From Chloroflexia bacterium SDU3-3 (lineage in GTDB: Bacteria > Chloroflexota > Chloroflexia > Chloroflexales > Roseiflexaceae), in NCBI GenBank assembly GCA_009268125.1, contig WBOU01000001.1:587247-651246 (forward strand): a stretch of 64,000 nt of DNA. The letters are read 5' to 3'. Made by a program: the position numbers and the translations under genes. Positions within the stretch are counted from its first letter, which is position 1; the number at the start of each line of letters is the position of its first letter. This document shows, piece after piece, positions 1 to 64,000 of the stretch. The notes under the pieces are model-generated. The model worked only from the letters and a program-made list of their open reading frames with translations, had not been told where the DNA came from and searched no databases.

Positions 1-1886
1 GCCGAGGCCGTGAAGCTCACGCCGCCGTTGGTGCTGACGTAGACCGTGCCGTTGGCAAAGCCGTAGAACTTCTTGGGGTTCACGCGGTCGGATGCGACCT
101 GTGCGCCGGAGGGGATGCCGGTGGCGGCGATCCAGGTGTTGCCGTTGTCGGTCGAGTAGGAGACCGACGCGCCCACCGGTGCCCAGACCACGCGGCTGGC
201 GTCCGCCGCCGCCGCCACCGTGCCGCCGCCGGAGATGCCCGACGGGTCGCTGTTGCCCTTGAACCAGTTGCCGCCCGCGTCGTAGGTGAACGCCGAGCTC
301 TGCACGCCGCTGGCGGTGTCGCCGTTGCCGACGCGCACCAGGAACTCTGGCTTCAGCTCGGCATAGTCGATGCTGGTGTTCGACCCAGCAAACGGGATGG
401 AGTACATGGCCGAGGGCACCTTGGTGAGGTCGTCGTGGCGGAAGCCGCCGATGTCGCCCAGCGCGCTGTAGAGGTGCGCCGTGCCGCTCGGCGGGCTGAC
501 CAGATCGAGCACGGCGGTCTCCTCGATACCATGGGCCACCGGCTTGATCGTGATCTTGGTGCCAGCGTCCCAGTTGGTGAGGTTATCGGTGCCGTAGATC
601 GTCGCGCCGGTGCCGTACATCATGCGGTCGGAGTTGAAGGGGTCGATCTCCAGATCTTCCACCATCCAGCCCAGCTTCACCGCAGGCACCGGATCGACCG
701 GGTTGGTGTTGCCGAAGTTCAGCCAGGGCGAGCTGCTGATATCCATGGTGTAGCGCAGCGAGCGGCTGGGGTAGCTGGTCCAGTCCCAGATCCGCGTCCA
801 AGTCGCGCCCGCGTCGGTGCTGCGGAAGATGATAGTGTCGGGCCACCACGAGTTGAGCGCGGCCACCATGATCGTCTGGGGGTGCTGCGCATCCACGGCG
901 ATGCCGCCGTAGCCGTAGTACAGATCCGAACTGGTGGAGGGCACCGGGCTGATCCGCGTCCACGCACCGGTGGCGGTGTTCAGCTTCCAGACATCGCCGG
1001 ATGTGCCATCGTAGGGGCCGCCGCCATTGCTGTAGCTGATGTAGAGGTTGCCGTCGGCGGCCAGCACGCCGTGGTGGGGCAGGAAGCCGGTGGGCTGCCC
1101 CGCCACCGCCGCCCAGGTCGCGCCGCCGTCGGTCGAGCGGTAGATGCTGCTGGCGGTGTCGGCCACGCCCGCGTAGATCGTCTGGGTGGCGCTGCCCGCC
1201 GCGCCCGTGCTGGGCACGAAGGTCTCCCACAGCACGCCGGGGGTGTCGCCCTGGTAGGCATCGCCGGGCACGGCGATATAGTTGCCGGGGTTGGGGAAGC
1301 TAGTCACCTTGGCCCAGGTCACGCCGTAGTCGCTGCTCTTCCACAGGCCATTGCCGCTGGGCGCGCCAAAGAAGATAATATTGTTCTTGTTCGGGTCGAT
1401 CGCTAGGCGCTCGCCCATGCCGCGCCCAGGCATGTTGCCGCCCAGCTTGAAGGGTAGGCTGGTGCGCTGCCATGTGTTGCCACGGTCGGTCGAGCGCAGG
1501 ATCGCGCCGTTTGTCGATTCCCAGCTATTGGTGTACGTGCCCGCCGCCAGGTAGACTCGGTTGGGATCTACCGGGTCGGTCGCCAGGCTAGAGATGCCGG
1601 AGAGGCCCCACTCGGCGGCTCCCACCCAGTTCAGCAGCTGCACCCAGCGCTTGGCCGCAGGATCCCAGCGGTACGCGCCGCCGATGTCGGTGCGGGCGTA
1701 GATCAGATCTTTTTCTTTGGTGTTAAAAATAATGCCAGGAACAAATCCGCCGCCGGCGATCTCCACATTCTTCCAGCTGTACGGCGTCGATGCTACGTGA
1801 AGCGGAGCCGCATGCGCCAAGCCTGCGATGCTTGGCAGCATTCCCACGGCCAGTGCCACCGCTGCCACTTTTCCAGGGAACCGCAT
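1..1886 (-). CDS. GH74 xyloglucanase, partial (3' end outside window)
   Basis: Secreted enzyme predicted to cut the beta-1,4-glucan backbone of xyloglucan. The frame is open from ATG at 1886 to the window edge (628 codons), so the C-terminus, probably with a linker and CBM2, is missing. AAAGGA lies upstream of the ATG. Residues 1-26 form a signal peptide ending near AHA. The mature protein starts with the GH74 signature TDIGGAYRWD, which carries the expected catalytic Asp, and is built from BNR/Asp-box sialidase-like repeats such as STDGGATW, STDAGATW and STDNGNTW, as in the twin beta-propellers of this family. YGTGATIYG further on matches the second GH74 active-site segment. It is the last gene of a seven-gene minus-strand cluster, 80 nt after the GH8 gene. 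Family assignment is secure; the exact cleavage mode is not visible. Confidence 0.93.
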   Translation of the reverse strand, partial: MRFPGKVAAVALAVGMLPSIAGLAHAAPLHVASTPYSWKNVEIAGGGFVPGIIFNTKEKDLIYARTDIGGAYRWDPAAKRWVQLLNWVGAAEWGLSGISSLATDPVDPNRVYLAAGTYTNSWESTNGAILRSTDRGNTWQRTSLPFKLGGNMPGRGMGERLAIDPNKNNIIFFGAPSGNGLWKSSDYGVTWAKVTSFPNPGNYIAVPGDAYQGDTPGVLWETFVPSTGAAGSATQTIYAGVADTASSIYRSTDGGATWAAVAGQPTGFLPHHGVLAADGNLYISYSNGGGPYDGTSGDVWKLNTATGAWTRISPVPSTSSDLYYGYGGIAVDAQHPQTIMVAALNSWWPDTIIFRSTDAGATWTRIWDWTSYPSRSLRYTMDISSSPWLNFGNTNPVDPVPAVKLGWMVEDLEIDPFNSDRMMYGTGATIYGTDNLTNWDAGTKITIKPVAHGIEETAVLDLVSPPSGTAHLYSALGDIGGFRHDDLTKVPSAMYSIPFAGSNTSIDYAELKPEFLVRVGNGDTASGVQSSAFTYDAGGNWFKGNSDPSGISGGGTVAAAADASRVVWAPVGASVSYSTDNGNTWIAATGIPSGAQVASDRVNPKKFYGFANGTVYVSTNGGVSFTAS

Positions 1887-1926
1887 TGCAACAGTCCTTT
1901 CTCAACCATTCCTTGGGGGAGACGTT

Positions 1927-1957
1927 CGCCCGCCTGCCCGCGTGGGGCAGGCGGGCG
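1927..1957. repeat. Intergenic hairpin between GH8 and GH74 genes
   Basis: A 13-bp perfect stem (CGCCCGCCTGCCC with its complement) around a 5-nt loop. No T-tract follows on the minus strand, so it fits an mRNA-stabilising or processing structure better than a full intrinsic terminator. Confidence 0.6.
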
Positions 1958-1966
1958 CGGGTAGCA

Positions 1967-3745
1967 CTAGGGAGCGACGCTGCAGGCCGCGCCGTTCAGC
2001 GTGAAGTTGCTGGGCGTGGCGTTGCTGCCGCTGTAGTTGGCCTGGAAGCCAAAGTTGGATGTGCCGCCGGGGGCGATGGTGCCATTCCAGCCAGCGTCCT
2101 TGGCCGTCACGCTTGCGCCGCTCTGGGTCAGCGTGGTGTTCCAGGCGTTGGTCACCTGCTGGCTATTGGGGAAGGTCCAGGCCAGCGTCCAGCCGCTCAC
2201 CGTGCTGCTGCCGGTGTTCTTGATCGTCACGTTGGCGGTGAAGCCGGTGTTCCACTGGTTCACCACATAGCTCACCTGGCAGGAAGCGCCAGACACCGGC
2301 GTGGCCGTCGGTACCACCGGCGTGGCCGTGGGCGGCACCACCGGGGTAGCGGTGGGCGGCACCACCGGCGTGGCCGTGGGCGGCACCACCGGCGTGGCCG
2401 TGGGAACCACTGGTGTGGCCGTCGGCACCACCGGCGTGGCCGTCGGGGTGGTGCTGTTGGCCATCTCGTAGAAGTTGGGGAAGTTGCCGGTCATCAGCAG
2501 CATGGCGAACAGCCGCCACGAGTTGTTGTAGTACACGCCGTCGCCGCCCTGCTCCTTGGTGTTCAGCACCTCGTTGTAGGCCTGCTGCGGGCTGGTCTTG
2601 AGCGAGCCGGTGGCCGCGCCGCAGTTCACTGCGTTGGGGCTGGGGGCCGCCCAAATCGCCGAGGCGGCGTGGGCCACGAAGTAGGTGCTGTGGTAGCTAT
2701 CGATCGAGGTGCCATCCAGCCGATACTGGGCACGCACGTTGCTGATGCCCACGCTGCTGAAGAACCCGCCGACCTCATTCATGGTCTCGCGGGCGTTGGC
2801 GGTGTTGTACCAGGCCTTATCCACCGCTATACGCCAGGCGAAGCGCGCCGCATCCCAGCCCCAGTAGTGCGAGGTGTCGGGCTGCCACGAGACGGTCTGC
2901 GGGTCGCCGTCGTACTGGTTCCAGTTCGAGATCAGCTTCGAGCAGTTGCCGGCCTTGCCCTGCGCCAGGTTGGTGATCGCGTAGTTGCGGGCGTTCACCG
3001 TGTTCCAGCCGCTGGTGTTGCCGGTGAACTTGCCAAACGCCGTGAAGTAGCCCGGCGAGAAGTACGACAGGTTCACGATGCCCTCGGGGTAGTCGCGCGT
3101 GAGCAGCCAGGCATCGCCGGGCAGCAGCTCGCCGCCCTGGTTGTTGGAAAGGCCCGCAGGCGGCTCGCTGCCGGGCTTGTCCACCTCGTACTGGTAGATC
3201 GCGTTGATCATGGATGTGGCGGCTGAACAGTAGTCGATGCCATAGGGGCTGTTCGACCACGCGCCCTTGCGCACCTTGATACAGGCGTTCATCAGGCCCA
3301 GGGCCATGTCCTCATCGCCATCGGTGGCGGCGTACTCGCCGATCAGCTGGCCGGGGCTGCCGATGTGCCAGTGCATCAGGCCGTACTTGTCTAGGTGGTC
3401 GCGGGCGAACAGCCACAGGCCATCCAGGGTGCTCTGCTCGTCGAAGATCGAGGAGAACAGGATGCCGTAGCCCTGGCCCTCCGACACGGTGCTGCCGCTG
3501 TCGGTGCCGCCCATCACGCGCAGCCGACCGCCGCCGCCCGCGTTGTTGGATGTGATCGTGGTCGATTTCCACTGCTGCCAGGCCGCCGTGACATCGCTGA
3601 TGTTGTAGCTGATGTTCGTGCCCTGGTTGTACGGGAACAGGTACGGGTTGGTGGGGCTGGCCTGGGCCTGGAAGGCCTGCGGGCCGACTGCCATGGTTAG
3701 GACTGCTCCCAACATCGCCGCAACAAAAAAAGGACGATAGCGCAT
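1967..3745 (-). CDS. GH8 endoglucanase with C-terminal CBM2
   Basis: Secreted endo-beta-1,4-glucanase, 592 aa. An N-terminal signal peptide (about residues 1-29, ending AQAS) precedes a GH8 (alpha/alpha)6 domain at about 33-425. SEGQGYG carries the catalytic acid E89, and ATDGDED (about 140-146) holds the catalytic Asp. A low-complexity linker of repeated TPVVP(P)TA units (about 435-490) leads to a C-terminal CBM2 starting near [14 protein letters not shown], with the aromatic and paired-Cys pattern of cellulose-binding type A modules. The start is supported by AGGAG upstream. It lies in the same transcriptional run as the flanking xylanase-cluster genes. A chitosanase or lichenase specificity is possible within GH8, but the cellulose-binding module favours beta-glucan. 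Confidence 0.93.
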
Positions 3746-3770
3746 ACTGTGCTCCTAAACCTATCCGAAC

Positions 3771-3800
3771 GGTGCGGCGCTGGTCGCCCAGCACCGCACC
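3771..3800. repeat. Intergenic hairpin upstream of GH8 gene
   Basis: A 13-bp stem with one mismatch around TCGC, within the 66-nt gap between the CBM2 protein gene and the GH8 gene. No T-tract. Same placement as the other hairpins of this cluster. Confidence 0.5.
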
Positions 3801-3811
3801 AGCGAACCCAC

Positions 3812-4714
3812 TTACGGAAGAATGTCGCAGGCCGCGCCGTTCAGCGTGAAGCTGGCGGGCGCGGCGTTGCTGCCGCTGTAGCTGGCCTGGAAGCCAAAGC
3901 TGGTGCTGCCGCCCGCCGCGATGCTGGCGTTGTAGGGCATGCTCTTGGCCACCACGCTGCTGCCCGTCTGGGTCACGGCAGCGTTCCAGGCGTTCGAGAT
4001 CTGCTGGTCGCCGCCAAACGCCCAGGCCAGCGTCCAGCTGTCCAGCGGCGCGGCGCTGGTGTTGGCGATCGTTATGTTGGCGGTGAAGCCGGTGCCCCAC
4101 TGGTTCACCGCATAGCGAACCGCGCAGCCTGGCGAGGCCGTCGGCGTGGGTGTGATCGAGGGATCGGGCGTGGGGGCGTCGATCACCTGCACGTTCCCCG
4201 AGCGCGCGCCGCTGTAGCCCCAGGTGCAAAGGTTACGCGCGCACACCTCGCCGCTCACCCCCAGGCCAAAGTAGACCGTCCCCGAGCGCACGGCGGTCAG
4301 CGACCAGCTGACCGCGCCGTAGGAGACCTGGATGGGATCGGGCTTGGCGGGGCTGAAGATCGGGGATGTCTGCGACTGCTCCTGCCCGGTGCTCGCATCA
4401 AAGATGGTGAGGTAGTAGCGCGGCAAGCCCAGGTTCGAGGTTGCGTACACCGTGAGCGTCTCGCCCACCGTCACCGTCGTGGCCGAGGCCGAGACCGAGC
4501 TTGTCGGCGTGGGCAGCGGCGGCACTGTCGGCGTGGCCGAGGGGGCAGCTGTGGGCGTGGCCTCTGCCGACTGGGCGCGGGCCACGGGGATGAAGGACGT
4601 GGTGCCGTCATGAGCCTGTGCGATAGAGGTTTTCTGGTAGGCCGCCGCCGTAAGGCTTAGCCCAAGAAGGATGGTCGCCAAGAGCGCCCGATAGCCAGTG
4701 CTGCGCATATTCAT
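3812..4714 (-). CDS. Secreted CBM2 protein without recognised catalytic domain
   Basis: About 300 aa. I place the start at ATG 4714 (AAAGGTGAGG just upstream); ATG 4708 is nearly as good, and an upstream in-frame ATG at 4765 would put Cys-containing residues before the signal peptide and overlap the hairpin. After the signal peptide and a short Thr/Pro linker there is a beta-rich segment of about 110 residues (around 60-170) containing VTVGETLTVYATS and two Cys near its end. I read this as an immunoglobulin-like sandwich, but I do not recognise the family. A second linker leads to a CBM2 starting CAVRYAVNQWGTGF. With no glycosidase motif, its role is unknown: polysaccharide adhesion, substrate disruption or a new enzyme class are all possible. 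Confidence 0.8.
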   Translation of the reverse strand: MNMRSTGYRALLATILLGLSLTAAAYQKTSIAQAHDGTTSFIPVARAQSAEATPTAAPSATPTVPPLPTPTSSVSASATTVTVGETLTVYATSNLGLPRYYLTIFDASTGQEQSQTSPIFSPAKPDPIQVSYGAVSWSLTAVRSGTVYFGLGVSGEVCARNLCTWGYSGARSGNVQVIDAPTPDPSITPTPTASPGCAVRYAVNQWGTGFTANITIANTSAAPLDSWTLAWAFGGDQQISNAWNAAVTQTGSSVVAKSMPYNASIAAGGSTSFGFQASYSGSNAAPASFTLNGAACDILP

Positions 4715-4738
4715 CCTCACCTTTCCGCCATCTCCGCA

Positions 4739-4771
4739 GGCGGGGCACTTCATTGGACGAAGCACCCCGCC
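4739..4771. repeat. Intergenic hairpin downstream of GH10 gene
   Basis: GGCGGGG pairs with CCCCGCC, and an inner CTTC pairs with GAAG, separated by a two-base mismatch. It lies between the xylanase stop and the next start. No T-tract. Confidence 0.45.
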
Positions 4772-4782
4772 TAACTAGTATC

Positions 4783-6285
4783 CTACTGCGCAAGCGAGCA
4801 GGCCGTGCCGTTCAGCGTGAAGCTGGTGGGCGCGGCGTTGCTACCGCTGTAGCTGGCCTGGAAGCCAAAGCTGGTGCTGCCGCCCGCCGCGATGTTGGCG
4901 TTGTAGGGCATATTCCTGGCGCTCACGCTGCTGCCCGTCTGGGTCACGGCGGCGTTCCAGGCGTTCGAGATCTGCTGGCTGCCCGCGAAGGTCCATGCCA
5001 CCGTCCAGCCACTGATCGGCGTGCTGCTGGTGTTCTTCACTACCACCTCGGCAGTGAAGCCCGTGTTCCACTGGTTCAGCACATAGCTCACCTGGCAGCC
5101 ACCAGCCGGGGTAGGCGTGATAGGCGTGGGCGTCACCGTCACCGGCGTGGGCGTGATAGGCGTGGGCGTGATGGGCGTGGGCGTCACCGTCACCGGCGTA
5201 GGCGTCACCGGCGTGGGCGTTGTGACCCGGCTGGCCAGGCGCGACTGGATGGAGTAGTAGGCGGGCTTAGGGTTGTAGTTGTTGTCGAAGATCAGCGCGT
5301 CGCCGGTGCCGGGGAAGGTGCCGGGCACCCACGAGTACTTGTCGGGGATACCCCAGACCTGCAGCGCCTTGCACATCGGCTGCTTGAGGCAGACATCCAG
5401 CACACCCTGGTAGATGGTGGCCTGCTTGGCCAGATCGCTGCTGTTGGTGGGCGTCGGGAAGCGCACGTCCATCTCGGTGATGTAGATCTCCACACCGATA
5501 TTGGCAAAGCGCTGCATGTTCTGCGCCAGGCTGTTGTAGTCGATCCCGCCGTTCGTGAGGTGCATCTGGAAGCCCACCCCGTCGATCGGCACGCCACGAT
5601 TCTTGAAGTCGGCGATCATGTTGTAGGTCGCGTTCGACTTGCTGTTAATCGACTCGATGTTGTAGTCGTTGTAGATCAGCTTGGTCACCGGGTCGGCGGC
5701 CTTGGCCCGCCGGAACGCCAGCTCGATGTACGAGTTGCCGATCACGTTCTGGAACACGCTGGCCCGCCGCGTCCCGTTCTCCTCAAACGCCTCGTTCACC
5801 ACATCCCAGGCGTAGATCTGGCCATCCGACCAGTGGTTCATCACCTTGTCGATGTGGTTGTACATCACATTGGTCAGCGTGGTGCTGTTCCAGCTGCCGT
5901 TGGCCACCCAGTTGGGCAGCTGGTTGTGCCACACCAGCGTGTGGCCGTGCACCTTCTGGTTGTTCGCCTGCGCGAAGTTGACCAGCGTGTCGGCCCCGCC
6001 AAAATTGAAGCTGTTCTGCGATGACTCGGTCGCGTCCCACTTCATAGCGTTCTCGGGCGTCACGAAGTTGAACTCGGTGCGTGCCACCTCCTGGTACTGG
6101 GCCGCGTCGCTGGCGGTGTTGAAGTTGCTCATGGCCGCGTAGCCGATCAGGAAGTCGCCCGCCAGGTTGCGCAGGCGCTCGCCTGTGGGCGCAGCCGAGG
6201 CAGGCGCGGCGAGATTCGCCGCAGCGACGCCCACCAGGGCCACCATGGCCACAATGCGGTTCGCCTTCTTTGGAACATTCCACAT
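4783..6285 (-). CDS. GH10 endo-beta-1,4-xylanase with CBM2
   Basis: Secreted xylanase, 500 aa from ATG 6285, chosen because AAAGGAG lies 7 nt upstream (an in-frame ATG at 6306 has no such site). The signal peptide ends near SAAP (about residue 33). The GH10 (beta/alpha)8 domain spans about 36-355. Signatures include VTPENAMKWD, HGHTLVWHNQLP, WDVVNEAF with acid/base E165, and ITEMDVR with nucleophile E271; QVWGIPDKYSW is the usual Trp-rich strand 8. A linker of alternating TPTP/TVTP units leads to a C-terminal CBM2. It is fourth in the seven-gene glycoside hydrolase run. Family and activity are well supported; xylan is the usual GH10 substrate. Confidence 0.95.
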   Translation of the reverse strand: MWNVPKKANRIVAMVALVGVAAANLAAPASAAPTGERLRNLAGDFLIGYAAMSNFNTASDAAQYQEVARTEFNFVTPENAMKWDATESSQNSFNFGGADTLVNFAQANNQKVHGHTLVWHNQLPNWVANGSWNSTTLTNVMYNHIDKVMNHWSDGQIYAWDVVNEAFEENGTRRASVFQNVIGNSYIELAFRRAKAADPVTKLIYNDYNIESINSKSNATYNMIADFKNRGVPIDGVGFQMHLTNGGIDYNSLAQNMQRFANIGVEIYITEMDVRFPTPTNSSDLAKQATIYQGVLDVCLKQPMCKALQVWGIPDKYSWVPGTFPGTGDALIFDNNYNPKPAYYSIQSRLASRVTTPTPVTPTPVTVTPTPITPTPITPTPVTVTPTPITPTPAGGCQVSYVLNQWNTGFTAEVVVKNTSSTPISGWTVAWTFAGSQQISNAWNAAVTQTGSSVSARNMPYNANIAAGGSTSFGFQASYSGSNAAPTSFTLNGTACSLAQ

Positions 6286-6324
6286 GGTCGTCTCCTTTGA
6301 TCCCATTCCTCAAACGGCGCTGGC

Positions 6325-6346
6325 TGGCTCACCGCAGTGGGAGCCA
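6325..6346. repeat. Intergenic hairpin upstream of GH10 gene
   Basis: TGGCTC and GAGCCA flank a 10-nt loop, and a second small stem (CCACAC/GTGTGG) follows directly. This is weaker than the other hairpins of the cluster. Confidence 0.35.
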
Positions 6347-6359
6347 CACAGCGTGTGGG

Positions 6360-7085
6360 CTACTCGATCTGGCAGGGCACGCTATTGATGGTGAAACGGG
6401 CTGGCGGGTCGTTCGTGCCGCTGTATGTCCCGCCGATATGCGCCCCACGGGCATCGTGGACATACAGATCTTGAAATGAGAACACCCCATAAAACGCGAC
6501 ATGGCGACCGCTCTGACCGCCGATCATGCTCGACGAATGCCATGTCATCTGCTGATCGCCCGGGAAATCCCACTCCAGCCGCCAAGATGGAATGGTGACT
6601 GATCCGGTGTTCCGCATATACACGTATGCCTCAAACGTGCTGTCGCTCTGGCTGACCATGGTGTACGAGACAGCGCAGCTATATTCAGGCGTGACCGTAT
6701 AGGTCGCGTAGATCGATGTCGGCGTCGGCGTCTCCGGCGGAGTCGGCGTTGTCGTATAGGTGGCGTAGGGCGGCGTCGGCGTGGGTGTCGGTGATGCGAC
6801 ACTTGTCCTCGGCGCTGTTGGCGTGGGCGTAGGCGACCAGCGCCACGGCGGGATGGTCGCGGTACGCGGCGGCGTGGCCGCAGGCGTGGGCGTCGCAGGC
6901 GCGCTGGCCGTGGCGGACAGCGCAGCTGCCAGCGGGTGAGCGCCGCCCTCCATCGCTATATAGTTTGGCGGGTACTGCATCGGTACGCCGCCCATCGCAA
7001 CAGCCGTCTTTGCCATCACAACCTCAATGCCGATCATCGTGAACAAAACCGCCAGTCGGATACCTGAATCACGAAAGCCCTTCAT
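6360..7085 (-). CDS. Secreted protein with divergent CBM2-like domain
   Basis: About 241 aa from ATG 7085, chosen because AAGGAGGG lies just upstream. Hydrophobic residues 7-30 look like a signal peptide. A long Thr/Pro-rich linker (about 55-130) with repeated TPTP and ATYT motifs leads to a C-terminal domain of about 100 residues starting CAVSYTMVSQSDSTFEAYVY. This domain keeps the first and last Cys, the W in SWRLEWDFPG and the general length of CBM2, but it has lost the NQWNTGF surface-aromatic segment shared by the other CBM2s here. Cellulose binding is therefore uncertain. No catalytic domain is visible. It sits between the mannanase and xylanase genes, in the same orientation. Confidence 0.75.
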   Translation of the reverse strand: MKGFRDSGIRLAVLFTMIGIEVVMAKTAVAMGGVPMQYPPNYIAMEGGAHPLAAALSATASAPATPTPAATPPRTATIPPWRWSPTPTPTAPRTSVASPTPTPTPPYATYTTTPTPPETPTPTSIYATYTVTPEYSCAVSYTMVSQSDSTFEAYVYMRNTGSVTIPSWRLEWDFPGDQQMTWHSSSMIGGQSGRHVAFYGVFSFQDLYVHDARGAHIGGTYSGTNDPPARFTINSVPCQIE

Positions 7086-7112
7086 CGTGCCCTCCTTGAT
7101 TCTTATCCTCGC

Positions 7113-7137
7113 GCAGGCCACGCCATACGCGGCCTGC
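7113..7137. repeat. Intergenic hairpin, GH5 to CBM2-like gap
   Basis: GCAGGCC and GGCCTGC flank an 11-nt loop. It overlaps the 5' untranslated region just upstream of the CBM2-like gene. Confidence 0.4.
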
Positions 7138-7151
7138 AGCGTCGGCTGTTG

Positions 7152-9410
7152 CTACGGTGCTAGCGCGCACGCCGTTCCGTTCAGCGTGAAGCCCGCTGGG
7201 GCGCTGTTGGTGCCGCTGTAGCTGGCCTGGAAGCCAAAGCTGGTGCTGCCGCCCGCCGGGATGCTGGCGTTGTAGCCCGCATCTTTGGCGCTCACGCTCG
7301 CGCCGGTCTGGGTCAGCGTGGTGCTCCAGGCGTTCGTGATCTTCTGGTTGCCGCCAAACGTCCAGGCCAGCGTCCAGCCGCCAATCGCGCTCGTACCGGT
7401 GTTCTTCACCGACACCGTCGCCGTGAAGCCGGTGGTCCACTGGTTGACCACATAGCTCACCTGGCAGGCCACGCCAGCCACCGGCGTAGCAGTGACGGTG
7501 GGCGTCCAGGTGGGCGTGGCGGTGCGGGTGGGCGTGGCCGTGGCCGTGGCCGTGCCTACGGTGGCGGTGGCTATGCTGGTGGGCGTGGCCGTGCCCGTGG
7601 TAGCGGTTGCACTCGGCGTGGCGGTGCGGGTGGGCGTGGCGGTGCGGGTGGGCGTCGGCGTGCTGGTCAGCGCCGCGCCGGTCGGCTCGCTGCCCCACAC
7701 CAGCTGGCCAGCGCGGTAGAGCGTGATGTGGCTGGCATCCGCGAAGCTGTCGTTGGTGGTGTACGAGTAGTCGTCTAGCTCGTTGGTGGCGCTCCAGTCG
7801 CTCTTGTGCGCGCTCAGCTGGATCTCGCCGGTCGCGCCGTAGGGCTGGATGATGAAGCTGCTGGTCGGGAATGTCACCTCAAGGTAGCTGTCCGCGCCGC
7901 CCACCGGCGAGGCCAGCCGCACCACCTTGCTGCTCACCGCGCCGCAGCCCACCTGCGACCACAGGCAGGAGGATGAAAGCTCCTGCGGGCCGTCGGCGGT
8001 GAACCAGTAGCGGATGGTCAGCTCGCTCAGCGGCACGGTCAGGTTCAGGTTGGTGTTTACCACCTGCAGATCTGGGCCTACCACACCGTCGGCGGGGTCG
8101 GTGTTGTAGCGCTTGTGCTGCACCCGCAGGATGCTGGCCGGGTTGACCGTGGGCGTGGCGGTGCGGGTAGCCGTGGGCGTGTTCGTCGGGCCGCCGGGCG
8201 TGGCCGTGGGGCCTGCGTACACGTTTTTGGCCTGCATGCGCTGGGCGTGCTGGCGGAACACCGCCAGCTCGGGCGAGCTGGCATCCACGCCGAACTTGCC
8301 GTCGGAGGTCGGGGTGCGGTCGTCGTACCACCAGAAGGCCGAGCCGTCGCCGCCGCTCTGCTCGATCTCGTCGTAGAAGGCCGCCCACCAGTCGGCGCGC
8401 ACGCCGGTGTGGCTGTTGAACTCGCCCATGAAGAAGGGCTTGCCCACCAGCGTGTGCGACTCGGTGATCCAGGTGCGCACCAGCGCCCGCGTCTGCGCGA
8501 TCGTCAGGTTGGCCCAGGGCTCGGTGGGGTAGGGGTGCGACGAGGTGAAGTCGATGTAGGGCGACTGGTGGATGAAAACAAACGGGTTGCCCGAGTCGCC
8601 GCCGTAGCCGTAGCGCGTCTCCTGGCCCTCCATGCCCGTGCCGAGCATGTGCTTGCTATCGATCGACTTGATATATGCGCCCATCTCGTCGACCCAGGCG
8701 CGCAGCGTGGTGCCAGTGGTATTCTCATCGGGCGTGGCGTTGCGGTAGCGCGGCTCGTTCATCAGCTCCCACGCAAAGATCGTTGGGTCATCCTTATAGG
8801 CGATCCCGCTGTAGTGATTCACGCGATTGAGCGCGTAGCTGACATAGTTTTTATACTGCGTGAAGCAGCCCGGGCACTGCGCCTTGTTGAAGAACTTCCA
8901 GCGGTTCAGCTCGCCGCTGGTGATGCCCTCCCACTCCAGCCGCGTGTCAATGCCGCCGTAGGCCTCCCAGTAGTTCTCGAACACGGGGATAAGCTTCACC
9001 TCGTGCGCCCGCGCCGACTCGATGATGTAGTCGAACAGGGCGAACTGCGGCTCGGAGTAGACGCCCTTGGCGCTCTCGAAGCCGTGCCACTCTTCGTGGC
9101 TGAACATCCACAGGCGCAGCACCTTCACGCCGTCGGCCTGCAGGCGGGCGAAGTGGGCGTTGATCCGCGCCTTGTCCATCCACTGGGTCTCGGTGTCGCC
9201 ATAGCTGCCGCCGTAGGTGAACATGTCGTAGGTGTTGGCCCCGGCGAAGTAGTAGTAGGAGCCATCCAGGCAGAAGTGGATGCCGCAGCGGTAGACAAAC
9301 CCTGGCGCGGAGGCTGTCTGCGCCGAGGCGCGCAGCCCGCCGAGCACTACCGCCGTGGCCAGCACCGCCAGCACCAGCACCACCCTCACCCAAACCATAC
9401 GACGGAGCAT
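7152..9410 (-). CDS. GH5 beta-mannanase-like enzyme with CBM3-like and CBM2 modules
   Basis: Secreted glycosidase of 752 aa. The start at ATG 9410 has AGGAGG upstream, while an in-frame ATG at 9455 lacks a site. The signal peptide ends near ASAQ (about residue 31). The GH5 domain covers about 36-400; IFAWELMNEPR carries acid/base E219 and FFMGEFNSH carries nucleophile E330. Overall it resembles GH5 subfamily 7 endo-mannanases, with a disulfide-like CPGC insertion. A linker leads to a CBM3-type module (about 430-580; starts ILRVQHKRYNTD and ends YRAGQLVWGSEP), a long TPT/TAT linker, then a CBM2. The modular order GH5-CBM3-CBM2 suggests attack on mannan attached to cellulose. Mannan specificity is inferred; endoglucanase activity is the alternative. 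Confidence 0.9.
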   Translation of the reverse strand: MLRRMVWVRVVLVLAVLATAVVLGGLRASAQTASAPGFVYRCGIHFCLDGSYYYFAGANTYDMFTYGGSYGDTETQWMDKARINAHFARLQADGVKVLRLWMFSHEEWHGFESAKGVYSEPQFALFDYIIESARAHEVKLIPVFENYWEAYGGIDTRLEWEGITSGELNRWKFFNKAQCPGCFTQYKNYVSYALNRVNHYSGIAYKDDPTIFAWELMNEPRYRNATPDENTTGTTLRAWVDEMGAYIKSIDSKHMLGTGMEGQETRYGYGGDSGNPFVFIHQSPYIDFTSSHPYPTEPWANLTIAQTRALVRTWITESHTLVGKPFFMGEFNSHTGVRADWWAAFYDEIEQSGGDGSAFWWYDDRTPTSDGKFGVDASSPELAVFRQHAQRMQAKNVYAGPTATPGGPTNTPTATRTATPTVNPASILRVQHKRYNTDPADGVVGPDLQVVNTNLNLTVPLSELTIRYWFTADGPQELSSSCLWSQVGCGAVSSKVVRLASPVGGADSYLEVTFPTSSFIIQPYGATGEIQLSAHKSDWSATNELDDYSYTTNDSFADASHITLYRAGQLVWGSEPTGAALTSTPTPTRTATPTRTATPSATATTGTATPTSIATATVGTATATATPTRTATPTWTPTVTATPVAGVACQVSYVVNQWTTGFTATVSVKNTGTSAIGGWTLAWTFGGNQKITNAWSTTLTQTGASVSAKDAGYNASIPAGGSTSFGFQASYSGTNSAPAGFTLNGTACALAP

Positions 9411-9495
9411 GGCCGTCCTCCTGAGTATCAAGTTGCCTAGCAAACGTGGGTACAAACAATCAGCTTTACTTTTCTTTCGCCAAAACAGCGCGAGA

Positions 9496-9525
9496 GAGGG
9501 CGCAGAGCCAAGGCCCCGCGCCCTC
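9496..9525. repeat. Intergenic hairpin, GH9 to GH5 gap
   Basis: GAGGGCGC and GCGCCCTC form a perfect 8-bp stem around a 14-nt loop, in the 124-nt gap after the GH9 stop. No T-tract follows directly. Confidence 0.45.
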
Positions 9526-9534
9526 CCAGGCTAC

Positions 9535-12090
<2,556 letters not shown>

Positions 12091-12246
12091 CTATCTCAAG
12101 GGCACCGTTCTCTGCGAGAACCTCCTTACAAAAGAGCCAAGAGACGTGTTGTTCTCCCATGCTATTGTCTCTTCCTGCACCCCGGTGTGTTGCACCTCCT
12201 CGTACGATGCCAATGCGGGAATCTCGCTCTATCTTAGGTGGCCAAT

Positions 12247-12287
12247 GTCACGTAAGCGTCACGGCAAGCGTTACGAGGCTCGTCACT
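12247..12287 (+). promoter_or_regulatory. Four phased GTCAC/GTTAC boxes (possible activator/repressor site)
   Basis: GTCACG at 12247 and 12258, GTTACG at 12270 and GTCACT at 12282 repeat in the same orientation at 11-12 bp, about one helical turn. A further GTCACA lies at 12311. Direct repeats at this pitch are typical of side-by-side binding of response-regulator-type dimers. The target could be the cellulase run (start about 250 nt away) or the efflux gene. Confidence 0.45.
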
Positions 12288-12383
12288 ATCCAACTCATTT
12301 TTAACTTTTTGTCACAATCGGGCTTTTTAGGGCTAAACACCGACCTGGCCAAGAAATCGGCCCTTTGTATGACCGCTCAACCT

Positions 12384-12411
12384 TTGACAGGTCAAAAGAA
12401 AATGCTATACT
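12384..12411 (+). promoter_or_regulatory. Promoter of MFS efflux gene with overlapping palindromic operator
   Basis: TTGACA (12384-12389), a 16-bp spacer and TATACT (12406-12411) with an upstream TGC form a near-consensus sigma-70-type promoter. A palindrome, TTTGAC-AG-GTCAAA (12383-12396), overlaps the -35 box, as expected for a repressor operator. Another GTCAAA half-site lies just downstream, near 12418. Confidence 0.7.
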
Positions 12412-12484
12412 TTCATGGTCAAAGTTGATCCCTCGTCCAATGGCGACACGCGCAATCTGCACTATCTGGCAAAGAGGTTTTTGT

Positions 12485-13948
12485 ATGTCTTCCGAGGAAC
12501 AGGCGTCGCCAAAACGCTGGTGGATTCTATTTGGCGTGAGTCTTGGCGTGCTGATGTCGACCATCGACGGCAGCATCGTCAATATTGCCCTGCGCACCCT
12601 AGTGCAGGAGCTGCATACCAGTTTCGCCATGGTCGAGTGGGTGGTGCTCAGCTACCTGCTGGTGATCACGGCGCTGCTGCTGGGGGTGGCGCGCCTGGGC
12701 GACATTCTGGGCAAAAAGCGCATCTACACCGCCGGGCTGGCGATCTTCACCCTTGGCTCGCTGCTGTGCGGCATCGCATCCGACGTGGGCTGGCTGATCG
12801 CCTTCCGCGCGGTGCAGGGCATGGGCGCGGTGATGGTGATGGCGCTCGGCACGGCCATCGTCACCGAGGCCTTCCCGCCGCGCGAGCGCGGGCGCGCCCT
12901 GGGCATCGTGGGCAGCGCCGTGTCGGTGGGCGTGGCCATCGGGCCGTCGCTGGGCGGCGTGCTGCTGGGCACCGCAGGCTGGCGCTCAATCTTCCTGGTC
13001 AACCTGCCGATCGGCATCCTGGCCGTGGCCATTGTCTCGCTCACCGTGCCGAACACGCCGCCCGCCGCCGTGCGCCAGCGCTTCGACGTGGTGGGCGCGC
13101 TGGTGCTGACCGCCACCATGGTGTGCTACGCCCTGGGCATGACGCTGGTGCAGGAGCGCGGCCTCGCCGACCCGCTCATCCTGGGCCTGATGGCCGCGTC
13201 GCTGGTGGGCATCGTGGCCTTCATCGTGGTCGAGTCCAAGGTCGCGCAGCCCATGATCCAGCTCGGCATGTTCCGCAACGTGCTGTTCAGCCTCAGCCTG
13301 GCGCTGGGCGTGATCGTGTTTGTGGTGCTGGCCAGCAACACGCTGATCATGCCGTTCTTCCTAGAGCAGGGCATGGGCTACAGCGTGACCCAGACCGGCC
13401 TGATGCTGGCGGTGGTGCCGGTGGTCACGGCGGTGATCGCGCCCTTCTCGGGCTGGCTCTCCGACCGCTACGGGTCGCGCATCATCAGCCTGATCGGGCT
13501 GGCGATCATGGTGGGCGGCTACTTTCTGGCCGCCACGCTCAGCCAGGATGTGGGGATCGCGGGCTACTTTGTGCGCATGGTGCCGATCAGCATCGGCATC
13601 GGCGTGTTCCAGTCGCCCAACAACAGCGCGGTAATGAACGCGGTGCGGCGCGACCAGATCGGCGTGGCCTCGGGCCTGCTGGCGCTCTCGCGCACCATCG
13701 GCCAGACCACCGGCATCCCGCTGATGGGCGCGCTGTTCGCGGGCTATGTGGCATCGGCGGGCGGCAGCTCCACCGAGACCGCCGCGCCCGCCGCGATTGT
13801 GCTGGGCACCCAGAGCACACTGCAGATCGCGGCCTGGGGCATCCTGGCCGCCTTCGCGCTGGCCGCCCTGGTGTTCTGGCTCAACCGCCACAGCCTGCGC
13901 CCCGCCGCTGGCGCGGCACCAGCCGAGGCCCCCATCCTAGCCGACTAG
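12485..13948 (+). CDS. DHA2-family MFS drug/proton antiporter
   Basis: 487-aa membrane transporter predicted to export toxic compounds using the proton gradient. I chose ATG 12485 because AAGAGG lies 7 nt upstream and the first transmembrane segment follows directly; an in-frame ATG at 12365 would begin inside the promoter. The sequence is almost entirely hydrophobic and fits about 14 transmembrane helices (EmrB/QacA type). LMSTIDGSIVNIALRTL matches the DHA2 motif in helix 1, RLGDILGKKRI and SGWLSDRYGSRI match MFS motif A copies, and RAVQGMGAVMVMALGTAIV matches the motif-B region. No regulator gene is adjacent, although the promoter carries a palindrome. Substrate unknown. Confidence 0.9.
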   Translation: MSSEEQASPKRWWILFGVSLGVLMSTIDGSIVNIALRTLVQELHTSFAMVEWVVLSYLLVITALLLGVARLGDILGKKRIYTAGLAIFTLGSLLCGIASDVGWLIAFRAVQGMGAVMVMALGTAIVTEAFPPRERGRALGIVGSAVSVGVAIGPSLGGVLLGTAGWRSIFLVNLPIGILAVAIVSLTVPNTPPAAVRQRFDVVGALVLTATMVCYALGMTLVQERGLADPLILGLMAASLVGIVAFIVVESKVAQPMIQLGMFRNVLFSLSLALGVIVFVVLASNTLIMPFFLEQGMGYSVTQTGLMLAVVPVVTAVIAPFSGWLSDRYGSRIISLIGLAIMVGGYFLAATLSQDVGIAGYFVRMVPISIGIGVFQSPNNSAVMNAVRRDQIGVASGLLALSRTIGQTTGIPLMGALFAGYVASAGGSSTETAAPAAIVLGTQSTLQIAAWGILAAFALAALVFWLNRHSLRPAAGAAPAEAPILAD

Positions 13949-13981
13949 GAAACCGCTGTCATTTTCCAAAACGACGCCTTA

Positions 13982-14022
13982 CACCAAGACACCAAGGATA
14001 TTTCGTCCTTGGCGTCTTGGTG
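13982..14022. terminator. Bidirectional hairpin between convergent genes (dispersed-repeat copy)
   Basis: A 17-bp stem with one mismatch (CACCAAGAC arm, 7-nt loop) sits between the MFS stop and the AlkB stop, so it can end both transcripts. It belongs to the TTGGCGTCTTGG repeat family seen elsewhere in this window. Confidence 0.6.
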
Positions 14023-14043
14023 TCTTGGTGGTAAAAAAGCAGC

Positions 14044-14619
14044 TCAGTCGGCCAGGATCACCGTGCGGAAGGTGAGCGATACCCGCCGCCCGCGCGCGAT
14101 CCGCTGGCCGCCCAGGGCGTCGCTCTTGCGGGCAGGGATGCCGTGCCGCCAGTCGTAGCGCGACTCGCCGCGCATCACCACCAGGCCGCCGGGCGCGAGC
14201 AGCAGCTCGTGGGCCTCCTCGCGCCGGGCGTGGCTGAACACCATGGCGCAGGCCGAGCCGAGGCTGAGCGACACGATGGTGTCGCCAAAACACGGCGTGC
14301 AGTCGATATGGCTGGCGATGCCCTGCCCCGGCATGTACTCGTTCACGATCACCTGATCGGGTAGCGCTTCCACCCAGCCCTCGCGGTGCAGCCGCGCGGC
14401 CAGCTCGGCGGCCCAGGGCGGCAGCGGCCCTAGCGCCAGGCTGCGGTCGACGGTGCGGCGGGTGTAGTCGTAGCGGTAGCCGTAGTGCTGCACCCGCCGC
14501 CGCAGGTCGGCCAGCCAGGTCTGGGCATCCACCACATCCAGCAGGGCCTGCTGCTCGGGGGCGGAGAGATATTCTGCCGCATAGCGAAGCCCTGGCACGG
14601 CGCACGGTATCTCGATCAT
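14044..14619 (-). CDS. AlkB-type 2-oxoglutarate/Fe(II) dioxygenase
   Basis: 191-aa oxygenase predicted to remove alkyl groups from nucleic acid bases (or modify proteins, as some ALKBH members do). The start at ATG 14619 follows GGAGGGG; longer in-frame starts run into repeat DNA. The double-stranded beta-helix core shows H104 and D106 (ASHIDCTP), H159 (DWRHGIP) and the 2-oxoglutarate-binding RxxxxxR at R179-R185 (RVSLTFR). NEYMPGQGI and YRYDYTRR are also typical of ALKBH2/3/8-like proteins, and a lone domain of this size is usual. It is convergent with the efflux gene and not obviously linked to it. Confidence 0.9.
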   Translation of the reverse strand: MIEIPCAVPGLRYAAEYLSAPEQQALLDVVDAQTWLADLRRRVQHYGYRYDYTRRTVDRSLALGPLPPWAAELAARLHREGWVEALPDQVIVNEYMPGQGIASHIDCTPCFGDTIVSLSLGSACAMVFSHARREEAHELLLAPGGLVVMRGESRYDWRHGIPARKSDALGGQRIARGRRVSLTFRTVILAD

Positions 14620-14942
14620 AGCCCCTCCAAAATCGCACATATGTTCTTTTAACAAGGTGCAGTATACCACCAATCGCTTTTCTCCTTGGGATCCTGGCGG
14701 TAAATCGATCCCCCTTCGTGCCTTTGCGTCTTCGTGGTATTCGTCTCTCTTGCTGGTGTCTTGGTCATAAAAACGCGTATTGACTCTTCTAGAACATTGC
14801 CCTATATTTCCTCGCATAATCAGTAGAAATTCTATCTTTTTCTGATCAACTGTTTCTCTTTTTCACTAGAATGTTCTGAAGCGCGTTGATCAGGCCAATC
14901 GCGACCGTGCCTCGCATGCAGAAGACAAAGGAGTTTCACGCG
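14620..14942. other. Intergenic region with dispersed-repeat copy
   Basis: Divergent spacer between the AlkB and GH43 genes. The part near 14717-14770 is a copy of the dispersed repeat (TTTGCGTCTTCGTGGTATTC, then GGTGTCTTGGTCATAAAA). The rest is AT-richer and probably holds the GH43 promoter, but I see no clear -35/-10 pair. Confidence 0.5.
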
Positions 14943-16418
14943 ATGGAACGCACAACGACGTGGCGCGACCACCCCGCACGCTGGATCCGGCTGGCCCTGC
15001 TGATCGGCATCATGGCCGCCTCGCTCGTCCCCGCAGCATCGGGCATGGCCGCCACCACCTTCACCAACCCGCTGAAGCAGAACGGCGCAGACCCCTGGCT
15101 GCAGTACTACGGCGGCTCCTACTACCTGATGACCACCACGTGGTCATCCGAGCTGACCATGCGCCGCGCCAGCTCGCTGGCGGGCCTCGCGAGCGCGCCC
15201 TCGGTGCAGATCTGGACCGACACCACCGCGTCGCGCTGCTGCGCCATGTGGGCACCCGAGTTCCACCAGCTGAGCGGCCCCAACGGCACGCGCTGGTACA
15301 TCTACTACACCGCTGGCACATCCGGCGCGTGCTGCGACACCCAGCGGCTGCACGTGCTGGAAAGCGCGGGCAGCGACCCGCTGGGGCCATACAGCTACAA
15401 GGGCCAGCTGCTGCCCGGCTGGGCCATCGACGGCAGCCTCCTCACGCTCAACAGCAAGTACTACCTGCTCTACTCGGCGTGGGAGGGGGCCAACCAGAAC
15501 GTGTACATGATCGCGCTGAGCAACCCGTGGACGGTGAGCGGCAGCGCCGTGAGGATCGCCACGCCCACCTACAGCTGGGAGCAGGTGGGCGCAAACGTGA
15601 ACGAGGGGCCGGTGGCGCTCCAGCGCGGCGGCAAGACCTTCATCATCTACTCGGCCAGCAGCTGCAACACGCCCGACTACAAGCTGGGCATGCTCACCTA
15701 CAGCGGCGGCACGGTGCTGAGCGCCAGCTCGTGGGTGAAGTCGTCCTCGCCAGTGTTCCAGCGCTCGGATGCCAACGGCGTGTACGGGCCGGGGCATAAC
15801 GGCTTCTTCAAGTCGCCCGACGGCAGCGAGGACTGGGTGGTCTACCACGCCAACGTGGCCAGCGGCCAGGGCTGCGGCGGCACGCGCTCGGCACGCGCCC
15901 AGAAGATCAGCTGGAACAGCGACGGCACGCCCAAGTTCGGCACACCCGCCGCCACCAGCGCGGCCCTCACCCTGCCCTCGGGCGACACCGGCGCCGCCGT
16001 CACCAGCTTCGAGCTAGTAAACCGCAACAGCGGCAAGCTGCTGGACCTAGAGAACTGCGCCACCGCCGACGGCACCAACGTGCGCCAGTGGAGCGACCTG
16101 AACAACAGCTGCCAGCGCTGGAGCTTCCAAGACACCGCCGACGGCTACTACCGGATCGTGAGCGCGGCGACCGGCAAGGTGCTGGATGTGGAGAACTGCG
16201 CCACCGCCGACGGCGCGAACGTGCGCCAGTGGAGCAACCTGAGCAACAGCTGCCAGCAGTGGAGCCTGGTGGCCACCGACGGCGGCTATGTGCGGATCGT
16301 AAACCGCTACAGCGGCAAGGTGCTGGATGTGGAGAACTGCGCCGCCGCCGACGGCACCAACGTGCGCCAGTGGGGCTGGCTGAGCAACGCGTGCCAGCAG
16401 TGGAAGCTGCAGTCCTAG
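14943..16418 (+). CDS. Secreted GH43 glycosidase with C-terminal ricin-type lectin domain
   Basis: 491-aa extracellular enzyme, probably an arabinofuranosidase or arabinanase acting on hemicellulose side chains. I chose ATG 14943 because AAAGGAG is upstream; ATGs at 14886 and 14916 lack a site. The signal peptide ends near GMAA (about residue 37). The GH43 five-bladed propeller (about 39-345) begins TNPLKQNGADPWLQYYGG, with the catalytic-base Asp in ADPW; WAPEFHQL and NEGPVALQRGG supply the other expected active-site segments (E in NEGP as acid). The C-terminal 130 residues hold three ricin-B repeats, each with L(D)VENCA.ADG..VRQW and a following CQ.W. Substrate is inferred from the family. 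No linker of the TPTP type, so it is built differently from the cellulase run. Confidence 0.9.
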   Translation: MERTTTWRDHPARWIRLALLIGIMAASLVPAASGMAATTFTNPLKQNGADPWLQYYGGSYYLMTTTWSSELTMRRASSLAGLASAPSVQIWTDTTASRCCAMWAPEFHQLSGPNGTRWYIYYTAGTSGACCDTQRLHVLESAGSDPLGPYSYKGQLLPGWAIDGSLLTLNSKYYLLYSAWEGANQNVYMIALSNPWTVSGSAVRIATPTYSWEQVGANVNEGPVALQRGGKTFIIYSASSCNTPDYKLGMLTYSGGTVLSASSWVKSSSPVFQRSDANGVYGPGHNGFFKSPDGSEDWVVYHANVASGQGCGGTRSARAQKISWNSDGTPKFGTPAATSAALTLPSGDTGAAVTSFELVNRNSGKLLDLENCATADGTNVRQWSDLNNSCQRWSFQDTADGYYRIVSAATGKVLDVENCATADGANVRQWSNLSNSCQQWSLVATDGGYVRIVNRYSGKVLDVENCAAADGTNVRQWGWLSNACQQWKLQS

Positions 16419-16666
16419 CTCGCTTCCTCAGCGCAGCGGGCAGCGTGTCGAGCGCCGCTCACTGCGCTGGAGGGTGTACCAAATGCTAAAGCTGGCCCAT
16501 TGACATGGCTTATGCCCATGCGGCGCTTTGATGTCTTGGTGACGGATCGGCAGCCTTCGCGCCCTCACACCTTCGTGGTATTCGTGCGCTCAGAGTCTAT
16601 GCGTTAGCGATGGAAACGCTTGGGCAACATCGGATGCAGTCGTTTCGCGGTGATATAGGGTCTTTC

Positions 16667-16698
16667 GCCCCTTGGCGTCTTGGATTCTTGGTAGTGAA
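16667..16698 (+). repeat. Dispersed repeat copy (TTGGCGTCTTGG family)
   Basis: CTTGGCGTCTTGG followed by ATTCTTGGTAGTGAA. Shares its core with copies at 13982-14036, 14717-14770, 16744-16782 and 61856-61905. Confidence 0.5.
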
Positions 16699-16743
16699 CA
16701 TGTTCTGCTGGGTGAGAACGCACAGGCGCTATTCGCCCTCCTC

Positions 16744-16782
16744 TGCCGCTTGGCGTCTTGCGATCTTGGTGGTAAACTGTCC
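16744..16782 (+). repeat. Dispersed repeat copy (TTGGCGTCTTGG family)
   Basis: GCTTGGCGTCTTGCGATC followed by TTGGTGGTAAA, the same architecture as the hairpin arm at 14006-14035. Confidence 0.5.
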
Positions 16783-16922
16783 CCCAACGACAGCGCTCCA
16801 TCCCAACCGCACCAGCGCACCTTAACAGCCGAATTGATAGCCCTTACCCACAGGCCATATACCCGATTGGGATGCGGCAGAACCCACCTCCCACGCGCCT
16901 ATACAGCGCGTGGCCCACCCCA

Positions 16923-17059
16923 AATATGCCGCGCTTGGCTCTGTGATGCTGGATAACACTGTTTTCAATGACTGACGTTAGGAAAAATTGGCCAATTTTG
17001 GCCATGCCGCGCAAACCGTCTTGCCAAGGGCGTCCCAATGCGCTAAAATAGGGACGCCC
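16923..17059 (+). promoter_or_regulatory. CRISPR leader 1
   Basis: About 137 nt, nearly the same as the leader at 51819-51954, ending directly at the first repeat. It contains a perfect 16-bp palindrome (16984-16999; AAAATTGG and complement) and a promoter: TTGCCA (17021-17026), a 17-bp spacer and TAAAAT (17044-17049). GGGCGTCCC (17028-17036) and GGGACGCCC (17051-17059) form an inverted repeat around the -10. Transcription runs into the array. Confidence 0.85.
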
Positions 17060-20000
17060 CTCGGAATCACCTAATCCTCGCGAGGGGATTGAAACGGTGA
17101 TGCCCGTTCCGTTATGATCCGCAACCCAGATAACCCTCGGAATCACCTAATCCTCGCGAGGGGATTGAAACTTTTAGTAAACGCTTCAACCGAGCGGGGG
17201 TCGAGTTCTCGGAATCACCTAATCCTCGCGAGGGGATTGAAACCACCGTTTGATTGATGTGTTAATACATTAATGGCATCACTCGGAATCACCTAATCCT
17301 CGCGAGGGGATTGAAACTGCGCACCCTCGCCGAACTCGGGTACGTCGACAGTGTCTCGGAATCACCTAATCCTCGCGAGGGGATTGAAACAACGGGCTGT
17401 GCAACTTTTTTAAGGTGCAGCCTGGCTCGGAATCACCTAATCCTCGCGAGGGGATTGAAACAGTCAGGATTGCTGGGCCTCCATGTGAGCCGCACCAGGC
17501 TCGGAATCACCTAATCCTCGCGAGGGGATTGAAACCGGGGTCTACGATGGTGCGGGCGTGGTGTGAGAGGCTCGGAATCACCTAATCCTCGCGAGGGGAT
17601 TGAAACTGTGAAATGTTGCATTCCAACCATGAAACTCAATAGATACACTCGGAATCACCTAATCCTCGCGAGGGGATTGAAACAGTGTAGGTAATTCGCC
17701 GTGTGGCCCTGAAGCGGTAACTCGGAATCACCTAATCCTCGCGAGGGGATTGAAACGGCCCAGCGCGAGCGCGATCCGGTTCATCACCTCAGGCTCGGAA
17801 TCACCTAATCCTCGCGAGGGGATTGAAACTGGGCGTCGCTGTTGCTGATATGGTCGATTTCTGTGCAAGCTCGGAATCACCTAATCCTCGCGAGGGGATT
17901 GAAACGCGGCGCAGGCTCTCGAACAGCTCCTGGCGCGTCTCGGTCTCGGAATCACCTAATCCTCGCGAGGGGATTGAAACAGGCCACGGCGCGCGCGGCC
18001 TCATAGGCTTGGTTCGCGCCTCGGAATCACCTAATCCTCGCGAGGGGATTGAAACCCATAGCCTGCACATCGTCCTGGTGCTGGGCGTCGATGTCTCGGA
18101 ATCACCTAATCCTCGCGAGGGGATTGAAACTAGGTGTTATTGTCGCCATCGTCAGATCTCCTTCAGGACTCGGAATCACCTAATCCTCGCGAGGGGATTG
18201 AAACCGACTACAATCAGGAGCGAAAGGATATCGAGGCCGAGACTCGGAATCACCTAATCCTCGCGAGGGGATTGAAACCGGCGAGATCTGACCCGATCTC
18301 GCCGCCGCCTTGCGTCTCGGAATCACCTAATCCTCGCGAGGGGATTGAAACCCCCGCCCGCTACGTTGGAAACAATGCTCGCGCGCGACTCGGAATCACC
18401 TAATCCTCGCGAGGGGATTGAAACATGATGATGCAAACACGCTGCTGCAATACGGGCAATCTTTTCTCGGAATCACCTAATCCTCGCGAGGGGATTGAAA
18501 CCCAGGACGAATAGAGCGATCACGAGCCACCACATACCAACCTCGGAATCACCTAATCCTCGCGAGGGGATTGAAACCTTGTTGGCATTTCAGCAAATAC
18601 AATCACCCAACATGCTCGGAATCACCTAATCCTCGCGAGGGGATTGAAACCGCATGAACGCACCAAGGGGTAGCTCATCGCCGATTACGCTCGGAATCAC
18701 CTAATCCTCGCGAGGGGATTGCCCCCCCCCAGCAGCGGCTCACACGACAGAAACCGCACACGGGCGCTCGGAATCACCTAATCCTCGCGAGGGGATTGAA
18801 ACCCCATCTGCGCTGCGATGTTACGAAAACTCATGCCCGTCTCGGAATCACCTAATCCTCGCGAGGGGATTGAAACGTATCTGAAGGCAGAGCAGGCACG
18901 TATCCAGGACGAAGGCCCTCGGAATCACCTAATCCTCGCGAGGGGATTGAAACCGACGATCTCGTCGGCTGTGGTAAAATCGGTGCTATCCCTCGGAATC
19001 ACCTAATCCTCGCGAGGGGATTGAAACTTTCCTCGATAAACCCGGCTGCCTCAGCGCAAGCCAGAGTCTCGGAATCACCTAATCCTCGCGAGGGGATTGA
19101 AACGCTTCATCCAAACACGATCCCCCAGACCGCTACGAAGCCTCGGAATCACCTAATCCTCGCGAGGGGATTGAAACAGATGATGAACGCGCCGGATGAT
19201 GAGGATGGGTTTTAGCTCGGAATCACCTAATCCTCGCGAGGGGATTGAAACGATGTACTATGCTGGATACATCACGTACAGCGAGACGGCCTCGGAATCA
19301 CCTAATCCTCGCGAGGGGATTGAAACGCTCATTACCACCTCATCCCCTTCAGAAACGCATCAATCTCGGAATCACCTAATCCTCGCGAGGGGATTGAAAC
19401 TCACCGAGGCGACGGTGGGCTACGGCCAGCCGGGCAGCCACTCGGAATCACCTAATCCTCGCGAGGGGATTGAAACAACGTTGTGTAGTAGCCCATGATC
19501 TTACTCCTTACACGCTCGGAATCACCTAATCCTCGCGAGGGGATTGAAACACATGCGGTAGAGTGGTTGTCCTGGTGTCCAAGGCATTCTCGGAATCACC
19601 TAATCCTCGCGAGGGGATTGAAACCAGCGATACTTGATATACTGAGGATACTGCCTGGTATCTCGGAATCACCTAATCCTCGCGAGGGGATTGAAACGGG
19701 AAAGTACAGCGCTGACGCCACTATAACCTATAATACTCGGAATCACCTAATCCTCGCGAGGGGATTGAAACAGAAACAGCAGTACGCCGATCACAAACAC
19801 CGCCAAAACTCGGAATCACCTAATCCTCGCGAGGGGATTGAAACATGCGGGAACCGACACTCTACGGAATGATAACTTACGCTCGGAATCACCTAATCCT
19901 CGCGAGGGGATTGAAACCGTGGTCTGCCCGACGTGCGGCCGCACGCGGCGATGCTCGGAATCACCTAATCCTCGCGAGGAGATTGAAACAACTGGCTTCT

Positions 20001-23000
20001 GATGCCGTCATGGCACTGAAGCGAAAGGCTCGGAATCACCTAATCCTCGCGAGGGGATTGAAACTGATTTGCAAGAATACGCCTTGCAAGCGTACTTTTG
20101 CCTCGGAATCACCTAATCCTCGCGAGGGGATTGAAACTTAGTTTCTCGATAGAGTCGGTAGCGGCGATATACCACCCTCGGAATCACCTAATCCTCGCGA
20201 GGGGATTGAAACTTTAAATGATGGCTGCTTCTAAGCCTACATCCCACACACTCGGAATCACCTAATCCTCGCGAGGGGATTGAAACTAAAAATAAGTGAT
20301 TCTATCCGCGAAAAACATGGTATGCTCGGAATCACCTAATCCTCGCGAGGGGATTGAAACTCATGAGGAACTCGACACACACCATCGGCTTTGAGATCCT
20401 CGGAATCACCTAATCCTCGCGAGGGGATTGAAACGCTCATAGTCGCGGATGACCTGCCAGCGTTCCAACTCGTTTCTCGGAATCACCTAATCCTCGCGAG
20501 GGGATTGAAACGGCAGCGGCAGACTGTGCTGCCAGTACCAGCGCTTAATGCTCGGAATCACCTAATCCTCGCGAGGGGATTGAAACCTGCTTCGCAGGCG
20601 GTGTCCAGTCCCGCAAACACAGCTACTCGGAATCACCTAATCCTCGCGAGGGGATTGAAACCGGCTATCAGCCTGCTGCACGAGGTCAAGGACAAGATCC
20701 TCGGAATCACCTAATCCTCGCGAGGGGATTGAAACTTCCGAGCTAAAGTACTTATAATCACAGAAGGTGAGATTACTCGGAATCACCTAATCCTCGCGAG
20801 GGGATTGAAACCGCGTACAGCAGCTTCAGCCACTTCAGCTCGGTGTAGAGCCTCGGAATCACCTAATCCTCGCGAGGGGATTGAAACGGCGCAACCTCAC
20901 GCACGGCCAGCTGCGCGATGCCCAGGACTCGGAATCACCTAATCCTCGCGAGGGGATTGAAACTCCTTTCGTGTGTCGGGCGGTACGTCCGCCCGATGTC
21001 TCGGAATCACCTAATCCTCGCGAGGGGATTGAAACAGCGCCGGGGGCGAGCGGCCAAACTCCATCCCCCGGCACTCGGAATCACCTAATCCTCGCGAGGG
21101 GATTGAAACCACGTTTGGCACCCATATAATCCCGTCGGCGCTCTTGACAGGCTCGGAATCACCTAATCCTCGCGAGGGGATTGAAACGCCATCTACACGC
21201 CGCAGCTTCGTGCTAAACGCGCCATATGCTCGGAATCACCTAATCCTCGCGAGGGGATTGAAACCGAGATAGCAGGGCATTTTCCCCCGCCGGTGCAGAT
21301 GAGAGCTCGGAATCACCTAATCCTCGCGAGGGGATTGAAACGCCGGGGCCGTTGACCAGGCGCAGGCGCAGCTAGACGCGGCCCTCGGAATCACCTAATC
21401 CTCGCGAGGGGATTGAAACCCTTCCACAAGCGCGCCGAGCACGCCAACGTCCAGCTCGGAATCACCTAATCCTCGCGAGGGGATTGAAACCACACCGCCG
21501 CCGCGCCTCATCCAACCGACTGCCTAGTCCCTCGGAATCACCTAATCCTCGCGAGGGGATTGAAACACCTATAAGATTTTTAGGGGTGGTGAGGATGTTC
21601 AGCTCGGAATCACCTAATCCTCGCGAGGGGATTGAAACGGCCAGCATAGGCCGTCGGTCGGCGCGCTTCTCGCTCGGAATCACCTAATCCTCGCGAGGGG
21701 ATTGAAACTGGCTGCGCTGGGTGTGGCCGTGGGCCTGCCGCCTAGACGATCTCGGAATCACCTAATCCTCGCGAGGGGATTGAAACTTGGTCCGCTTCGC
21801 CGAGGGTCGCGCGGTAGCGGCCTTCGCGTATCTCGGAATCACCTAATCCTCGCGAGGGGATTGAAACTCCAGCGGCGGGGCCGCTCGCCCTCGGCCCAGA
21901 TATAGTCCGAGCTCGGAATCACCTAATCCTCGCGAGGGGATTGAAACACCTTCCCGGACGGCACCCCGATGCGCGTGCTGGTGCCTCGGAATCACCTAAT
22001 CCTCGCGAGGGGATTGAAACGCTCTGCATCTGCCTTAAAGATGCGGTCTAAGAACTCGGAATCACCTAATCCTCGCGAGGGGATTGAAACCGTCACTTCT
22101 ACCATTGTCTGTTAGCCATGTAATACTCGGAATCACCTAATCCTCGCGAGGGGATTGAAACCTCCCAGAGAGCGGCACACCCACGAAGCCAAACAGCACA
22201 CTCGGAATCACCTAATCCTCGCGAGGGGATTGAAACACACGCACCCAGGCATGGCGCTCCACAAAGTCTTGCCACGGCTCGGAATCACCTAATCCTCGCG
22301 AGGGGATTGAAACGATCTCTTTGTGCGCGTCAGGCGGCACATATGGCCGCTCTCGGAATCACCTAATCCTCGCGAGGGGATTGAAACCGTGCTGGCGTTG
22401 CTGATGATCACATCGTTGTTTTCTCGGAATCACCTAATCCTCGCGAGGGGATTGAAACCTCTTCCCCATCTGTAAACAGCTCTCGCACCGACACACCGAG
22501 CTCGGAATCACCTAATCCTCGCGAGGGGATTGAAACTGCATTCGTGTTTGTCGAGCCGATGATTGTGAAGTCCTCGGAATCACCTAATCCTCGCGAGGGG
22601 ATTGAAACTATAGACAAGTCAATAAGCAAGGCCCCGCAGGTAAGCACTCGGAATCACCTAATCCTCGCGAGGGGATTGAAACTATGACCGCGCTGATCGC
22701 GGTGATCAGCGTGGATACCGTCCTCGGAATCACCTAATCCTCGCGAGGGGATTGAAACCGATATCAATCCTGTTCCGTGCCTCATCTAGTGTTTTGCTCG
22801 GAATCACCTAATCCTCGCGAGGGGATTGAAACGTTCTCGGTGACATCCTGCGCATCTCCTTCGTAGACCTTGCTCGGAATCACCTAATCCTCGCGAGGGG
22901 ATTGAAACTCCCAGATGCTGGCCTTGGCCTGTTCGGCGTACTTCTCCTCGGAATCACCTAATCCTCGCGAGGGGATTGAAACAGAAACAGAAGCGGCTCG

Positions 23001-26000
23001 TTTGGCTCGACGGGAGCCAACCCTCGGAATCACCTAATCCTCGCGAGGGGATTGAAACTCTATAAGTCTGGTCAACTACCGAGCAAATTGACACGACTCT
23101 CGGAATCACCTAATCCTCGCGAGGGGATTGAAACCCCCAGCGCCTTCACGATCACCGAGCGCAGCCAGTACACCTCGGAATCACCTAATCCTCGCGAGGG
23201 GATTGAAACAGCACACTATGCAAGGATCTGTCAAGCGTGAGTTTTTATGCTCGGAATCACCTAATCCTCGCGAGGGGATTGAAACGCGTCTGTCAAGCTC
23301 TGGGAAAAAGGGATAGCCGCCATACTCGGAATCACCTAATCCTCGCGAGGGGATTGAAACGGATGAGGGCGACCTGGCATCGACCGCCCGCAAAGAGCTC
23401 GGAATCACCTAATCCTCGCGAGGGGATTGAAACCAAGAAAGGCACGCAGCCGACACGTGATGAGCGTGTTAAGGCTCGGAATCACCTAATCCTCGCGAGG
23501 GGATTGAAACACAGCGCGGTCTGAACGAGGTTGTCATACATAGCTCGGAATCACCTAATCCTCGCGAGGGGATTGAAACGGATTCGGCCTTTGTGATGCC
23601 GATGATTGGATGCCTACGCTCGGAATCACCTAATCCTCGCGAGGGGATTGAAACTCTGCATTATCCGGCGATTCACCCAGTTCAATAATTCGACTCGGAA
23701 TCACCTAATCCTCGCGAGGGGATTGAAACGCAAATGCCTCAAGCTCGCGGAGCGCCTTCTTAACCCTCGGAATCACCTAATCCTCGCGAGGGGATTGAAA
23801 CCCCAGACCGTATCCGCCCGCATCGTAGCGATTACATCTCGGAATCACCTAATCCTCGCGAGGGGATTGAAACACGTGCCCATGCAAGATCCTTTTCAAG
23901 GCGCTCTGCCTTGCGCTCGGAATCACCTAATCCTCGCGAGGGGATTGAAACTAAAGCCGCAACAATAAACTGTACCGCAACAGCATCATCTCTCGGAATC
24001 ACCTAATCCTCGCGAGGGGATTGAAACCGACTTCGCGCACACGCCACACGCCCCGACCTTCCCCCTCGGAATCACCTAATCCTCGCGAGGGGATTGAAAC
24101 TCAGCAAGACGGCGCCGCCCGCCTCTACTTTGTCGAACTCGGAATCACCTAATCCTCGCGAGGGGATTGAAACGCAATATCGGTAGCGGTGCCCGAATTA
24201 ACAAGCTCGGAATCACCTAATCCTCGCGAGGGGATTGAAACGCCTGCATGACCGTGTTCGCGAGGAGATCGCTCACACTGTAGCTCGGAATCACCTAATC
24301 CTCGCGAGGGGATTGAAACTCGTAAGACCCATGACGGCATCCTCTGGCGTATGTGCACTCGGAATCACCTAATCCTCGCGAGGGGATTGAAACGTTGGGG
24401 TGGGCGGCGGGCCAGCGGATACCGGGGGCGCTCGGAATCACCTAATCCTCGCGAGGGGATTGAAACTAGGTGTACGTGGTCATGGTGCTGCTCCTTTTTT
24501 TGCTGGCTCGGAATCACCTAATCCTCGCGAGGGGATTGAAACCGAGCTGGAGGATGTGACCATCGAGGAGGATGGCGAGTAGCTCGGAATCACCTAATCC
24601 TCGCGAGGGGATTGAAATCACAATGGCGCGCCGCAAATCATCGCGTGACGGCGTTGTGCTCGGAATCACCTAATCCTCGCGAGGGGATTGAAACCGCGTG
24701 CTGCCGATCTCGCTGGAAATGCTGATCAACGACCTCGGAATCACCTAATCCTCGCGAGGGGATTGAAACGCAGGCCAGCGGGCGGGTAAGTGCGACGGGC
24801 GTAGCTCGGAATCACCTAATCCTCGCGAGGGGATTGAAACGGTATCAAGCAGCACCGCCTGTAATTGATACTATGATGCTCGGAATCACCTAATCCTCGC
24901 GAGGGGATTGAAACCAAAAGGTGATGATGTATTTGATGAGATTAGTGGTTCTACGGGCTCGGAATCACCTAATCCTCGCGAGGGGATTGAAACAGATATG
25001 CGGCCAGCGCGGGCCAGTCCATCTGATCGGCGCTCGGAATCACCTAATCCTCGCGAGGGGATTGAAACCCTGGAGTGGCATAGTTCCTCCGCGCTCTCCG
25101 CGCTCTAGTCTCGGAATCACCTAATCCTCGCGAGGGGATTGAAACTGTAGACCTTGCGCCGCTGCGGGTCGTCGACGATGAGCACTCGGAATCACCTAAT
25201 CCTCGCGAGGGGATTGAAACGCCGGGTTCACTGCTGCCACCTCGACCACTACCGGCGGCCTCGGAATCACCTAATCCTCGCGAGGGGATTGAAACCTGTA
25301 TAAGTTGCGCGGCCAGCTGTTAGGTCGTCCCCACCCTCGGAATCACCTAATCCTCGCGAGGGGATTGAAACTATGGTTTCCTTCTCACAAGGAAGGATCT
25401 AGCTCGGAATCACCTAATCCTCGCGAGGGGATTGAAACCTGAGATTCGCGCTGCTGCGCCGCCCATGAGTACAAAGCTCGGAATCACCTAATCCTCGCGA
25501 GGGGATTGAAACGGTGTGACGACCTTACCGCTTTCGTCGCGATAGGTGCCTCGGAATCACCTAATCCTCGCGAGGGGATTGAAACAAGTAGAACATATCG
25601 GCGGTCAAGGTTGAAACAACCGCGCCTCGGAATCACCTAATCCTCGCGAGGGGATTGAAACTCAGATATGATGCATTGGAATGCGGTATATAGTGTCTCT
25701 CGGAATCACCTAATCCTCGCGAGGGGATTGAAACCTTGCGCCATACGCTCTTTAAGCGTGCCTTCGTATTTGCCTCGGAATCACCTAATCCTCGCGAGGG
25801 GATTGAAACGTATACCCATGATCGGCCATGATATTGTAGATCTCTTTTTCCTCGGAATCACCTAATCCTCGCGAGGGGATTGAAACATGCGGATGCTCTC
25901 CTCGACGAAGATCCAACGCTCGCTCGGAATCACCTAATCCTCGCGAGGGGATTGAAACGGCTACGGCCTGATCATCGGCGCGGCGGTCTACGAGAATCTC

Positions 26001-26533
26001 GGGATCACCTAATCCTCGTGGATTGAAACGTAGATTAAACGATCATCCCCCAGTAGTTTAAAGTTGACTCGGAATCACCTAATCCTCGTGAAGAGATTGA
26101 AACAGTAAAGCGCACGATGCTCAGCGCGCCATTGCACAGGTCTCGGAATCACCTAATCCTCGTGAGGGGATGGAAACATTGTTGCCCCAACCGCGAGCTT
26201 GTAATTCTCGATGTTTGGAAAAAATAAATTCTCGCGGAGAAATATAAGTGGCATCGTAATCTCTTTGCCAAGCAGTTCAGTGCGCGTCCTCGGAAGGACC
26301 AAATACTCATGAGGGGAATGGAAACTTGTTGAACTTGATGGTGAGGGTGCCCTCGGGCGTCTCGCAATAACCGAATCCTCATGAGAGAATGGAAATCGTG
26401 ATAGCCTCGCTTTCCAAACTTACGAGGGTGGGCAGGTCGAAATGACCAAATCCTCGTGAGGAGATGGAAACGCCTCAGTTACGCGGTTCCGAAGCATTCG
26501 GAGATACCCAAGCTTGGAATGACCAAATCCTCA
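17060..26533 (+). CRISPR. CRISPR array 1, about 128 repeat units
   Basis: 36-bp repeat starting CTCGGAATCACCTAATCC and ending GAGGGGATTGAAAC, with an internal CCTCGCGAGG palindrome. Spacers are mostly 36-43 nt. I count 120 near-perfect units from 17060 to 25958, then decayed units at 25998, 26068, 26142, about 26215, 26289, 26361, 26436 and a truncated one at 26513. Variants: 18690 (final GAAAC replaced by a C run), 19954 (GAGGAG) and 24583 (last base T). The leader is at the left, so the right end is the old end. No cas1/cas2 is adjacent; the Cas6 and adaptation genes lie beside array 2, whose repeat differs at one base. Confidence 0.99.
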
Positions 26534-26570
26534 CCCAGGGAGAGCGCTATTTGTACGAGGAGAAATTCTT

Positions 26571-27296
26571 ATGGCAAACTGGTCTCTGTCGCAACTCCTA
26601 GCCGGACTCCACGATGATATCCAACAACAGTTAGAAACGTGCCGCAAGAGCTTTGGACACCCAGGAACGAAAGGTGATGCGAGCGAAACGGTATGGTTAC
26701 AGCTGTTGCAAACATATCTCCCTAAGCGCTATGAGGCAGCAACGGCTCATGTGGTTGATAGCCAGGGTGTGTTCAGCGACCAAATCGATGTCGTCGTGTT
26801 TGATCGGCAATACTCCCCCTTCATCTTCCAGTATCAAGGGCAGAAGATCATCCCAGCCGAGAGTGTCTATGCTGTGTTCGAGGCAAAACAGAGCATTAAC
26901 GCCGATCAAATCAACTATGCTCAAAACAAAGTGGCAAGTGTTCGGAAGCTCCACCGCACCAGCTTACCGATTCCTCATGCTGGCGGGCAATATCCGCCAA
27001 AGCCGCTCATCCCTATCATAGGAGGTATCCTCACCTTCGAGAGTGATTGGAAGCCGCCTTGTGGTGCACCGCTTGAATCAGCGCTCCTACGAGGGAAACA
27101 AGAAGGGCGTCTTGATATAGGGTGTATTGCTGCCTGCGGGCACTTCCAATGGGATGCAACATCAGATGCATACGACATCTCTATAGGAGGCAAGCCAGCG
27201 ACAGCGTTCCTATTCAAGCTCATTTCGCAGCTTCAGTTTAGCGGAACGGTGCCCATGATTGACGTCCAAGCCTATGCTCACTGGTTGAGCACCTAA
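26571..27296 (+). CDS. PD-(D/E)XK-like putative nuclease (resembles DUF6602 proteins)
   Basis: 241 aa, with AGGAG 8 nt before the ATG, placed immediately after the last degenerate CRISPR repeat. I recall this pattern from DUF6602 proteins, but I could not run a search. QIDVVVFDRQYSPF followed by AESVYAVFEAKQ gives D73, E104 and K106, the D-x(n)-E-x-K arrangement of PD-(D/E)XK nucleases. PLIPIIGGILTF is a further hydrophobic strand in the core. The N-terminal 50 residues look helical. It shares the array's direction and could be reached by read-through of the array transcript, but nothing shows that it is a Cas protein. Nuclease activity is inferred from the motif only. Confidence 0.75.
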   Translation: MANWSLSQLLAGLHDDIQQQLETCRKSFGHPGTKGDASETVWLQLLQTYLPKRYEAATAHVVDSQGVFSDQIDVVVFDRQYSPFIFQYQGQKIIPAESVYAVFEAKQSINADQINYAQNKVASVRKLHRTSLPIPHAGGQYPPKPLIPIIGGILTFESDWKPPCGAPLESALLRGKQEGRLDIGCIAACGHFQWDATSDAYDISIGGKPATAFLFKLISQLQFSGTVPMIDVQAYAHWLST

Positions 27297-28362
27297 ACTT
27301 CACACTGGCTGCTGTGTATCCCACTAGTATCTATACTGCGAATGACTTACAACGCGCATCGCAGCCAAAGTGCAGCTGGCTATCGATTAGTGCGCCCGCT
27401 GCTCATCAGTGCGGCCACCTGGGGTGAGTTGAGCCAAAAGCTGGATATCGAGCAGGCTGTGGTCGATCTGGGGCTGAGTCTCAGCGCTGAGGGTGGCATC
27501 GATATCGCCCATGGTGACCTGGTGCTCCAACTGCCCATAAACCGCAGGTAGCACCCAAGGAGGAGCGCACATATCCCGGTCGACAAACACGCAGTGGTGC
27601 TCATCACCAGCGCCGAGCCGGAGAACCAAGCCATCGCCCATGATGGCATGTAGATCGCTGTGGGCACCTACACCAACGTGGTGCGGGACATGGCCACATA
27701 CTCTATAGACCACGTAGACCCGCTTTGGTTGCCGCTATGGAGTGGTATCGACCTGGTGACACTGGTGAGCAGATGCCGCACCGTACCCTATGAGGCACGG
27801 TGCGGATCGGTGCGGAGGGGCGGAGTATCCCTATTTTAGGATGGGGCACAGAATACGACCAGCAGCCACAGCAGATCGCGCTCAGCGGCATGTTCGGCCA
27901 GGCCACCTATCAATACGCAACGCTGGCAGACACCACAGGGCATTGATGGCTGAGTACACTCGCTTCACGATGGAGAATTTGACCTCAAATCGGGAATAAG
28001 GACTTGCCAATAACCAACTCAGAGAAACTATGTGGGACCATTACCCACCAGGCCGTAGACAAGGGGCGGAACGAATTTCATCATCTCGCTCTTAGCACTG
28101 CCGCTGGTGTGACAGAACACGACCCAGGGAAGACTCGATACCAACACAATCCCCATGGCAGCCAGAAAACATAGCTGAACTGCGCTAGCGCCGGTATCCA
28201 CAACGCAGGCTACGGCAAACGCTGCCTCACACTCTCCCTACCACCAAGATCAACGCACTGACAGAGACACCTCTGGTGCTTGGCCTGCCCATGATCATGA
28301 CCAGATAAGCCAAAAAACCAAGGGTTGCTCCCTCTCTCTCACGCACGAATTGTCATACCATG
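27297..28362. other. Gene-poor stretch, possible decayed coding DNA
   Basis: About 1.07 kb between the nuclease-like gene and the end of the type III-D operon. Only short open frames occur, for example 27342-27551 (+) and 27387-27713 (-), overlapping on opposite strands and without family signatures. Reading frames on the plus strand are interrupted by several stops between plausible coding pieces, which suggests a relic. A short inverted repeat (CCGTACC/GGTGCGG area) lies near 27780-27810. I cannot name an ancestor. Confidence 0.5.
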
Positions 28363-29037
28363 CTACATCTTAGCCTTGAGTGGAACCCACTTCAGATCCA
28401 CGACAAGCCGACCCGTCTTTCGGTTGGTGACCACATTGATCACCTCAACACGGGCAGAGTTTCCCTCACGGAAACTTGATGTCTTTTTGCCCGCGAGCAT
28501 CTCAGCTTTCAGTACACCTATCGCTTCATCTTCCGGAAAGTCGGGAATAGCTATCTGTATAAACTCTGGATGTATCCCTGTAATACGGCCAGTAAAGCCA
28601 TCTCCTATGTTTGGAAGAGACCTCTCCTTTTTCTTTTTAACATATTCTTCGTATAATTCACTACGACTTACACCTTTTTTACTGCTAAGACCAAATCCAT
28701 TCTCCTGGCTTAGCTGTGTACTCTCTGAACGATACTTTGCAAGACGATATGACCATCCTAAAATCTGCGCAAAATCATCATCCGAAACTTTATGCACTTT
28801 CAAAAATGAGCCTATTAACAGAAATATCTTTCGATAATGATCACTCGTATTCCTATTCTGGCTGAATGGCGTGTCCTCTCCACGCTCATATATCATCTCA
28901 AGTAACAGCCTACGATCTCTCACCATAACAAAATACTTAAATGACTTCTCTAATTCACCTATACCTCGGTCTAGGTGAGATTTAAAAATCTCATCAGCAA
29001 ATTTTTCCGCCAATATATGAATTTCTTTCTGATCCAT
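28363..29037 (-). CDS. Type III-D operon protein with OB/S1-like C-terminal region, unrecognised
   Basis: 224 aa; start at ATG 29037, one base after the stop of the upstream Cas7-like gene and preceded by AGGA. It is the last gene of the type III-D operon, so translation is probably coupled. About 1-130 look mostly helical (for example FLLIGSFLKVHKVSDDDFAQ), then comes a Lys/Glu-rich charged stretch (YVKKKKERS). About 150-220 look like a beta barrel: GDGFTGRITGIHPEFIQIAI, then a strand ending NSARVEVINVVTNRKTGRLVVDLKW, reminiscent of S1/OB RNA-binding folds. I do not recognise the family. The position suggests an accessory subunit of the complex or an RNA-binding partner. Base composition is clearly AT-richer than in the Cas10 end of the same operon. 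Confidence 0.8.
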   Translation of the reverse strand: MDQKEIHILAEKFADEIFKSHLDRGIGELEKSFKYFVMVRDRRLLLEMIYERGEDTPFSQNRNTSDHYRKIFLLIGSFLKVHKVSDDDFAQILGWSYRLAKYRSESTQLSQENGFGLSSKKGVSRSELYEEYVKKKKERSLPNIGDGFTGRITGIHPEFIQIAIPDFPEDEAIGVLKAEMLAGKKTSSFREGNSARVEVINVVTNRKTGRLVVDLKWVPLKAKM

Positions 29038-29038
29038 C

Positions 29039-30133
29039 TTAGTAAATCCTATCACTCCCGCCAGCAACATACTTTGCAGGCTCTCGCATAATTTCCGCGA
29101 GCTTCTTCCGGCTACTCTCATCTATCTCGTTTGATTCATTTGCGGCCTTCACACAGTCTGAAACTGATAGTACGCTATCAACGCGCTCAAAATCAGTATA
29201 GCTTGCATAATCGACCACTGATAGCGCAATATCAGTAAACCGTATCGTTCCCATTGATACCGGCTTCCCTCCACCCACCTTCAGACGAAGAATATCTTGA
29301 TCAGCGCCAAACACAATCAGGATGATACCTAATTCAGCCATAGTCAGGTTACGGAACATGATCTGCATGTGAAACTCGGAGCCTATCGAGCACGCTTCTA
29401 CCGCCGTATATGGCCGCTCAACTTCTCGCGAGTCGCCACTTCGGTAGAACTTACGACCTCTTACCCGACTACGATTACGATCTAGAAAATACTTTTCCCA
29501 ACCAGTGGTAATAGAAGGATCGCCCTCACTATAATCAGGTTGTGGCCGATATAACGGTAGGCGACGAAACAACATTGCGTTTCCTGATACTTGGTAAGCA
29601 TCAAGAAAAGAGCATTGCCCTTGATACGAATTATCCGCGCTTGTCAGCCCGAACAATCGATTGGCAAGGGGCATGATTGGGTCGGCAGGGGACTTATGTA
29701 ATTCTTGTTGTCTGTATTTCATGCGCAACTGCTGAACGTGCACCCCTCGAACCGTCTTCTTCGAAGATTCTACAGAAAACTCAATCCCGGGCAAGGTGAT
29801 CGCCTCTACCGCACTTCTGATAACGCCTTTCAACGTCGATCCAGGAATATATCGCTTCCCCTGGCTTCGCACGTGCGAGGCAACCAGCGTATCATCTTTG
29901 ATCGTTGACCGATCTACATCACCATAGCGAAGAATATCAGATGTAGAAACCACATAACCGGACCCTACATGAACCAAAGATTCACTGATAATCTTGGCAG
30001 ATAGCATCCCTGTCAACAATCGGGCGTGGCTTGAACCTATGGCCAGATGATGCCCCGCTGCCAGGCTATTCTTCGCCGTGGATGAGATCGGAACAAAATC
30101 ATAAGGCTTCTCGCGATGCGTTTCATCAGTCAT
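29039..30133 (-). CDS. Cas7-like RAMP protein, fourth in III-D operon
   Basis: 364 aa. The ATG overlaps the stop of the Csx19-like gene by 8 nt. RAMP features: an N-terminal strand LLTGMLSAKIISESLVHVGSG, then VRSQGKRYIPGSTLKGVIRS, the conserved Cas7 substrate-loop and helix motif. A second half has a Gly-rich turn (VGGGKPVSMGTIRF). It probably forms part of the backbone that holds crRNA. At the position where Csm3 has its target-cutting Asp I read a non-acidic residue (V in TLVASHVRSQG), so this subunit may not cut; that alignment is by eye. A C-terminal helical tail of about 60 residues follows the RAMP core. AT-richer than cas10. Confidence 0.88.
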   Translation of the reverse strand: MTDETHREKPYDFVPISSTAKNSLAAGHHLAIGSSHARLLTGMLSAKIISESLVHVGSGYVVSTSDILRYGDVDRSTIKDDTLVASHVRSQGKRYIPGSTLKGVIRSAVEAITLPGIEFSVESSKKTVRGVHVQQLRMKYRQQELHKSPADPIMPLANRLFGLTSADNSYQGQCSFLDAYQVSGNAMLFRRLPLYRPQPDYSEGDPSITTGWEKYFLDRNRSRVRGRKFYRSGDSREVERPYTAVEACSIGSEFHMQIMFRNLTMAELGIILIVFGADQDILRLKVGGGKPVSMGTIRFTDIALSVVDYASYTDFERVDSVLSVSDCVKAANESNEIDESSRKKLAEIMREPAKYVAGGSDRIY

Positions 30134-30629
30134 TATCTACCCTCACCTCTCGTAAGCGCTGGAACTGTACTGCCCCATTAGGGGCAAGATACTCGGTATA
30201 GGCCACGTTGATATTCGAGGAGCCTGTCTCCCTGAGCATAGCCTTTGCGTGCTTGCACACAAACCATGTGCCATCCTCCCACACCTGCGTCTGGGAATTC
30301 CAGTGAGGAATACAGAGCGGCACGCCGCCTGCGACCTCGGCAGGATGCTCGCAGAGTACGAGCACATCGTAGGTGGTCTCATCGTAGCGCTTCCAGCGTA
30401 CTTCGGCAGACTGGGAGAACGCGTGGCCAAAATCGCCAGCGACCACCACCTCATCAGCGGTGGCAAAGGGAGTCACCGGCTGGAGCTGAGGAGCGGGCGC
30501 GCCATCAAGCCACAGCGCCACCCCACCAAACCAGAAGCCTTGCCCCCCCACATGGGCAGTAATCAGGGTGCGGATCTGCGCGACGCTGGCCGGGTAGACC
30601 CGATAGATATAGCTGGTACCTTCGCTCAT
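30126..30629 (-). CDS. csx19: Csx19-like type III-D accessory protein
   Basis: 167 aa, starting at ATG 30629, which overlaps the stop of the upstream gene (ATGA). Its place among Cas7-like genes next to csx10/cas10, its size, and a beta-rich sequence with SAEVRWKRYDETTYDVLVLCE are in line with Csx19 (TIGR03984) proteins, which mark type III-D loci. The C-terminus (FQRLREVRV) is also beta. No catalytic motif is visible. Csx19 is thought to be a complex subunit. The assignment rests mainly on context and a remembered motif, so the name is tentative; the gene itself is certain. Confidence 0.65.
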   Translation of the reverse strand: MSEGTSYIYRVYPASVAQIRTLITAHVGGQGFWFGGVALWLDGAPAPQLQPVTPFATADEVVVAGDFGHAFSQSAEVRWKRYDETTYDVLVLCEHPAEVAGGVPLCIPHWNSQTQVWEDGTWFVCKHAKAMLRETGSSNINVAYTEYLAPNGAVQFQRLREVRVDND

Positions 30630-31660
30630 AGACCAAGCTCTCGCTTCCAAGCAGGCATACATGCACGCCACATATTGCGTACCTGCGCATCACCAAGTGC
30701 TGTCAACTGCACCCCAAGAAACATATCGTTCTGATACTTAATCTTTTCCGGAAGTGGTGCAAGATCTTCTTTCGGCAACGCATAGGAGCGATACGCCTCA
30801 GAAGCACAGAAGGCTCCCAGCCCCGCAAACTCGTGTTCGGTACATATGGTCTGGCCATTCAGGAGCTTGAGGTGTTGTTCTTGTAGCTCACAGGTTGGAT
30901 AGCGCAGCTCCATCGATTCAAACGTTACACTTACCTGCCCTAAGCCACGTGATTTCCCAAACCCGATGCCTACACGACCATCAGCCACATCACGCAGCGC
31001 AAGACCCAGGAGGCCAAGCTGCGCCAGTGTCAGGTTCTCAAAATGAATCTGTGATCGAAATGAACCACCGACCACCACCTCATAATTGAAAAGACCGCCT
31101 CGTATTGCAGACCCATATACTCGATCAATTGCCACACCGTTGCGTTCTTCGATATATTCCATCTTAAAGTCTTTATCATAGGCATCGGCAAAACGCACCC
31201 GACCAGCAAGGCTAGTATGACCAAAGATCTGGCTGACAAACGACGAACGACGATACACTGTGGCAGTGTAATCCGTTGTGCTGTCCCGTTTTATCTCTTC
31301 AATAGCCCTACCTGAACTATAGCTGATATCAGCTAAACCCTGGTACTCCGTTCCCTTCCCCAAAGGGTTATCCGCGAGAGGGATGAGTGGCTCATTCTTC
31401 CCAAACGCCTCTTCGCGCACATGCTGCTTCTGCTGCTGGAGTAGCTCACTATCCAGCGAGCGGCAGATCCGCTCGGCCTGGGCGCGCACCACGCCCTTAA
31501 GCGAGGGGCCCGGAATATAGATCTTGCCCTGAGAGCGCACAAAGCGCATATCCGGCAGCGTCGGATCGGCACCGCTGCTCTCGCCAGCCTTCACCAGGAT
31601 TGGCCCATGAGGCACAATGGTGAAGGATAACGTCCCCGCAAAGAAGGTCGCCTTATGCAT
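30626..31660 (-). CDS. Cas7-like RAMP protein, third in III-D operon
   Basis: 344 aa. AAGGAG precedes the ATG, which overlaps the end of the upstream RAMP gene by 8 nt. FVRSQGKIYIPGPSLKGVVRAQ is the Cas7 signature; RNGVAIDRVYGSAIRGGLFNY is a shared middle segment; VGIGFGKSRGLGQVSV is the Gly-rich RAMP loop. D37, 11 residues before YIPG, is a candidate for the Csm3-type RNA-cutting Asp (by-eye alignment). The C-terminal 80 residues after the RAMP core are not recognised. It probably forms part of the crRNA-bound backbone of the III-D complex. Confidence 0.9.
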   Translation of the reverse strand: MHKATFFAGTLSFTIVPHGPILVKAGESSGADPTLPDMRFVRSQGKIYIPGPSLKGVVRAQAERICRSLDSELLQQQKQHVREEAFGKNEPLIPLADNPLGKGTEYQGLADISYSSGRAIEEIKRDSTTDYTATVYRRSSFVSQIFGHTSLAGRVRFADAYDKDFKMEYIEERNGVAIDRVYGSAIRGGLFNYEVVVGGSFRSQIHFENLTLAQLGLLGLALRDVADGRVGIGFGKSRGLGQVSVTFESMELRYPTCELQEQHLKLLNGQTICTEHEFAGLGAFCASEAYRSYALPKEDLAPLPEKIKYQNDMFLGVQLTALGDAQVRNMWRACMPAWKRELGL

Positions 31661-32519
31661 GGTTCGCTCCTTGGCTAATCACGCCCGTCGGGTCCATAAG
31701 CGCCGCACGAAAAGCCGCAAACCACGTCTGCATCACATCATCTGGCGCTGAGAGCGGAAGCTCAAGCATACTTCCATCGCCGTAGCCAAGGAGCGCAAGG
31801 ACATCATTGGCGTTCTTAATCGTCTGGAAGACAGCAGACAGCTCATCCAGCTGCACGTACCCCAGGCCGCGCGAGCGGAACCCGCCGATCTGCACGCCGC
31901 CCTGCTGCCAGGGGCGCAGCGCCAACAAGACCATCCCAAGCTGCCACGGTGCCGCGTTCTCAAGCCGCAGCTCGAAATGAAACCGAACACCCGCAGGAAC
32001 GACCTCATAGTCATACAGCAAACCCTGCTCAGCGGTCTCCGTATCACGGTTGAGCGCCACCCCATTGCGGATCTCAAACTGATCAAACCAGATTGAGCGG
32101 TCAACCAACGCATCCTTGAAGAAGATCCGTCCAGCCACCCATGGCGCACCAAAGGTGAGATCGATCAGTGTGGATTCGTTCCAAATCTCCTTGCTCTTAT
32201 CTTTTTTTTCATTATTCTCCGACTGCACGAGCGGCGCAATTGTCCCGCGCTCATGTTCTTCAAGCTGGTGAAAGTCGCGAACCTGCTCGGGTTGCACCGT
32301 GCGTATCAGCGCCTCAATCTGCGCGCGAAACGCGCCTTTCAGCGATGCGCCAGGCACATACGGAGTTCCCCATACATCACGCAATACTGGAAGGTCACTG
32401 CCGATTACATCAAGGGATCGGCCAGCACCAATGCGCAGCGCGGTCTGAGCGACTAACATCCCACGCACGCTCAGCCGATTCTGAAGCGCCGCGAATGAGA
32501 AGATCGATTCACTTTCCAC
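31653..32519 (-). CDS. Cas7-like RAMP protein, second in III-D operon (GTG start)
   Basis: 288 aa. The start codon is GTG at 32519, with GGAGG 6 nt upstream, overlapping the end of the small-subunit gene. Signatures: TPYVPGASLKGAFRAQ, RNGVALNRDTETAEQGLLYDY and GGVQIGGFRSRGLGYVQL. D42, in GSDLPVLRD, matches the Csm3 catalytic Asp position, so this subunit may cut target RNA. By length and motif it is close to Csm3/Csx7-type Cas7 proteins. Translationally coupled to both neighbours. Confidence 0.9.
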   Translation of the reverse strand: MESESIFSFAALQNRLSVRGMLVAQTALRIGAGRSLDVIGSDLPVLRDVWGTPYVPGASLKGAFRAQIEALIRTVQPEQVRDFHQLEEHERGTIAPLVQSENNEKKDKSKEIWNESTLIDLTFGAPWVAGRIFFKDALVDRSIWFDQFEIRNGVALNRDTETAEQGLLYDYEVVPAGVRFHFELRLENAAPWQLGMVLLALRPWQQGGVQIGGFRSRGLGYVQLDELSAVFQTIKNANDVLALLGYGDGSMLELPLSAPDDVMQTWFAAFRAALMDPTGVISQGANHA

Positions 32520-33024
32520 GGGGAGCCTCCGTCGGTGCAGCAGAGGAAAGGGTAGGAGATGTCAACGTATCAAACGCTTTCATCTTGTTCGCGTAGTAGA
32601 ACGCTCGGTTCAAGTAGCCCAGGTAGAGCTGCATCAGCTTGACCTTCGCACGATCACGATCTGCTTCCTCAAGTGTCGGCGGAGACTCCCGATCTCGTAC
32701 AAATTCCAAGACCGCTGTGTGCCACTGTGGGAGCTGATGTGTCAGATCTTCTATCACCTTATGGCCGAAGCTATCTGGCATCTCCCCCCAGGCCTTACCC
32801 TTGCGCGCGATCTGGTAGCGGATAAAGTTGATCACCACCTCCTGTGAGCGCGACTCAATCGCCGCATTCAACAGATTGCGCAGCTGGCTCTCCTCCATTT
32901 CGGAGTTATTTTTCAACAGTACCACCCTCTGATTCGCCTGGCGCACTAGCGTATCCATCTGGCGCTCGATGCCCTGCTCTATCAGCAGATCGCGACGCAG
33001 GGTCGCAGGATCAAGGTCACTCAT
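32509..33024 (-). CDS. cas11: Type III small subunit (Cas11/Csm2-like)
   Basis: 171 aa, almost wholly helical by appearance, as expected for the small subunit that lines the target-RNA channel. SQLRNLLNAAIESRSQEVVINFIRYQIARKG is the segment I associate with Csm2-like proteins of type III-D loci (here given only as a described region at about residues 46-77). The C-terminal 20 residues are Pro/Ala/Thr-rich and carry the translational coupling site for the next gene. It lies between csx10 and the second Cas7-like gene. The call rests on context, size and the helical segment. Confidence 0.72.
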   Translation of the reverse strand: MSDLDPATLRRDLLIEQGIERQMDTLVRQANQRVVLLKNNSEMEESQLRNLLNAAIESRSQEVVINFIRYQIARKGKAWGEMPDSFGHKVIEDLTHQLPQWHTAVLEFVRDRESPPTLEEADRDRAKVKLMQLYLGYLNRAFYYANKMKAFDTLTSPTLSSAAPTEAPRGK

Positions 33025-33033
33025 GCTGCCTCC

Positions 33034-34191
33034 TTAGAGATGAAACTCATCACAGATACGGACCTGGCCGTAGCCCTCGGCGCGGCGATCCCCGATCCCA
33101 TCGTGCTCCAGCGCCACCAGCCGCTGGCACTGCGCATCGTCGAGCCGACCCGGCACCTCATAGACAAACAGGCTGCCCATCTGCGTCGCCACCGCTGTGG
33201 GCTTGGGGCGCTGCCATGAGACATTCCAGCCGCCCACAGCGCTCGTGGTGGCCCAGGCCCGCACCAGCCGCGCATCGATCCCCGTCCGCTCCTTCAGCAT
33301 CGCCGGGCTCAGCTGATTCGTCGGCAGCCAACCCTGCTCGGTCAAGAGCGCGTCGGAGAGGAGGTTCACGGTGAAGATGGTGCCAGGTGTCCAGGGTGTA
33401 CCGCCCATGGCCTCATACAGCGTGGCCGTATCGCGGAAACGCGCGCTCATCGCATCGATCCGCCTGCGCAGATCGGCGACATGATCCTCAGCGGGCAGCT
33501 CCGCGCCCACCTGGATGCTGACCTCACCGCTGCCCGTGGTCTGCCGCCCGCCCAGCAGGGAGATCGCCGCAAGCTGGCCCACAAGATCCGGAACGTCCTC
33601 GGGCACCGCCACGCTGCCCAAGAAGCGGGTTGGAACCAGCTCGCCGTCCAGCTCCATCACCTCGCTGATCACCAGCGGCGAAAACAGCTGGCCATCCGCC
33701 GTCGTCCCGCGCCGCCGGTTGATGGCCACGCGGGTGAGCACCCGCTGCTGCACGCTGCGGAAGACGGGGGTATGCGTCTTCTGATCCCGCGTGTAGAAGG
33801 CCCGCCCAACCGCCTCCCAGGGGCGGCCCTCCGCATCCGTCGGGGCATAGATCAGCGCGGGCGGGCGCTGCTGCTCCCAGCACACCCGGTCGTAGAGCGC
33901 ATCATGGGTGATCTGCTCATCGCCCTTGGGGCGGAGCGCCGTCATCGGCAGCGGGCGCGACCAGGGGTCGCCCGCGAGGGCGGGGTAGGCGTTATGGCAG
34001 CGAACCGCGCGGAAGAGCCGCGCCAGCTCCTCGGGGGTATGGGCCTGCCGCCCGCCCAGCCGCGCGCCGAGCGCGCCATACAGCACCGCCCCCGGCACAT
34101 AGGGCAGGCTCGCGCGGAACTGCACCCCCGGCTTGCGCTCGGGAAAGGCCAGCGGGCCGCGCGCCTCAATCGTGATCGGCAGATACCTCAT
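33034..34191 (-). CDS. csx10: Csx10, type III-D Cas5-like RAMP
   Basis: 385 aa, starting at ATG 34191, which overlaps the stop of the upstream Cas7-like gene (ATGA); longer in-frame starts read into that gene. Csx10 is the signature of subtype III-D and occupies the Cas5 position that binds the crRNA 5' tag. Signatures: ASLPYVPGAVLYGALGARL near the N-terminus, RVAINRRRGTTADGQLFSP in the middle, and Gly-rich GGRQTTGSGEVSIQVG. The C-terminal part has DRRAEGYGQVRI, a RAMP Gly-rich loop. Length fits the family. Confidence 0.9.
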   Translation of the reverse strand: MRYLPITIEARGPLAFPERKPGVQFRASLPYVPGAVLYGALGARLGGRQAHTPEELARLFRAVRCHNAYPALAGDPWSRPLPMTALRPKGDEQITHDALYDRVCWEQQRPPALIYAPTDAEGRPWEAVGRAFYTRDQKTHTPVFRSVQQRVLTRVAINRRRGTTADGQLFSPLVISEVMELDGELVPTRFLGSVAVPEDVPDLVGQLAAISLLGGRQTTGSGEVSIQVGAELPAEDHVADLRRRIDAMSARFRDTATLYEAMGGTPWTPGTIFTVNLLSDALLTEQGWLPTNQLSPAMLKERTGIDARLVRAWATTSAVGGWNVSWQRPKPTAVATQMGSLFVYEVPGRLDDAQCQRLVALEHDGIGDRRAEGYGQVRICDEFHL

Positions 34192-34856
34192 CGCAGCCCC
34201 CCCGCTGTCAGCACCGCGCGCAGGTCGTCGGCCAGATCCGCGAGGGGCAGCGGGGTGTCGTCGACCCACAGCCGCACGTCCGCCCGCGCCCAGCCGAGGC
34301 CGCGTGACTTCGCCCCACCCCAGCGATCGGTCAGCTGGATGGCGGCGGCCAGCAGCGCGGCGCTCCGGCGTACGGCAGCCACCTCGTCAAACGCCCCGAT
34401 GATCGCGCGCTGGTGCTGAAAGGCCATCCCCTCATGCGCCACCTCCTGGTAGAGCAGGCGGGCGTCCTCCGCCGTCCCGCGCCGCCGGTTGATCGAGACC
34501 GACGGGCGGATCTGGGTCAGACGCCGCTGGAACTCAGGGGCTTGCGGGGCGTCCACCAGCGTGCTCGGCAGATCGGCAAAGCGCAGGGCCGCGCGGCGCG
34601 TCGCGCTACCAAACAGGTCTTGGATCAGCGACCCCGTATCGAGATCGTTGGGAAACGGCACCGCGTGCCCGACCCCGCGCAGCAGCTGCTCGGCGGCGCA
34701 GCGCAGCTTGCCCTTCACCTGCGATCCGGGGATGATCGGTCGCCCCCAGCCATCGCGCACGATGCTCGTATTGGCCAGCGTCCCGGCGCTCCCGCCCGCC
34801 CCGATGCGCAGCGCCGTCTCCAGCTGGATCGTCAGATCAACGGTCAGTACGCTCAT
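34188..34856 (-). CDS. Cas7-like (Csm3-type) RAMP protein, first in III-D operon
   Basis: 222 aa, starting 4 nt before the cas10 stop (ATGA-type overlap). Signatures: ALRIGAGG, RPIIPGSQVKGKLRCAAE, INRRRGTAEDARLLYQE and GGAKSRGLGWARAD. A single RAMP domain of Csm3 size. At the Csm3 catalytic Asp position I read Asn (TLANTSIVRD), so cutting by this subunit is doubtful; the alignment is by eye. It binds crRNA as part of the backbone next to Cas10 and Csx10. Confidence 0.9.
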   Translation of the reverse strand: MSVLTVDLTIQLETALRIGAGGSAGTLANTSIVRDGWGRPIIPGSQVKGKLRCAAEQLLRGVGHAVPFPNDLDTGSLIQDLFGSATRRAALRFADLPSTLVDAPQAPEFQRRLTQIRPSVSINRRRGTAEDARLLYQEVAHEGMAFQHQRAIIGAFDEVAAVRRSAALLAAAIQLTDRWGGAKSRGLGWARADVRLWVDDTPLPLADLADDLRAVLTAGGLR

Positions 34857-36949
34857 TGTTGGTCCTTCACCATGTCATAGATCTCCAGCATGTCGGCCCA
34901 GATCGTCTCCCACGCTCCCGCCTCAACCGCCCGCCACGGGGGCAGCGATTCGCACCACCGCTCTTGCACATGTGTCTTCAGCACGCCCGCCATACGCTCA
35001 TTGCGGGCGCACGTATAGAAATACTCCATCACGCTGGTGACGATTGTCTCCCCCGGCTGCTCATCCAACATGCGGCGCAGGCGATAGAGCTGCGAGCGCG
35101 GCACCTGCTCATCCTGGAGCGCGCGCACGGTCGTGATCAGCGCGGAGAACTCTCGCCAGGTGTAGGGGCGCGCCGTCAGCCGCCGGTCGCCCCCCATGCC
35201 CAGGGCCTGCCGCCGAAAGCTCTGGATATTATCCGTCACCATCGAGATAGACTTTAGGACCATGAAATCGACCGCCCCACCATAGAAGCCGTGCGCAGTA
35301 TGCTGCTTGGCCTTCTTCTTCGCGCTCTTCAGCAGCTCCTCCACCAGGTCGCGCAGGAAAAAGATCGGCGTGGTCTCCGGCGCGATAATCACCCCGGCGG
35401 AGAGGCCCACCAGCGGCTCAAACGGCTCATGAGCGCTCGCAGCCTTGCTCCGATGCGAATACAGGTCATCCGTGATCGCCGATGGCCCATTCAGGTCGCC
35501 GATTGCGCGGAGGCGCTCCGCGATACACTGCTCAAATGAGGCGCTGATCGCTTCGGCGATCTCCAGCGCCTTACTGCCGGGCACGATGATGAAGAGGTCA
35601 TCGCCGCCAATCGTCAGGATCTCAAAGGGATAGACCCACTTCTTCTGACCAGGCGTCGCTGAGCGGAGATCATCAATCTCGATCGGCACCACATGGCGTC
35701 CCAGGGCATGAAACACCGCCGTCTTCGCCGCAGCGCTCAAGGTCGCAGAGACCGCTTGGTAGCGCGCCGGGGTCGTCAGGGTCGCAATCAATCGCCCAAC
35801 ATTATTCCCATCGGCATAGATCACCCCGATAAAGCCATCCGGGCGCGACGCCTGGGCGATCTCCTGCACATCGCTGGCCGCCGTCGCACGCTGCGCTTGC
35901 GGGTGCTGAGCGAGCTGCGCAGACACGTGCGCGGGGTTTTGGACAAACGCCCGCCACTGCGCTTCCCAGGAGCGCTCTGCGAGCGCATCTGGTGCTCGCC
36001 ATGCAAACGTATCGGTATACCATCGGGTGTGGGCAGCATCGCGCTTGAGGAGCTGACCCACGTAGCGCTTGCGTGCCGACGGCTCGCTCAGCTTCCGCTC
36101 TTCATCGACCACCATGCCGCTCCAGACCGCCGGGCGCAGATCACTGCTGTCGCACTTCTCAGCCCAGGGGAGAATGGGGTAGTGAGGGATGCTGCGCGTG
36201 TCGCCGCCGAACGAGCGCTCCTCACGGCGGCGCGTGGTCATCGTCGCGAGGAGGGTCACCAGCTCGCCAAAGGTCTTCCGGCGAAAGAAGCGCTGCTCTG
36301 GCGCATCCACAGGATCTGCTGGTTGCGCATAGTAGTAGGTCGCAAGGCGCTTCTGAAGCTCGTTCTGGCTCCACTGTTGCAGAAACTCCTCGACCCAAAA
36401 CGCGATCGCGCCATCGCGAATCGCGAGCTGCCCATAGCGCAGCTCCAGCAGGTGAACGGTGTGGGTCACAAACACACTGTTCGCCGTCAGGGTGGTGGTG
36501 GTATAGCACCGCTCGGCGGCGGCAGCCAGCTCCTCGCCCAGCGCGGCGGGGGCAAACGCCAGAAAGCCGCCGCCGCTGGCGTAGATGACGCACGCCTGCC
36601 CCAACTCCTCCCCGAGCCGTCCGGCCCACAGCTGCGGAACGGCATCCTCATTCACCCAGTCCAGCAGCGCACTGGCCCCGCGTATCTCGGGGAGCTTGGG
36701 CGACTCAAACACATAGCCCTTGATCTTGGTCGCGCCGCCCATCACCAGCGCGATCTGCGCCTGATCCTCGGGCAGCACCGCGTGAATCTGATCGAGCCGC
36801 GCCTGGAGCTGCGCGCGGTCAGGATCGGCGTTGTCTCCCAGCACCTGCTCGACCACGGCCCGCACGCGCCCCTCATGCGCCGATGAGCGGTCAGCGGCAC
36901 CCCACAGCAGGCAGGCCGTCACCGCCTGGGCAAAAGACGTCTCGGTCAT
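34853..36949 (-). CDS. cas10: Cas10, type III-D, without HD domain
   Basis: 698 aa large subunit of the III-D complex. Start ATG 36949, with AAGGA 9 nt upstream. The N-terminus begins with a short helical region, then KIKGYVFESPKLPEIRGASAL, the typical Cas10 palm-1 entry (about 75-95). The second palm has YADGNNVGRL (about 378-387) and the intact cyclase motif IGGDD (GGDD 448-451), so cyclic oligoadenylate synthesis is expected. No HD motif is visible, so single-stranded DNA cutting is not expected. The C-terminal 150 residues are helical (domain D4). The neighbouring first gene of the operon encodes a SAVED protein, a known cyclic-nucleotide sensor fold. Confidence 0.93.
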   Translation of the reverse strand: MTETSFAQAVTACLLWGAADRSSAHEGRVRAVVEQVLGDNADPDRAQLQARLDQIHAVLPEDQAQIALVMGGATKIKGYVFESPKLPEIRGASALLDWVNEDAVPQLWAGRLGEELGQACVIYASGGGFLAFAPAALGEELAAAAERCYTTTTLTANSVFVTHTVHLLELRYGQLAIRDGAIAFWVEEFLQQWSQNELQKRLATYYYAQPADPVDAPEQRFFRRKTFGELVTLLATMTTRRREERSFGGDTRSIPHYPILPWAEKCDSSDLRPAVWSGMVVDEERKLSEPSARKRYVGQLLKRDAAHTRWYTDTFAWRAPDALAERSWEAQWRAFVQNPAHVSAQLAQHPQAQRATAASDVQEIAQASRPDGFIGVIYADGNNVGRLIATLTTPARYQAVSATLSAAAKTAVFHALGRHVVPIEIDDLRSATPGQKKWVYPFEILTIGGDDLFIIVPGSKALEIAEAISASFEQCIAERLRAIGDLNGPSAITDDLYSHRSKAASAHEPFEPLVGLSAGVIIAPETTPIFFLRDLVEELLKSAKKKAKQHTAHGFYGGAVDFMVLKSISMVTDNIQSFRRQALGMGGDRRLTARPYTWREFSALITTVRALQDEQVPRSQLYRLRRMLDEQPGETIVTSVMEYFYTCARNERMAGVLKTHVQERWCESLPPWRAVEAGAWETIWADMLEIYDMVKDQQ

Positions 36950-36955
36950 AGCGCA

Positions 36956-37855
36956 TTATCCTTTAAGCTCACACGCAGGGACATAGGTGCCGTCCAGCTT
37001 GTCGTAGTCGTAGCACTGCACCGGCCCGCACGCGTTGAGCATCCGACCAATCATCACCGCGAGGGGGATCGGGGCCGCCATAAACAGATGGATGCGGCGC
37101 GGCGTCCGCTGGGCCACGCGCAGATGCGAGCGGATGTACGTGCCGATCGCCAGGGCGATCGCCACCGCATGCGCGCTGCCCATGACCTTCGCAGGCTCCA
37201 GCGCACAGCAATGGCGCTCCCGCAGCGGCAGCGGGCGCTCGACGAGCCAGCGGTCGATCGCATCATTGCGGGCAGACGATGCCCAGATCTCCAGGCTCAC
37301 ATCCGGCTGCTCCGGATCAAGCACCTGCCGGTCCCACACGAGCCGATCATCCGCATCCGGCTGGCTGCTCGTGCACCACCACTGCCCCTGCCCCGCAGCG
37401 ATCCAGAGATCATAGGTGGTCTGCTGCGAGAAGAGAAAACCGAATGCCAGCCCGACGCTGAGGTGCGCCTTCATATGCACCGCCAGCTTCGTCTGGGCAC
37501 GCTGATCGCACTGCTGCTTCAGCCCGCGCAGGTCGGCCCAGAGGCCACCAGTCCAGGTCGTCGCGGCGGGGCGGCCCTCCGGGAAAGACCCAGACCAGTC
37601 AAACGCTGTATACAGTGGATCGGCGAGGAGTCCCCCGGCGTAGGTCGCCAGCGCAAGCCGCCGCGCATCGCGGGGAAGGCACTCGCAGATCTGATTATCG
37701 ATCAGACGGAGTTCGCGTTTGAGATCCTGAATCTGCAACGTGATATGGGGTTCCGTACTCAAGCCCGTATACGCGGATTGCCGCTCAAACTCACGGAGCC
37801 GCCGAGCCATCCCATCTCGCTGCTGCTTCAGTGCGTCGAGGTCAGCCGTATCCAT
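36956..37855 (-). CDS. SAVED-domain protein with N-terminal coiled coil
   Basis: 299 aa, first gene of the III-D operon, 6 nt before cas10. Residues about 4-60 form a charged coiled coil (LKQQRDGMARRLREFERQ, then LKRELRLIDNQI) of a kind common at the N-termini of Chloroflexota/cyanobacterial defence proteins. From about 125 to the end I recognise a SAVED fold: KAHLSVGLAFGFLFSQ, then ALAIGTYIRSHLRV, then RIHLFMAAPIPLAVMIGR and CYDYDKLDGTYVPACEL. SAVED domains bind cyclic tri- or tetra-adenylate in CBASS (Cap4) and in CRISPR (CalpL). No nuclease, protease or membrane domain is visible, so it would be a sensor working with a partner or an unfamiliar effector. Confidence 0.85.
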   Translation of the reverse strand: MDTADLDALKQQRDGMARRLREFERQSAYTGLSTEPHITLQIQDLKRELRLIDNQICECLPRDARRLALATYAGGLLADPLYTAFDWSGSFPEGRPAATTWTGGLWADLRGLKQQCDQRAQTKLAVHMKAHLSVGLAFGFLFSQQTTYDLWIAAGQGQWWCTSSQPDADDRLVWDRQVLDPEQPDVSLEIWASSARNDAIDRWLVERPLPLRERHCCALEPAKVMGSAHAVAIALAIGTYIRSHLRVAQRTPRRIHLFMAAPIPLAVMIGRMLNACGPVQCYDYDKLDGTYVPACELKG

Positions 37856-38208
37856 ATCTCATTTCCCATCAAAGATCACGAGAAGAGCACAGCGCCCATG
37901 GAAAACACCGCGTCTGGGAAACCCAGCGCGGAACGTCTGTCTCTGCCATTAACGTGTTATGTATACCAAGACCGATCGAGTGAGCGACACCGAAAGATAT
38001 GTACAAGGCACCATGACATGGCCGTATGTCTGAGGCATGCCCTATCCTCTTCAGCATCAGTAGCGACAGTGCGAGAACCATCGCCAGGCCAACGCTGCTT
38101 CAAGACATTTGTCTGTGGGTATCTATGTAAACGGGAAATCCTGACGAATTATAGCAGACTCCCACAATTTCATCGAATGCAGGGAGCCGCAGCGCAGGCC
38201 AAGCCTAC
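37856..38208 (-). promoter_or_regulatory. Upstream region of III-D operon with extended -10 promoter
   Basis: On the minus strand, TGCTATAAT (plus coordinates 38148-38156) is a perfect extended -10. A clear -35 is not seen, which is usual for extended -10 promoters. It would give an untranslated leader of about 290 nt before the SAVED gene. The III-A promoter uses a similar TGCTATAGT. No gene is supported in this gap. Confidence 0.5.
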
Positions 38209-39981
38209 CTAGCGCTGGAGCAACGGCAGGAACACCCGCTCCTCGGGGGGCACCACGCCGCCGCAGGTATCGCTGAGGCAGGCTAGGCTCAGCGCATAGC
38301 TGCCCACCCCGCCGTTCTGGCTCGCGGCCACCACCGTGTAGGTGTCGTCATCTGGCAGCAGGCAGCGCCCGATCTCGGTGGTGGCACTGTAGCTTGAGGC
38401 ATTGGAGCAGAGCTTCGTCCCATCGCGGTCGAACAGCGAGATCTGCGGGCGCGCCGCGCCGGAGGTGACGCCCATGCGCAGCAGCACCGTGCTGCCGCCC
38501 GCCGCGTGGAACGTCCACGTGTCCAGGCTCGCCGCGTGGGCCAGCGCGGCGCTCGCCGCGCGCCCGAAGTACAGCTCGTGCGCCTGCTCCGGAGCATTTA
38601 GCCGCTGGAAGGACACCCCGAACTCACCGATCAGCACCCGGCTCCACGGCGTCACCACCACCGTGTAGCTGCCGGTGCGCGGGATGAGGCACGGCCCCGC
38701 CTGCGCGATCACTGCGGAGGACGCATTGTCGCAGAGCTTCGCGCCATCGTCGCCGAAGACCCGCACCTGCGCCCGCATGCCCGCCGTGGTCGCGCCCATG
38801 CGCACCACCAGCGCGTCGCCCGCCGTGGCTGCCACCGCATAGGTGCCCAGCCCGCCGGTCACGGTAAATGCGCCCGTGGCCAGCACGCCCGGCAGCAGCG
38901 GCACGGCGCGCGCTGGCGCGTTGACACGCTGCACCTCGACCCCATAGCTTCCCGTCAGCGCCTGGTTAAATACCGATACGAGCAGGGTATATATGCCTGT
39001 GCTCGGCAGCAGACAATTATCCTGCTCCACCTCGACCCCATAGCGGTATAAGGAGCATACCAGCGCCCCATCAGGGCCATAGAGCCGAAAGCGCGGCTGG
39101 AACCCGCTGGTACCCATGCGCACGAGCAGCATATCCTGCGCCGACGCGCTGAAGCTGTAGGTGTCCACCTCGCCCATGCCCGCCAGCGTCGCCGCCACCG
39201 GCACCCCCAGCGGCAGTGTTGCGCTGTTCCCCGGTGCTCGCGTGCGCTGGGCCACCACCCCATAGTTGCCCATCGCAGCGTTGCTAAACGATAGCACCAG
39301 CAGGGTATAGGTCTGGCCCGCCGCGAGGGCGCAGCTCTCCAGCTCAAGCACCACACTGTAGGTGGAATCTTGGCAGAGCGCGCTCCCATCCTGACGGTAC
39401 ACCCGCACGGCGAGCCGCAGCGCACTGGCGCTGCTGGTCGCGGCGACGAAGAGCACATCATCGGCATCGACGCTGAAGGTATAGGTGTCGATCTCGCCTT
39501 CAGCGATCAGCGAGGCCGATGCCAGCGTGCCAAAGGCCAGCGCGGTCGCAGCCACTGGCGCATTCAGGCGCTGCAGCGAGATGCCATAGTTGCCCGCAGC
39601 CGTGCCGCTGTAGGCATTCACCGCCACACTATAGGTGCCCGTGGTGGGCAGCATGCAGCCATCGATATCGGCCAGAGCGCCATAGTTGGGTGACTGGCAG
39701 AGCAGCGTGGCATCCGGCGCGTAGAGCCGCACCTGCGGGTATAGGCCGCTGGTGCGGCTCGCAACCCGCACAAACACCCGGTCGCCCGCACTGGCAGCGA
39801 AGCTAAACTGATCGACCTCGCCCGCCGTCGCGAGCGCGCAGAGCAGCGTCTCGCCAAAGGGAAGATCCGATGTGCAGTCACTTGCAGCCAGCGCGGCAGT
39901 CGGAGGGTGGGTCAGCATATGCAGCGGCAGGGCGAAGACACCCACAAGCAGGCACAGCAGGGCGCGGAGAGCGATGCGCAT
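38209..39981 (-). CDS. Secreted beta-repeat protein, five tandem repeats
   Basis: 590 aa from ATG 39981 (AAGGA 6 nt upstream). The signal peptide (about 1-33, ending AALAAS) precedes five repeats of about 105-110 residues. Each has a DxYxF-type strand (EVDQFSFAA, EIDTYTFSV, EVDTYSFSA, GLGTYAVAA, SLDTWTFHA), a paired Cys (L-C...C-L-L/I-P) and an ending like GNYGISLQRLNAP. They resemble bacterial pre-peptidase C-terminal-like sandwiches. The protein ends VFLPLLQR, a tail I have seen on other Chloroflexota exported proteins. It lies between the two cas operons, on the minus strand, with its own promoter. No catalytic motif; function unknown. Confidence 0.88.
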   Translation of the reverse strand: MRIALRALLCLLVGVFALPLHMLTHPPTAALAASDCTSDLPFGETLLCALATAGEVDQFSFAASAGDRVFVRVASRTSGLYPQVRLYAPDATLLCQSPNYGALADIDGCMLPTTGTYSVAVNAYSGTAAGNYGISLQRLNAPVAATALAFGTLASASLIAEGEIDTYTFSVDADDVLFVAATSSASALRLAVRVYRQDGSALCQDSTYSVVLELESCALAAGQTYTLLVLSFSNAAMGNYGVVAQRTRAPGNSATLPLGVPVAATLAGMGEVDTYSFSASAQDMLLVRMGTSGFQPRFRLYGPDGALVCSLYRYGVEVEQDNCLLPSTGIYTLLVSVFNQALTGSYGVEVQRVNAPARAVPLLPGVLATGAFTVTGGLGTYAVAATAGDALVVRMGATTAGMRAQVRVFGDDGAKLCDNASSAVIAQAGPCLIPRTGSYTVVVTPWSRVLIGEFGVSFQRLNAPEQAHELYFGRAASAALAHAASLDTWTFHAAGGSTVLLRMGVTSGAARPQISLFDRDGTKLCSNASSYSATTEIGRCLLPDDDTYTVVAASQNGGVGSYALSLACLSDTCGGVVPPEERVFLPLLQR

Positions 39982-40024
39982 AGCGATCCTTTGAGTGTAG
40001 GGTGGATACATGGAGACGCCAGCT

Positions 40025-40052
40025 ATTATACGACAGGTCTTTGCGGCGTTAA
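40025..40052 (-). promoter_or_regulatory. Promoter of the secreted repeat protein gene
   Basis: On the minus strand: TTAACG (40047-40052), a 16-bp spacer and a consensus TATAAT (40025-40030), about 44 nt before the ATG at 39981. Confidence 0.55.
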
Positions 40053-40208
40053 CCTTCGCAGCGGCGTCTATTTTACAGAACAGGCCAGATCATATAGGAT
40101 AGTCAGCGCTGCAATAGATTGAGAGGAATCGCGCGGGGAGCACCGCCATAATCTTGCCACCCACGTACGGGAGATGATCGCTTGCAAACGATGCAGCCCG
40201 TGTGCATA

Positions 40209-40262
40209 TTTGTGCCCTACCCCACATGCTATAGTCTGGCAATATCAGCGAGCAAAAGGAGC
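40209..40262 (+). repeat. Upstream copy of duplicated promoter/RBS segment
   Basis: TTTGTGCCCTAC, TGCTATAGT and AGCAAAAGGAG in the same order as at 40304-40356, 95 bp away. This copy has a ribosome-binding sequence but no ATG after it. Confidence 0.6.
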
Positions 40263-40303
40263 TTGATCGCACATAAGCGCAAAATCATGTTCACTAGGGC
40301 GCG

Positions 40304-40356
40304 TTTGTGCCCTATCCCGCGTGCTATAGTCGGGTAAGACCGCTAAGCAAAAGGAG
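40304..40356 (+). promoter_or_regulatory. Promoter and ribosome site of type III-A operon (duplicate of 40209-40262)
   Basis: Extended -10 TGCTATAGT (TATAGT at 40325-40330), with a weak TTGTGC 14 bp upstream. AAAAGGAG lies 5 nt before the cas10 ATG at 40362, implying a very short 5' untranslated region. Confidence 0.55.
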
Positions 40357-40361
40357 AAGCA

Positions 40362-42626
40362 ATGGCCGATTCTGCCGATCCAATGGGCGCAGCCTGCGAG
40401 GTGCTGCGCTACTGGGCCACCTATGCGGGCCAGCCGCCCGATCCGGTGCCCTCCCCAACGATTTTCGCAGAGCTTACCAGGCGTAAGGCCGTCGAGCCAC
40501 GCCTCACCAGCATTTTTAGCCAGCTCCCCAAAGATGCTGGTGAGGAAAAGAAGCTAACCTATGTCAGGCCAGCGCCGCTGACCGTTAGCGGGGAGACCAT
40601 CTTCCCAACAACCGAACCAAACGACCCGACTGCGCAGCGCCAGCGGCTGAACCAGGCCGCTGCCAGCATCATCGCGGCGTCCCCCGAGCCGCAGCAGCTG
40701 ACCGCGCTGGCCGACCTGCTGGAGCGCGAGGCGTGGTGCCTACCCTCGCCGCTGCCAGGCATCCCGCTCTACGACTTCGCCCGCGTGCATGCGGCGCTGG
40801 CAGCAGCCCGGGCGCACGGCGGGGCGACGCTGCTGGTGGGCGGCGATGTCTCGGGCGTGCAGGACTTCATTTACACCATCCCCGCCAAGGGCGCGGCCAA
40901 GCAGCTGCGCGGGCGCTCGCTCTACCTCCAGCTGCTGTCCGAGGCCATCGCCCGCTACATCATTGGCGAGCTGGGCATGCCCGAGGTCTGCTTGCTCTAC
41001 TGCGGCGGCGGGCGCTTCTACGCGGTGCTGCCGAACAAACAAGAGAAGCTGGACGAGATGAAAACAAGAATCGCCCAAGTGCTGCTGGAGCGTCACGGCG
41101 TCGCGCCCTACCTGGCGCTGGGCTGGCAGCCGCTTGCAGGCGACTACAGCAAGCTCTGGGAGAAGCTGCATGAGCAGATCAACCAGGCCAAGCAGCGCAA
41201 GTTCGCCGACCTAGAGACAGAAACGCTGCAAAATCTGCTGTTCACCCCGCGCGAGCAGCACCAGCCACAGCCCGATCTCGGCGAGGCTGAAACGGATGCT
41301 TTTGGACGATCCATCGCAGAAATGGGCGGAAAAGTCGGCCAGGCGCTCTATCTTCGGGATTGGAAAATCAATCGCTACGAACACCCTGAAATGCAGCGCG
41401 TACCAACGCACTGGCATCACGTGCTGAACGCCTTTCGCAGCGGCCTCCGCACAGAGAGCCAGGAGCAGCTTAAGCAGCGTACGCCTGATGATCGACCCTC
41501 ACGCCTACGAGCCATGCGCGATCTCACACCAGAAGAGGAGGAGGTGGCAAGAAACAAGCTCGGCCAAAGCGGCACCCTCGGGCGGCGCTACACGGTCAAC
41601 GAGGTGCCGCTGGTGACGGCCATCGACCTCGCGCAGACCCACGACGAGCAGGCGTACATCCCCGGCGATGAGCCGCGCGAGGGCGAGCCAAAGCCCTTCG
41701 GCATGCTGGCCGAGCAGAGCCAGGGCATCAAGCGGCTGGGCGTGCTGCGCATGGATGTGGATGACCTGGGCGCGCTGTTTGGTGGGCGCGAGAAGGCCGA
41801 GCGCAGCATCGCCGATCTGGCCGAGACGGCGGCGCTCTCGGCGGCGCTGGGCCGCTTCTTCGAGGGCTATGTGGGCACGCTCTGCCGCAACATCAACAGT
41901 GCGATCAGCCGCAAGGAAGAGCCAGATGGCGGCATCTACACTGTCTACAGCGGCGGCGACGACCTGTTTATCGTCGGGTCGTGGCACCTGCTGCCCGATC
42001 TGGCCTATACCATCCGGCAGGAATTTGCCCGCTATGTGACGGGGAAAACCAGCGAGGGCGGCGCATACATCGAGTCGACCATCACGCTCTCGGCTGGCAT
42101 CACCCTGCACACCAGCAAGTTCCCGATCTACCAGGCCGCCGACATGGCCCACGAGGCGCTGGAGGCCGCTAAGGCATTCACGCGGCCAGCCCAAAAGGGT
42201 GAGAAGAAGGGCCGACCGAAGGACGCGCTGACCTTCTTGGGCATCACCATCGGCTGGGAGGACTACGCCGAGCTGCAGCAGCGACAGCGGCAGCTCTACG
42301 ACCTGGTGCAACAGGGCGCACCTACCGCCCTGCTGATCACGCTGCAATCCCTGGCCCAGCAGGCGCGGCCCAAGCGCTTCAACCGCGACGGTAGGCCGCA
42401 GGCCAGCCACGGCCCGTGGATGTGGCGCGGTGCCTACATGCTCACGCGGCTGGCCGAGCGCGTCGGCAAGCGCGAAGGGGGAGAGAAGTCGAGAAAAGAG
42501 ATCGAAGATCTCATCCACTACATCCGCCACCCGCTGAAGGAACATTCGGCCAATCAGCCCATCATCCTCGCAGGCATGGCTGCGCGCTGGGCGCAGCTCC
42601 TGCTCCGAGGCGAAGATAAAAGATAA
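40362..42626 (+). CDS. csm1: Cas10/Csm1, type III-A, without HD domain
   Basis: 754 aa large subunit. The start has AAAAGGAG upstream. The N-terminal 150 residues correspond to the part of Csm1 after the HD domain (LTSIFSQL, then WCLPSPLPG, LYDFARVHAALAA), so the HD nuclease is missing rather than mutated. Palm 1 starts LVGGDVSGVQDFIYTI with KGAAKQLRGRSLYLQLL. Palm 2 has LRMDVDDLG and YSGGDD (GGDD 531-534), so cyclic oligoadenylate synthesis is expected. The Cys-rich zinc-binding segment usual between the palms is not seen (no CxxC). The C-terminal D4 region is helical. It heads an operon with csm2-csm5 and two csm6 genes at 9-12 nt gaps or overlaps. Confidence 0.94.
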   Translation: MADSADPMGAACEVLRYWATYAGQPPDPVPSPTIFAELTRRKAVEPRLTSIFSQLPKDAGEEKKLTYVRPAPLTVSGETIFPTTEPNDPTAQRQRLNQAAASIIAASPEPQQLTALADLLEREAWCLPSPLPGIPLYDFARVHAALAAARAHGGATLLVGGDVSGVQDFIYTIPAKGAAKQLRGRSLYLQLLSEAIARYIIGELGMPEVCLLYCGGGRFYAVLPNKQEKLDEMKTRIAQVLLERHGVAPYLALGWQPLAGDYSKLWEKLHEQINQAKQRKFADLETETLQNLLFTPREQHQPQPDLGEAETDAFGRSIAEMGGKVGQALYLRDWKINRYEHPEMQRVPTHWHHVLNAFRSGLRTESQEQLKQRTPDDRPSRLRAMRDLTPEEEEVARNKLGQSGTLGRRYTVNEVPLVTAIDLAQTHDEQAYIPGDEPREGEPKPFGMLAEQSQGIKRLGVLRMDVDDLGALFGGREKAERSIADLAETAALSAALGRFFEGYVGTLCRNINSAISRKEEPDGGIYTVYSGGDDLFIVGSWHLLPDLAYTIRQEFARYVTGKTSEGGAYIESTITLSAGITLHTSKFPIYQAADMAHEALEAAKAFTRPAQKGEKKGRPKDALTFLGITIGWEDYAELQQRQRQLYDLVQQGAPTALLITLQSLAQQARPKRFNRDGRPQASHGPWMWRGAYMLTRLAERVGKREGGEKSRKEIEDLIHYIRHPLKEHSANQPIILAGMAARWAQLLLRGEDKR

Positions 42627-42636
42627 GGAGAAAAGC

Positions 42637-43158
42637 ATGTCCGATGAACGAGCTGCAAGCTCTCAATGGGTAAAAACGAAAGTCTCAGATACAACACTTA
42701 AGCAGATCTTGACTGAGGAATCATCCAAAGCAATAGAGCTATTGGATCAGACTGCCGAGATCATTGGCCAGGAACTACACAGTCTCAACTTTACAACATC
42801 ACAAATCAGGGCCGTTTTTGGACGCGTTCGAACCATTGAGCAGATGGTTAATGTACCAGATGTTGATACAAAAAATGGTTCAAGCGAGGAGTCCATCAAA
42901 TCCAAGCTATCGCTTCCGGTTTATACAGAACTCCGCCTGCTGCGTCCCAAGCTCGCCTATCAATATGGGCGAACCGGAGGCGAGGATAAGCGCGGAAAAG
43001 AGAAAGACAATCAAAAAGTCGCGATGGGTATCCTCCAGCAAGTCCTCTCCAATGCTGTCGCCATTGTCAATGACGATGCAGCAGCATTTCAGCGGTTCGT
43101 GAGCTTTTTTGAAGCGATCCTCGCCTACCATCGATACTACGGTGGCAAGAATAGTTAG
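42637..43158 (+). CDS. csm2: Csm2, type III-A small subunit
   Basis: 173 aa, 10 nt after csm1, with AAGGAG upstream of the ATG. Mostly helical. SQIRAVFGRVRTIEQM and LSLPVYTELRLLRPKLAYQYGR (described region, about residues 88-110) match the Csm2 pattern, where the Tyr/Arg-rich helix faces the crRNA-target duplex. The C-terminus holds FQRFVSFFEAILAYHRYYGG, the usual end of Csm2. A charged insertion (EDKRGKEKDNQK) separates the helices. AT-richer than csm1. Confidence 0.92.
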   Translation: MSDERAASSQWVKTKVSDTTLKQILTEESSKAIELLDQTAEIIGQELHSLNFTTSQIRAVFGRVRTIEQMVNVPDVDTKNGSSEESIKSKLSLPVYTELRLLRPKLAYQYGRTGGEDKRGKEKDNQKVAMGILQQVLSNAVAIVNDDAAAFQRFVSFFEAILAYHRYYGGKNS

Positions 43159-43167
43159 GAGAATGCT

Positions 43168-44049
43168 ATGACTATCAAAGAGATCCAGCTTGCAGGCCGA
43201 ATCTTCCTGTCGTTCGATATACAGCTCCTCTCAGGCCTCCACATTGGCGGCGCGGCAACGGCAATGGAGATCGGCGGACTCGACAAACCCGTCATCCGGA
43301 ATCCACTCAACAACCAACCCTATATCCCTGGCTCCTCGCTCAAAGGCAAAATGCGCTCACTGATGGAGAAGGCACGCCATGCGCCCCAGAATTTCCCCAT
43401 CAATGAGGCAAACGGTGTCTTTATGCACCTTGCCACCTCGCCGGAAGAATACAAGGATTTTCCTATCAGCAAGATCTTTGGGAGCCTACCCACAGTCAAA
43501 CCTCGCACCGAGGGAAAAACTGAGTTTAGCATCGGTACGCCTACACGACTTGTTGTGTGTGATATCGCATTAAGCGAAGATAGTGTCAAAATGTTCGACC
43601 CCAAGCGCGTCGCTACGGATCTGCCCTACAGCGAAGTGAAATGGGAAGCCAGCATCGACCGCGTGACATCTGCTGCGTCGCCACGCCAGATCGAGCGCGT
43701 ACCTGCAGGCATGGTGTTTGGACCAGCCAAACTGATCTACAGCGTGTATGTCGGTAATGATGAGAAAGCTCCAGAGGTAGCAAGTTGGTTCGAGCACGTC
43801 ATCGAAGCGCTTGAGCACCTGGAGGATGATTATCTGGGCGGCATGGGCACGCGAGGCAATGGGAGGGTGAAACTTATCAATTTGAAACTAACCACCCGCA
43901 AAATAGGGAACGAAGGATATGGCCGCGAAACCATTATCCCACTCTCCGAAGACATTGATTCTAATACGCTCGAAATACACCAGATTGATCGAACCAAACT
44001 CGCACAAAGGCTTGCGAAGCATTTTGCCGATACCGACAGCCAATCATAG
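43168..44049 (+). CDS. csm3: Csm3, type III-A backbone RNase
   Basis: 293 aa, 9 nt after csm2, with AGGAG upstream. Csm3 forms the filament that carries crRNA and cuts target RNA at 6-nt steps. GLHIGGAATAMEIGGLDKP carries D39, aligned by eye to the catalytic Asp D33 of S. thermophilus Csm3. YIPGSSLKGKMRSLMEKA is the diagnostic Cas7 motif; SIDRVTSAASPRQIERVPAG and YLGGMGTRGNGRVKL are further Csm3 signatures. Somewhat longer than the usual 220-250 aa because of a C-terminal extension of about 40 residues. Confidence 0.96.
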   Translation: MTIKEIQLAGRIFLSFDIQLLSGLHIGGAATAMEIGGLDKPVIRNPLNNQPYIPGSSLKGKMRSLMEKARHAPQNFPINEANGVFMHLATSPEEYKDFPISKIFGSLPTVKPRTEGKTEFSIGTPTRLVVCDIALSEDSVKMFDPKRVATDLPYSEVKWEASIDRVTSAASPRQIERVPAGMVFGPAKLIYSVYVGNDEKAPEVASWFEHVIEALEHLEDDYLGGMGTRGNGRVKLINLKLTTRKIGNEGYGRETIIPLSEDIDSNTLEIHQIDRTKLAQRLAKHFADTDSQS

Positions 44050-44061
44050 TAGGAGCTGGTT

Positions 44062-45222
44062 ATGCCAACGCTCAAGACATACCTGCTCTCAGGCCCCACA
44101 AACCAACTCCCCCTATCTCCTCACTTTGGCATCACAGGAATAGGGTTAGAAAACGCCAGAGGCACATGGCCATCGGACTCGCTGTTTGCTGCGCTGGTTG
44201 CTCAGGCCGCGCTGATGGGCAGCCAAGGAATACATTTCATTGATGAAATGAAAGGGGCAAATCCACCGCTACGCCACAGCTCGCTGTTTCCACGCATCGG
44301 CACCATGATTCTGCTACCACGTCCTATGATAAAGCTCCCATTTGATGATAAAGACAAGGAGACAATTAACAACATCGGCAAGGGATTTAAGAAAGTGCGC
44401 TGGCTCTCACCCATACTGTTCAATGCAGTATGCATGCAACAGGAACTCAATGCATTTAACCATATCACACTCCAACATGGCGAAGTATGGATCAGTGCAG
44501 AAGAGACTGCACAGCTTCCAAAAGATTGGAAGGTGCAAGATCCCAATAGCAAAGAACAACAAGCCACAATCCGAGCAAAAGAGCTATGGAAACAAGAGTC
44601 TATACCACATGTAGCTGTTGACCGCAGCAGTAGCACATCGGCTTATTATGAAACAGGCCGATTCAGCTTTGCAGACCAATGCGGGCTGGGCCTTATCATC
44701 AGTCTACGCCAAGAGTGGGAAGCCTTCTTCGAACAACTACTGGATCTGCTGGGAAACAGCGGGATAGGCGGACGGCGCTCCATCGGCTATGGTCAGTTTT
44801 CGTGGGCACGAGGGCCATTATTAACTTTTCCTGACTTCAACGGGGGACGTGTGGTAACCCTCTCTCGCTTTCTGCCACAAGACAACGAAATTGCCACCAT
44901 CCAAGACCCTAACTCAAGCTACCAGCTCAGCGATATTGATGGCTGGGCGCTAACACACGAAGGGGCATCATTTCTCCGAAAACCTATAACCATGCTCTCT
45001 GAAGGCTCTGTGCTTGCCAAACGAGTACGAGGGCAGGTGGTGGATGTGCGGATCTCACCAGAATACCCATCACATCCGGTGCTACGCAGCGGTCTAGCGC
45101 TCACCGTGCCTGTTGTGCCACCTACAACCAATAACCGCGCTGGAACGACAAACTCATCTCAAAACAATAACACCGCTGGGGGGGCAAGCAAGAGTAAGGA
45201 GAAAAAACGTGGCCGACGATAA
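44062..45222 (+). CDS. csm4: Csm4, type III-A Cas5-family subunit
   Basis: 386 aa, 12 nt after csm3, with AGGAG upstream. Csm4 binds the crRNA 5' tag and contacts Cas10. RGTWPSDSLFAALVAQAAL is the N-terminal family motif (helix after the first strand), HVAVDRSSSTSAYYETGRFSF the middle motif, and GIGGRRSIGYGQFSW the Gly-rich RAMP loop. The last 40 residues are an unusual low-complexity tail (Asn/Thr-rich, then KSKEKKRGRR). The tail codons contain the ribosome site and GTG start of csm5, so the tail may partly reflect that overlap. Confidence 0.93.
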   Translation: MPTLKTYLLSGPTNQLPLSPHFGITGIGLENARGTWPSDSLFAALVAQAALMGSQGIHFIDEMKGANPPLRHSSLFPRIGTMILLPRPMIKLPFDDKDKETINNIGKGFKKVRWLSPILFNAVCMQQELNAFNHITLQHGEVWISAEETAQLPKDWKVQDPNSKEQQATIRAKELWKQESIPHVAVDRSSSTSAYYETGRFSFADQCGLGLIISLRQEWEAFFEQLLDLLGNSGIGGRRSIGYGQFSWARGPLLTFPDFNGGRVVTLSRFLPQDNEIATIQDPNSSYQLSDIDGWALTHEGASFLRKPITMLSEGSVLAKRVRGQVVDVRISPEYPSHPVLRSGLALTVPVVPPTTNNRAGTTNSSQNNNTAGGASKSKEKKRGRR

Positions 45223-46453
45223 AAGGGATCCCACGTTCAAGCTCACGATCACCGCTCTTTCTCATGTACATATCAGCAGCGGCAATACGCTCACACGAGA
45301 TGTCGATTTTCTCTATGATGCATCGAGCAATAAGACATCCTTTGTACTCAACGATAACGCTGTTGCCTATCTGCTAGAGGATGAGGAGCATCCAGAATGG
45401 CTATCACTGAGCGACATCCTGAAAAAGGCAGGTATCAAACCAACACGGCAAAACGCACCAACGCTCGAAGTTGAAGGCCTCCCACTTGTTCGCTACATGC
45501 TGACGGGAGCACCTTCTAGCAAGACAAACTCGCCGTTTCAGCCGCTCCTTGAGCAAATCAAGGATGTGTTTGACCGTGCCTACATCCCCGGATCATCACT
45601 GAAAGGCGCGATCCGTACCGCGCTGGCCTGGAGTGCGTTTCCAAACAGCAATCTGGATGTATCTCTTGCCGCGCTAAGAGTGAACGGGACGTTGCCTATT
45701 GCAAAGTTTGCAGCGCAGAACTATGAGCAGCAGCTATTTCATAGCGAAAGCAGCAACGGATCACCAAGCGATGCGCACACCGATGTGCTACGCGCAATGC
45801 GCATCAGCGATAGCACACCGATCACCAAAGAACTCCTTCTTCGGCAGGTTGGGAGTACCACCGACAGCTCCCAACCTACCGAGCTCGGCAACCGGTGGAG
45901 GAGCAGCACCAACGTACAAAATCACCGAAAGCCAATCCCGCTGCCCGACATCGAGACCATTCCCAAGCTGGCTGAATGCACCATGCATCTTCAATTTGAT
46001 CGCTATGCCCTTCTCCCACATGGTACAAGGCAAGATTTCAGCAGCAAAGCCGAGCTTCTCACAAACTTTGTCGCAGCTTGTCGAGAACGAGGCATGCAAC
46101 TTATTGAGCATGAGCTTGCTTTTTATAATGAGAGAAAGCAAACGTTGCCAAACGTTGCCAGCTTCTATCAGGATCTTTCACAAAAAGCACAACGCCTTGA
46201 TCCAAACAGCTTTATGCTTCAAATCGGCTGGGGTACAGGATGGCATAGCAAAACACTCGATGAACGACTCACCGAACATACAGAGGAGTTTAACGAGATT
46301 GCCAACTATAAGGACTATAAGCTCAAACGAGGAAAAGCGATTAAGCCAGGTGATATCTTCCCCATCAGCCGCAAGCTGATTAAAAACGATGCTAACGTGC
46401 TTAGCGAACCCCTCGGCTGGGTGCGCGTGGATGTGGCGGAGGTGGCGCGATGA
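45209..46453 (+). CDS. csm5: Csm5, type III-A Cas7-family cap subunit (GTG start)
   Basis: 414 aa. I place the start at GTG 45209, with AAGGAG 7 nt upstream and a 14-nt overlap with csm4; an in-frame ATG at 45113 lies deep inside csm4. Csm5 caps the 3' end of the Csm3 filament and helps crRNA maturation. LTITALSHVHISSGNTL is the N-terminal strand, RAYIPGSSLKGAIRTALAW the RAMP motif and MLQIGWGTGWHSKTL the family's C-terminal motif. It ends with an ATGA overlap with the first csm6. Confidence 0.94.
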   Translation: MADDKRDPTFKLTITALSHVHISSGNTLTRDVDFLYDASSNKTSFVLNDNAVAYLLEDEEHPEWLSLSDILKKAGIKPTRQNAPTLEVEGLPLVRYMLTGAPSSKTNSPFQPLLEQIKDVFDRAYIPGSSLKGAIRTALAWSAFPNSNLDVSLAALRVNGTLPIAKFAAQNYEQQLFHSESSNGSPSDAHTDVLRAMRISDSTPITKELLLRQVGSTTDSSQPTELGNRWRSSTNVQNHRKPIPLPDIETIPKLAECTMHLQFDRYALLPHGTRQDFSSKAELLTNFVAACRERGMQLIEHELAFYNERKQTLPNVASFYQDLSQKAQRLDPNSFMLQIGWGTGWHSKTLDERLTEHTEEFNEIANYKDYKLKRGKAIKPGDIFPISRKLIKNDANVLSEPLGWVRVDVAEVAR

Positions 46454-47868
46454 CCACATGGCTGCTGGCCAATGTTGGCACCCGCGATGTGCAGGTGCAC
46501 GACACGGAGCTTCCCGATGATCTGCGTAATGGCAAAACCTTCTGGGCGAGGAAGCTAGGCGATTATCTCCTCAAACCTGAGATCTACAAAGCATCCCAGG
46601 GACAGATCACCATGCCCATGATCGAAAAGGCCCTGCGCTACCTTGATGTGCCGCGCAGGGCAGAGAAGGGCGAGGGGAGCGACCTCAAAATCGTGCTGTT
46701 CGCCACCGATCAGCCCGAGACCGTACAAGATCACTACCGCAACAACGACACGCTACCCTTTGCGCACCTTATGCGCGAACTGCTGTTTGATCGGTACACG
46801 CTCGCCAAGAAGAAAGATATCTTTATCGAGACTGCGCAGGAACGGCCTTCAGATTATGATCTTATGCACGCCTTCTACAGCACCAGCCTGCCGAAGATCG
46901 CGAAAAACATCCACGCTGGGGATGCTGTCTTTCTGTTGGTGGTGGGCGGCACTCAGCAGATGAACACGATGCTGCTCTTTCTGGGCAGCCAGCAGTTCGA
47001 GGCCCAGGCACACCCGCTGTATGTCTCCGAGGAGAGCAATCGCGCCATTGAGCTTGACATCGCCCGCCAGATTATGGGGGCAACACTGCGCCGCAACCTC
47101 CTTTCGCTGCTTGAAACCTATGCCTACACTAGCGCCCGCGATCTGGTGGTGTCGGCGCAGCTTGCCCAGCCCGAGGCCAGATATTTGATCGATGTGCTCG
47201 AATACGCCGATCTGCGCCGAAACTTTGCCTTCCATGAGGCTATCAAAAAACTGAGAGAGCCGATCAAGGCTCTGCCGAAACATCGCCCCGCGCTTGAGCA
47301 TCTACAGAATGCGATCGATAGCAATGACGAGCGGGTCTGCCTGCGCGAGACCATCTACCTTGCCGAGATCGCCAAGCAGACTGGCGACTGGGCCAGCCTG
47401 CTGGCGCGGCTGCACCGCTTCTCCGAGGGCAGCCTTCAGCTTGCCGCCGAGGCTGCTGGGGTTCGGTGGCATGATAAAGGCCGCAAGAAGTTCCACAAAA
47501 GCTGGTGGAAAGAACATAGCGAACAGGTTGAGACCAAAAGCTCCTTCACAAACGAGGAGCGCGAAATCGACCGCGAGGTTTTGAAAGTGGTAGTGCAGCT
47601 CTTCGCCACCGATGCCGGGCGGGCCGATACGCTGATTGCGGCGCTGGATGTAGTCGGGCGACCAATCGGGCTACGGCATAACATTGTCCACCGCTTCGCG
47701 CCAGTCTCGCAGAAGGAGATCGAGCAGAAGGCTGAGTGCGCTATCGAAGATCTCATCCAGGCAATGCACACAGCCTACCATGCGGCTTTTAACGCACATG
47801 ATGATATGACTTTCGCCTATGGGCAAGTCAATGCGCTCTGTAGGGAGCTGATCGAGGCGATGCTATGA
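46450..47868 (+). CDS. csm6: CARF-HEPN ribonuclease, Csm6-like (first of two)
   Basis: 472 aa, overlapping csm5 by ATGA. The N-terminal half is a CARF sensor: it begins TTWLLANVGTRDVQ, and VFLLVVGGTQQMNTMLLFLG is the ring-nucleotide-binding strand and loop. The C-terminal half is a HEPN domain with the R-x4-H motif at R409-H414 (LRHNIVHRF), expected to cut RNA when cyclic oligoadenylate made by Cas10 binds the CARF pocket. It lies between csm5 and a second Csm6-like gene. Which ring size it senses cannot be read from sequence by eye. Confidence 0.9.
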   Translation: MTTWLLANVGTRDVQVHDTELPDDLRNGKTFWARKLGDYLLKPEIYKASQGQITMPMIEKALRYLDVPRRAEKGEGSDLKIVLFATDQPETVQDHYRNNDTLPFAHLMRELLFDRYTLAKKKDIFIETAQERPSDYDLMHAFYSTSLPKIAKNIHAGDAVFLLVVGGTQQMNTMLLFLGSQQFEAQAHPLYVSEESNRAIELDIARQIMGATLRRNLLSLLETYAYTSARDLVVSAQLAQPEARYLIDVLEYADLRRNFAFHEAIKKLREPIKALPKHRPALEHLQNAIDSNDERVCLRETIYLAEIAKQTGDWASLLARLHRFSEGSLQLAAEAAGVRWHDKGRKKFHKSWWKEHSEQVETKSSFTNEEREIDREVLKVVVQLFATDAGRADTLIAALDVVGRPIGLRHNIVHRFAPVSQKEIEQKAECAIEDLIQAMHTAYHAAFNAHDDMTFAYGQVNALCRELIEAML

Positions 47869-49289
47869 CCATCCTTCTCTGCAATATCGGCAGCCGCGAC
47901 ATCGCGTGGAACAAGCTGCCCGAGATCACCGGCAGAAGCTCGCGAGCAAGCGGCCAGCAGCTCCTGGCGCAGCTCGACGCGCTGGCCGCGCGCGTGCGGC
48001 TACCCATGGTTGGCAAGGCGCTGCGCTCTATCCAGGGAAAAGGAGCCATTGACCAGGTCATCCTGATCGCGTCCGACCAGGGCGACGCGCCTGCCAGCGA
48101 GGGCGACCGGAAGGCCTGGGAGTCGGACACCATTTTTATCGCGCAGGCGCTGGCGCGGCTGCTGGCCATGGGCGTGGATGGCTGCGCGCCGATCGTGCCC
48201 GAGCGCATCGCGGTGTGGCTGATCGGCGCGGGCGACGAGGGCCGCGACCCGTCGGACTACGACGGCGTGCGCCGATTCCTAGAGGCGCAGCTGCCCGCCC
48301 TGGCGCAGCAGCACCCCGAGGGGCCGGTGTACCTAGAGGTGACGGGCGGCACCCCGGCCATGAGCATCGGCCTGCTGATCGCGGGCAGCGCGGTGTTCGG
48401 CGACCGCGCCACCGCGCTGTACATCCAAGAGCGCTACGAGCAGCCCGCCACGCTGAACACCAGCCGCCGCCTGGCCGCCGGGCCGCTGCGCTCGGCGCTG
48501 CGCAGCCACGCCCGCAGCTACGACTACAGCGCGGCGCTGGCGCTGCTGAAGGAGCACCGGGGCAGCATCACCGATAGGCTTCACACCGGCGCCGCCGAGG
48601 CGCTGGAGGCGCTGCTGGGCTACGCATCCTGCCGCTTCAACTTCGACTTCCCAGGGGCGCACGCGGCGCTGGGCGGCGGGGTCGACCGCGCGGGCGATGG
48701 CCGCTGGCGGGCCGAGCTGCTGGCGCTGCACCACGAGGTGGCCCGCCCCGACCGCGAGACCACGCTGGCCGAGGTCTTCTACGGCGCGGCGGCGCGCTTC
48801 GACACCTGCGCCTGGGCCGACTTCTTGACCCAGGTGGTGCGCTTTCAGGAGAACGCGTTTCGCACCATGTGCCTGCAGCGCGGCGTTCGGTTCCTTGATT
48901 TCTCTGGCAACCCCGTAGACGATGGGGCAAAACTCGATATGGCGTGGGCCGCACAGGTGGGCTTTAGCCCTCGTTCCGACATGCTGGGCCGCACGGGCAT
49001 GGAGCGCCTGATCGAGCACCTGGCCCGCCGCAGCGGCGAGAACATCCGCCCAACCATGGCGCTGCTGGGCGAGCTAGAGGGGCTGGCGCGGCTGCGCAAC
49101 GGCCTCACCCACTCGCTACGGGGCGTGCACGAGAGCGACCTGGCGCAGGCGTTTGGCGGCAGGCAAGCCGCCCAGATCCTGCCGCACCTGGCGGCATGCC
49201 TCACGGCCCTGACTGGGCGCACGCCCAGCGCCACCACGCCGTTCCAGCGGGTCAACGCGCTGGTCGGCAGGCTGCTGACCGAGGCCTAG
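47865..49289 (+). CDS. csm6: CARF-HEPN ribonuclease, Csm6-like (second of two)
   Basis: 474 aa, overlapping the first csm6 by ATGA. Same layout: CARF half starting TILLCNIGSRDIAW, with VYLEVTGGTPAMSIGLLIAG as the nucleotide-binding segment, and HEPN half with R411-H416 (LRNGLTHSL). Overall similarity to the first copy is modest beyond these motifs, and its codons are much more GC-rich, so the pair looks brought together rather than freshly duplicated. Two sensors may differ in ring size or in how they degrade the signal. Confidence 0.9.
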   Translation: MTILLCNIGSRDIAWNKLPEITGRSSRASGQQLLAQLDALAARVRLPMVGKALRSIQGKGAIDQVILIASDQGDAPASEGDRKAWESDTIFIAQALARLLAMGVDGCAPIVPERIAVWLIGAGDEGRDPSDYDGVRRFLEAQLPALAQQHPEGPVYLEVTGGTPAMSIGLLIAGSAVFGDRATALYIQERYEQPATLNTSRRLAAGPLRSALRSHARSYDYSAALALLKEHRGSITDRLHTGAAEALEALLGYASCRFNFDFPGAHAALGGGVDRAGDGRWRAELLALHHEVARPDRETTLAEVFYGAAARFDTCAWADFLTQVVRFQENAFRTMCLQRGVRFLDFSGNPVDDGAKLDMAWAAQVGFSPRSDMLGRTGMERLIEHLARRSGENIRPTMALLGELEGLARLRNGLTHSLRGVHESDLAQAFGGRQAAQILPHLAACLTALTGRTPSATTPFQRVNALVGRLLTEA

Positions 49290-49577
49290 CGGTCGCGGTA
49301 GGCTTGCACCTTAACAGCACAGAATGTATAGACGATCCGATGTCGCGGCGCGGCATCACGGCGCGGGCAGGCTTTGTGCCCGCCCCCATCGGGTGGGGCG
49401 GTATTGCGTGGCAGAATGCCGCACCGCCCCACGCCCACCCATCCCATGCGGCGAAGGTGCCGCGCGTGCAAACTGGCCATAATCAAGCTTGTTCACGGCA
49501 GGCCCGCCGTACCAGAACGTCTTCTTTTCCCATACCCTTTGCCTACCATCACATGAATCCTCGAAAGGGGGAACACC
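49290..49577. repeat. Intergenic region with GC-rich hairpin, before cas6
   Basis: 288 nt between csm6 and cas6. GTGGGGCGGT (49393-49402) pairs with ACCGCCCCAC (49423-49432), and inside it GGCA pairs with TGCC. Just before it lies GGGCAGGCTTTGTGCCCGCC, a small repeat-type hairpin also seen near 56885. It may end the csm operon; a separate cas6 promoter was not found by eye. Confidence 0.5.
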
Positions 49578-50390
49578 ATGCCCACCGCACTCGTCCTCAG
49601 CATCCGCCCGCAGGTGGCGGCGGATGTGCCCGCCCACCTGGGCCGCGCCGCCCACGCCGCCGTGCTGCGCCTGATCGGCCAGCACAGCCCGCCGCTGGCC
49701 GCCCGCATCCACGACGAGCTTGGCCCCAAGCCGCTCACCGTCTCCAGCGTCAGCGGGCTGGCCGGGCGCAGCCCCACCGCCCGCGTCAGCCCCGCCCAGG
49801 CCCACAGCCTGCGCGTCACCCTGCTCACCCCCGAGCTGGAGCAGGCCGCCGCCGGGTGGGAGGCCGCCGCGCTGCCGCCCATCGACCTGGATGGCCACCT
49901 GTGGCAGGTAGAGGCCGTGGCGCGCACGCCCGAGCAGCACCCCTGGGCGGGCAGCGCCAGCTACGAGCAGCTGGCCGGCCCCGCGCTGGCCCGCGCCGCC
50001 GACCCGCCGCGCCGCTGGGACATCGAGTTCGCCGCGCCCGTCACCTTCCGCCAGCGCGGCATGAACGCCCCGCTGCCCACGCCCGACCTGGTGTTCGGCA
50101 GCCTGCTGGAGAAGTGGAACGCCTTCGCGCCGCTGGCCCTGCCCGAGGAGGTGCGGCGCTTCGCCAGCGAGTGCATGGCCGTCAGCCGCTTCGAGCTGCG
50201 CTCGGCCCCGGTGCCCGCCAAGGCCGGGGCCATGCAGGTGGGCGCAGTGGGACTGTGCAGCTACACCGCCGTCAACCGCGACCACTACTGGATGGCCTGC
50301 GTGGATGTGCTGGCCCATCTGGCCTTCTACAGCGGGGTGGGCGCGGCCACCACACGCGGGCTGGGCCAGGCCCGCCTGCGCGAGGGCTAG
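49578..50390 (+). CDS. cas6: Cas6, CRISPR repeat endoribonuclease
   Basis: 270 aa, with AAAGGGGG upstream of the ATG. Cas6 cuts the repeat in pre-crRNA to leave an 8-nt 5' tag. The N-terminal ferredoxin fold has RIHDELGPKPLTVSSV, with candidate catalytic H45. The C-terminal domain ends VLAHLAFYSGVGAATTRGLGQARL, the Gly-rich loop of Cas6. It is the only Cas6 in the window; since both arrays have the same repeat stem, it probably processes both transcripts. Followed 20 nt later by cas1. Confidence 0.94.
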   Translation: MPTALVLSIRPQVAADVPAHLGRAAHAAVLRLIGQHSPPLAARIHDELGPKPLTVSSVSGLAGRSPTARVSPAQAHSLRVTLLTPELEQAAAGWEAAALPPIDLDGHLWQVEAVARTPEQHPWAGSASYEQLAGPALARAADPPRRWDIEFAAPVTFRQRGMNAPLPTPDLVFGSLLEKWNAFAPLALPEEVRRFASECMAVSRFELRSAPVPAKAGAMQVGAVGLCSYTAVNRDHYWMACVDVLAHLAFYSGVGAATTRGLGQARLREG

Positions 50391-50410
50391 CAGAAAGGAG
50401 CCAGAACGTT

Positions 50411-51430
50411 ATGTCCACGCTCTACCTGGTCGAGCAGGGGGCCGCGCTCCACTGCGATGGGGAGCGCCTGATCGTGAGCAGCGGCGAGGCGGTGCTGCAG
50501 AGCCTGCCGCTGGCTCGGCTGGAGGACGTGGTGGTGTTCGGCAATGTCGGCATCACCACGCCCGCGCTCAAGCGCCTGCTCGACGCCTCGGCCACCGTCA
50601 CGTTTCTGACGGTGCATGGCCGCTACCACGGGCGGCTGGTGGGCCGCGCCTCGGCCCATGTCGAGCTGCGCCGCGCCCAGTACCGCCGCGCCGACGACGC
50701 GGCCTGGGCGCTGCATGCCGCCCAGCAGTGCGTGGCGGGCAAGCTGCGCAACTGCCGCGCGCTGCTGCAGCGCTTCGCCCGTGGCCGCGCCAGCCCGCCC
50801 GAGGCCACCGAGCAGGCCAGCCAGCAGATCGAGCAGTGGCTGGCGCGCGTCGAGCGCACCACCAAGCTCTCCAGCCTGCTGGGGGTGGAGGGCAGCGCCA
50901 CAGCCTGCTACTTCGGCGGCCTGCGCGCCCTGCTGGATGAAAGCTGGGCCTTCAACAGCCGCAACCGCCGCCCGCCCACCGACCCGATCAACGTGCTGCT
51001 CTCGCTGGGCTACACGCTGCTGAGCCACAAGGTGCTGGGTGCGGTGGAGGCGGCGGGCTTCGACCCCTACCAGGGCTTCCTGCACGCCAACGAGTACAAC
51101 CGCCCGTCGCTGGCGCTGGATCTGATGGAGGAGTTCCGCCCGCTGCTGGTCGATTCGCTGGTGCTGCGCTGCTGCGGCGATGGCCGGATCACGCGGGAAG
51201 ACTTCCAGCCCAGCGACGACCCCGACCACCCGATCGTGCTGCTGGATGCGGGCAAGCGCCGCTTCGTGGCCGCCTTCGAGGAGCGCATGCGCACCATGCT
51301 GACCCACCCCGAGGGGGCCGACGGCAGCCCGGGCAAGGTGAGCTACATGCGCTGCCTGGATCTGCAGGCGCGGCGCATGGCCCGCTGCGTGCGCGAGGGT
51401 GGCGACTATACGCCGTTTACCGCCCGCTAG
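50411..51430 (+). CDS. cas1: Cas1, CRISPR integrase
   Basis: 339 aa, starting at ATG 50411 with AAAGGAG about 11 nt upstream; the same frame stays open far upstream, but that stretch lies over cas6 in another frame. Cas1 joins new spacers to the leader end with Cas2. Catalytic residues: E160 (LLGVEGSATACYF), H225 (GFLHANEYNRP) and D237 (LALDLMEEFRP). N-terminal beta domain with TLYLVEQGAALHCDGERL. No reverse transcriptase fusion. It serves two near-identical leaders in this window. Confidence 0.96.
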   Translation: MSTLYLVEQGAALHCDGERLIVSSGEAVLQSLPLARLEDVVVFGNVGITTPALKRLLDASATVTFLTVHGRYHGRLVGRASAHVELRRAQYRRADDAAWALHAAQQCVAGKLRNCRALLQRFARGRASPPEATEQASQQIEQWLARVERTTKLSSLLGVEGSATACYFGGLRALLDESWAFNSRNRRPPTDPINVLLSLGYTLLSHKVLGAVEAAGFDPYQGFLHANEYNRPSLALDLMEEFRPLLVDSLVLRCCGDGRITREDFQPSDDPDHPIVLLDAGKRRFVAAFEERMRTMLTHPEGADGSPGKVSYMRCLDLQARRMARCVREGGDYTPFTAR

Positions 51431-51474
51431 ACCTACCGTGCGCCGGGGCGATGGCCGTGGCGTACCCCACCACC

Positions 51475-51756
51475 ATGCTCTATCTCATCTCCTACGACAT
51501 CTCGAACGACCGGCGGCGGCAGAAGCTGGCCAAGCTGCTGGAGGGCTTCGGCCAGCGGGTGCAGTGGAGCGTGTTCGAGTGCGATCTCGACCAGCGCGAG
51601 TATGGCCTTCTGGCCAAAAAGCTGAAGAAGGTTGTGCGCGAGAAGGAGGGCGACAACCTGCGGATCTACCGCCTGTGCGCCACCTGCGCCCAGCAGACGG
51701 CGATCATCGGCAGCGGCCCGGCGGTCGAGCAGCGCCAGGATGTGTACATTGTCTGA
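51475..51756 (+). CDS. cas2: Cas2, adaptation protein
   Basis: 93 aa if it starts at MLYLISYDIS (ATG 51475), which matches the usual Cas2 N-terminus; an in-frame ATG at 51451 adds 8 residues, and neither has a good ribosome site. The ferredoxin fold has YDISNDRRRQKLAKLL, with the conserved first-strand Asp, then GQRVQWSVFECDL. It forms the Cas1-Cas2 integration complex and directly precedes leader 2. Confidence 0.94.
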   Translation: MLYLISYDISNDRRRQKLAKLLEGFGQRVQWSVFECDLDQREYGLLAKKLKKVVREKEGDNLRIYRLCATCAQQTAIIGSGPAVEQRQDVYIV

Positions 51757-51818
51757 ATAGGCTCAAAAGCGCATTGGGATGCGGAAAAGTGCCCACAATA
51801 CCACATGTGACCTAGGCC

Positions 51819-51954
51819 AATATGCCGCGCTTGGCTCTGCAATGCCTGATAACACCGTTTTCTTTGACTGACGTTAGGAAAAATCGGCCAATTTTGGCCA
51901 TGCCGCGCAAATCGACTTGCCAAGGGCGTCCCAATGCGCTAGAATAGGGGCGCT
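51819..51954 (+). promoter_or_regulatory. CRISPR leader 2
   Basis: Closely similar to leader 1 over about 136 nt, from AATATGCCGCGCTTGGCTCT to the first repeat. Promoter: TTGCCA (51917-51922), 17-bp spacer and TAGAAT (51940-51945). The 16-bp palindrome of leader 1 has one mismatch here, and the inverted repeat around the -10 is broken on its right side. Confidence 0.85.
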
Positions 51955-54900
51955 CTCGGAATAACCTAATCCTCGCGAGGGGATTGAAACAATCATCAAA
52001 CTCATCATCTACGTCAACGTAACGCTTAATCTCGGAATAACCTAATCCTCGCGAGGGGATTGAAACCATTGCGCTTCTCAACATTGGACAGCGCACGAAC
52101 AATCTCGGAATAACCTAATCCTCGCGAGGGGATTGAAACTCATTCGCCCATACCACTACCCACACACCTGCATTTTCTCGGAATAACCTAATCCTCGCGA
52201 GGGGATTGAAACTACCAGATACAACTCTGGTGTTCATCGGATACAGTAACTCCCTCGGAATAACCTAATCCTCGCGAGGGGATTGAAACAAAGTTGGAGC
52301 GTACGTTTTACACCGTCGCATACGGTGTCTCGGAATAACCTAATCCTCGCGAGGGGATTGAAACTTCGTAAAGTTTGGCGACCATCGCATAGATTTGCTC
52401 GGAATAACCTAATCCTCGCGAGGGGATTGAAACATCGCAACCGAGACGCTGCCCGCGCTCGCGCGAATGCTCTCGGAATAACCTAATCCTCGCGAGGGGA
52501 TTGAAACCATGCAGCCGAGTAATCCGTCGTGTCACCGCTCTCCTCTCGGAATAACCTAATCCTCGCGAGGGGATTGAAACTGGCCAGCGCCGCCGGGATG
52601 TAGATCTGCTCTAGATGGCCTCGGAATAACCTAATCCTCGCGAGGGGATTGAAACGTAATGATTGCGGCGATGCGTTCCGTTGTTGCGGAGATGCTCGGA
52701 ATAACCTAATCCTCGCGAGGGGATTGAAACGTTAACTAACGCTCTGGCCGATCTCAGCTACAATCTCGGAATAACCTAATCCTCGCGAGGGGATTGAAAC
52801 GAAACGACTTGAAGGGCTGCCAAGCTCCCTGCCGTCGTGTATCCTCGGAATAACCTAATCCTCGCGAGGGGATTGAAACATAAGGTCTATCAGAACTTCC
52901 GTGTTAAAATTATCGTAGCTCGGAATAACCTAATCCTCGCGAGGGGATTGAAACGTACTGAATCAATTTGCGCCGCTGCGCTGTGTATAGAGCTCGGAAT
53001 AACCTAATCCTCGCGAGGGGATTGAAACTTCACTTTTCCGACTTGGTGGAGAAATCAGAGTTTGTAGCTCGGAATAACCTAATCCTCGCGAGGGGATTGA
53101 AACGCATTGGAAGGTAAGCCTTGAAAGAATCCACCCCGAGTTCCTCGGAATAACCTAATCCTCGCGAGGGGATTGAAACTGGGTGTACGTGTTCGTCCGG
53201 GGTGCCCATTTAGGCCTCGGAATAACCTAATCCTCGCGAGGGGATTGAAACTTTCCCACCTCGATACCGTTCACATGCAGTGTACGAGTTGCTCGGAATA
53301 ACCTAATCCTCGCGAGGGGATTGAAACACCAAGATTTTTTAAATAATCATAGGCAGTACTAATCTCGGAATAACCTAATCCTCGCGAGGGGATTGAAACA
53401 GTCCTATGGTGGTCAGCAATTGGCCAAAATGATTGCTGACTCGGAATAACCTAATCCTCGCGAGGGGATTGAAACTTTCATAACAGCCAGCTGTTCGGCA
53501 GCCTTCTGATATAGACTCGGAATAACCTAATCCTCGCGAGGGTATTGAAACCCCAGCAGCATGCGCTCGTCCAGATCCTCCAGATGAGCCCTCGGAATAA
53601 CCTAATCCTCGCGAGGGGATTGAAACTTCGCACTGGAGATGCAGAGCGCAGCGGCATGGCAGCTCGGAATAACCTAATCCTCGCGAGGGGATTGAAACAA
53701 GCGCTGCCCGGTGGAGAGATAGCCCGAGCGATTCTCTCTCGGAATAACCTAATCCTCGCGAGGGGATTGAAACCGAAGTTGCGGTCGTCGGCCTGTGGGC
53801 CGCTGGCCGCGCTCGGAATAACCTAATCCTCGCGAGGGGATTGAAACTCAAACAACACACAGTGTGCGAAGCCGAGCTTTGCGGCCTCGGAATAACCTAA
53901 TCCTCGCGAGGGGATTGAAACCTACTCTTCGTCTTCGCTGTCTTCCTCGGGGAAGAGTTCCTCGGAATAACCTAATCCTCGCGAGGGGATTGAAACGGCA
54001 ACCGCCTGCAGGTCGCAAACGATATCTACCTCGCTCGGAATAACCTAATCCTCGCGAGGGGATTGAAACTGGCTCATGAAAAGCATCACCTTTGGCGTGA
54101 TGCCGACACTCGGAATAACCTAATCCTCGCGAGGGGATTGAAACCTATAAGCCCAGATCGTTTAGACGCAGTGGCAGGATCTTCTCGGAATAACCTAATC
54201 CTCGCGAGGGGATTGAAACGTAGGGGAATATTATAACCATGCTCGGCAAACTTTCGCTCGGAATAACCTAATCCTCGCGAGGGGATTGAAACGCACATGT
54301 TCGCCGCGCGGCCCGACTACGCGGCCCTGGCCCTCGGAATAACCTAATCCTCGCGAGGGGATTGAAACCCAGATAGAGCGGGCGGTGCTTGGCGAGGCTG
54401 AAAGGCTCGGAATAACCTAATCCTCGCGAGGGGATTGAAACCGATTGGTCCGAGGACCGATGCGATCAGCTCGATCTGGCTTGGAATAACCTAATCCTCG
54501 CGAGGGGATTGAAACGCTGGCGATCTCGCTCATTCAGGCGGCGCACCTCGCGCACTTGGAATAACCTAATCCTCGCGAGGGGATTGAAACCTGGAAGTCC
54601 TCGCGCACGTAGAAGGTGCGACCCTCGGGCTTGGAATAACCTAATCCTCGCGAGGGGATTGAAACCCGCACCATGTGGCCGCCCTTGAGCCGCCGCACCC
54701 GCACTTGGAATAACCTAATCCTCGCGAGGGGATTGAAACGGTCGAAGTAGGCGTAGCGGTTGCCCGTGGTGTTGCCGCTTGGAATAACCTAATCCTCGCG
54801 AGGGGATTGAAACCCAGATAGAGCGCGACTGGCGGCGGGTGGTGTAGCTACGATCCTTGGAATAACCTAATCCTCGCGAGGGGATTGAAACCCAGTGCAT

Positions 54901-56834
54901 GAATGTCTTTGCTCTTCATGAGGCTACTCAGGCTTGGAATAACCTAATCCTCGCGAGGGGATTGAAACGGCTACAGCGCAGATGCCAGCAAGAGCGCATT
55001 TCAGGCCCTTGGAATAACCTAATCCTCGCGAGGGGATTGAAACGTAAATACCAGCACTATCCGTAAAATACATGTCAGCTCGGAATAACCTAATCCTCGC
55101 GAGGGGATTGAAACCAGGCAACGGCCAGCAGGGGCAGGATGGCCAGCAGGCTCGGAATAACCTAATCCTCGCGAGGGGATTGAAACACATCGCCGCTCGG
55201 GGCCTCGATCTTGTCGCCGACCTTCCTCGGAATAACCTAATCCTCGCGAGGGGATTGAACCCCCCCGCCACGCCCCACGGGGCGCGGGCATCCCCCGCTC
55301 GGAATAACCTAATCCTCGCGAGGGGATTGAAACAAAAATTATACGTGATTAGGACGCGCAAGATCGTGGTTTGCTCGGAATAACCTAATCCTCGCGAGGG
55401 GATTGAAACCTTTCCTGTGGCCGTTGCTGAAACAGCAATACGGGCCTGCTCGGAATAACCTAATCCTCGCGAGGGGATTGAAACTGGAAGGTCTCGACCG
55501 AGCCCGTCAGCGACTCCATCCTCGGAATAACCTAATCCTCGCGAGGGGATTGAAACGGATTTTTATGGCCTATCGGCTCCAGCTCCAGCTCCCAACTCGG
55601 AATAACCTAATCCTCGCGAGGGGATTGAAACGCTCCATCTTCGCAGAGAGATCCTGTACGCTCCGAGCCGCTCGGAATAACCTAATCCTCGCGAGGGGAT
55701 TGAAACTCATTTTCAACGTTTGTCGATAGCCCCGCATTCGATGGCCTCGGAATAACCTAATCCTCGCGAGGGGATTGAAACGTTTGCACCGATATCGAAG
55801 ACCACATCACCTGGTTTGCTCGGAATAACCTAATCCTCGCGAGGGGATTGAAACAATCTACTGTAACAGTAGATCCTACATCAACAACATAGCTCGGAAT
55901 AACCTAATCCTCGCGAGGGGATTGAAACTCCGCTGTTGACGATGTTGTAGTTGACGCCAGGACCAATTCTCGGAATAACCTAATCCTCGCGAGGGGATTG
56001 AAACGTTTCGGTGAAAGCTCGAAAGCTCAGGCGTTTGTACCTGCTCGGAATAACCTAATCCTCGCGAGGGGATTGAAACAGTCTGTTAATGACGGCGATC
56101 CGGTGAACACCGCAAATCTCGGAATAACCTAATCCTCGCGAGGGGATTGAAACGGATGCGTAGGATGGGCAGGCGAGGGCGATACATCCGGCTCGGAATA
56201 ACCTAATCCTCGCGAGGGGATTGAAACGTCTAGGCCATGTTATAGTAGGCCCAGCAGATCCTCTTGGACTTGGAATAACCTAATCCTCGTGAGGGGATTG
56301 AAACCTTGGATAAGATGGGTTAACATCCAATCAGCATACTCCTCGGAATAACCTAATCCTCGCGAGGGGATTGAAACCTCAGGATACGGGTCTGGAGCTG
56401 GGTGGGTAGGCGCTGGGCGCTCGGAATAACCTAATCCTCGCGAGGGGATTGAAACGTGACCATGAGCGGGTGTTGATAGGGCCGCTCGTAGAGGCCTCGG
56501 AATAACCTAATCCTCGCGAGGGGATTGAAACGTGACCATGAGCGGGTGTTGATAGGGCCGCTCGTAGAGGCCTCGGAATAACCTAATCCTCGCGAGGGGA
56601 TTGAAACATAAAACCGTACAGGGCAGCTATAAAGCCGACTCCCATAAATCGGAATAACCTAATCCTCGCGAGGGGATTGAAACATGATTGTGGCGTACAC
56701 AATATACGTCGCGATGTCTGCCTCGGAATAACCTAATCCTCGCGAGGGGATTGAAACCGTAATCCAGCAGATGCCCACCCGGCCCATTTCCGCATAAACT
56801 CGGAATAACCTAATCCTCGCGAGGGGATTGAAAC
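51955..56834 (+). CRISPR. CRISPR array 2, 66 repeat units
   Basis: 36-bp repeat starting CTCGGAATAACCTAATCC and ending GAGGGGATTGAAAC; it differs from array 1 at one base (A for C at position 9/10). Spacers mostly 36-43 nt. Eight successive units (54480-55008) start CTTGG, as does 56269, which also has a CGTGAG variant. One spacer is present twice in a row (56456-56495 and 56532-56571). Variant units: 53516 (T within the G run), 55226 (GAAC and a C run), 56648 (starts ATCGG). The leader and cas1-cas2 are at the left end. Confidence 0.99.
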
Positions 56835-57350
56835 GGCGCGGGCGATGCGGTGCATTACGATGATCACGTGGTATTCGTTGCGGGCGGGCATAAAGCCCGC
56901 CCCTACAGTGGCCCGTTGCAACCCATCGTGTTCATCGCCCGCATCGCCCGCATCGGTGGGGCACACGATGGCCGCGATGCCCACGATGCGGGCGGATACG
57001 CGATCTGCCCATACGGCGGCGGGATGGCAGGGATCGCATTGGTGGCGCGGGGCGATGCGGGTAGACACCAGCGCCCCGACGTCATGGGGGATGGCACGCA
57101 TGATTCGCAGGGTGATGCGGGCAGACACCAGTAACCCGCCGCACAGGTCGCCCCCGGGCATGCGCCGCCCGGACGCTGGTCCTGCCGCACCTTTGGAGTT
57201 CGAAGGGGCACCTACTCACCCCACAAAAGCCACCCGCGACCCGGCAGCAGGCGCTGCCAAGCTGCGGCGCAACACGTCATAGAATGAGAGCAGCTCTTAG
57301 TTAGGGTAAGGAAAACCGCACGGGAGTGTTGGTGTGGCACATAACGCTGG
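56835..57350. other. Gene-free insert between array 2 and a displaced terminal repeat
   Basis: 516 nt of GC-rich DNA with internal repeats: GCGGGCGGGCATAAAGCCCG (56879 on; hairpin), GATGCGGGTAGACACCAG and GATGCGGGCAGACACCAG, and several CGCCCGCATC units. No gene is supported. It separates the last normal repeat from a degenerate one, so it may be a repeat element inserted into the array's old end. Confidence 0.55.
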
Positions 57351-57386
57351 CTCGGAATAGCCTCATCCTCGCGAGGGGATAGAACA
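57351..57386 (+). repeat. Degenerate terminal CRISPR repeat of array 2
   Basis: CTCGGAATAGCCTCATCC, then TCGCGAGGGGATAGAACA: 36 nt with about five differences from the array 2 repeat, in the same orientation. Confidence 0.85.
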
Positions 57387-57662
57387 CCGCGCAGCGCGCA
57401 TATTGCTTGCATTGCTCGTATCGCAATGCCCTCAATGCGTGGCGATGCGATCCGCGTGGCATCGTACCGGCGATGCATGCGATGCCACGCGGCGCTGGCG
57501 GGCACGCGACCCGCCGCTACGTCACTGATTCCAGCGCGCTCCTGCCTACGCGCTGCGGGCAGCCCCTTTCCCTGTATAATGCCTGCAGACCAGAGGAAGC
57601 ATCCAGCGCACGCGAGCGGGCACGACGGGTTCGGCATCGCACACACAGAAAGAGCTAGCCAT
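57387..57662. other. Upstream region of the histidine kinase gene
   Basis: 276 nt, with GC-rich repeats related to the insert before it (GCGGGCACGCGACCCGCC hairpin near 57500) and a consensus TATAAT at 57575-57580 that may be the kinase promoter; no good -35 is seen. Confidence 0.4.
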
Positions 57663-59540
57663 ATGGGGCACGCCCCCCTCCCCGCGCCCGACGACCTATC
57701 GACCCTGCTGATGAACAACATGCGCGACCTCGCGCTCATACTGCTCGACGCCCATGGGGCGGTGGCCGGGTGGAACCCCGGCGCGCAGCAGCTGCTGGGC
57801 TACCGCGCCGACGAGGTGCTTGGCAGGCCCATCGCGCTGTTCTTCAGCCCCGAGGATCAGGCGCGCGGCCTGCCCCAGCGGCATATCGCCCAGGCGCTGG
57901 AGAGCGGGCGGGCCGCTGGCGACACCTGGCTGGTGCGCAAGGACGGCAGCCGCCTGTGGGCCTCTGGTCTCACCCTGCCGCTATGGGATGACCGAAGGCA
58001 GCTGCGCGGCTTCGCCAAGGTCATCCACGACGCGACGGCGCGCAAGCAGGTGGAGGAGGCCCTGTGGGAGAGCGAGGAGCGCTTCCGCGCCACCTTCGAG
58101 CAGGCCGCCGTTGGGATCGCGCACGTGGGGCTGGATGGCCGTTGGGTGCGGGTGAACCAGAAGCTGTGCGAGATCGTGGGGGCCAGCGCCGAGGAGCTGC
58201 GGCACAAGACCTTTCAGGAGATCACCCACCCCGATGACCTCGACGCCGATCTGAGCAAGATGCAGCTGCTGCTGCGCGGCGAGATCAGCACCTACACGAT
58301 GGAGAAGCGCTACATCCGCGAGGGTGGCGCGCTCATCTGGGTGAACCTCACCGCCTCGATGGTGCGCGACAGCGATGGCCAGCCGAGCTACTTCATCGCC
58401 GTGGTGGAGGACATCACGGCGCGCAAGCAGGCCGAGCGCGATCTGCAGCAGGCCCACCAGCGCACCATCGAGATCCTAGAGAGCATCAGCGACGCCTTCT
58501 ACGCGCTCGACACCGAGTGGCGCTTCAGCTACATCAACCGGCGCGCCGAGGCGCTGTGGCGGCGCGACCGCCGCGAGCTGCTGGGGCAGAACATCTGGCA
58601 GGCCTTCCCCCATGCGGTGGGCAGCGACTCGCACCAAGCCCAGCTCCAGGCCATGGGCGAGCAGCGCGCGATCACGCTGGAGACGCGCTCGCCGATCATC
58701 GATAGCTGGATCGAGGTAACGATCTACCCATCGCCTGCGGGCATCTCGGTCTACTTCCGCGACATCACGGCGCGGCGGCAGGCCGAGCAGGAGCGCCAGC
58801 AGCTGCTGGCCAGCGAGCAGGAGGCGCGGCGGCAGGCCGAGGAGGCCGTGCGCACCCGCGACGCCTTCCTCTCGATCGCCTCGCACGAGCTAAAGACGCC
58901 GCTCACCGCGCTGCTCGGCTACGCCCAGCTGCTTGAGCGCCGCGCCCAGGGCGTGCTGGCCGACCGCGAGCAGCTGACGCTGGGACGTGTGGTCGAGCAG
59001 GCCCAGCGGCTCAGCCATATGATCGAACACCTGCTCGATCTCTCGCTGCTGGAGAGCGGCCAGGTGAAGATGGAGCGCGGCCCCGTGGCCCTTCCCGCGC
59101 TGGCCGCCCGCGTGCTGGAGGAGCTGCAGCCCCTGCTGGGCACGCGCGCGGCGACGCTGCGGGCCGACAACGAGCCGCCGCTGGTGGTGCTGGGCGACTG
59201 GGCCAGACTGGAGCAGGTGCTGCGCAACCTGCTGCAGAACGCCATCAAGTACAGCTCGGACAACAGCCCCATCGCGATCTCGGTCACGCGCGAGGGGGCG
59301 CAGGCGTGCCTAGCGGTGCACGACCAGGGCATCGGCATCCCGCCCGAGGCCCAGGCCCACCTGTTCGAGCGCTACTACCGCGCCGAGAACGTCGAGCGCG
59401 ACAAGGTGGGCGGCGCGGGGATCGGGCTGTATGTGGTGAAGGAGATCGTGCAGGCCCACGGCGGTGCGGTGGAAGTGCGCAGCAGCGAGGGCCAGGGCAG
59501 CACCTTCCGCGTGCTGCTGCCGCTGTGGCATGGCCACTGA
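57663..59540 (+). CDS. PAS-rich sensor histidine kinase
   Basis: 625 aa from ATG 57663 (AAGAG upstream; the longer frame to 57426 covers repeat DNA). No transmembrane segment or signal peptide is seen, so it is a cytoplasmic sensor. Three PAS domains lie at about 10-130, 137-260 and 268-380; the first two end with DATARKQ/DITARKQ. Then comes a coiled coil (about 380-400), HisKA with phospho-acceptor H408 (SIASHELKTPLTALLGY), and HATPase_c with NLLQNAIKYSS (N box), DQGIGIP (G1) and GAGIGLYVVKEIV (G2). No receiver domain and no partner response regulator is adjacent, so it is an orphan kinase here. Signal unknown. Confidence 0.92.
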   Translation: MGHAPLPAPDDLSTLLMNNMRDLALILLDAHGAVAGWNPGAQQLLGYRADEVLGRPIALFFSPEDQARGLPQRHIAQALESGRAAGDTWLVRKDGSRLWASGLTLPLWDDRRQLRGFAKVIHDATARKQVEEALWESEERFRATFEQAAVGIAHVGLDGRWVRVNQKLCEIVGASAEELRHKTFQEITHPDDLDADLSKMQLLLRGEISTYTMEKRYIREGGALIWVNLTASMVRDSDGQPSYFIAVVEDITARKQAERDLQQAHQRTIEILESISDAFYALDTEWRFSYINRRAEALWRRDRRELLGQNIWQAFPHAVGSDSHQAQLQAMGEQRAITLETRSPIIDSWIEVTIYPSPAGISVYFRDITARRQAEQERQQLLASEQEARRQAEEAVRTRDAFLSIASHELKTPLTALLGYAQLLERRAQGVLADREQLTLGRVVEQAQRLSHMIEHLLDLSLLESGQVKMERGPVALPALAARVLEELQPLLGTRAATLRADNEPPLVVLGDWARLEQVLRNLLQNAIKYSSDNSPIAISVTREGAQACLAVHDQGIGIPPEAQAHLFERYYRAENVERDKVGGAGIGLYVVKEIVQAHGGAVEVRSSEGQGSTFRVLLPLWHGH

Positions 59541-59583
59541 TGCGGAGGCCTGCGCAGCAGCGGTGCGAGGCCCGCATGAGGAC

Positions 59584-59627
59584 AGCTCGCCTTCGGCCCC
59601 ACGCAGCGGAGGGGCCGAAGGCGAGCT
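59584..59627. terminator. Strong bidirectional hairpin terminator
   Basis: 17-bp perfect stem (AGCTCGCCTTCGGCCCC and complement) with a 10-nt loop, followed by TGTTT on the plus strand. Placed between the convergent kinase and ABC transporter genes. Confidence 0.8.
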
Positions 59628-59649
59628 TGTTTACCGCGCGAGGCTGGCC

Positions 59650-61383
59650 TCACAGCCGCAGCGGCGTGTGGTAGAGGCTGGCGTAGAGGCCGTCGGCATC
59701 CACGAGCTCCTCGTGGGTGCCCTGCTCGCGAATGCCGCCCTCGGTCAGCACCACGATGCGCTGGGCGTTGCGGATGGTCGAGAGGCGGTGGGCGATCACC
59801 AGGGTGGTGCGGTTGCGGGCCAGCCGCTCCAGCGACTCCTGCACGGCCCGCTCGCTCTCGCTGTCCAGCGCGCTGGTGGCCTCGTCGAAGATGATGATCG
59901 GCGGGTTTTTCAGGAACACGCGGGCGATGCTGATGCGCTGCTTCTGCCCGCCCGAGAGCCGCACGCCGCGCTGGCCTACATCCGTCTGGTAGCCCTGCGG
60001 CAGCCCCATGATAAAATCGTGCGCGCCAGCCTGCCGCGCCGCCGCCACCACCTCATCTAGCGTGGCGTCGAGCCGCCCGTAGCGGATGTTGTCGGCCACT
60101 GTCCCGGCGAACAGGTAGCCATCCTGCGCCACGATGCCGATGCTCTCGCGCAGCGCCCGCAGGTCGAGCGTGCGGATGTCGCGCCCGTCGAGCGTGACCG
60201 CGCCCGCCGTCACGTCGTAGAAGCGCGGGATGAGCGAGCAGAGCGTGGTCTTGCCCGCGCCCGAGGGGCCGACCAGCGCCACGTACTCGCCCGCGCCGAT
60301 ATCGAGCGAGACACCCGACAGCACCAGCCCGCCCGCGCGGTAGCCGAAGCTCACATCGCGCAGCGAGATCTGGCCGCGCACCGCGTGGGGCCGCGCCGCG
60401 CCGGGCGGGCTCTGGATGTCGGGCTGCACCTCCAGCGCCTCCATCACGCGGCGGAAGCCCGCCATGCCCTCCTGGTAGAGCCGCGCGAAGTTCAGCGCGG
60501 TGCGGATCGGCTCGATGATGATGCCCACATACAGCAGGTAGGTCAGCAGGTCGGCCAGGGCCAGCGCGCCGCTCGCCACCCACACGCCGCCCAGCACGAT
60601 CACGGCGGCGGTGAGGATCTGGGTGAAGGCGACCATGCCGTTGTAGAGATAGCCATCCTCGCGGTGAGCCAGGCGGTAGCTGGCCACAAAGCGCTGGTTA
60701 TGCTGCTCGAACTTCTGCTGCTCTAGCGGCTCGTTGGTGAACGACTGCACCACGCGAATGCCCGACAGCGTATCCTCGGCCTGGGCGTTGATGTCGCCCA
60801 CGCGGTCGCTGCAGGCCCGCAGCGCGCGGCCAGCCCTGCGGTTGAAATAGAAGGCGTAGGCGGCCATCGGCGGCAGAAACAGGAACAGGATGATCGTCAG
60901 CGGCACGTTGATCGCGAGCAGGATGACAAAGGTGCCCACAAACTTGATCAGCGACAGCACCACATCCTCCGGCCCGTGGTGGTACAGCTCGCCCATGGCG
61001 AAGGTGTCGCTGGTGAGGCGCGTCATCAGCTGCCCGGTGCGCTGCTCGTCGTAGAAGCGGAACGAGAGCCGCTGGTAGTGGGCGAACAGCTCGGCGCGCA
61101 GATCGCGCTCCATCATGGTGCCCATCATGTGGCCCTGGTAGTCCACAAACATGTTGCAGATCGCGTAGACCGCGATCAGCGCCAGCATCAGCAGGCCGAC
61201 CATGGCGATCTGGCGCGGCGCGTCGGGTGTGGGCGCGGCCAGCAGCACGCTGGTGATGTGGCGGGCGCACAGCGGCAGAACCAGGGCGATGGCCGCCACC
61301 ACCATGGCGCAGGCTAGGTCGGCCAGCAGCAGCCGCCAGTGGGGGCGGTAGTAGGAAAAGAACTTGCGGACACGCGGACTCAT
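59650..61383 (-). CDS. ABC exporter, half-transporter (permease-ATPase fusion)
   Basis: 577 aa, starting at ATG 61383 with AGGAGA 7 nt upstream; the longer frame to 61533 crosses a terminator hairpin. The N-terminal membrane domain has six predicted helices (about 15-310) with the exporter coupling region DTLSGIRVVQSFTNE. The ATPase domain (about 345-575) has Walker A GPSGAGKTT, signature LSGGQKQR, Walker B IIIFDEATSALDS and the H-loop IAHRLSTI. Size and order match MsbA/multidrug-type homodimeric exporters. The substrate is not predictable. Its 5' region carries a short ORF and an intrinsic terminator that may regulate it. Confidence 0.93.
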   Translation of the reverse strand: MSPRVRKFFSYYRPHWRLLLADLACAMVVAAIALVLPLCARHITSVLLAAPTPDAPRQIAMVGLLMLALIAVYAICNMFVDYQGHMMGTMMERDLRAELFAHYQRLSFRFYDEQRTGQLMTRLTSDTFAMGELYHHGPEDVVLSLIKFVGTFVILLAINVPLTIILFLFLPPMAAYAFYFNRRAGRALRACSDRVGDINAQAEDTLSGIRVVQSFTNEPLEQQKFEQHNQRFVASYRLAHREDGYLYNGMVAFTQILTAAVIVLGGVWVASGALALADLLTYLLYVGIIIEPIRTALNFARLYQEGMAGFRRVMEALEVQPDIQSPPGAARPHAVRGQISLRDVSFGYRAGGLVLSGVSLDIGAGEYVALVGPSGAGKTTLCSLIPRFYDVTAGAVTLDGRDIRTLDLRALRESIGIVAQDGYLFAGTVADNIRYGRLDATLDEVVAAARQAGAHDFIMGLPQGYQTDVGQRGVRLSGGQKQRISIARVFLKNPPIIIFDEATSALDSESERAVQESLERLARNRTTLVIAHRLSTIRNAQRIVVLTEGGIREQGTHEELVDADGLYASLYHTPLRL

Positions 61384-61505
61384 GCACGATCTCCTCGTGG
61401 TGCGGCGCGGCGGGCGCGCTCGGCAAAGGGGTAAAAAAGGTGGATTCAGTGGGGGAGCCGAGGCGGCCAGGGCGAGCACCTGTGGCGAGGGACTATGGGG
61501 GTATG

Positions 61506-61544
61506 AAAAAGCGGCCACAGGTGTGGTGCACACCCATGGCCGCT
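61506..61544 (-). terminator. Intrinsic terminator in the ABC exporter leader (possible attenuator)
   Basis: Minus-strand stem of 8 bp plus 6 bp separated by two mismatches (AGCGGCCA...GGTGTG, 3-nt loop), directly followed by five T. It lies 110 nt after the small ORF stop and 123 nt before the exporter ATG, in the same direction as both. Confidence 0.75.
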
Positions 61545-61653
61545 GATATGGACTGCACCCAGGCGAGCAGGCATGCGGCGGGCGCAGGCGCGCCCGCCCG
61601 TGATCAGCGATGGATCACGAGCCGCTCGTCAGGATGTGCAGGATCTCGATTGG

Positions 61654-61734
61654 TTAGGAGGCGCACCCCACAAGCAAGCAGGCAGCGCAAAGAAGCGAGG
61701 CCTGAAGCGACAGATTGTGGGAGATGTGTGTCAT
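61654..61734 (-). CDS. Small ORF, 26 aa, upstream of ABC exporter (leader peptide candidate)
   Basis: ATG at 61734, preceded by GGAGGT at a 6-nt spacing, one of the best ribosome sites in the window. The peptide starts MTHISHNLSLQASLL and ends CAACLLVGCAS: a hydrophobic, Leu/Ala/Cys-rich sequence that would also pass as a short lipoprotein-type signal (LVGC). It is followed by an intrinsic terminator and then the exporter gene. It may be a regulatory leader peptide, a small toxin or antimicrobial-like peptide, or chance. I do not recognise a family. Confidence 0.5.
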   Translation of the reverse strand: MTHISHNLSLQASLLCAACLLVGCAS

Positions 61735-61767
61735 TGGGGTACCTCCATGGTGCGATTCGGTAGGGGC

Positions 61768-61797
61768 AGGGTACCACGGCGGCGCGGTGGGCGTCAA
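61768..61797 (-). promoter_or_regulatory. Possible promoter of the small ORF/exporter transcript
   Basis: On the minus strand TTGACG (61792-61797), an 18-bp spacer and TACCCT (61768-61773). The -35 is good and the -10 weak. It lies 34 nt before the small ORF start. Confidence 0.3.
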
Positions 61798-61855
61798 GTC
61801 GGCCTTTCGACCGAGCAACGGTTTTCCCGCGAAGGCGCGAAGGCAGGAAAGAACC

Positions 61856-61905
61856 GCTTTACCACCAAGACTCCAAGGGGAAATTTTGGTTGATGGTGGT
61901 AAAAG
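61856..61905. repeat. Dispersed repeat copy (TTGGCGTCTTGG family), inverted
   Basis: TTTACCACCAAGACTCCAAG followed by TTGGTTGATGGTGGTAAA: an imperfect inverted repeat of the same family as 13982-14036. Confidence 0.5.
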
Positions 61906-62042
61906 GTTGTGTACAGCAACAGTATGTCAAAAAAACCAGCGGCCTCGCCCATCCGCGCGCAGGGGCCGCCCGCCGCCGCTGGCCATGATCTGCCCACAAC
62001 GAAGGCGTGGGAATGCGGGCGACAGGCCCTTTTCAAACCAAC

Positions 62043-62088
62043 AGCCGCCGTTCAAGCGATTTGCACGTGCATCGCTTGAACGGCGGCT
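62043..62088 (-). terminator. Hairpin after the debranching-esterase gene
   Basis: 18-bp perfect stem (AGCCGCCGTTCAAGCGAT and complement), 10-nt loop, 4 nt after the stop codon. The minus-strand sequence that follows is only moderately T-rich (GTTGGTTTG). Confidence 0.65.
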
Positions 62089-62092
62089 GAAC

Positions 62093-64000
<1,908 letters not shown>

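Follow-up and report, generated by a model that had tools for sequence, protein, structure and literature searches.

The III-D operon and its last gene

The window, meaning the whole stretch of 64,000 nucleotides analysed here, carries on its minus strand a type III-D CRISPR operon in the order cas10, Cas7, csx10, cas11, Cas7, Cas7, csx19, Cas7, csx21. Profile searches identify it as a III-D1 operon by its cas10, csx10 and cas11, its four Cas7-like genes and its csx19. The genes, and the two parts of the last one, are the following:

34853 to 36949, minus strand: cas10, GGDD motif present (profile matches)
34188 to 34856, minus strand: Cas7-like gene (profile matches)
33034 to 34269, minus strand: csx10, the Cas5 of III-D (NCBIfam TIGR02674, 188.6 bits against a cut-off of 177.3)
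32509 to 33024, minus strand: canonical cas11, Csm2-type (PADLOC Csm2, E 1.1e-40)
31653 to 32519, minus strand: Cas7-like gene (Csx7; TIGR02581, above cut-off)
30626 to 31660, minus strand: Cas7-like gene (profile matches)
30126 to 30671, minus strand: csx19 (PADLOC Csx19, E 9.6e-32)
29039 to 30133, minus strand: last Cas7-like gene, TIGR03986-related (NCBIfam TIGR03986, E 2.1e-24, under the cut-off; Pfam RAMPs)
28363 to 29037, minus strand: csx21-type gene, 224 amino acids (open reading frame, PADLOC Csx21, AlphaFold2 model, S1 fold, predicted N-domain fold of a family member)
28705 to 29037, minus strand: N-terminal helical domain of Csx21, residues 1-111, the constant part of the family (family alignments)
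28366 to 28620, minus strand: predicted C-terminal S1/OB module of Csx21, about residues 140-224, net charge +3, pI 9.6 (structure search and charge)

The csx21 reading frame is intact: it opens with an ATG at 29037 on the minus strand, its stop ends at 28363 and it encodes 224 amino acids. At the junction ATTTACTAAGATGGATCAG the TAA of the Cas7-like gene is followed by a single base and then by the ATG of csx21 (TAAGATG). An earlier sequence-only reading had placed the frame one base 3' of a Cas7-like gene, as the last gene of a III-D operon; the coordinates and the letters of the junction bear out the first point, and the content and order of the operon the second. An alternative in-frame ATG at 29121 would give 252 amino acids and would overlap the Cas7 gene, and the start giving 224 amino acids lies roughly where the alignment of homologues begins. 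A set of 60 related genomes, with that of the window among them, yielded matches to the gene in 15 (13 as a standalone gene and 2 as a fused barrel), and the frame is therefore not due to chance.

Further genes and two CRISPR arrays lie near the operon. A NucC-type gene (26571-27296, plus strand; PADLOC E 8.2e-112) is convergent with it and stands between it and a CRISPR array of 122 repeats. The window holds 188 repeats (counted with at most 5 mismatches), the other 66 belonging to a second array that starts at 51955 and whose repeat is nearly the same as that of the first. A second type III operon, extending from Cas10 to Csm6-like genes (40362-49289, plus strand), lies beside the III-D operon.

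Assignment to the Csx21 family

The window protein matches four PADLOC profiles of Csx21, the best being PDLC01485 (E 1.1e-9 over residues 10-205 of 224; the PADLOC output gives no curated cut-off), and all 13 members of the family alignment match Csx21 profiles as well. Pfam and NCBIfam gave nothing above noise for the window protein and a sequence search of the PDB gave no match to it; the same database searched with the family profile returned weak S1 matches only (best E 0.025). PADLOC holds Csx21 as profiles PDLC01042, 01083, 01485, 01516 and 01524, labelled 'Type III-D associated', 'CAS-III-A; associated' and 'Unknown function', and is silent on what the protein does. The window protein resembles the family in a profile match that covers most of its length, in its association with III-D and in a two-part layout shared with close homologues; it differs in being a divergent copy, 22-28% identical to the aligned homologues, with a short linker. 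The gene is a real and intact member of a named, functionally unstudied family, Csx21.

Helical, Ala/Pro-rich proteins that have nothing to do with Csx21 also match PDLC01042, at E values as low as 5e-47, and this profile used alone therefore produces false csx21 copies. Such second copies in G002, G004, G009, G012, G015 (C129) and G017 (C157) were rejected and dropped from all counts, the profiles of the Csx21 N-domain and S1 module giving nothing above noise on them. Examples are G002:C1:2289996-2290838 and G012:C139:54446-55216; the proteins are presumably phasin-like.

The all1473-type proteins, which the earlier reading had named as a possible match, correspond to Csx19, encoded in the window by a separate gene (30126-30671). 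In the 2011 text of Makarova et al., all1473 is named apart from a ribosomal S1 (OB) domain reported for csx10-bearing systems, "which forms two distinct fusions" (PMC3150331). The S1 protein of csx10 systems was thus already in print, and the two fusions fit Csx21 and the Cas7-S1 fusion described below; the accessible part of that text gives no fold for the helical part and assigns no function (PMC3150331). The description of the gene as unrecognised has to be withdrawn in view of the PADLOC match and of the S1 domains reported for csx10 systems in 2011 (PMC3150331). The known family to which it belongs is known by name, Csx21, for which no described function was found in the searchable literature (supplements lying outside the search).

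A helical half and a predicted S1/OB barrel

The AlphaFold2 model of the full-length protein (mean pLDDT 81.4, pTM 0.46) agrees with the helical first half and barrel-like second half read earlier from the letters. Helices are modelled at residues 3-19, 26-39, 42-55, 62-82 and 86-112, followed by a low-confidence linker and by a five-stranded barrel (147-155, 159-162, 172-177, 194-204 and 211-217). The barrel aligns with the S1/OB fold of 2k52 over 74 of 74 residues (Z 11.3, rmsd 2.1; Foldseek E 1.9e-5), and its other structural matches include GSP13, bS1, PNPase and eIF2alpha. The Pfam S1 profile (PF00575) matches 4 of 13 family members, at best with 1.9e-4, and is absent from the window protein. 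By prediction and this weak profile match, the C-terminal part is an S1/OB fold. All 18 S1 modules compared are basic, with a net charge of +2 to +6. Classical S1 domains such as those of PNPase and S1 carry conserved aromatic residues that contact RNA, in a motif of the F-G-x-F type; such a motif was not evident in the alignments of the family or of the S1 modules.

The barrel was also considered as the INS domain of Cas7-insertion and Cas7-11 because of the Cas7 fusions described below, and this candidate was dropped. The module follows the complete TIGR03986 model, from which a linker separates it, and is not inserted into it; moreover, the 50 structural matches listed all cover the barrel, and their titles name S1-type, translation, exosome or transcription proteins. 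Viral relatives of csx21 were absent from a viral contig collection, and a viral structure library gave no match with E up to 0.001.

Many RNA processing proteins contain S1/OB domains, and PNPase, RNase R and exosome subunits are among the structural matches. Csx21 might accordingly be read as an operon-linked RNA-binding helper for crRNA loading, trimming or 3'-end protection, acting on RNA or on assembly intermediates and missing from the finished complex. The flexible linker of the model would suit such a protein, and so would the absence of Csx21 from the subunits listed, in the accessible parts of the reports, for the solved III-Dv and SsoCsm complexes (PMC11026444, PMC9945777). Three results presented below speak against a helper and lead us to regard it as unlikely: the predicted N-domain fold is of Cas11 type, the constant part of the family is the helical domain with S1 optional, and in other loci the S1 module is joined to a subunit of the complex.

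The helical domain, as modelled, resembles Cas11 small subunits

Since S1 proteins filled the structure matches of the full model, the helical part was modelled alone, from a typical family member (L034) that is 25% identical to the window copy. This model (pLDDT 92.5, pTM 0.84) has as its top four Foldseek matches in the PDB chains B, C, A and E of 8bmw, with probability 1.00 and TMq 0.64-0.65; their E values are 0.20-0.31, none reaching 0.001, and the fifth match falls to a probability of 0.10. Chains A-E of 8bmw are the five copies of 1424 (Cas11) of the Saccharolobus III-D complex, according to the accessible part of its report (PMC9945777). A structural second look (VIA) aligned the L034 domain with 8bmw_C over 94 residues (rmsd 2.6) at a Z of 10.8; for helical bundles the tool recommends about 13, which this alignment does not reach. 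Cmr5, Cmr-complex and Csm chains follow at Z 8.2 to 6.4, among them Cmr5 2zop_E (Z 8.2) and Csm 6mur_B (Z 7.6). The best 12 rows comprise 11 type III CRISPR chains, ten of small-subunit size; the eleventh is the C-terminal region of the Cas10-sized Csm chain 9no4_A at rank 10, and the only non-CRISPR entry is TRiC at rank 7 (Z 7.2). Because Z values near 10 can be common for helical bundles, the argument lies in a ranking filled by the protein class expected from the context, not in the number itself.

The models thus suggest that the N-domain has a predicted five-helix fold of Cas11 type, as judged from L034. Sequence comparison finds no such kinship: hhalign of the N-domain with the operon's own Cas11 gave a probability of 1.4%, broader profiles 0.6% (0.4% for a reversed control), and Cas11, Csm2 or Cmr5-type profiles were absent from the Pfam, NCBIfam and PADLOC matches of the Csx21 proteins. 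Csx21 is therefore not filed as a Cas11, but only as possibly working like one. It would share with Cas11 (Sso1424 in 8bmw, Cmr5, Csm2) the predicted five-helix fold, these proteins being its best structural matches, and differs from them in lacking sequence similarity, in bearing an S1 tail and in being encoded besides the operon's own cas11. The net charge of the N-domain varies from -7 to +6 across members. That the helical half, modelled alone, best resembles the Cas11 of III-D and then other type III small subunits is new here.

The Csx21 loci group in one III-D1 clade

After removal of collection duplicates and of false PDLC01042 matches, 28 distinct csx21 loci remained, the window included. 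Two of them, L019 and L081, lie at a contig edge and were left out of the synteny count; in all 26 with enough contig, csx21 follows the last Cas7 gene of a III-D operon, at no more than 40 nt in 13, at 41-400 nt in 5 and further away in 8, where other genes or spacers lie in between. Homologues mainly outside type III loci, which would have spoken against a III-D protein, were not encountered, all 26 checkable loci being III-D. A co-occurrence survey over 400 genomes of the phylum found PDLC01485 in 20 and csx10 in 62, and each of the 20 Csx21-positive genomes was also csx10-positive. In two cyanobacterial plasmids (Allocoleopsis and Nostoc UHCC 0870) the csx21 end of the operon has the same gene order. 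The Allocoleopsis plasmid carries a TnsA-type gene upstream of its III-D operon (L067, 1-356).

A tree was built from the third Cas7 (Cas7c) of 37 loci, 23 with Csx21 and 14 Csx21-negative III-D1 loci; the latter are a selection from csx10 matches, and the loci read cover part of the 42 csx10-positive genomes among the 400 that lack a PDLC01485 match. All 23 Csx21 loci fall on a single branch (support 95/89) that spans Chloroflexota and Cyanobacteria and contains no Csx21-negative locus. The window neighbours L012, which is the same 7178-base contig as L027, from Kouleothrix aurantiaca. As a gene retained on one branch across two phyla, csx21 behaves as a core gene. Its strict linkage to III-D1 and the grouping of its loci on one branch of the Cas7 tree are new here. 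The predicted shape of the protein, a helical piece like the Cas11 small subunit plus an S1-type barrel, suggests an additional component of the CRISPR complex and not a novel type of system. The proposal that the gene encodes a new III-D subunit is thus supported in kind, by the III-D linkage and by csx10 in 20 of 20 genomes; that its family is new to science is not, given Csx21.

One candidate for a very divergent N-domain, a 116-codon frame right after the last Cas7 of L103 (7350-7700), proved unsupported (whole-sequence E 0.097 in a 19-sequence set), and L103 was counted as Csx21-negative.

The number of cas11 genes raises a further reading, by which Csx21 would stand in for a second Cas11 subunit, the product of a tandem cas11 duplicate in other III-D1 systems. 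Exactly one cas11 is present in 23 of 23 Csx21-positive loci, and among the 14 Csx21-negative III-D1 loci examined nine have two in tandem and five have one. The Fisher test on these counts (p 1.6e-5) ignores relatedness, however, and the three states form three single branches of the Cas7c tree, which amounts in effect to one independent contrast; the five loci with a single cas11, besides, have neither csx21 nor a duplicate. The reciprocity of csx21 and second cas11 is therefore suggestive only, and we keep this replacement as an improbable rival of low weight. The tandem-cas11 clade, in which csx21 was not detected, consists of L101 (10411-11405), L107, L108, L109, L110, L111, L112, L083 and L118, the last on a contig that ends before the last Cas7, so that its csx21 status cannot be read from the sequence.

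A constant helical half and a mobile S1 half

The helical half is found in 23 of 23 III-D1 loci of the clade, the window included; in L079 a stop interrupts the frame, and the part still open retains just the end of this half. The S1 half, in contrast, was not found in five of these 23 loci (L068, L078, L080, L099 and L100), so that RNA binding by S1 would not be essential, with the proviso that the L099 gene reaches the edge of its contig and may be truncated at its C-terminus. The csx21 genes of L072 and L077 also run off their contigs. L078 (10219-10803) and L080 (11117-11824) carry another C-terminal sequence that is not S1 and has no Pfam match; judged by eye, the former tail looks helical and the latter strand-rich.

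Four loci carry the S1 module on another protein, as a C-terminal extension of the last Cas7 (TIGR03986 type): L018, L024 and L117 from Chloroflexota, and L096 from Anabaena cylindrica. L117 is counted here by its matches to the last Cas7 and to the S1 profile rather than by a TIGR03986 match. All four are compact III-D loci that lack csx21 and in which the profile detected no cas11. The L018 module and its linker barely differ from their counterparts in L016, a locus of the same genus group whose Csx21 is a standalone protein. The TIGR03986 last Cas7, or Cas7-insertion of III-Dv, thus has in these loci the same C-terminal module as Csx21; it differs in being a Cas7 (RAMP) where Csx21 is a helical protein, and relatives such as that of Planktothrix L097, which is close to the Anabaena protein (62.6% identical over residues 1-730), have no S1 module. 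A helical half that is constant while S1 is lost or replaced, and a last Cas7 that bears the S1 module in four loci, are new observations and an example of domain hopping between two neighbouring subunits. The III-D lineage is thought to be the source of the single-protein type III effectors.

A proposed place at the crRNA 3' end

According to the accessible parts of two reports, the 3' end of the crRNA is held in III-Dv by the Cas7-insertion subunit, with a 6-nt seed left exposed (PMC11026444), and SsoCsm is capped by a Cas7-like protein, 1427 (PMC9945777). By analogy, the last Cas7-like gene of the window would encode the Cas7 of the crRNA 3' end. If the last Cas7 occupies the same place as its III-Dv and SsoCsm counterparts, an S1 module borne by this Cas7 or by a Cas11-like neighbour would come to lie at the same spot, and it is because S1 would be placed at the crRNA 3' end either way that we favour a Cas11-like subunit with an RNA-binding S1 tail.

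We infer incorporation, position, stoichiometry, RNA binding and its effect from fold, context and analogy. The N-terminal five-helix domain would work like a Cas11 small subunit and would probably sit at a single fixed site where the small-subunit filament ends, next to the last Cas7 at the crRNA 3' end. From there the flexible linker would present the basic S1/OB domain at the crRNA 3' end, where its probable ligand is the exposed 3' part of the crRNA or else the target RNA's 5' flank; in this way it may help to capture or hold RNA. We give about even chances to Csx21 being a stably incorporated, clade-specific subunit of III-D1, with its Cas11-like N-domain at the crRNA 3' end and S1 binding RNA. 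With somewhat less assurance, we propose that in one III-D1 clade the crRNA 3' end is capped by a dedicated Cas11-like subunit with a fixed position, and that the resulting 'head' serves as a modular display site, where S1 may be borne by this subunit or by the adjacent last Cas7 and may be lost or give way to other domains. If this is true, III-D complexes would differ in their ways to catch RNA or partners. The subunit hypothesis would also turn an uncharacterised 'associated' label into proposals about the location of Csx21, about a possible limit that it sets to the small-subunit filament and about S1 as a means to seed or retain target RNA.

Some loci encode a further protein between the last Cas7 and csx21, in L021 (1607-2773, minus strand), L028 (1871-2926), L031 (918-2615), L033 (8668-9615) and L038 (8867-9964). 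Their heads differ (SLFN AlbA_2 in L021, L033 and L038, CHAT in L031, trypsin-like in L028) and their TPR-like tails are similar. Csx21 could thus be conceived as a docking platform whose Cas11-like part sits on the complex and whose C-terminal part, which differs in L078 and L080, recruits the effectors encoded in this slot. We consider such a platform distinctly improbable: in 13 loci, that of the window among them, no more than 40 nt separate csx21 from the last Cas7, which leaves no room for a slot gene there, and the similarity of the tails is weak, the best i-E between different heads being about 5e-6 in an 8-sequence set. The CHAT and TPR protein of L031 presumably resembles Csx29 of Craspase, but is encoded in a multi-subunit III-D locus.

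Follow-up and report, generated by a model that had tools for sequence, protein, structure and literature searches.

The operon at positions 28363-37855 of the analysed DNA from Chloroflexia bacterium SDU3-3 is a type III-D CRISPR effector in which Cas7.1 carries asparagine (Asn29) in place of the catalytic aspartate. Asp is ancestral at this position and Asn29 is a derived, lineage-specific loss on the SDU3-3 branch. By analogy with related complexes, the SDU3-3 effector probably cuts target RNA at two sites, with the Cas10-proximal cut missing. We consider it rather likely that this explanation holds as a whole, i.e., that the operon encodes an unfused (III-D1-like), RNA-targeting III-D complex with four non-equivalent Cas7 subunits and two cuts. 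The new element is a natural, lineage-specific Asp-to-Asn loss in one of the three cutting subunits of a III-D system. In the open-access papers searched, we found no account of single Cas7 catalytic residues being lost naturally in III-D operons, which does not prove that none exists. All coordinates are positions within the window, a stretch of 64,000 nt (GCA_009268125.1, contig WBOU01000001.1, 587,247 to 651,246).

Family scans with Pfam, NCBIfam and PADLOC revealed a compact operon on the minus strand, running from 37855 down to 28363 and encoding, in order of transcription, a SAVED protein, Cas10, Cas7.1, Csx10, Cas11, Cas7.2, Cas7.3, Csx19, Cas7.4 and Csx21. The SAVED-domain protein (36956-37855), a putative sensor/effector of the Cas10 second messenger, was matched by NCBIfam SAVED (E 8e-26, residues 68-298), Pfam SAVED and the PADLOC SAVED families; about 67 N-terminal amino acids lie beyond the SAVED match. 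Cas10 (34853-36949) was recognized by PADLOC from residue 66 onwards (E 1e-67) and by Pfam Cas10 palm2. Its translation contains the GGDD palm motif, and an HD model matched it in none of the Pfam, NCBIfam and PADLOC scans. Type III-D Cas10 proteins usually lack an HD nuclease. The subtype is assigned as III-D because the signature protein Csx10, the Cas5 of type III-D (33034-34194), scores over the curated cut-off of TIGR02674 (188.9 bits, cut-off 177.3). The Csm2-like small subunit Cas11 (32509-33024; PADLOC Csm2/III-D small subunit, E 1e-40) occupies the same place in relatives. Csx19 (30126-30629; PADLOC, E 7.5e-32), whose start was trimmed from 30671 to match the orthologs, is often present in type III-D; in the III-Dv complex of Synechocystis it has a structural role and sits between Cas5 and Cas10. 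NCBIfam Csx19 did not match the SDU3-3 copy and gave weak matches in three of 15 family members. The last gene (28363-29037; PADLOC Csx21, E 1.1e-9) encodes an accessory protein that resembles Csx21 and has an S1/OB-like C-terminus. Related operons also end with this gene, and 3/11 family members show an S1 match. PDB profile searches yielded no relative of Csx19, Cas11 or Csx21, all three of which are named by PADLOC.

The four separate Cas7-like subunits of the preliminary description were confirmed: Cas7.1 (34188-34856), Cas7.2 (31653-32519), Cas7.3 (30626-31660) and Cas7.4 (29039-30133), all on the minus strand, are intact open reading frames that score over the RAMP Pfam cut-off; no RAMP genes were detected with PF03787 in the genome beyond the window. 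The region is flanked by two large CRISPR arrays, one of 120 repeats with a period of about 74 bp (17060-25946) and one of 65 repeats (51958-56825), the repeats of which are closely related. Beyond the III-D operon, a complete III-A operon with genes for two Csm6-like proteins, Cas6 and Cas1 resides on the plus strand. The Cas6 for crRNA processing (49578-50390, plus strand) exceeds the cut-off for PF10040 and reaches 42.9 bits with TIGR01877, below the cut-off of that model.

Cas7.1 is a Csm3-like protein whose gene adjoins those for Csx10/Cas5 and Cas10. The asparagine that the preliminary description had placed at its catalytic position was confirmed: N29, encoded by AAT (minus strand, 34772-34770), aligns with the catalytic D26 of the III-Dv Cas7-Cas5-Cas11 protein and with the Csm3 Asp. 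The sequence around this position reads GTLANTSIVRDGWGRPIIPGS in SDU3-3 and GTLADKSIVRDGWGRPIIPGS in its relatives. That the asparagine is peculiar to SDU3-3 and that relatives carry Asp had been missed. For comparison, III-D operons were gathered by a phylum-wide search for Csx10 (62 of 400 genomes), by screening 84,980 species genomes with a profile of Cas7.3 and by searches of the family and order, and orthologs were counted after removal of near-duplicates. The unfused III-D gene order is widespread across the collected operons, and operons of this type are ordinary and numerous. Of 90 Cas7.1 orthologs, 78 have Asp at this position, as do all 29 others from the same taxonomic order. In a maximum likelihood tree, SDU3-3 Cas7.1 falls inside a clade of 26 rows, 25 with Asp and one with Asn (support 100/99), the sister of which also has Asp (support 99/84); its neighbour is an Asp-bearing relative with 59% identity. 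Since the order is otherwise uniformly Asp and the tree nests the Asn within an Asp clade, we conclude that Asp is ancestral and that it was lost on the SDU3-3 branch. Elsewhere, a few lineages show independent losses of the Cas7.1 Asp, to His in two groups and to Thr, Glu, Gln, Tyr and Asn in single cases. Some of these other losses sit on long branches.

Degeneration of Cas7.1 was rejected as an explanation, because the protein keeps 40 of 43 near-invariant positions and differs at only three. Asn29 might stem from a sequencing error or from a rare allele that is not fixed in the species; this would be compatible with the single base that separates AAT from the GAT of the nearest relative and with a comparison set of one genome per species. 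However, the adjacent codon differs as well (ACG versus AAA/AAG) and the assembly, in 51 contigs, has an estimated completeness of 100%, and we judge an error or unfixed allele to be unlikely, with very little weight left to it. Least weight of all is given to a repurposing of Cas7.1 for processing of pre-crRNA. The first Cas7 domain of Cas7-11 processes crRNA, and Cas7.1 has the position of that domain and the same loss of the target-cutting Asp, a resemblance in position. Yet Cas7.1 otherwise resembles its Asp-bearing relatives, and it need not process crRNA, as the genome encodes Cas6 twice, once in the window.

The two aspartates that the preliminary description had pointed out in Cas7.2 and Cas7.3 hold up as candidate catalytic residues. 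Cas7.2 is a candidate RNase that matches TIGR02581 with 184.8 bits. Its D42 aligns with D33, the catalytic residue of III-Dv Cas7-2x.1, and 95 of 100 orthologs have Asp there. For Cas7.3, also a candidate RNase, the best sequence match in the PDB is the Cas7-2x chain, second domain. Conservation and spacing suggest that D37 corresponds to catalytic D246 of III-Dv, a placement that is less direct than that of D42 in Cas7.2. The D37 column is Asp in 95/102 orthologs, compared with 59/102 for the neighbouring, less likely D32. At the commonest loop length (58 sequences) D37 precedes the proline of an IPG motif by 17 residues, and D246 in III-Dv Cas7-2x.2 likewise lies 17 residues before the IPG proline. 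Two observations that would favour other assignments were set aside. One is a pairwise HMMER alignment that puts D246 of III-Dv opposite P33; the conservation of D37 and its IPG spacing at the usual hairpin length outweigh it. The other is an 'LP' anchor in favour of D32, which conflicts with the far greater conservation of D37 and its D246-like spacing. Structure-based comparison related Cas7.4 to the folds of Cas7-11 and 8s9u_E (see below) and did not place D37. The AF2 model of Cas7.3 is good overall (pLDDT 86.9; match to 8bmw_H with Z 19.7), but the loop that contains D32 and D37 (residues 27-37) has a pLDDT below 50.

Cas7.4, a protein of 364 amino acids with a partial match to TIGR03986, takes the place of the capping subunit. 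With VIA-align, its AF2 model (pLDDT 82) matched residues 918-1656 of Cas7-11 with Z 27.3 over 300 residues and 8s9u_E with Z 25.3 over 321 residues, the latter alignment spanning around the absent insertion (8s9u_E 112-766). Cas7.4 is thus homologous both to the III-Dv Cas7-insertion protein, whose insertion it lacks, and to the terminal Cas7 domain of Cas7-11. The earlier statement that its residue at the catalytic position is non-acidic proved too strong, as D80 and D81 lie at or beside that place, two to three residues before a strand predicted by AF2 to start at 83. On the other hand, the D80 column is not conserved among 99 orthologs (R 19, D 14, Q 11, K 10, G 10, others), and Cas7.4 therefore has no conserved catalytic acid.

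These observations bear on the possibility that a third cut persists, either through Asp80/Asp81 of Cas7.4, which sit where a catalytic Asp would be expected, or through residual activity of Cas7.1 with Asn29. In addition to the lack of conservation of D80, the homologous III-Dv Cas7-insertion protein leaves the target unkinked at that place, and the last Cas7 of III-Dv is thought not to cut (PMC11026444). The Cas7.1 site is expected to be silent because the equivalent substitution in Pyrococcus furiosus Cmr4, D26N, abolishes target cleavage, while the Cas10 DNase activity is kept (PMC7192623). We regard a persisting third cut as improbable.

Judging from related complexes, the Cas7 subunits would line up along the crRNA in the order Cas7.1-Cas7.2-Cas7.3-Cas7.4, with one copy each, and members of the family would be expected to make three cuts in the target RNA at 6-nt intervals, through Cas7.1, Cas7.2 and Cas7.3, with Cas7.4 as a non-cutting cap. 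Asn29 would then eliminate the cut nearest Cas10, and two cuts, by Asp42 of Cas7.2 and Asp37 of Cas7.3, should remain. The III-Dv complex indeed cuts RNA at three sites with a spacing of 6 nt, using D26 (equivalent to Cas7.1), D33 (Cas7.2) and D246 (Cas7.3), each single Asp-to-Ala mutation abolishes just its own cut, and the Cas10-proximal site appears to be the fastest (PMC11026444). Note that two fixed sites and regular 6-nt steps, which had been set against each other in the preliminary description, form a false contrast: Cas7.2 and Cas7.3 are neighbours, and their two sites would keep the 6-nt distance. Moreover, its claim of only two candidate cutting aspartates applies to SDU3-3 (N29, D42 and D37 at Cas7.1, Cas7.2 and Cas7.3) but not to III-D as a rule, since 61 of the 79 other complete operons have Asp at all three positions. 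A two-site pattern is likely for SDU3-3 and no rule for III-D complexes.

The numbers of genes and aspartates do not by themselves fix the number of cuts, because the Sulfolobus III-D complex duplicates subunits and has a silent Asp. It contains Cas7c and Cas7d twice, its Cas7b does not cut in spite of a plausible Asp, and its cuts are spaced by 12, 6, 6 and 6 nt (PMC9945777). Copy number or local target geometry could likewise decide in SDU3-3, where either Cas7.2 or Cas7.3 might be present twice, or one Asp-bearing subunit might be silent. To a cut number other than two on these grounds we assign a minor though appreciable probability; SDU3-3 shares its gene order with III-Dv, for which native mass spectrometry revealed one copy per subunit (PMC11026444).

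Type III immunity is switched off by cleavage of the target. RNase-dead Cmr4 leads to dormancy or death in Saccharolobus (PMC9368842), and in P. furiosus it could be obtained only with the other activities disabled (PMC7192623). A natural complex that lacks one of three cuts, the one beside Cas10, would be a ready-made test of the role of each cut, and with separate subunit genes single active sites should be simple to change in vitro. More speculatively, the 3' target fragment that is retained would gain about 6 nt and be slower to leave, and Cas10 signalling to the SAVED protein may therefore last longer. In Csm complexes, terminal RNA products stay bound for more than 1 hour and keep Cas10 active (PMC11040160), whereas the authors of the III-Dv study observed that after cutting the 3' product leaves and Cas10 relaxes (PMC11026444). 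The effect on signalling could thus be small, although under both behaviours a fragment with some six more paired bases should depart later. Selective silencing of the cut nearest Cas10, with the two distal cuts kept, might prolong SAVED signalling, so that the type III off-switch would have been retuned in nature. In the same reading, the lineage might have reached the two cuts of Cas7-11 by a path of its own, with its genes still unfused. Taken jointly, these two proposals appear doubtful.

Among known systems, the Synechocystis III-Dv complex (8s9t-8s9x; PMC11026444) is matched by the SDU3-3 operon in the order of its domains (Cas7-Cas5-Cas11, Cas7, Cas7, Csx19, Cas7-insertion). Each SDU3-3 Cas7 has a single III-Dv counterpart, in the order of the genes: Cas7.1 pairs with the Cas7 domain of Cas7-Cas5-Cas11, Cas7.2 with the first half of Cas7-2x, Cas7.3 with its second half, and Cas7.4 with Cas7-insertion. 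The catalytic positions of Cas7.2 and Cas7.3 match, and Cas10 has GGDD in both. In contrast to III-Dv, the SDU3-3 genes are unfused and Cas7.4 lacks the insertion, so the fusions that define III-Dv/III-D2 are not present, and the replacement of D26 by Asn29 predicts two instead of three sites. The unfused III-D operons of other Chloroflexales (Roseiflexus, Chloroflexus, Oscillochloris and relatives) have the same genes in the same order with close sequences, up to about 71% identity for Cas7.3, but the Asn at Cas7.1 occurs in SDU3-3 alone. A silent site in a III-D effector with several paralogues is not unprecedented: the Saccharolobus solfataricus III-D complex (SsoCsm, 8bmw; PMC9945777) likewise contains several different Cas7 paralogues and one site that does not cut, though with five cas7 genes, two duplicated subunits and a silent Cas7b that keeps a plausible Asp. 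The resemblance to fused complexes of the Cas7-11/III-D2 type that had originally been proposed holds for Cas7-11, with two cutting and two non-cutting units, and not for III-Dv with its three sites (PMC11026444). In type III-E Cas7-11 (gRAMP) the second and third Cas7 units cut and the first and last do not, with Asp429 and Asp654 as the only cutting residues (PMC9629832). Cas7-11 is a single polypeptide without Cas10, Cas5 and Csx19, whereas SDU3-3 has Cas10 and Csx10 and is not III-E. A point mutation in an unfused III-D operon can thus give rise to the Cas7-11 active-site pattern, and the best reading is that SDU3-3 has arrived at it by independent loss, without fusion.

The III-D operon and a complete III-A operon lie between two large CRISPR arrays, one of 120 repeats (window 17060-25946) and one of 65 (51958-56825). 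In the III-A operon (40362-51430, plus strand), the genes for Csm1-5 come first, and after them those for a tandem pair of Csm6-like proteins, for Cas6 and for Cas1. Since the two flanking arrays have closely related repeats, the III-D and III-A effectors of the window may have crRNAs in common. At the beginning of the window (about 1-16400), inspection by eye picked out several secreted proteins that carry domains resembling glycoside hydrolases and, at the C-terminus, repeats with the pattern CxVxYxVNQWxTGF; these repeats are probably cellulose-binding modules.

Two further proteins are encoded on the minus strand at the ends of the III-D operon. The SAVED-domain protein (36956-37855), whose gene adjoins cas10, lacks a recognised effector domain, and the SAVED match excludes its N-terminal ~67 residues. 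The Csx21-like protein (28363-29037) has an S1/OB-like C-terminus; it gave only weak Pfam matches and a PDB search returned no relative. This protein is conserved in related III-D operons, where its gene likewise stands last.

Comparison with other III-D operons also revealed replacements of the Asp residues matching the catalytic ones of Synechocystis III-Dv. In a group from the same phylum as the window (operons L051, L056, L057 and L063), the Cas7.2 Asp is replaced by Arg or Asn, while that in Cas7.1 and Cas7.3 is kept; the predicted silent site of this group, in Cas7.2, differs from that of the window operon. In two further groups (L064, L077, L168, L173, L174 and L177), His takes the place of the Cas7.1 Asp, and in L177 the Cas7.2 Asp is also gone, with Gly at this position.
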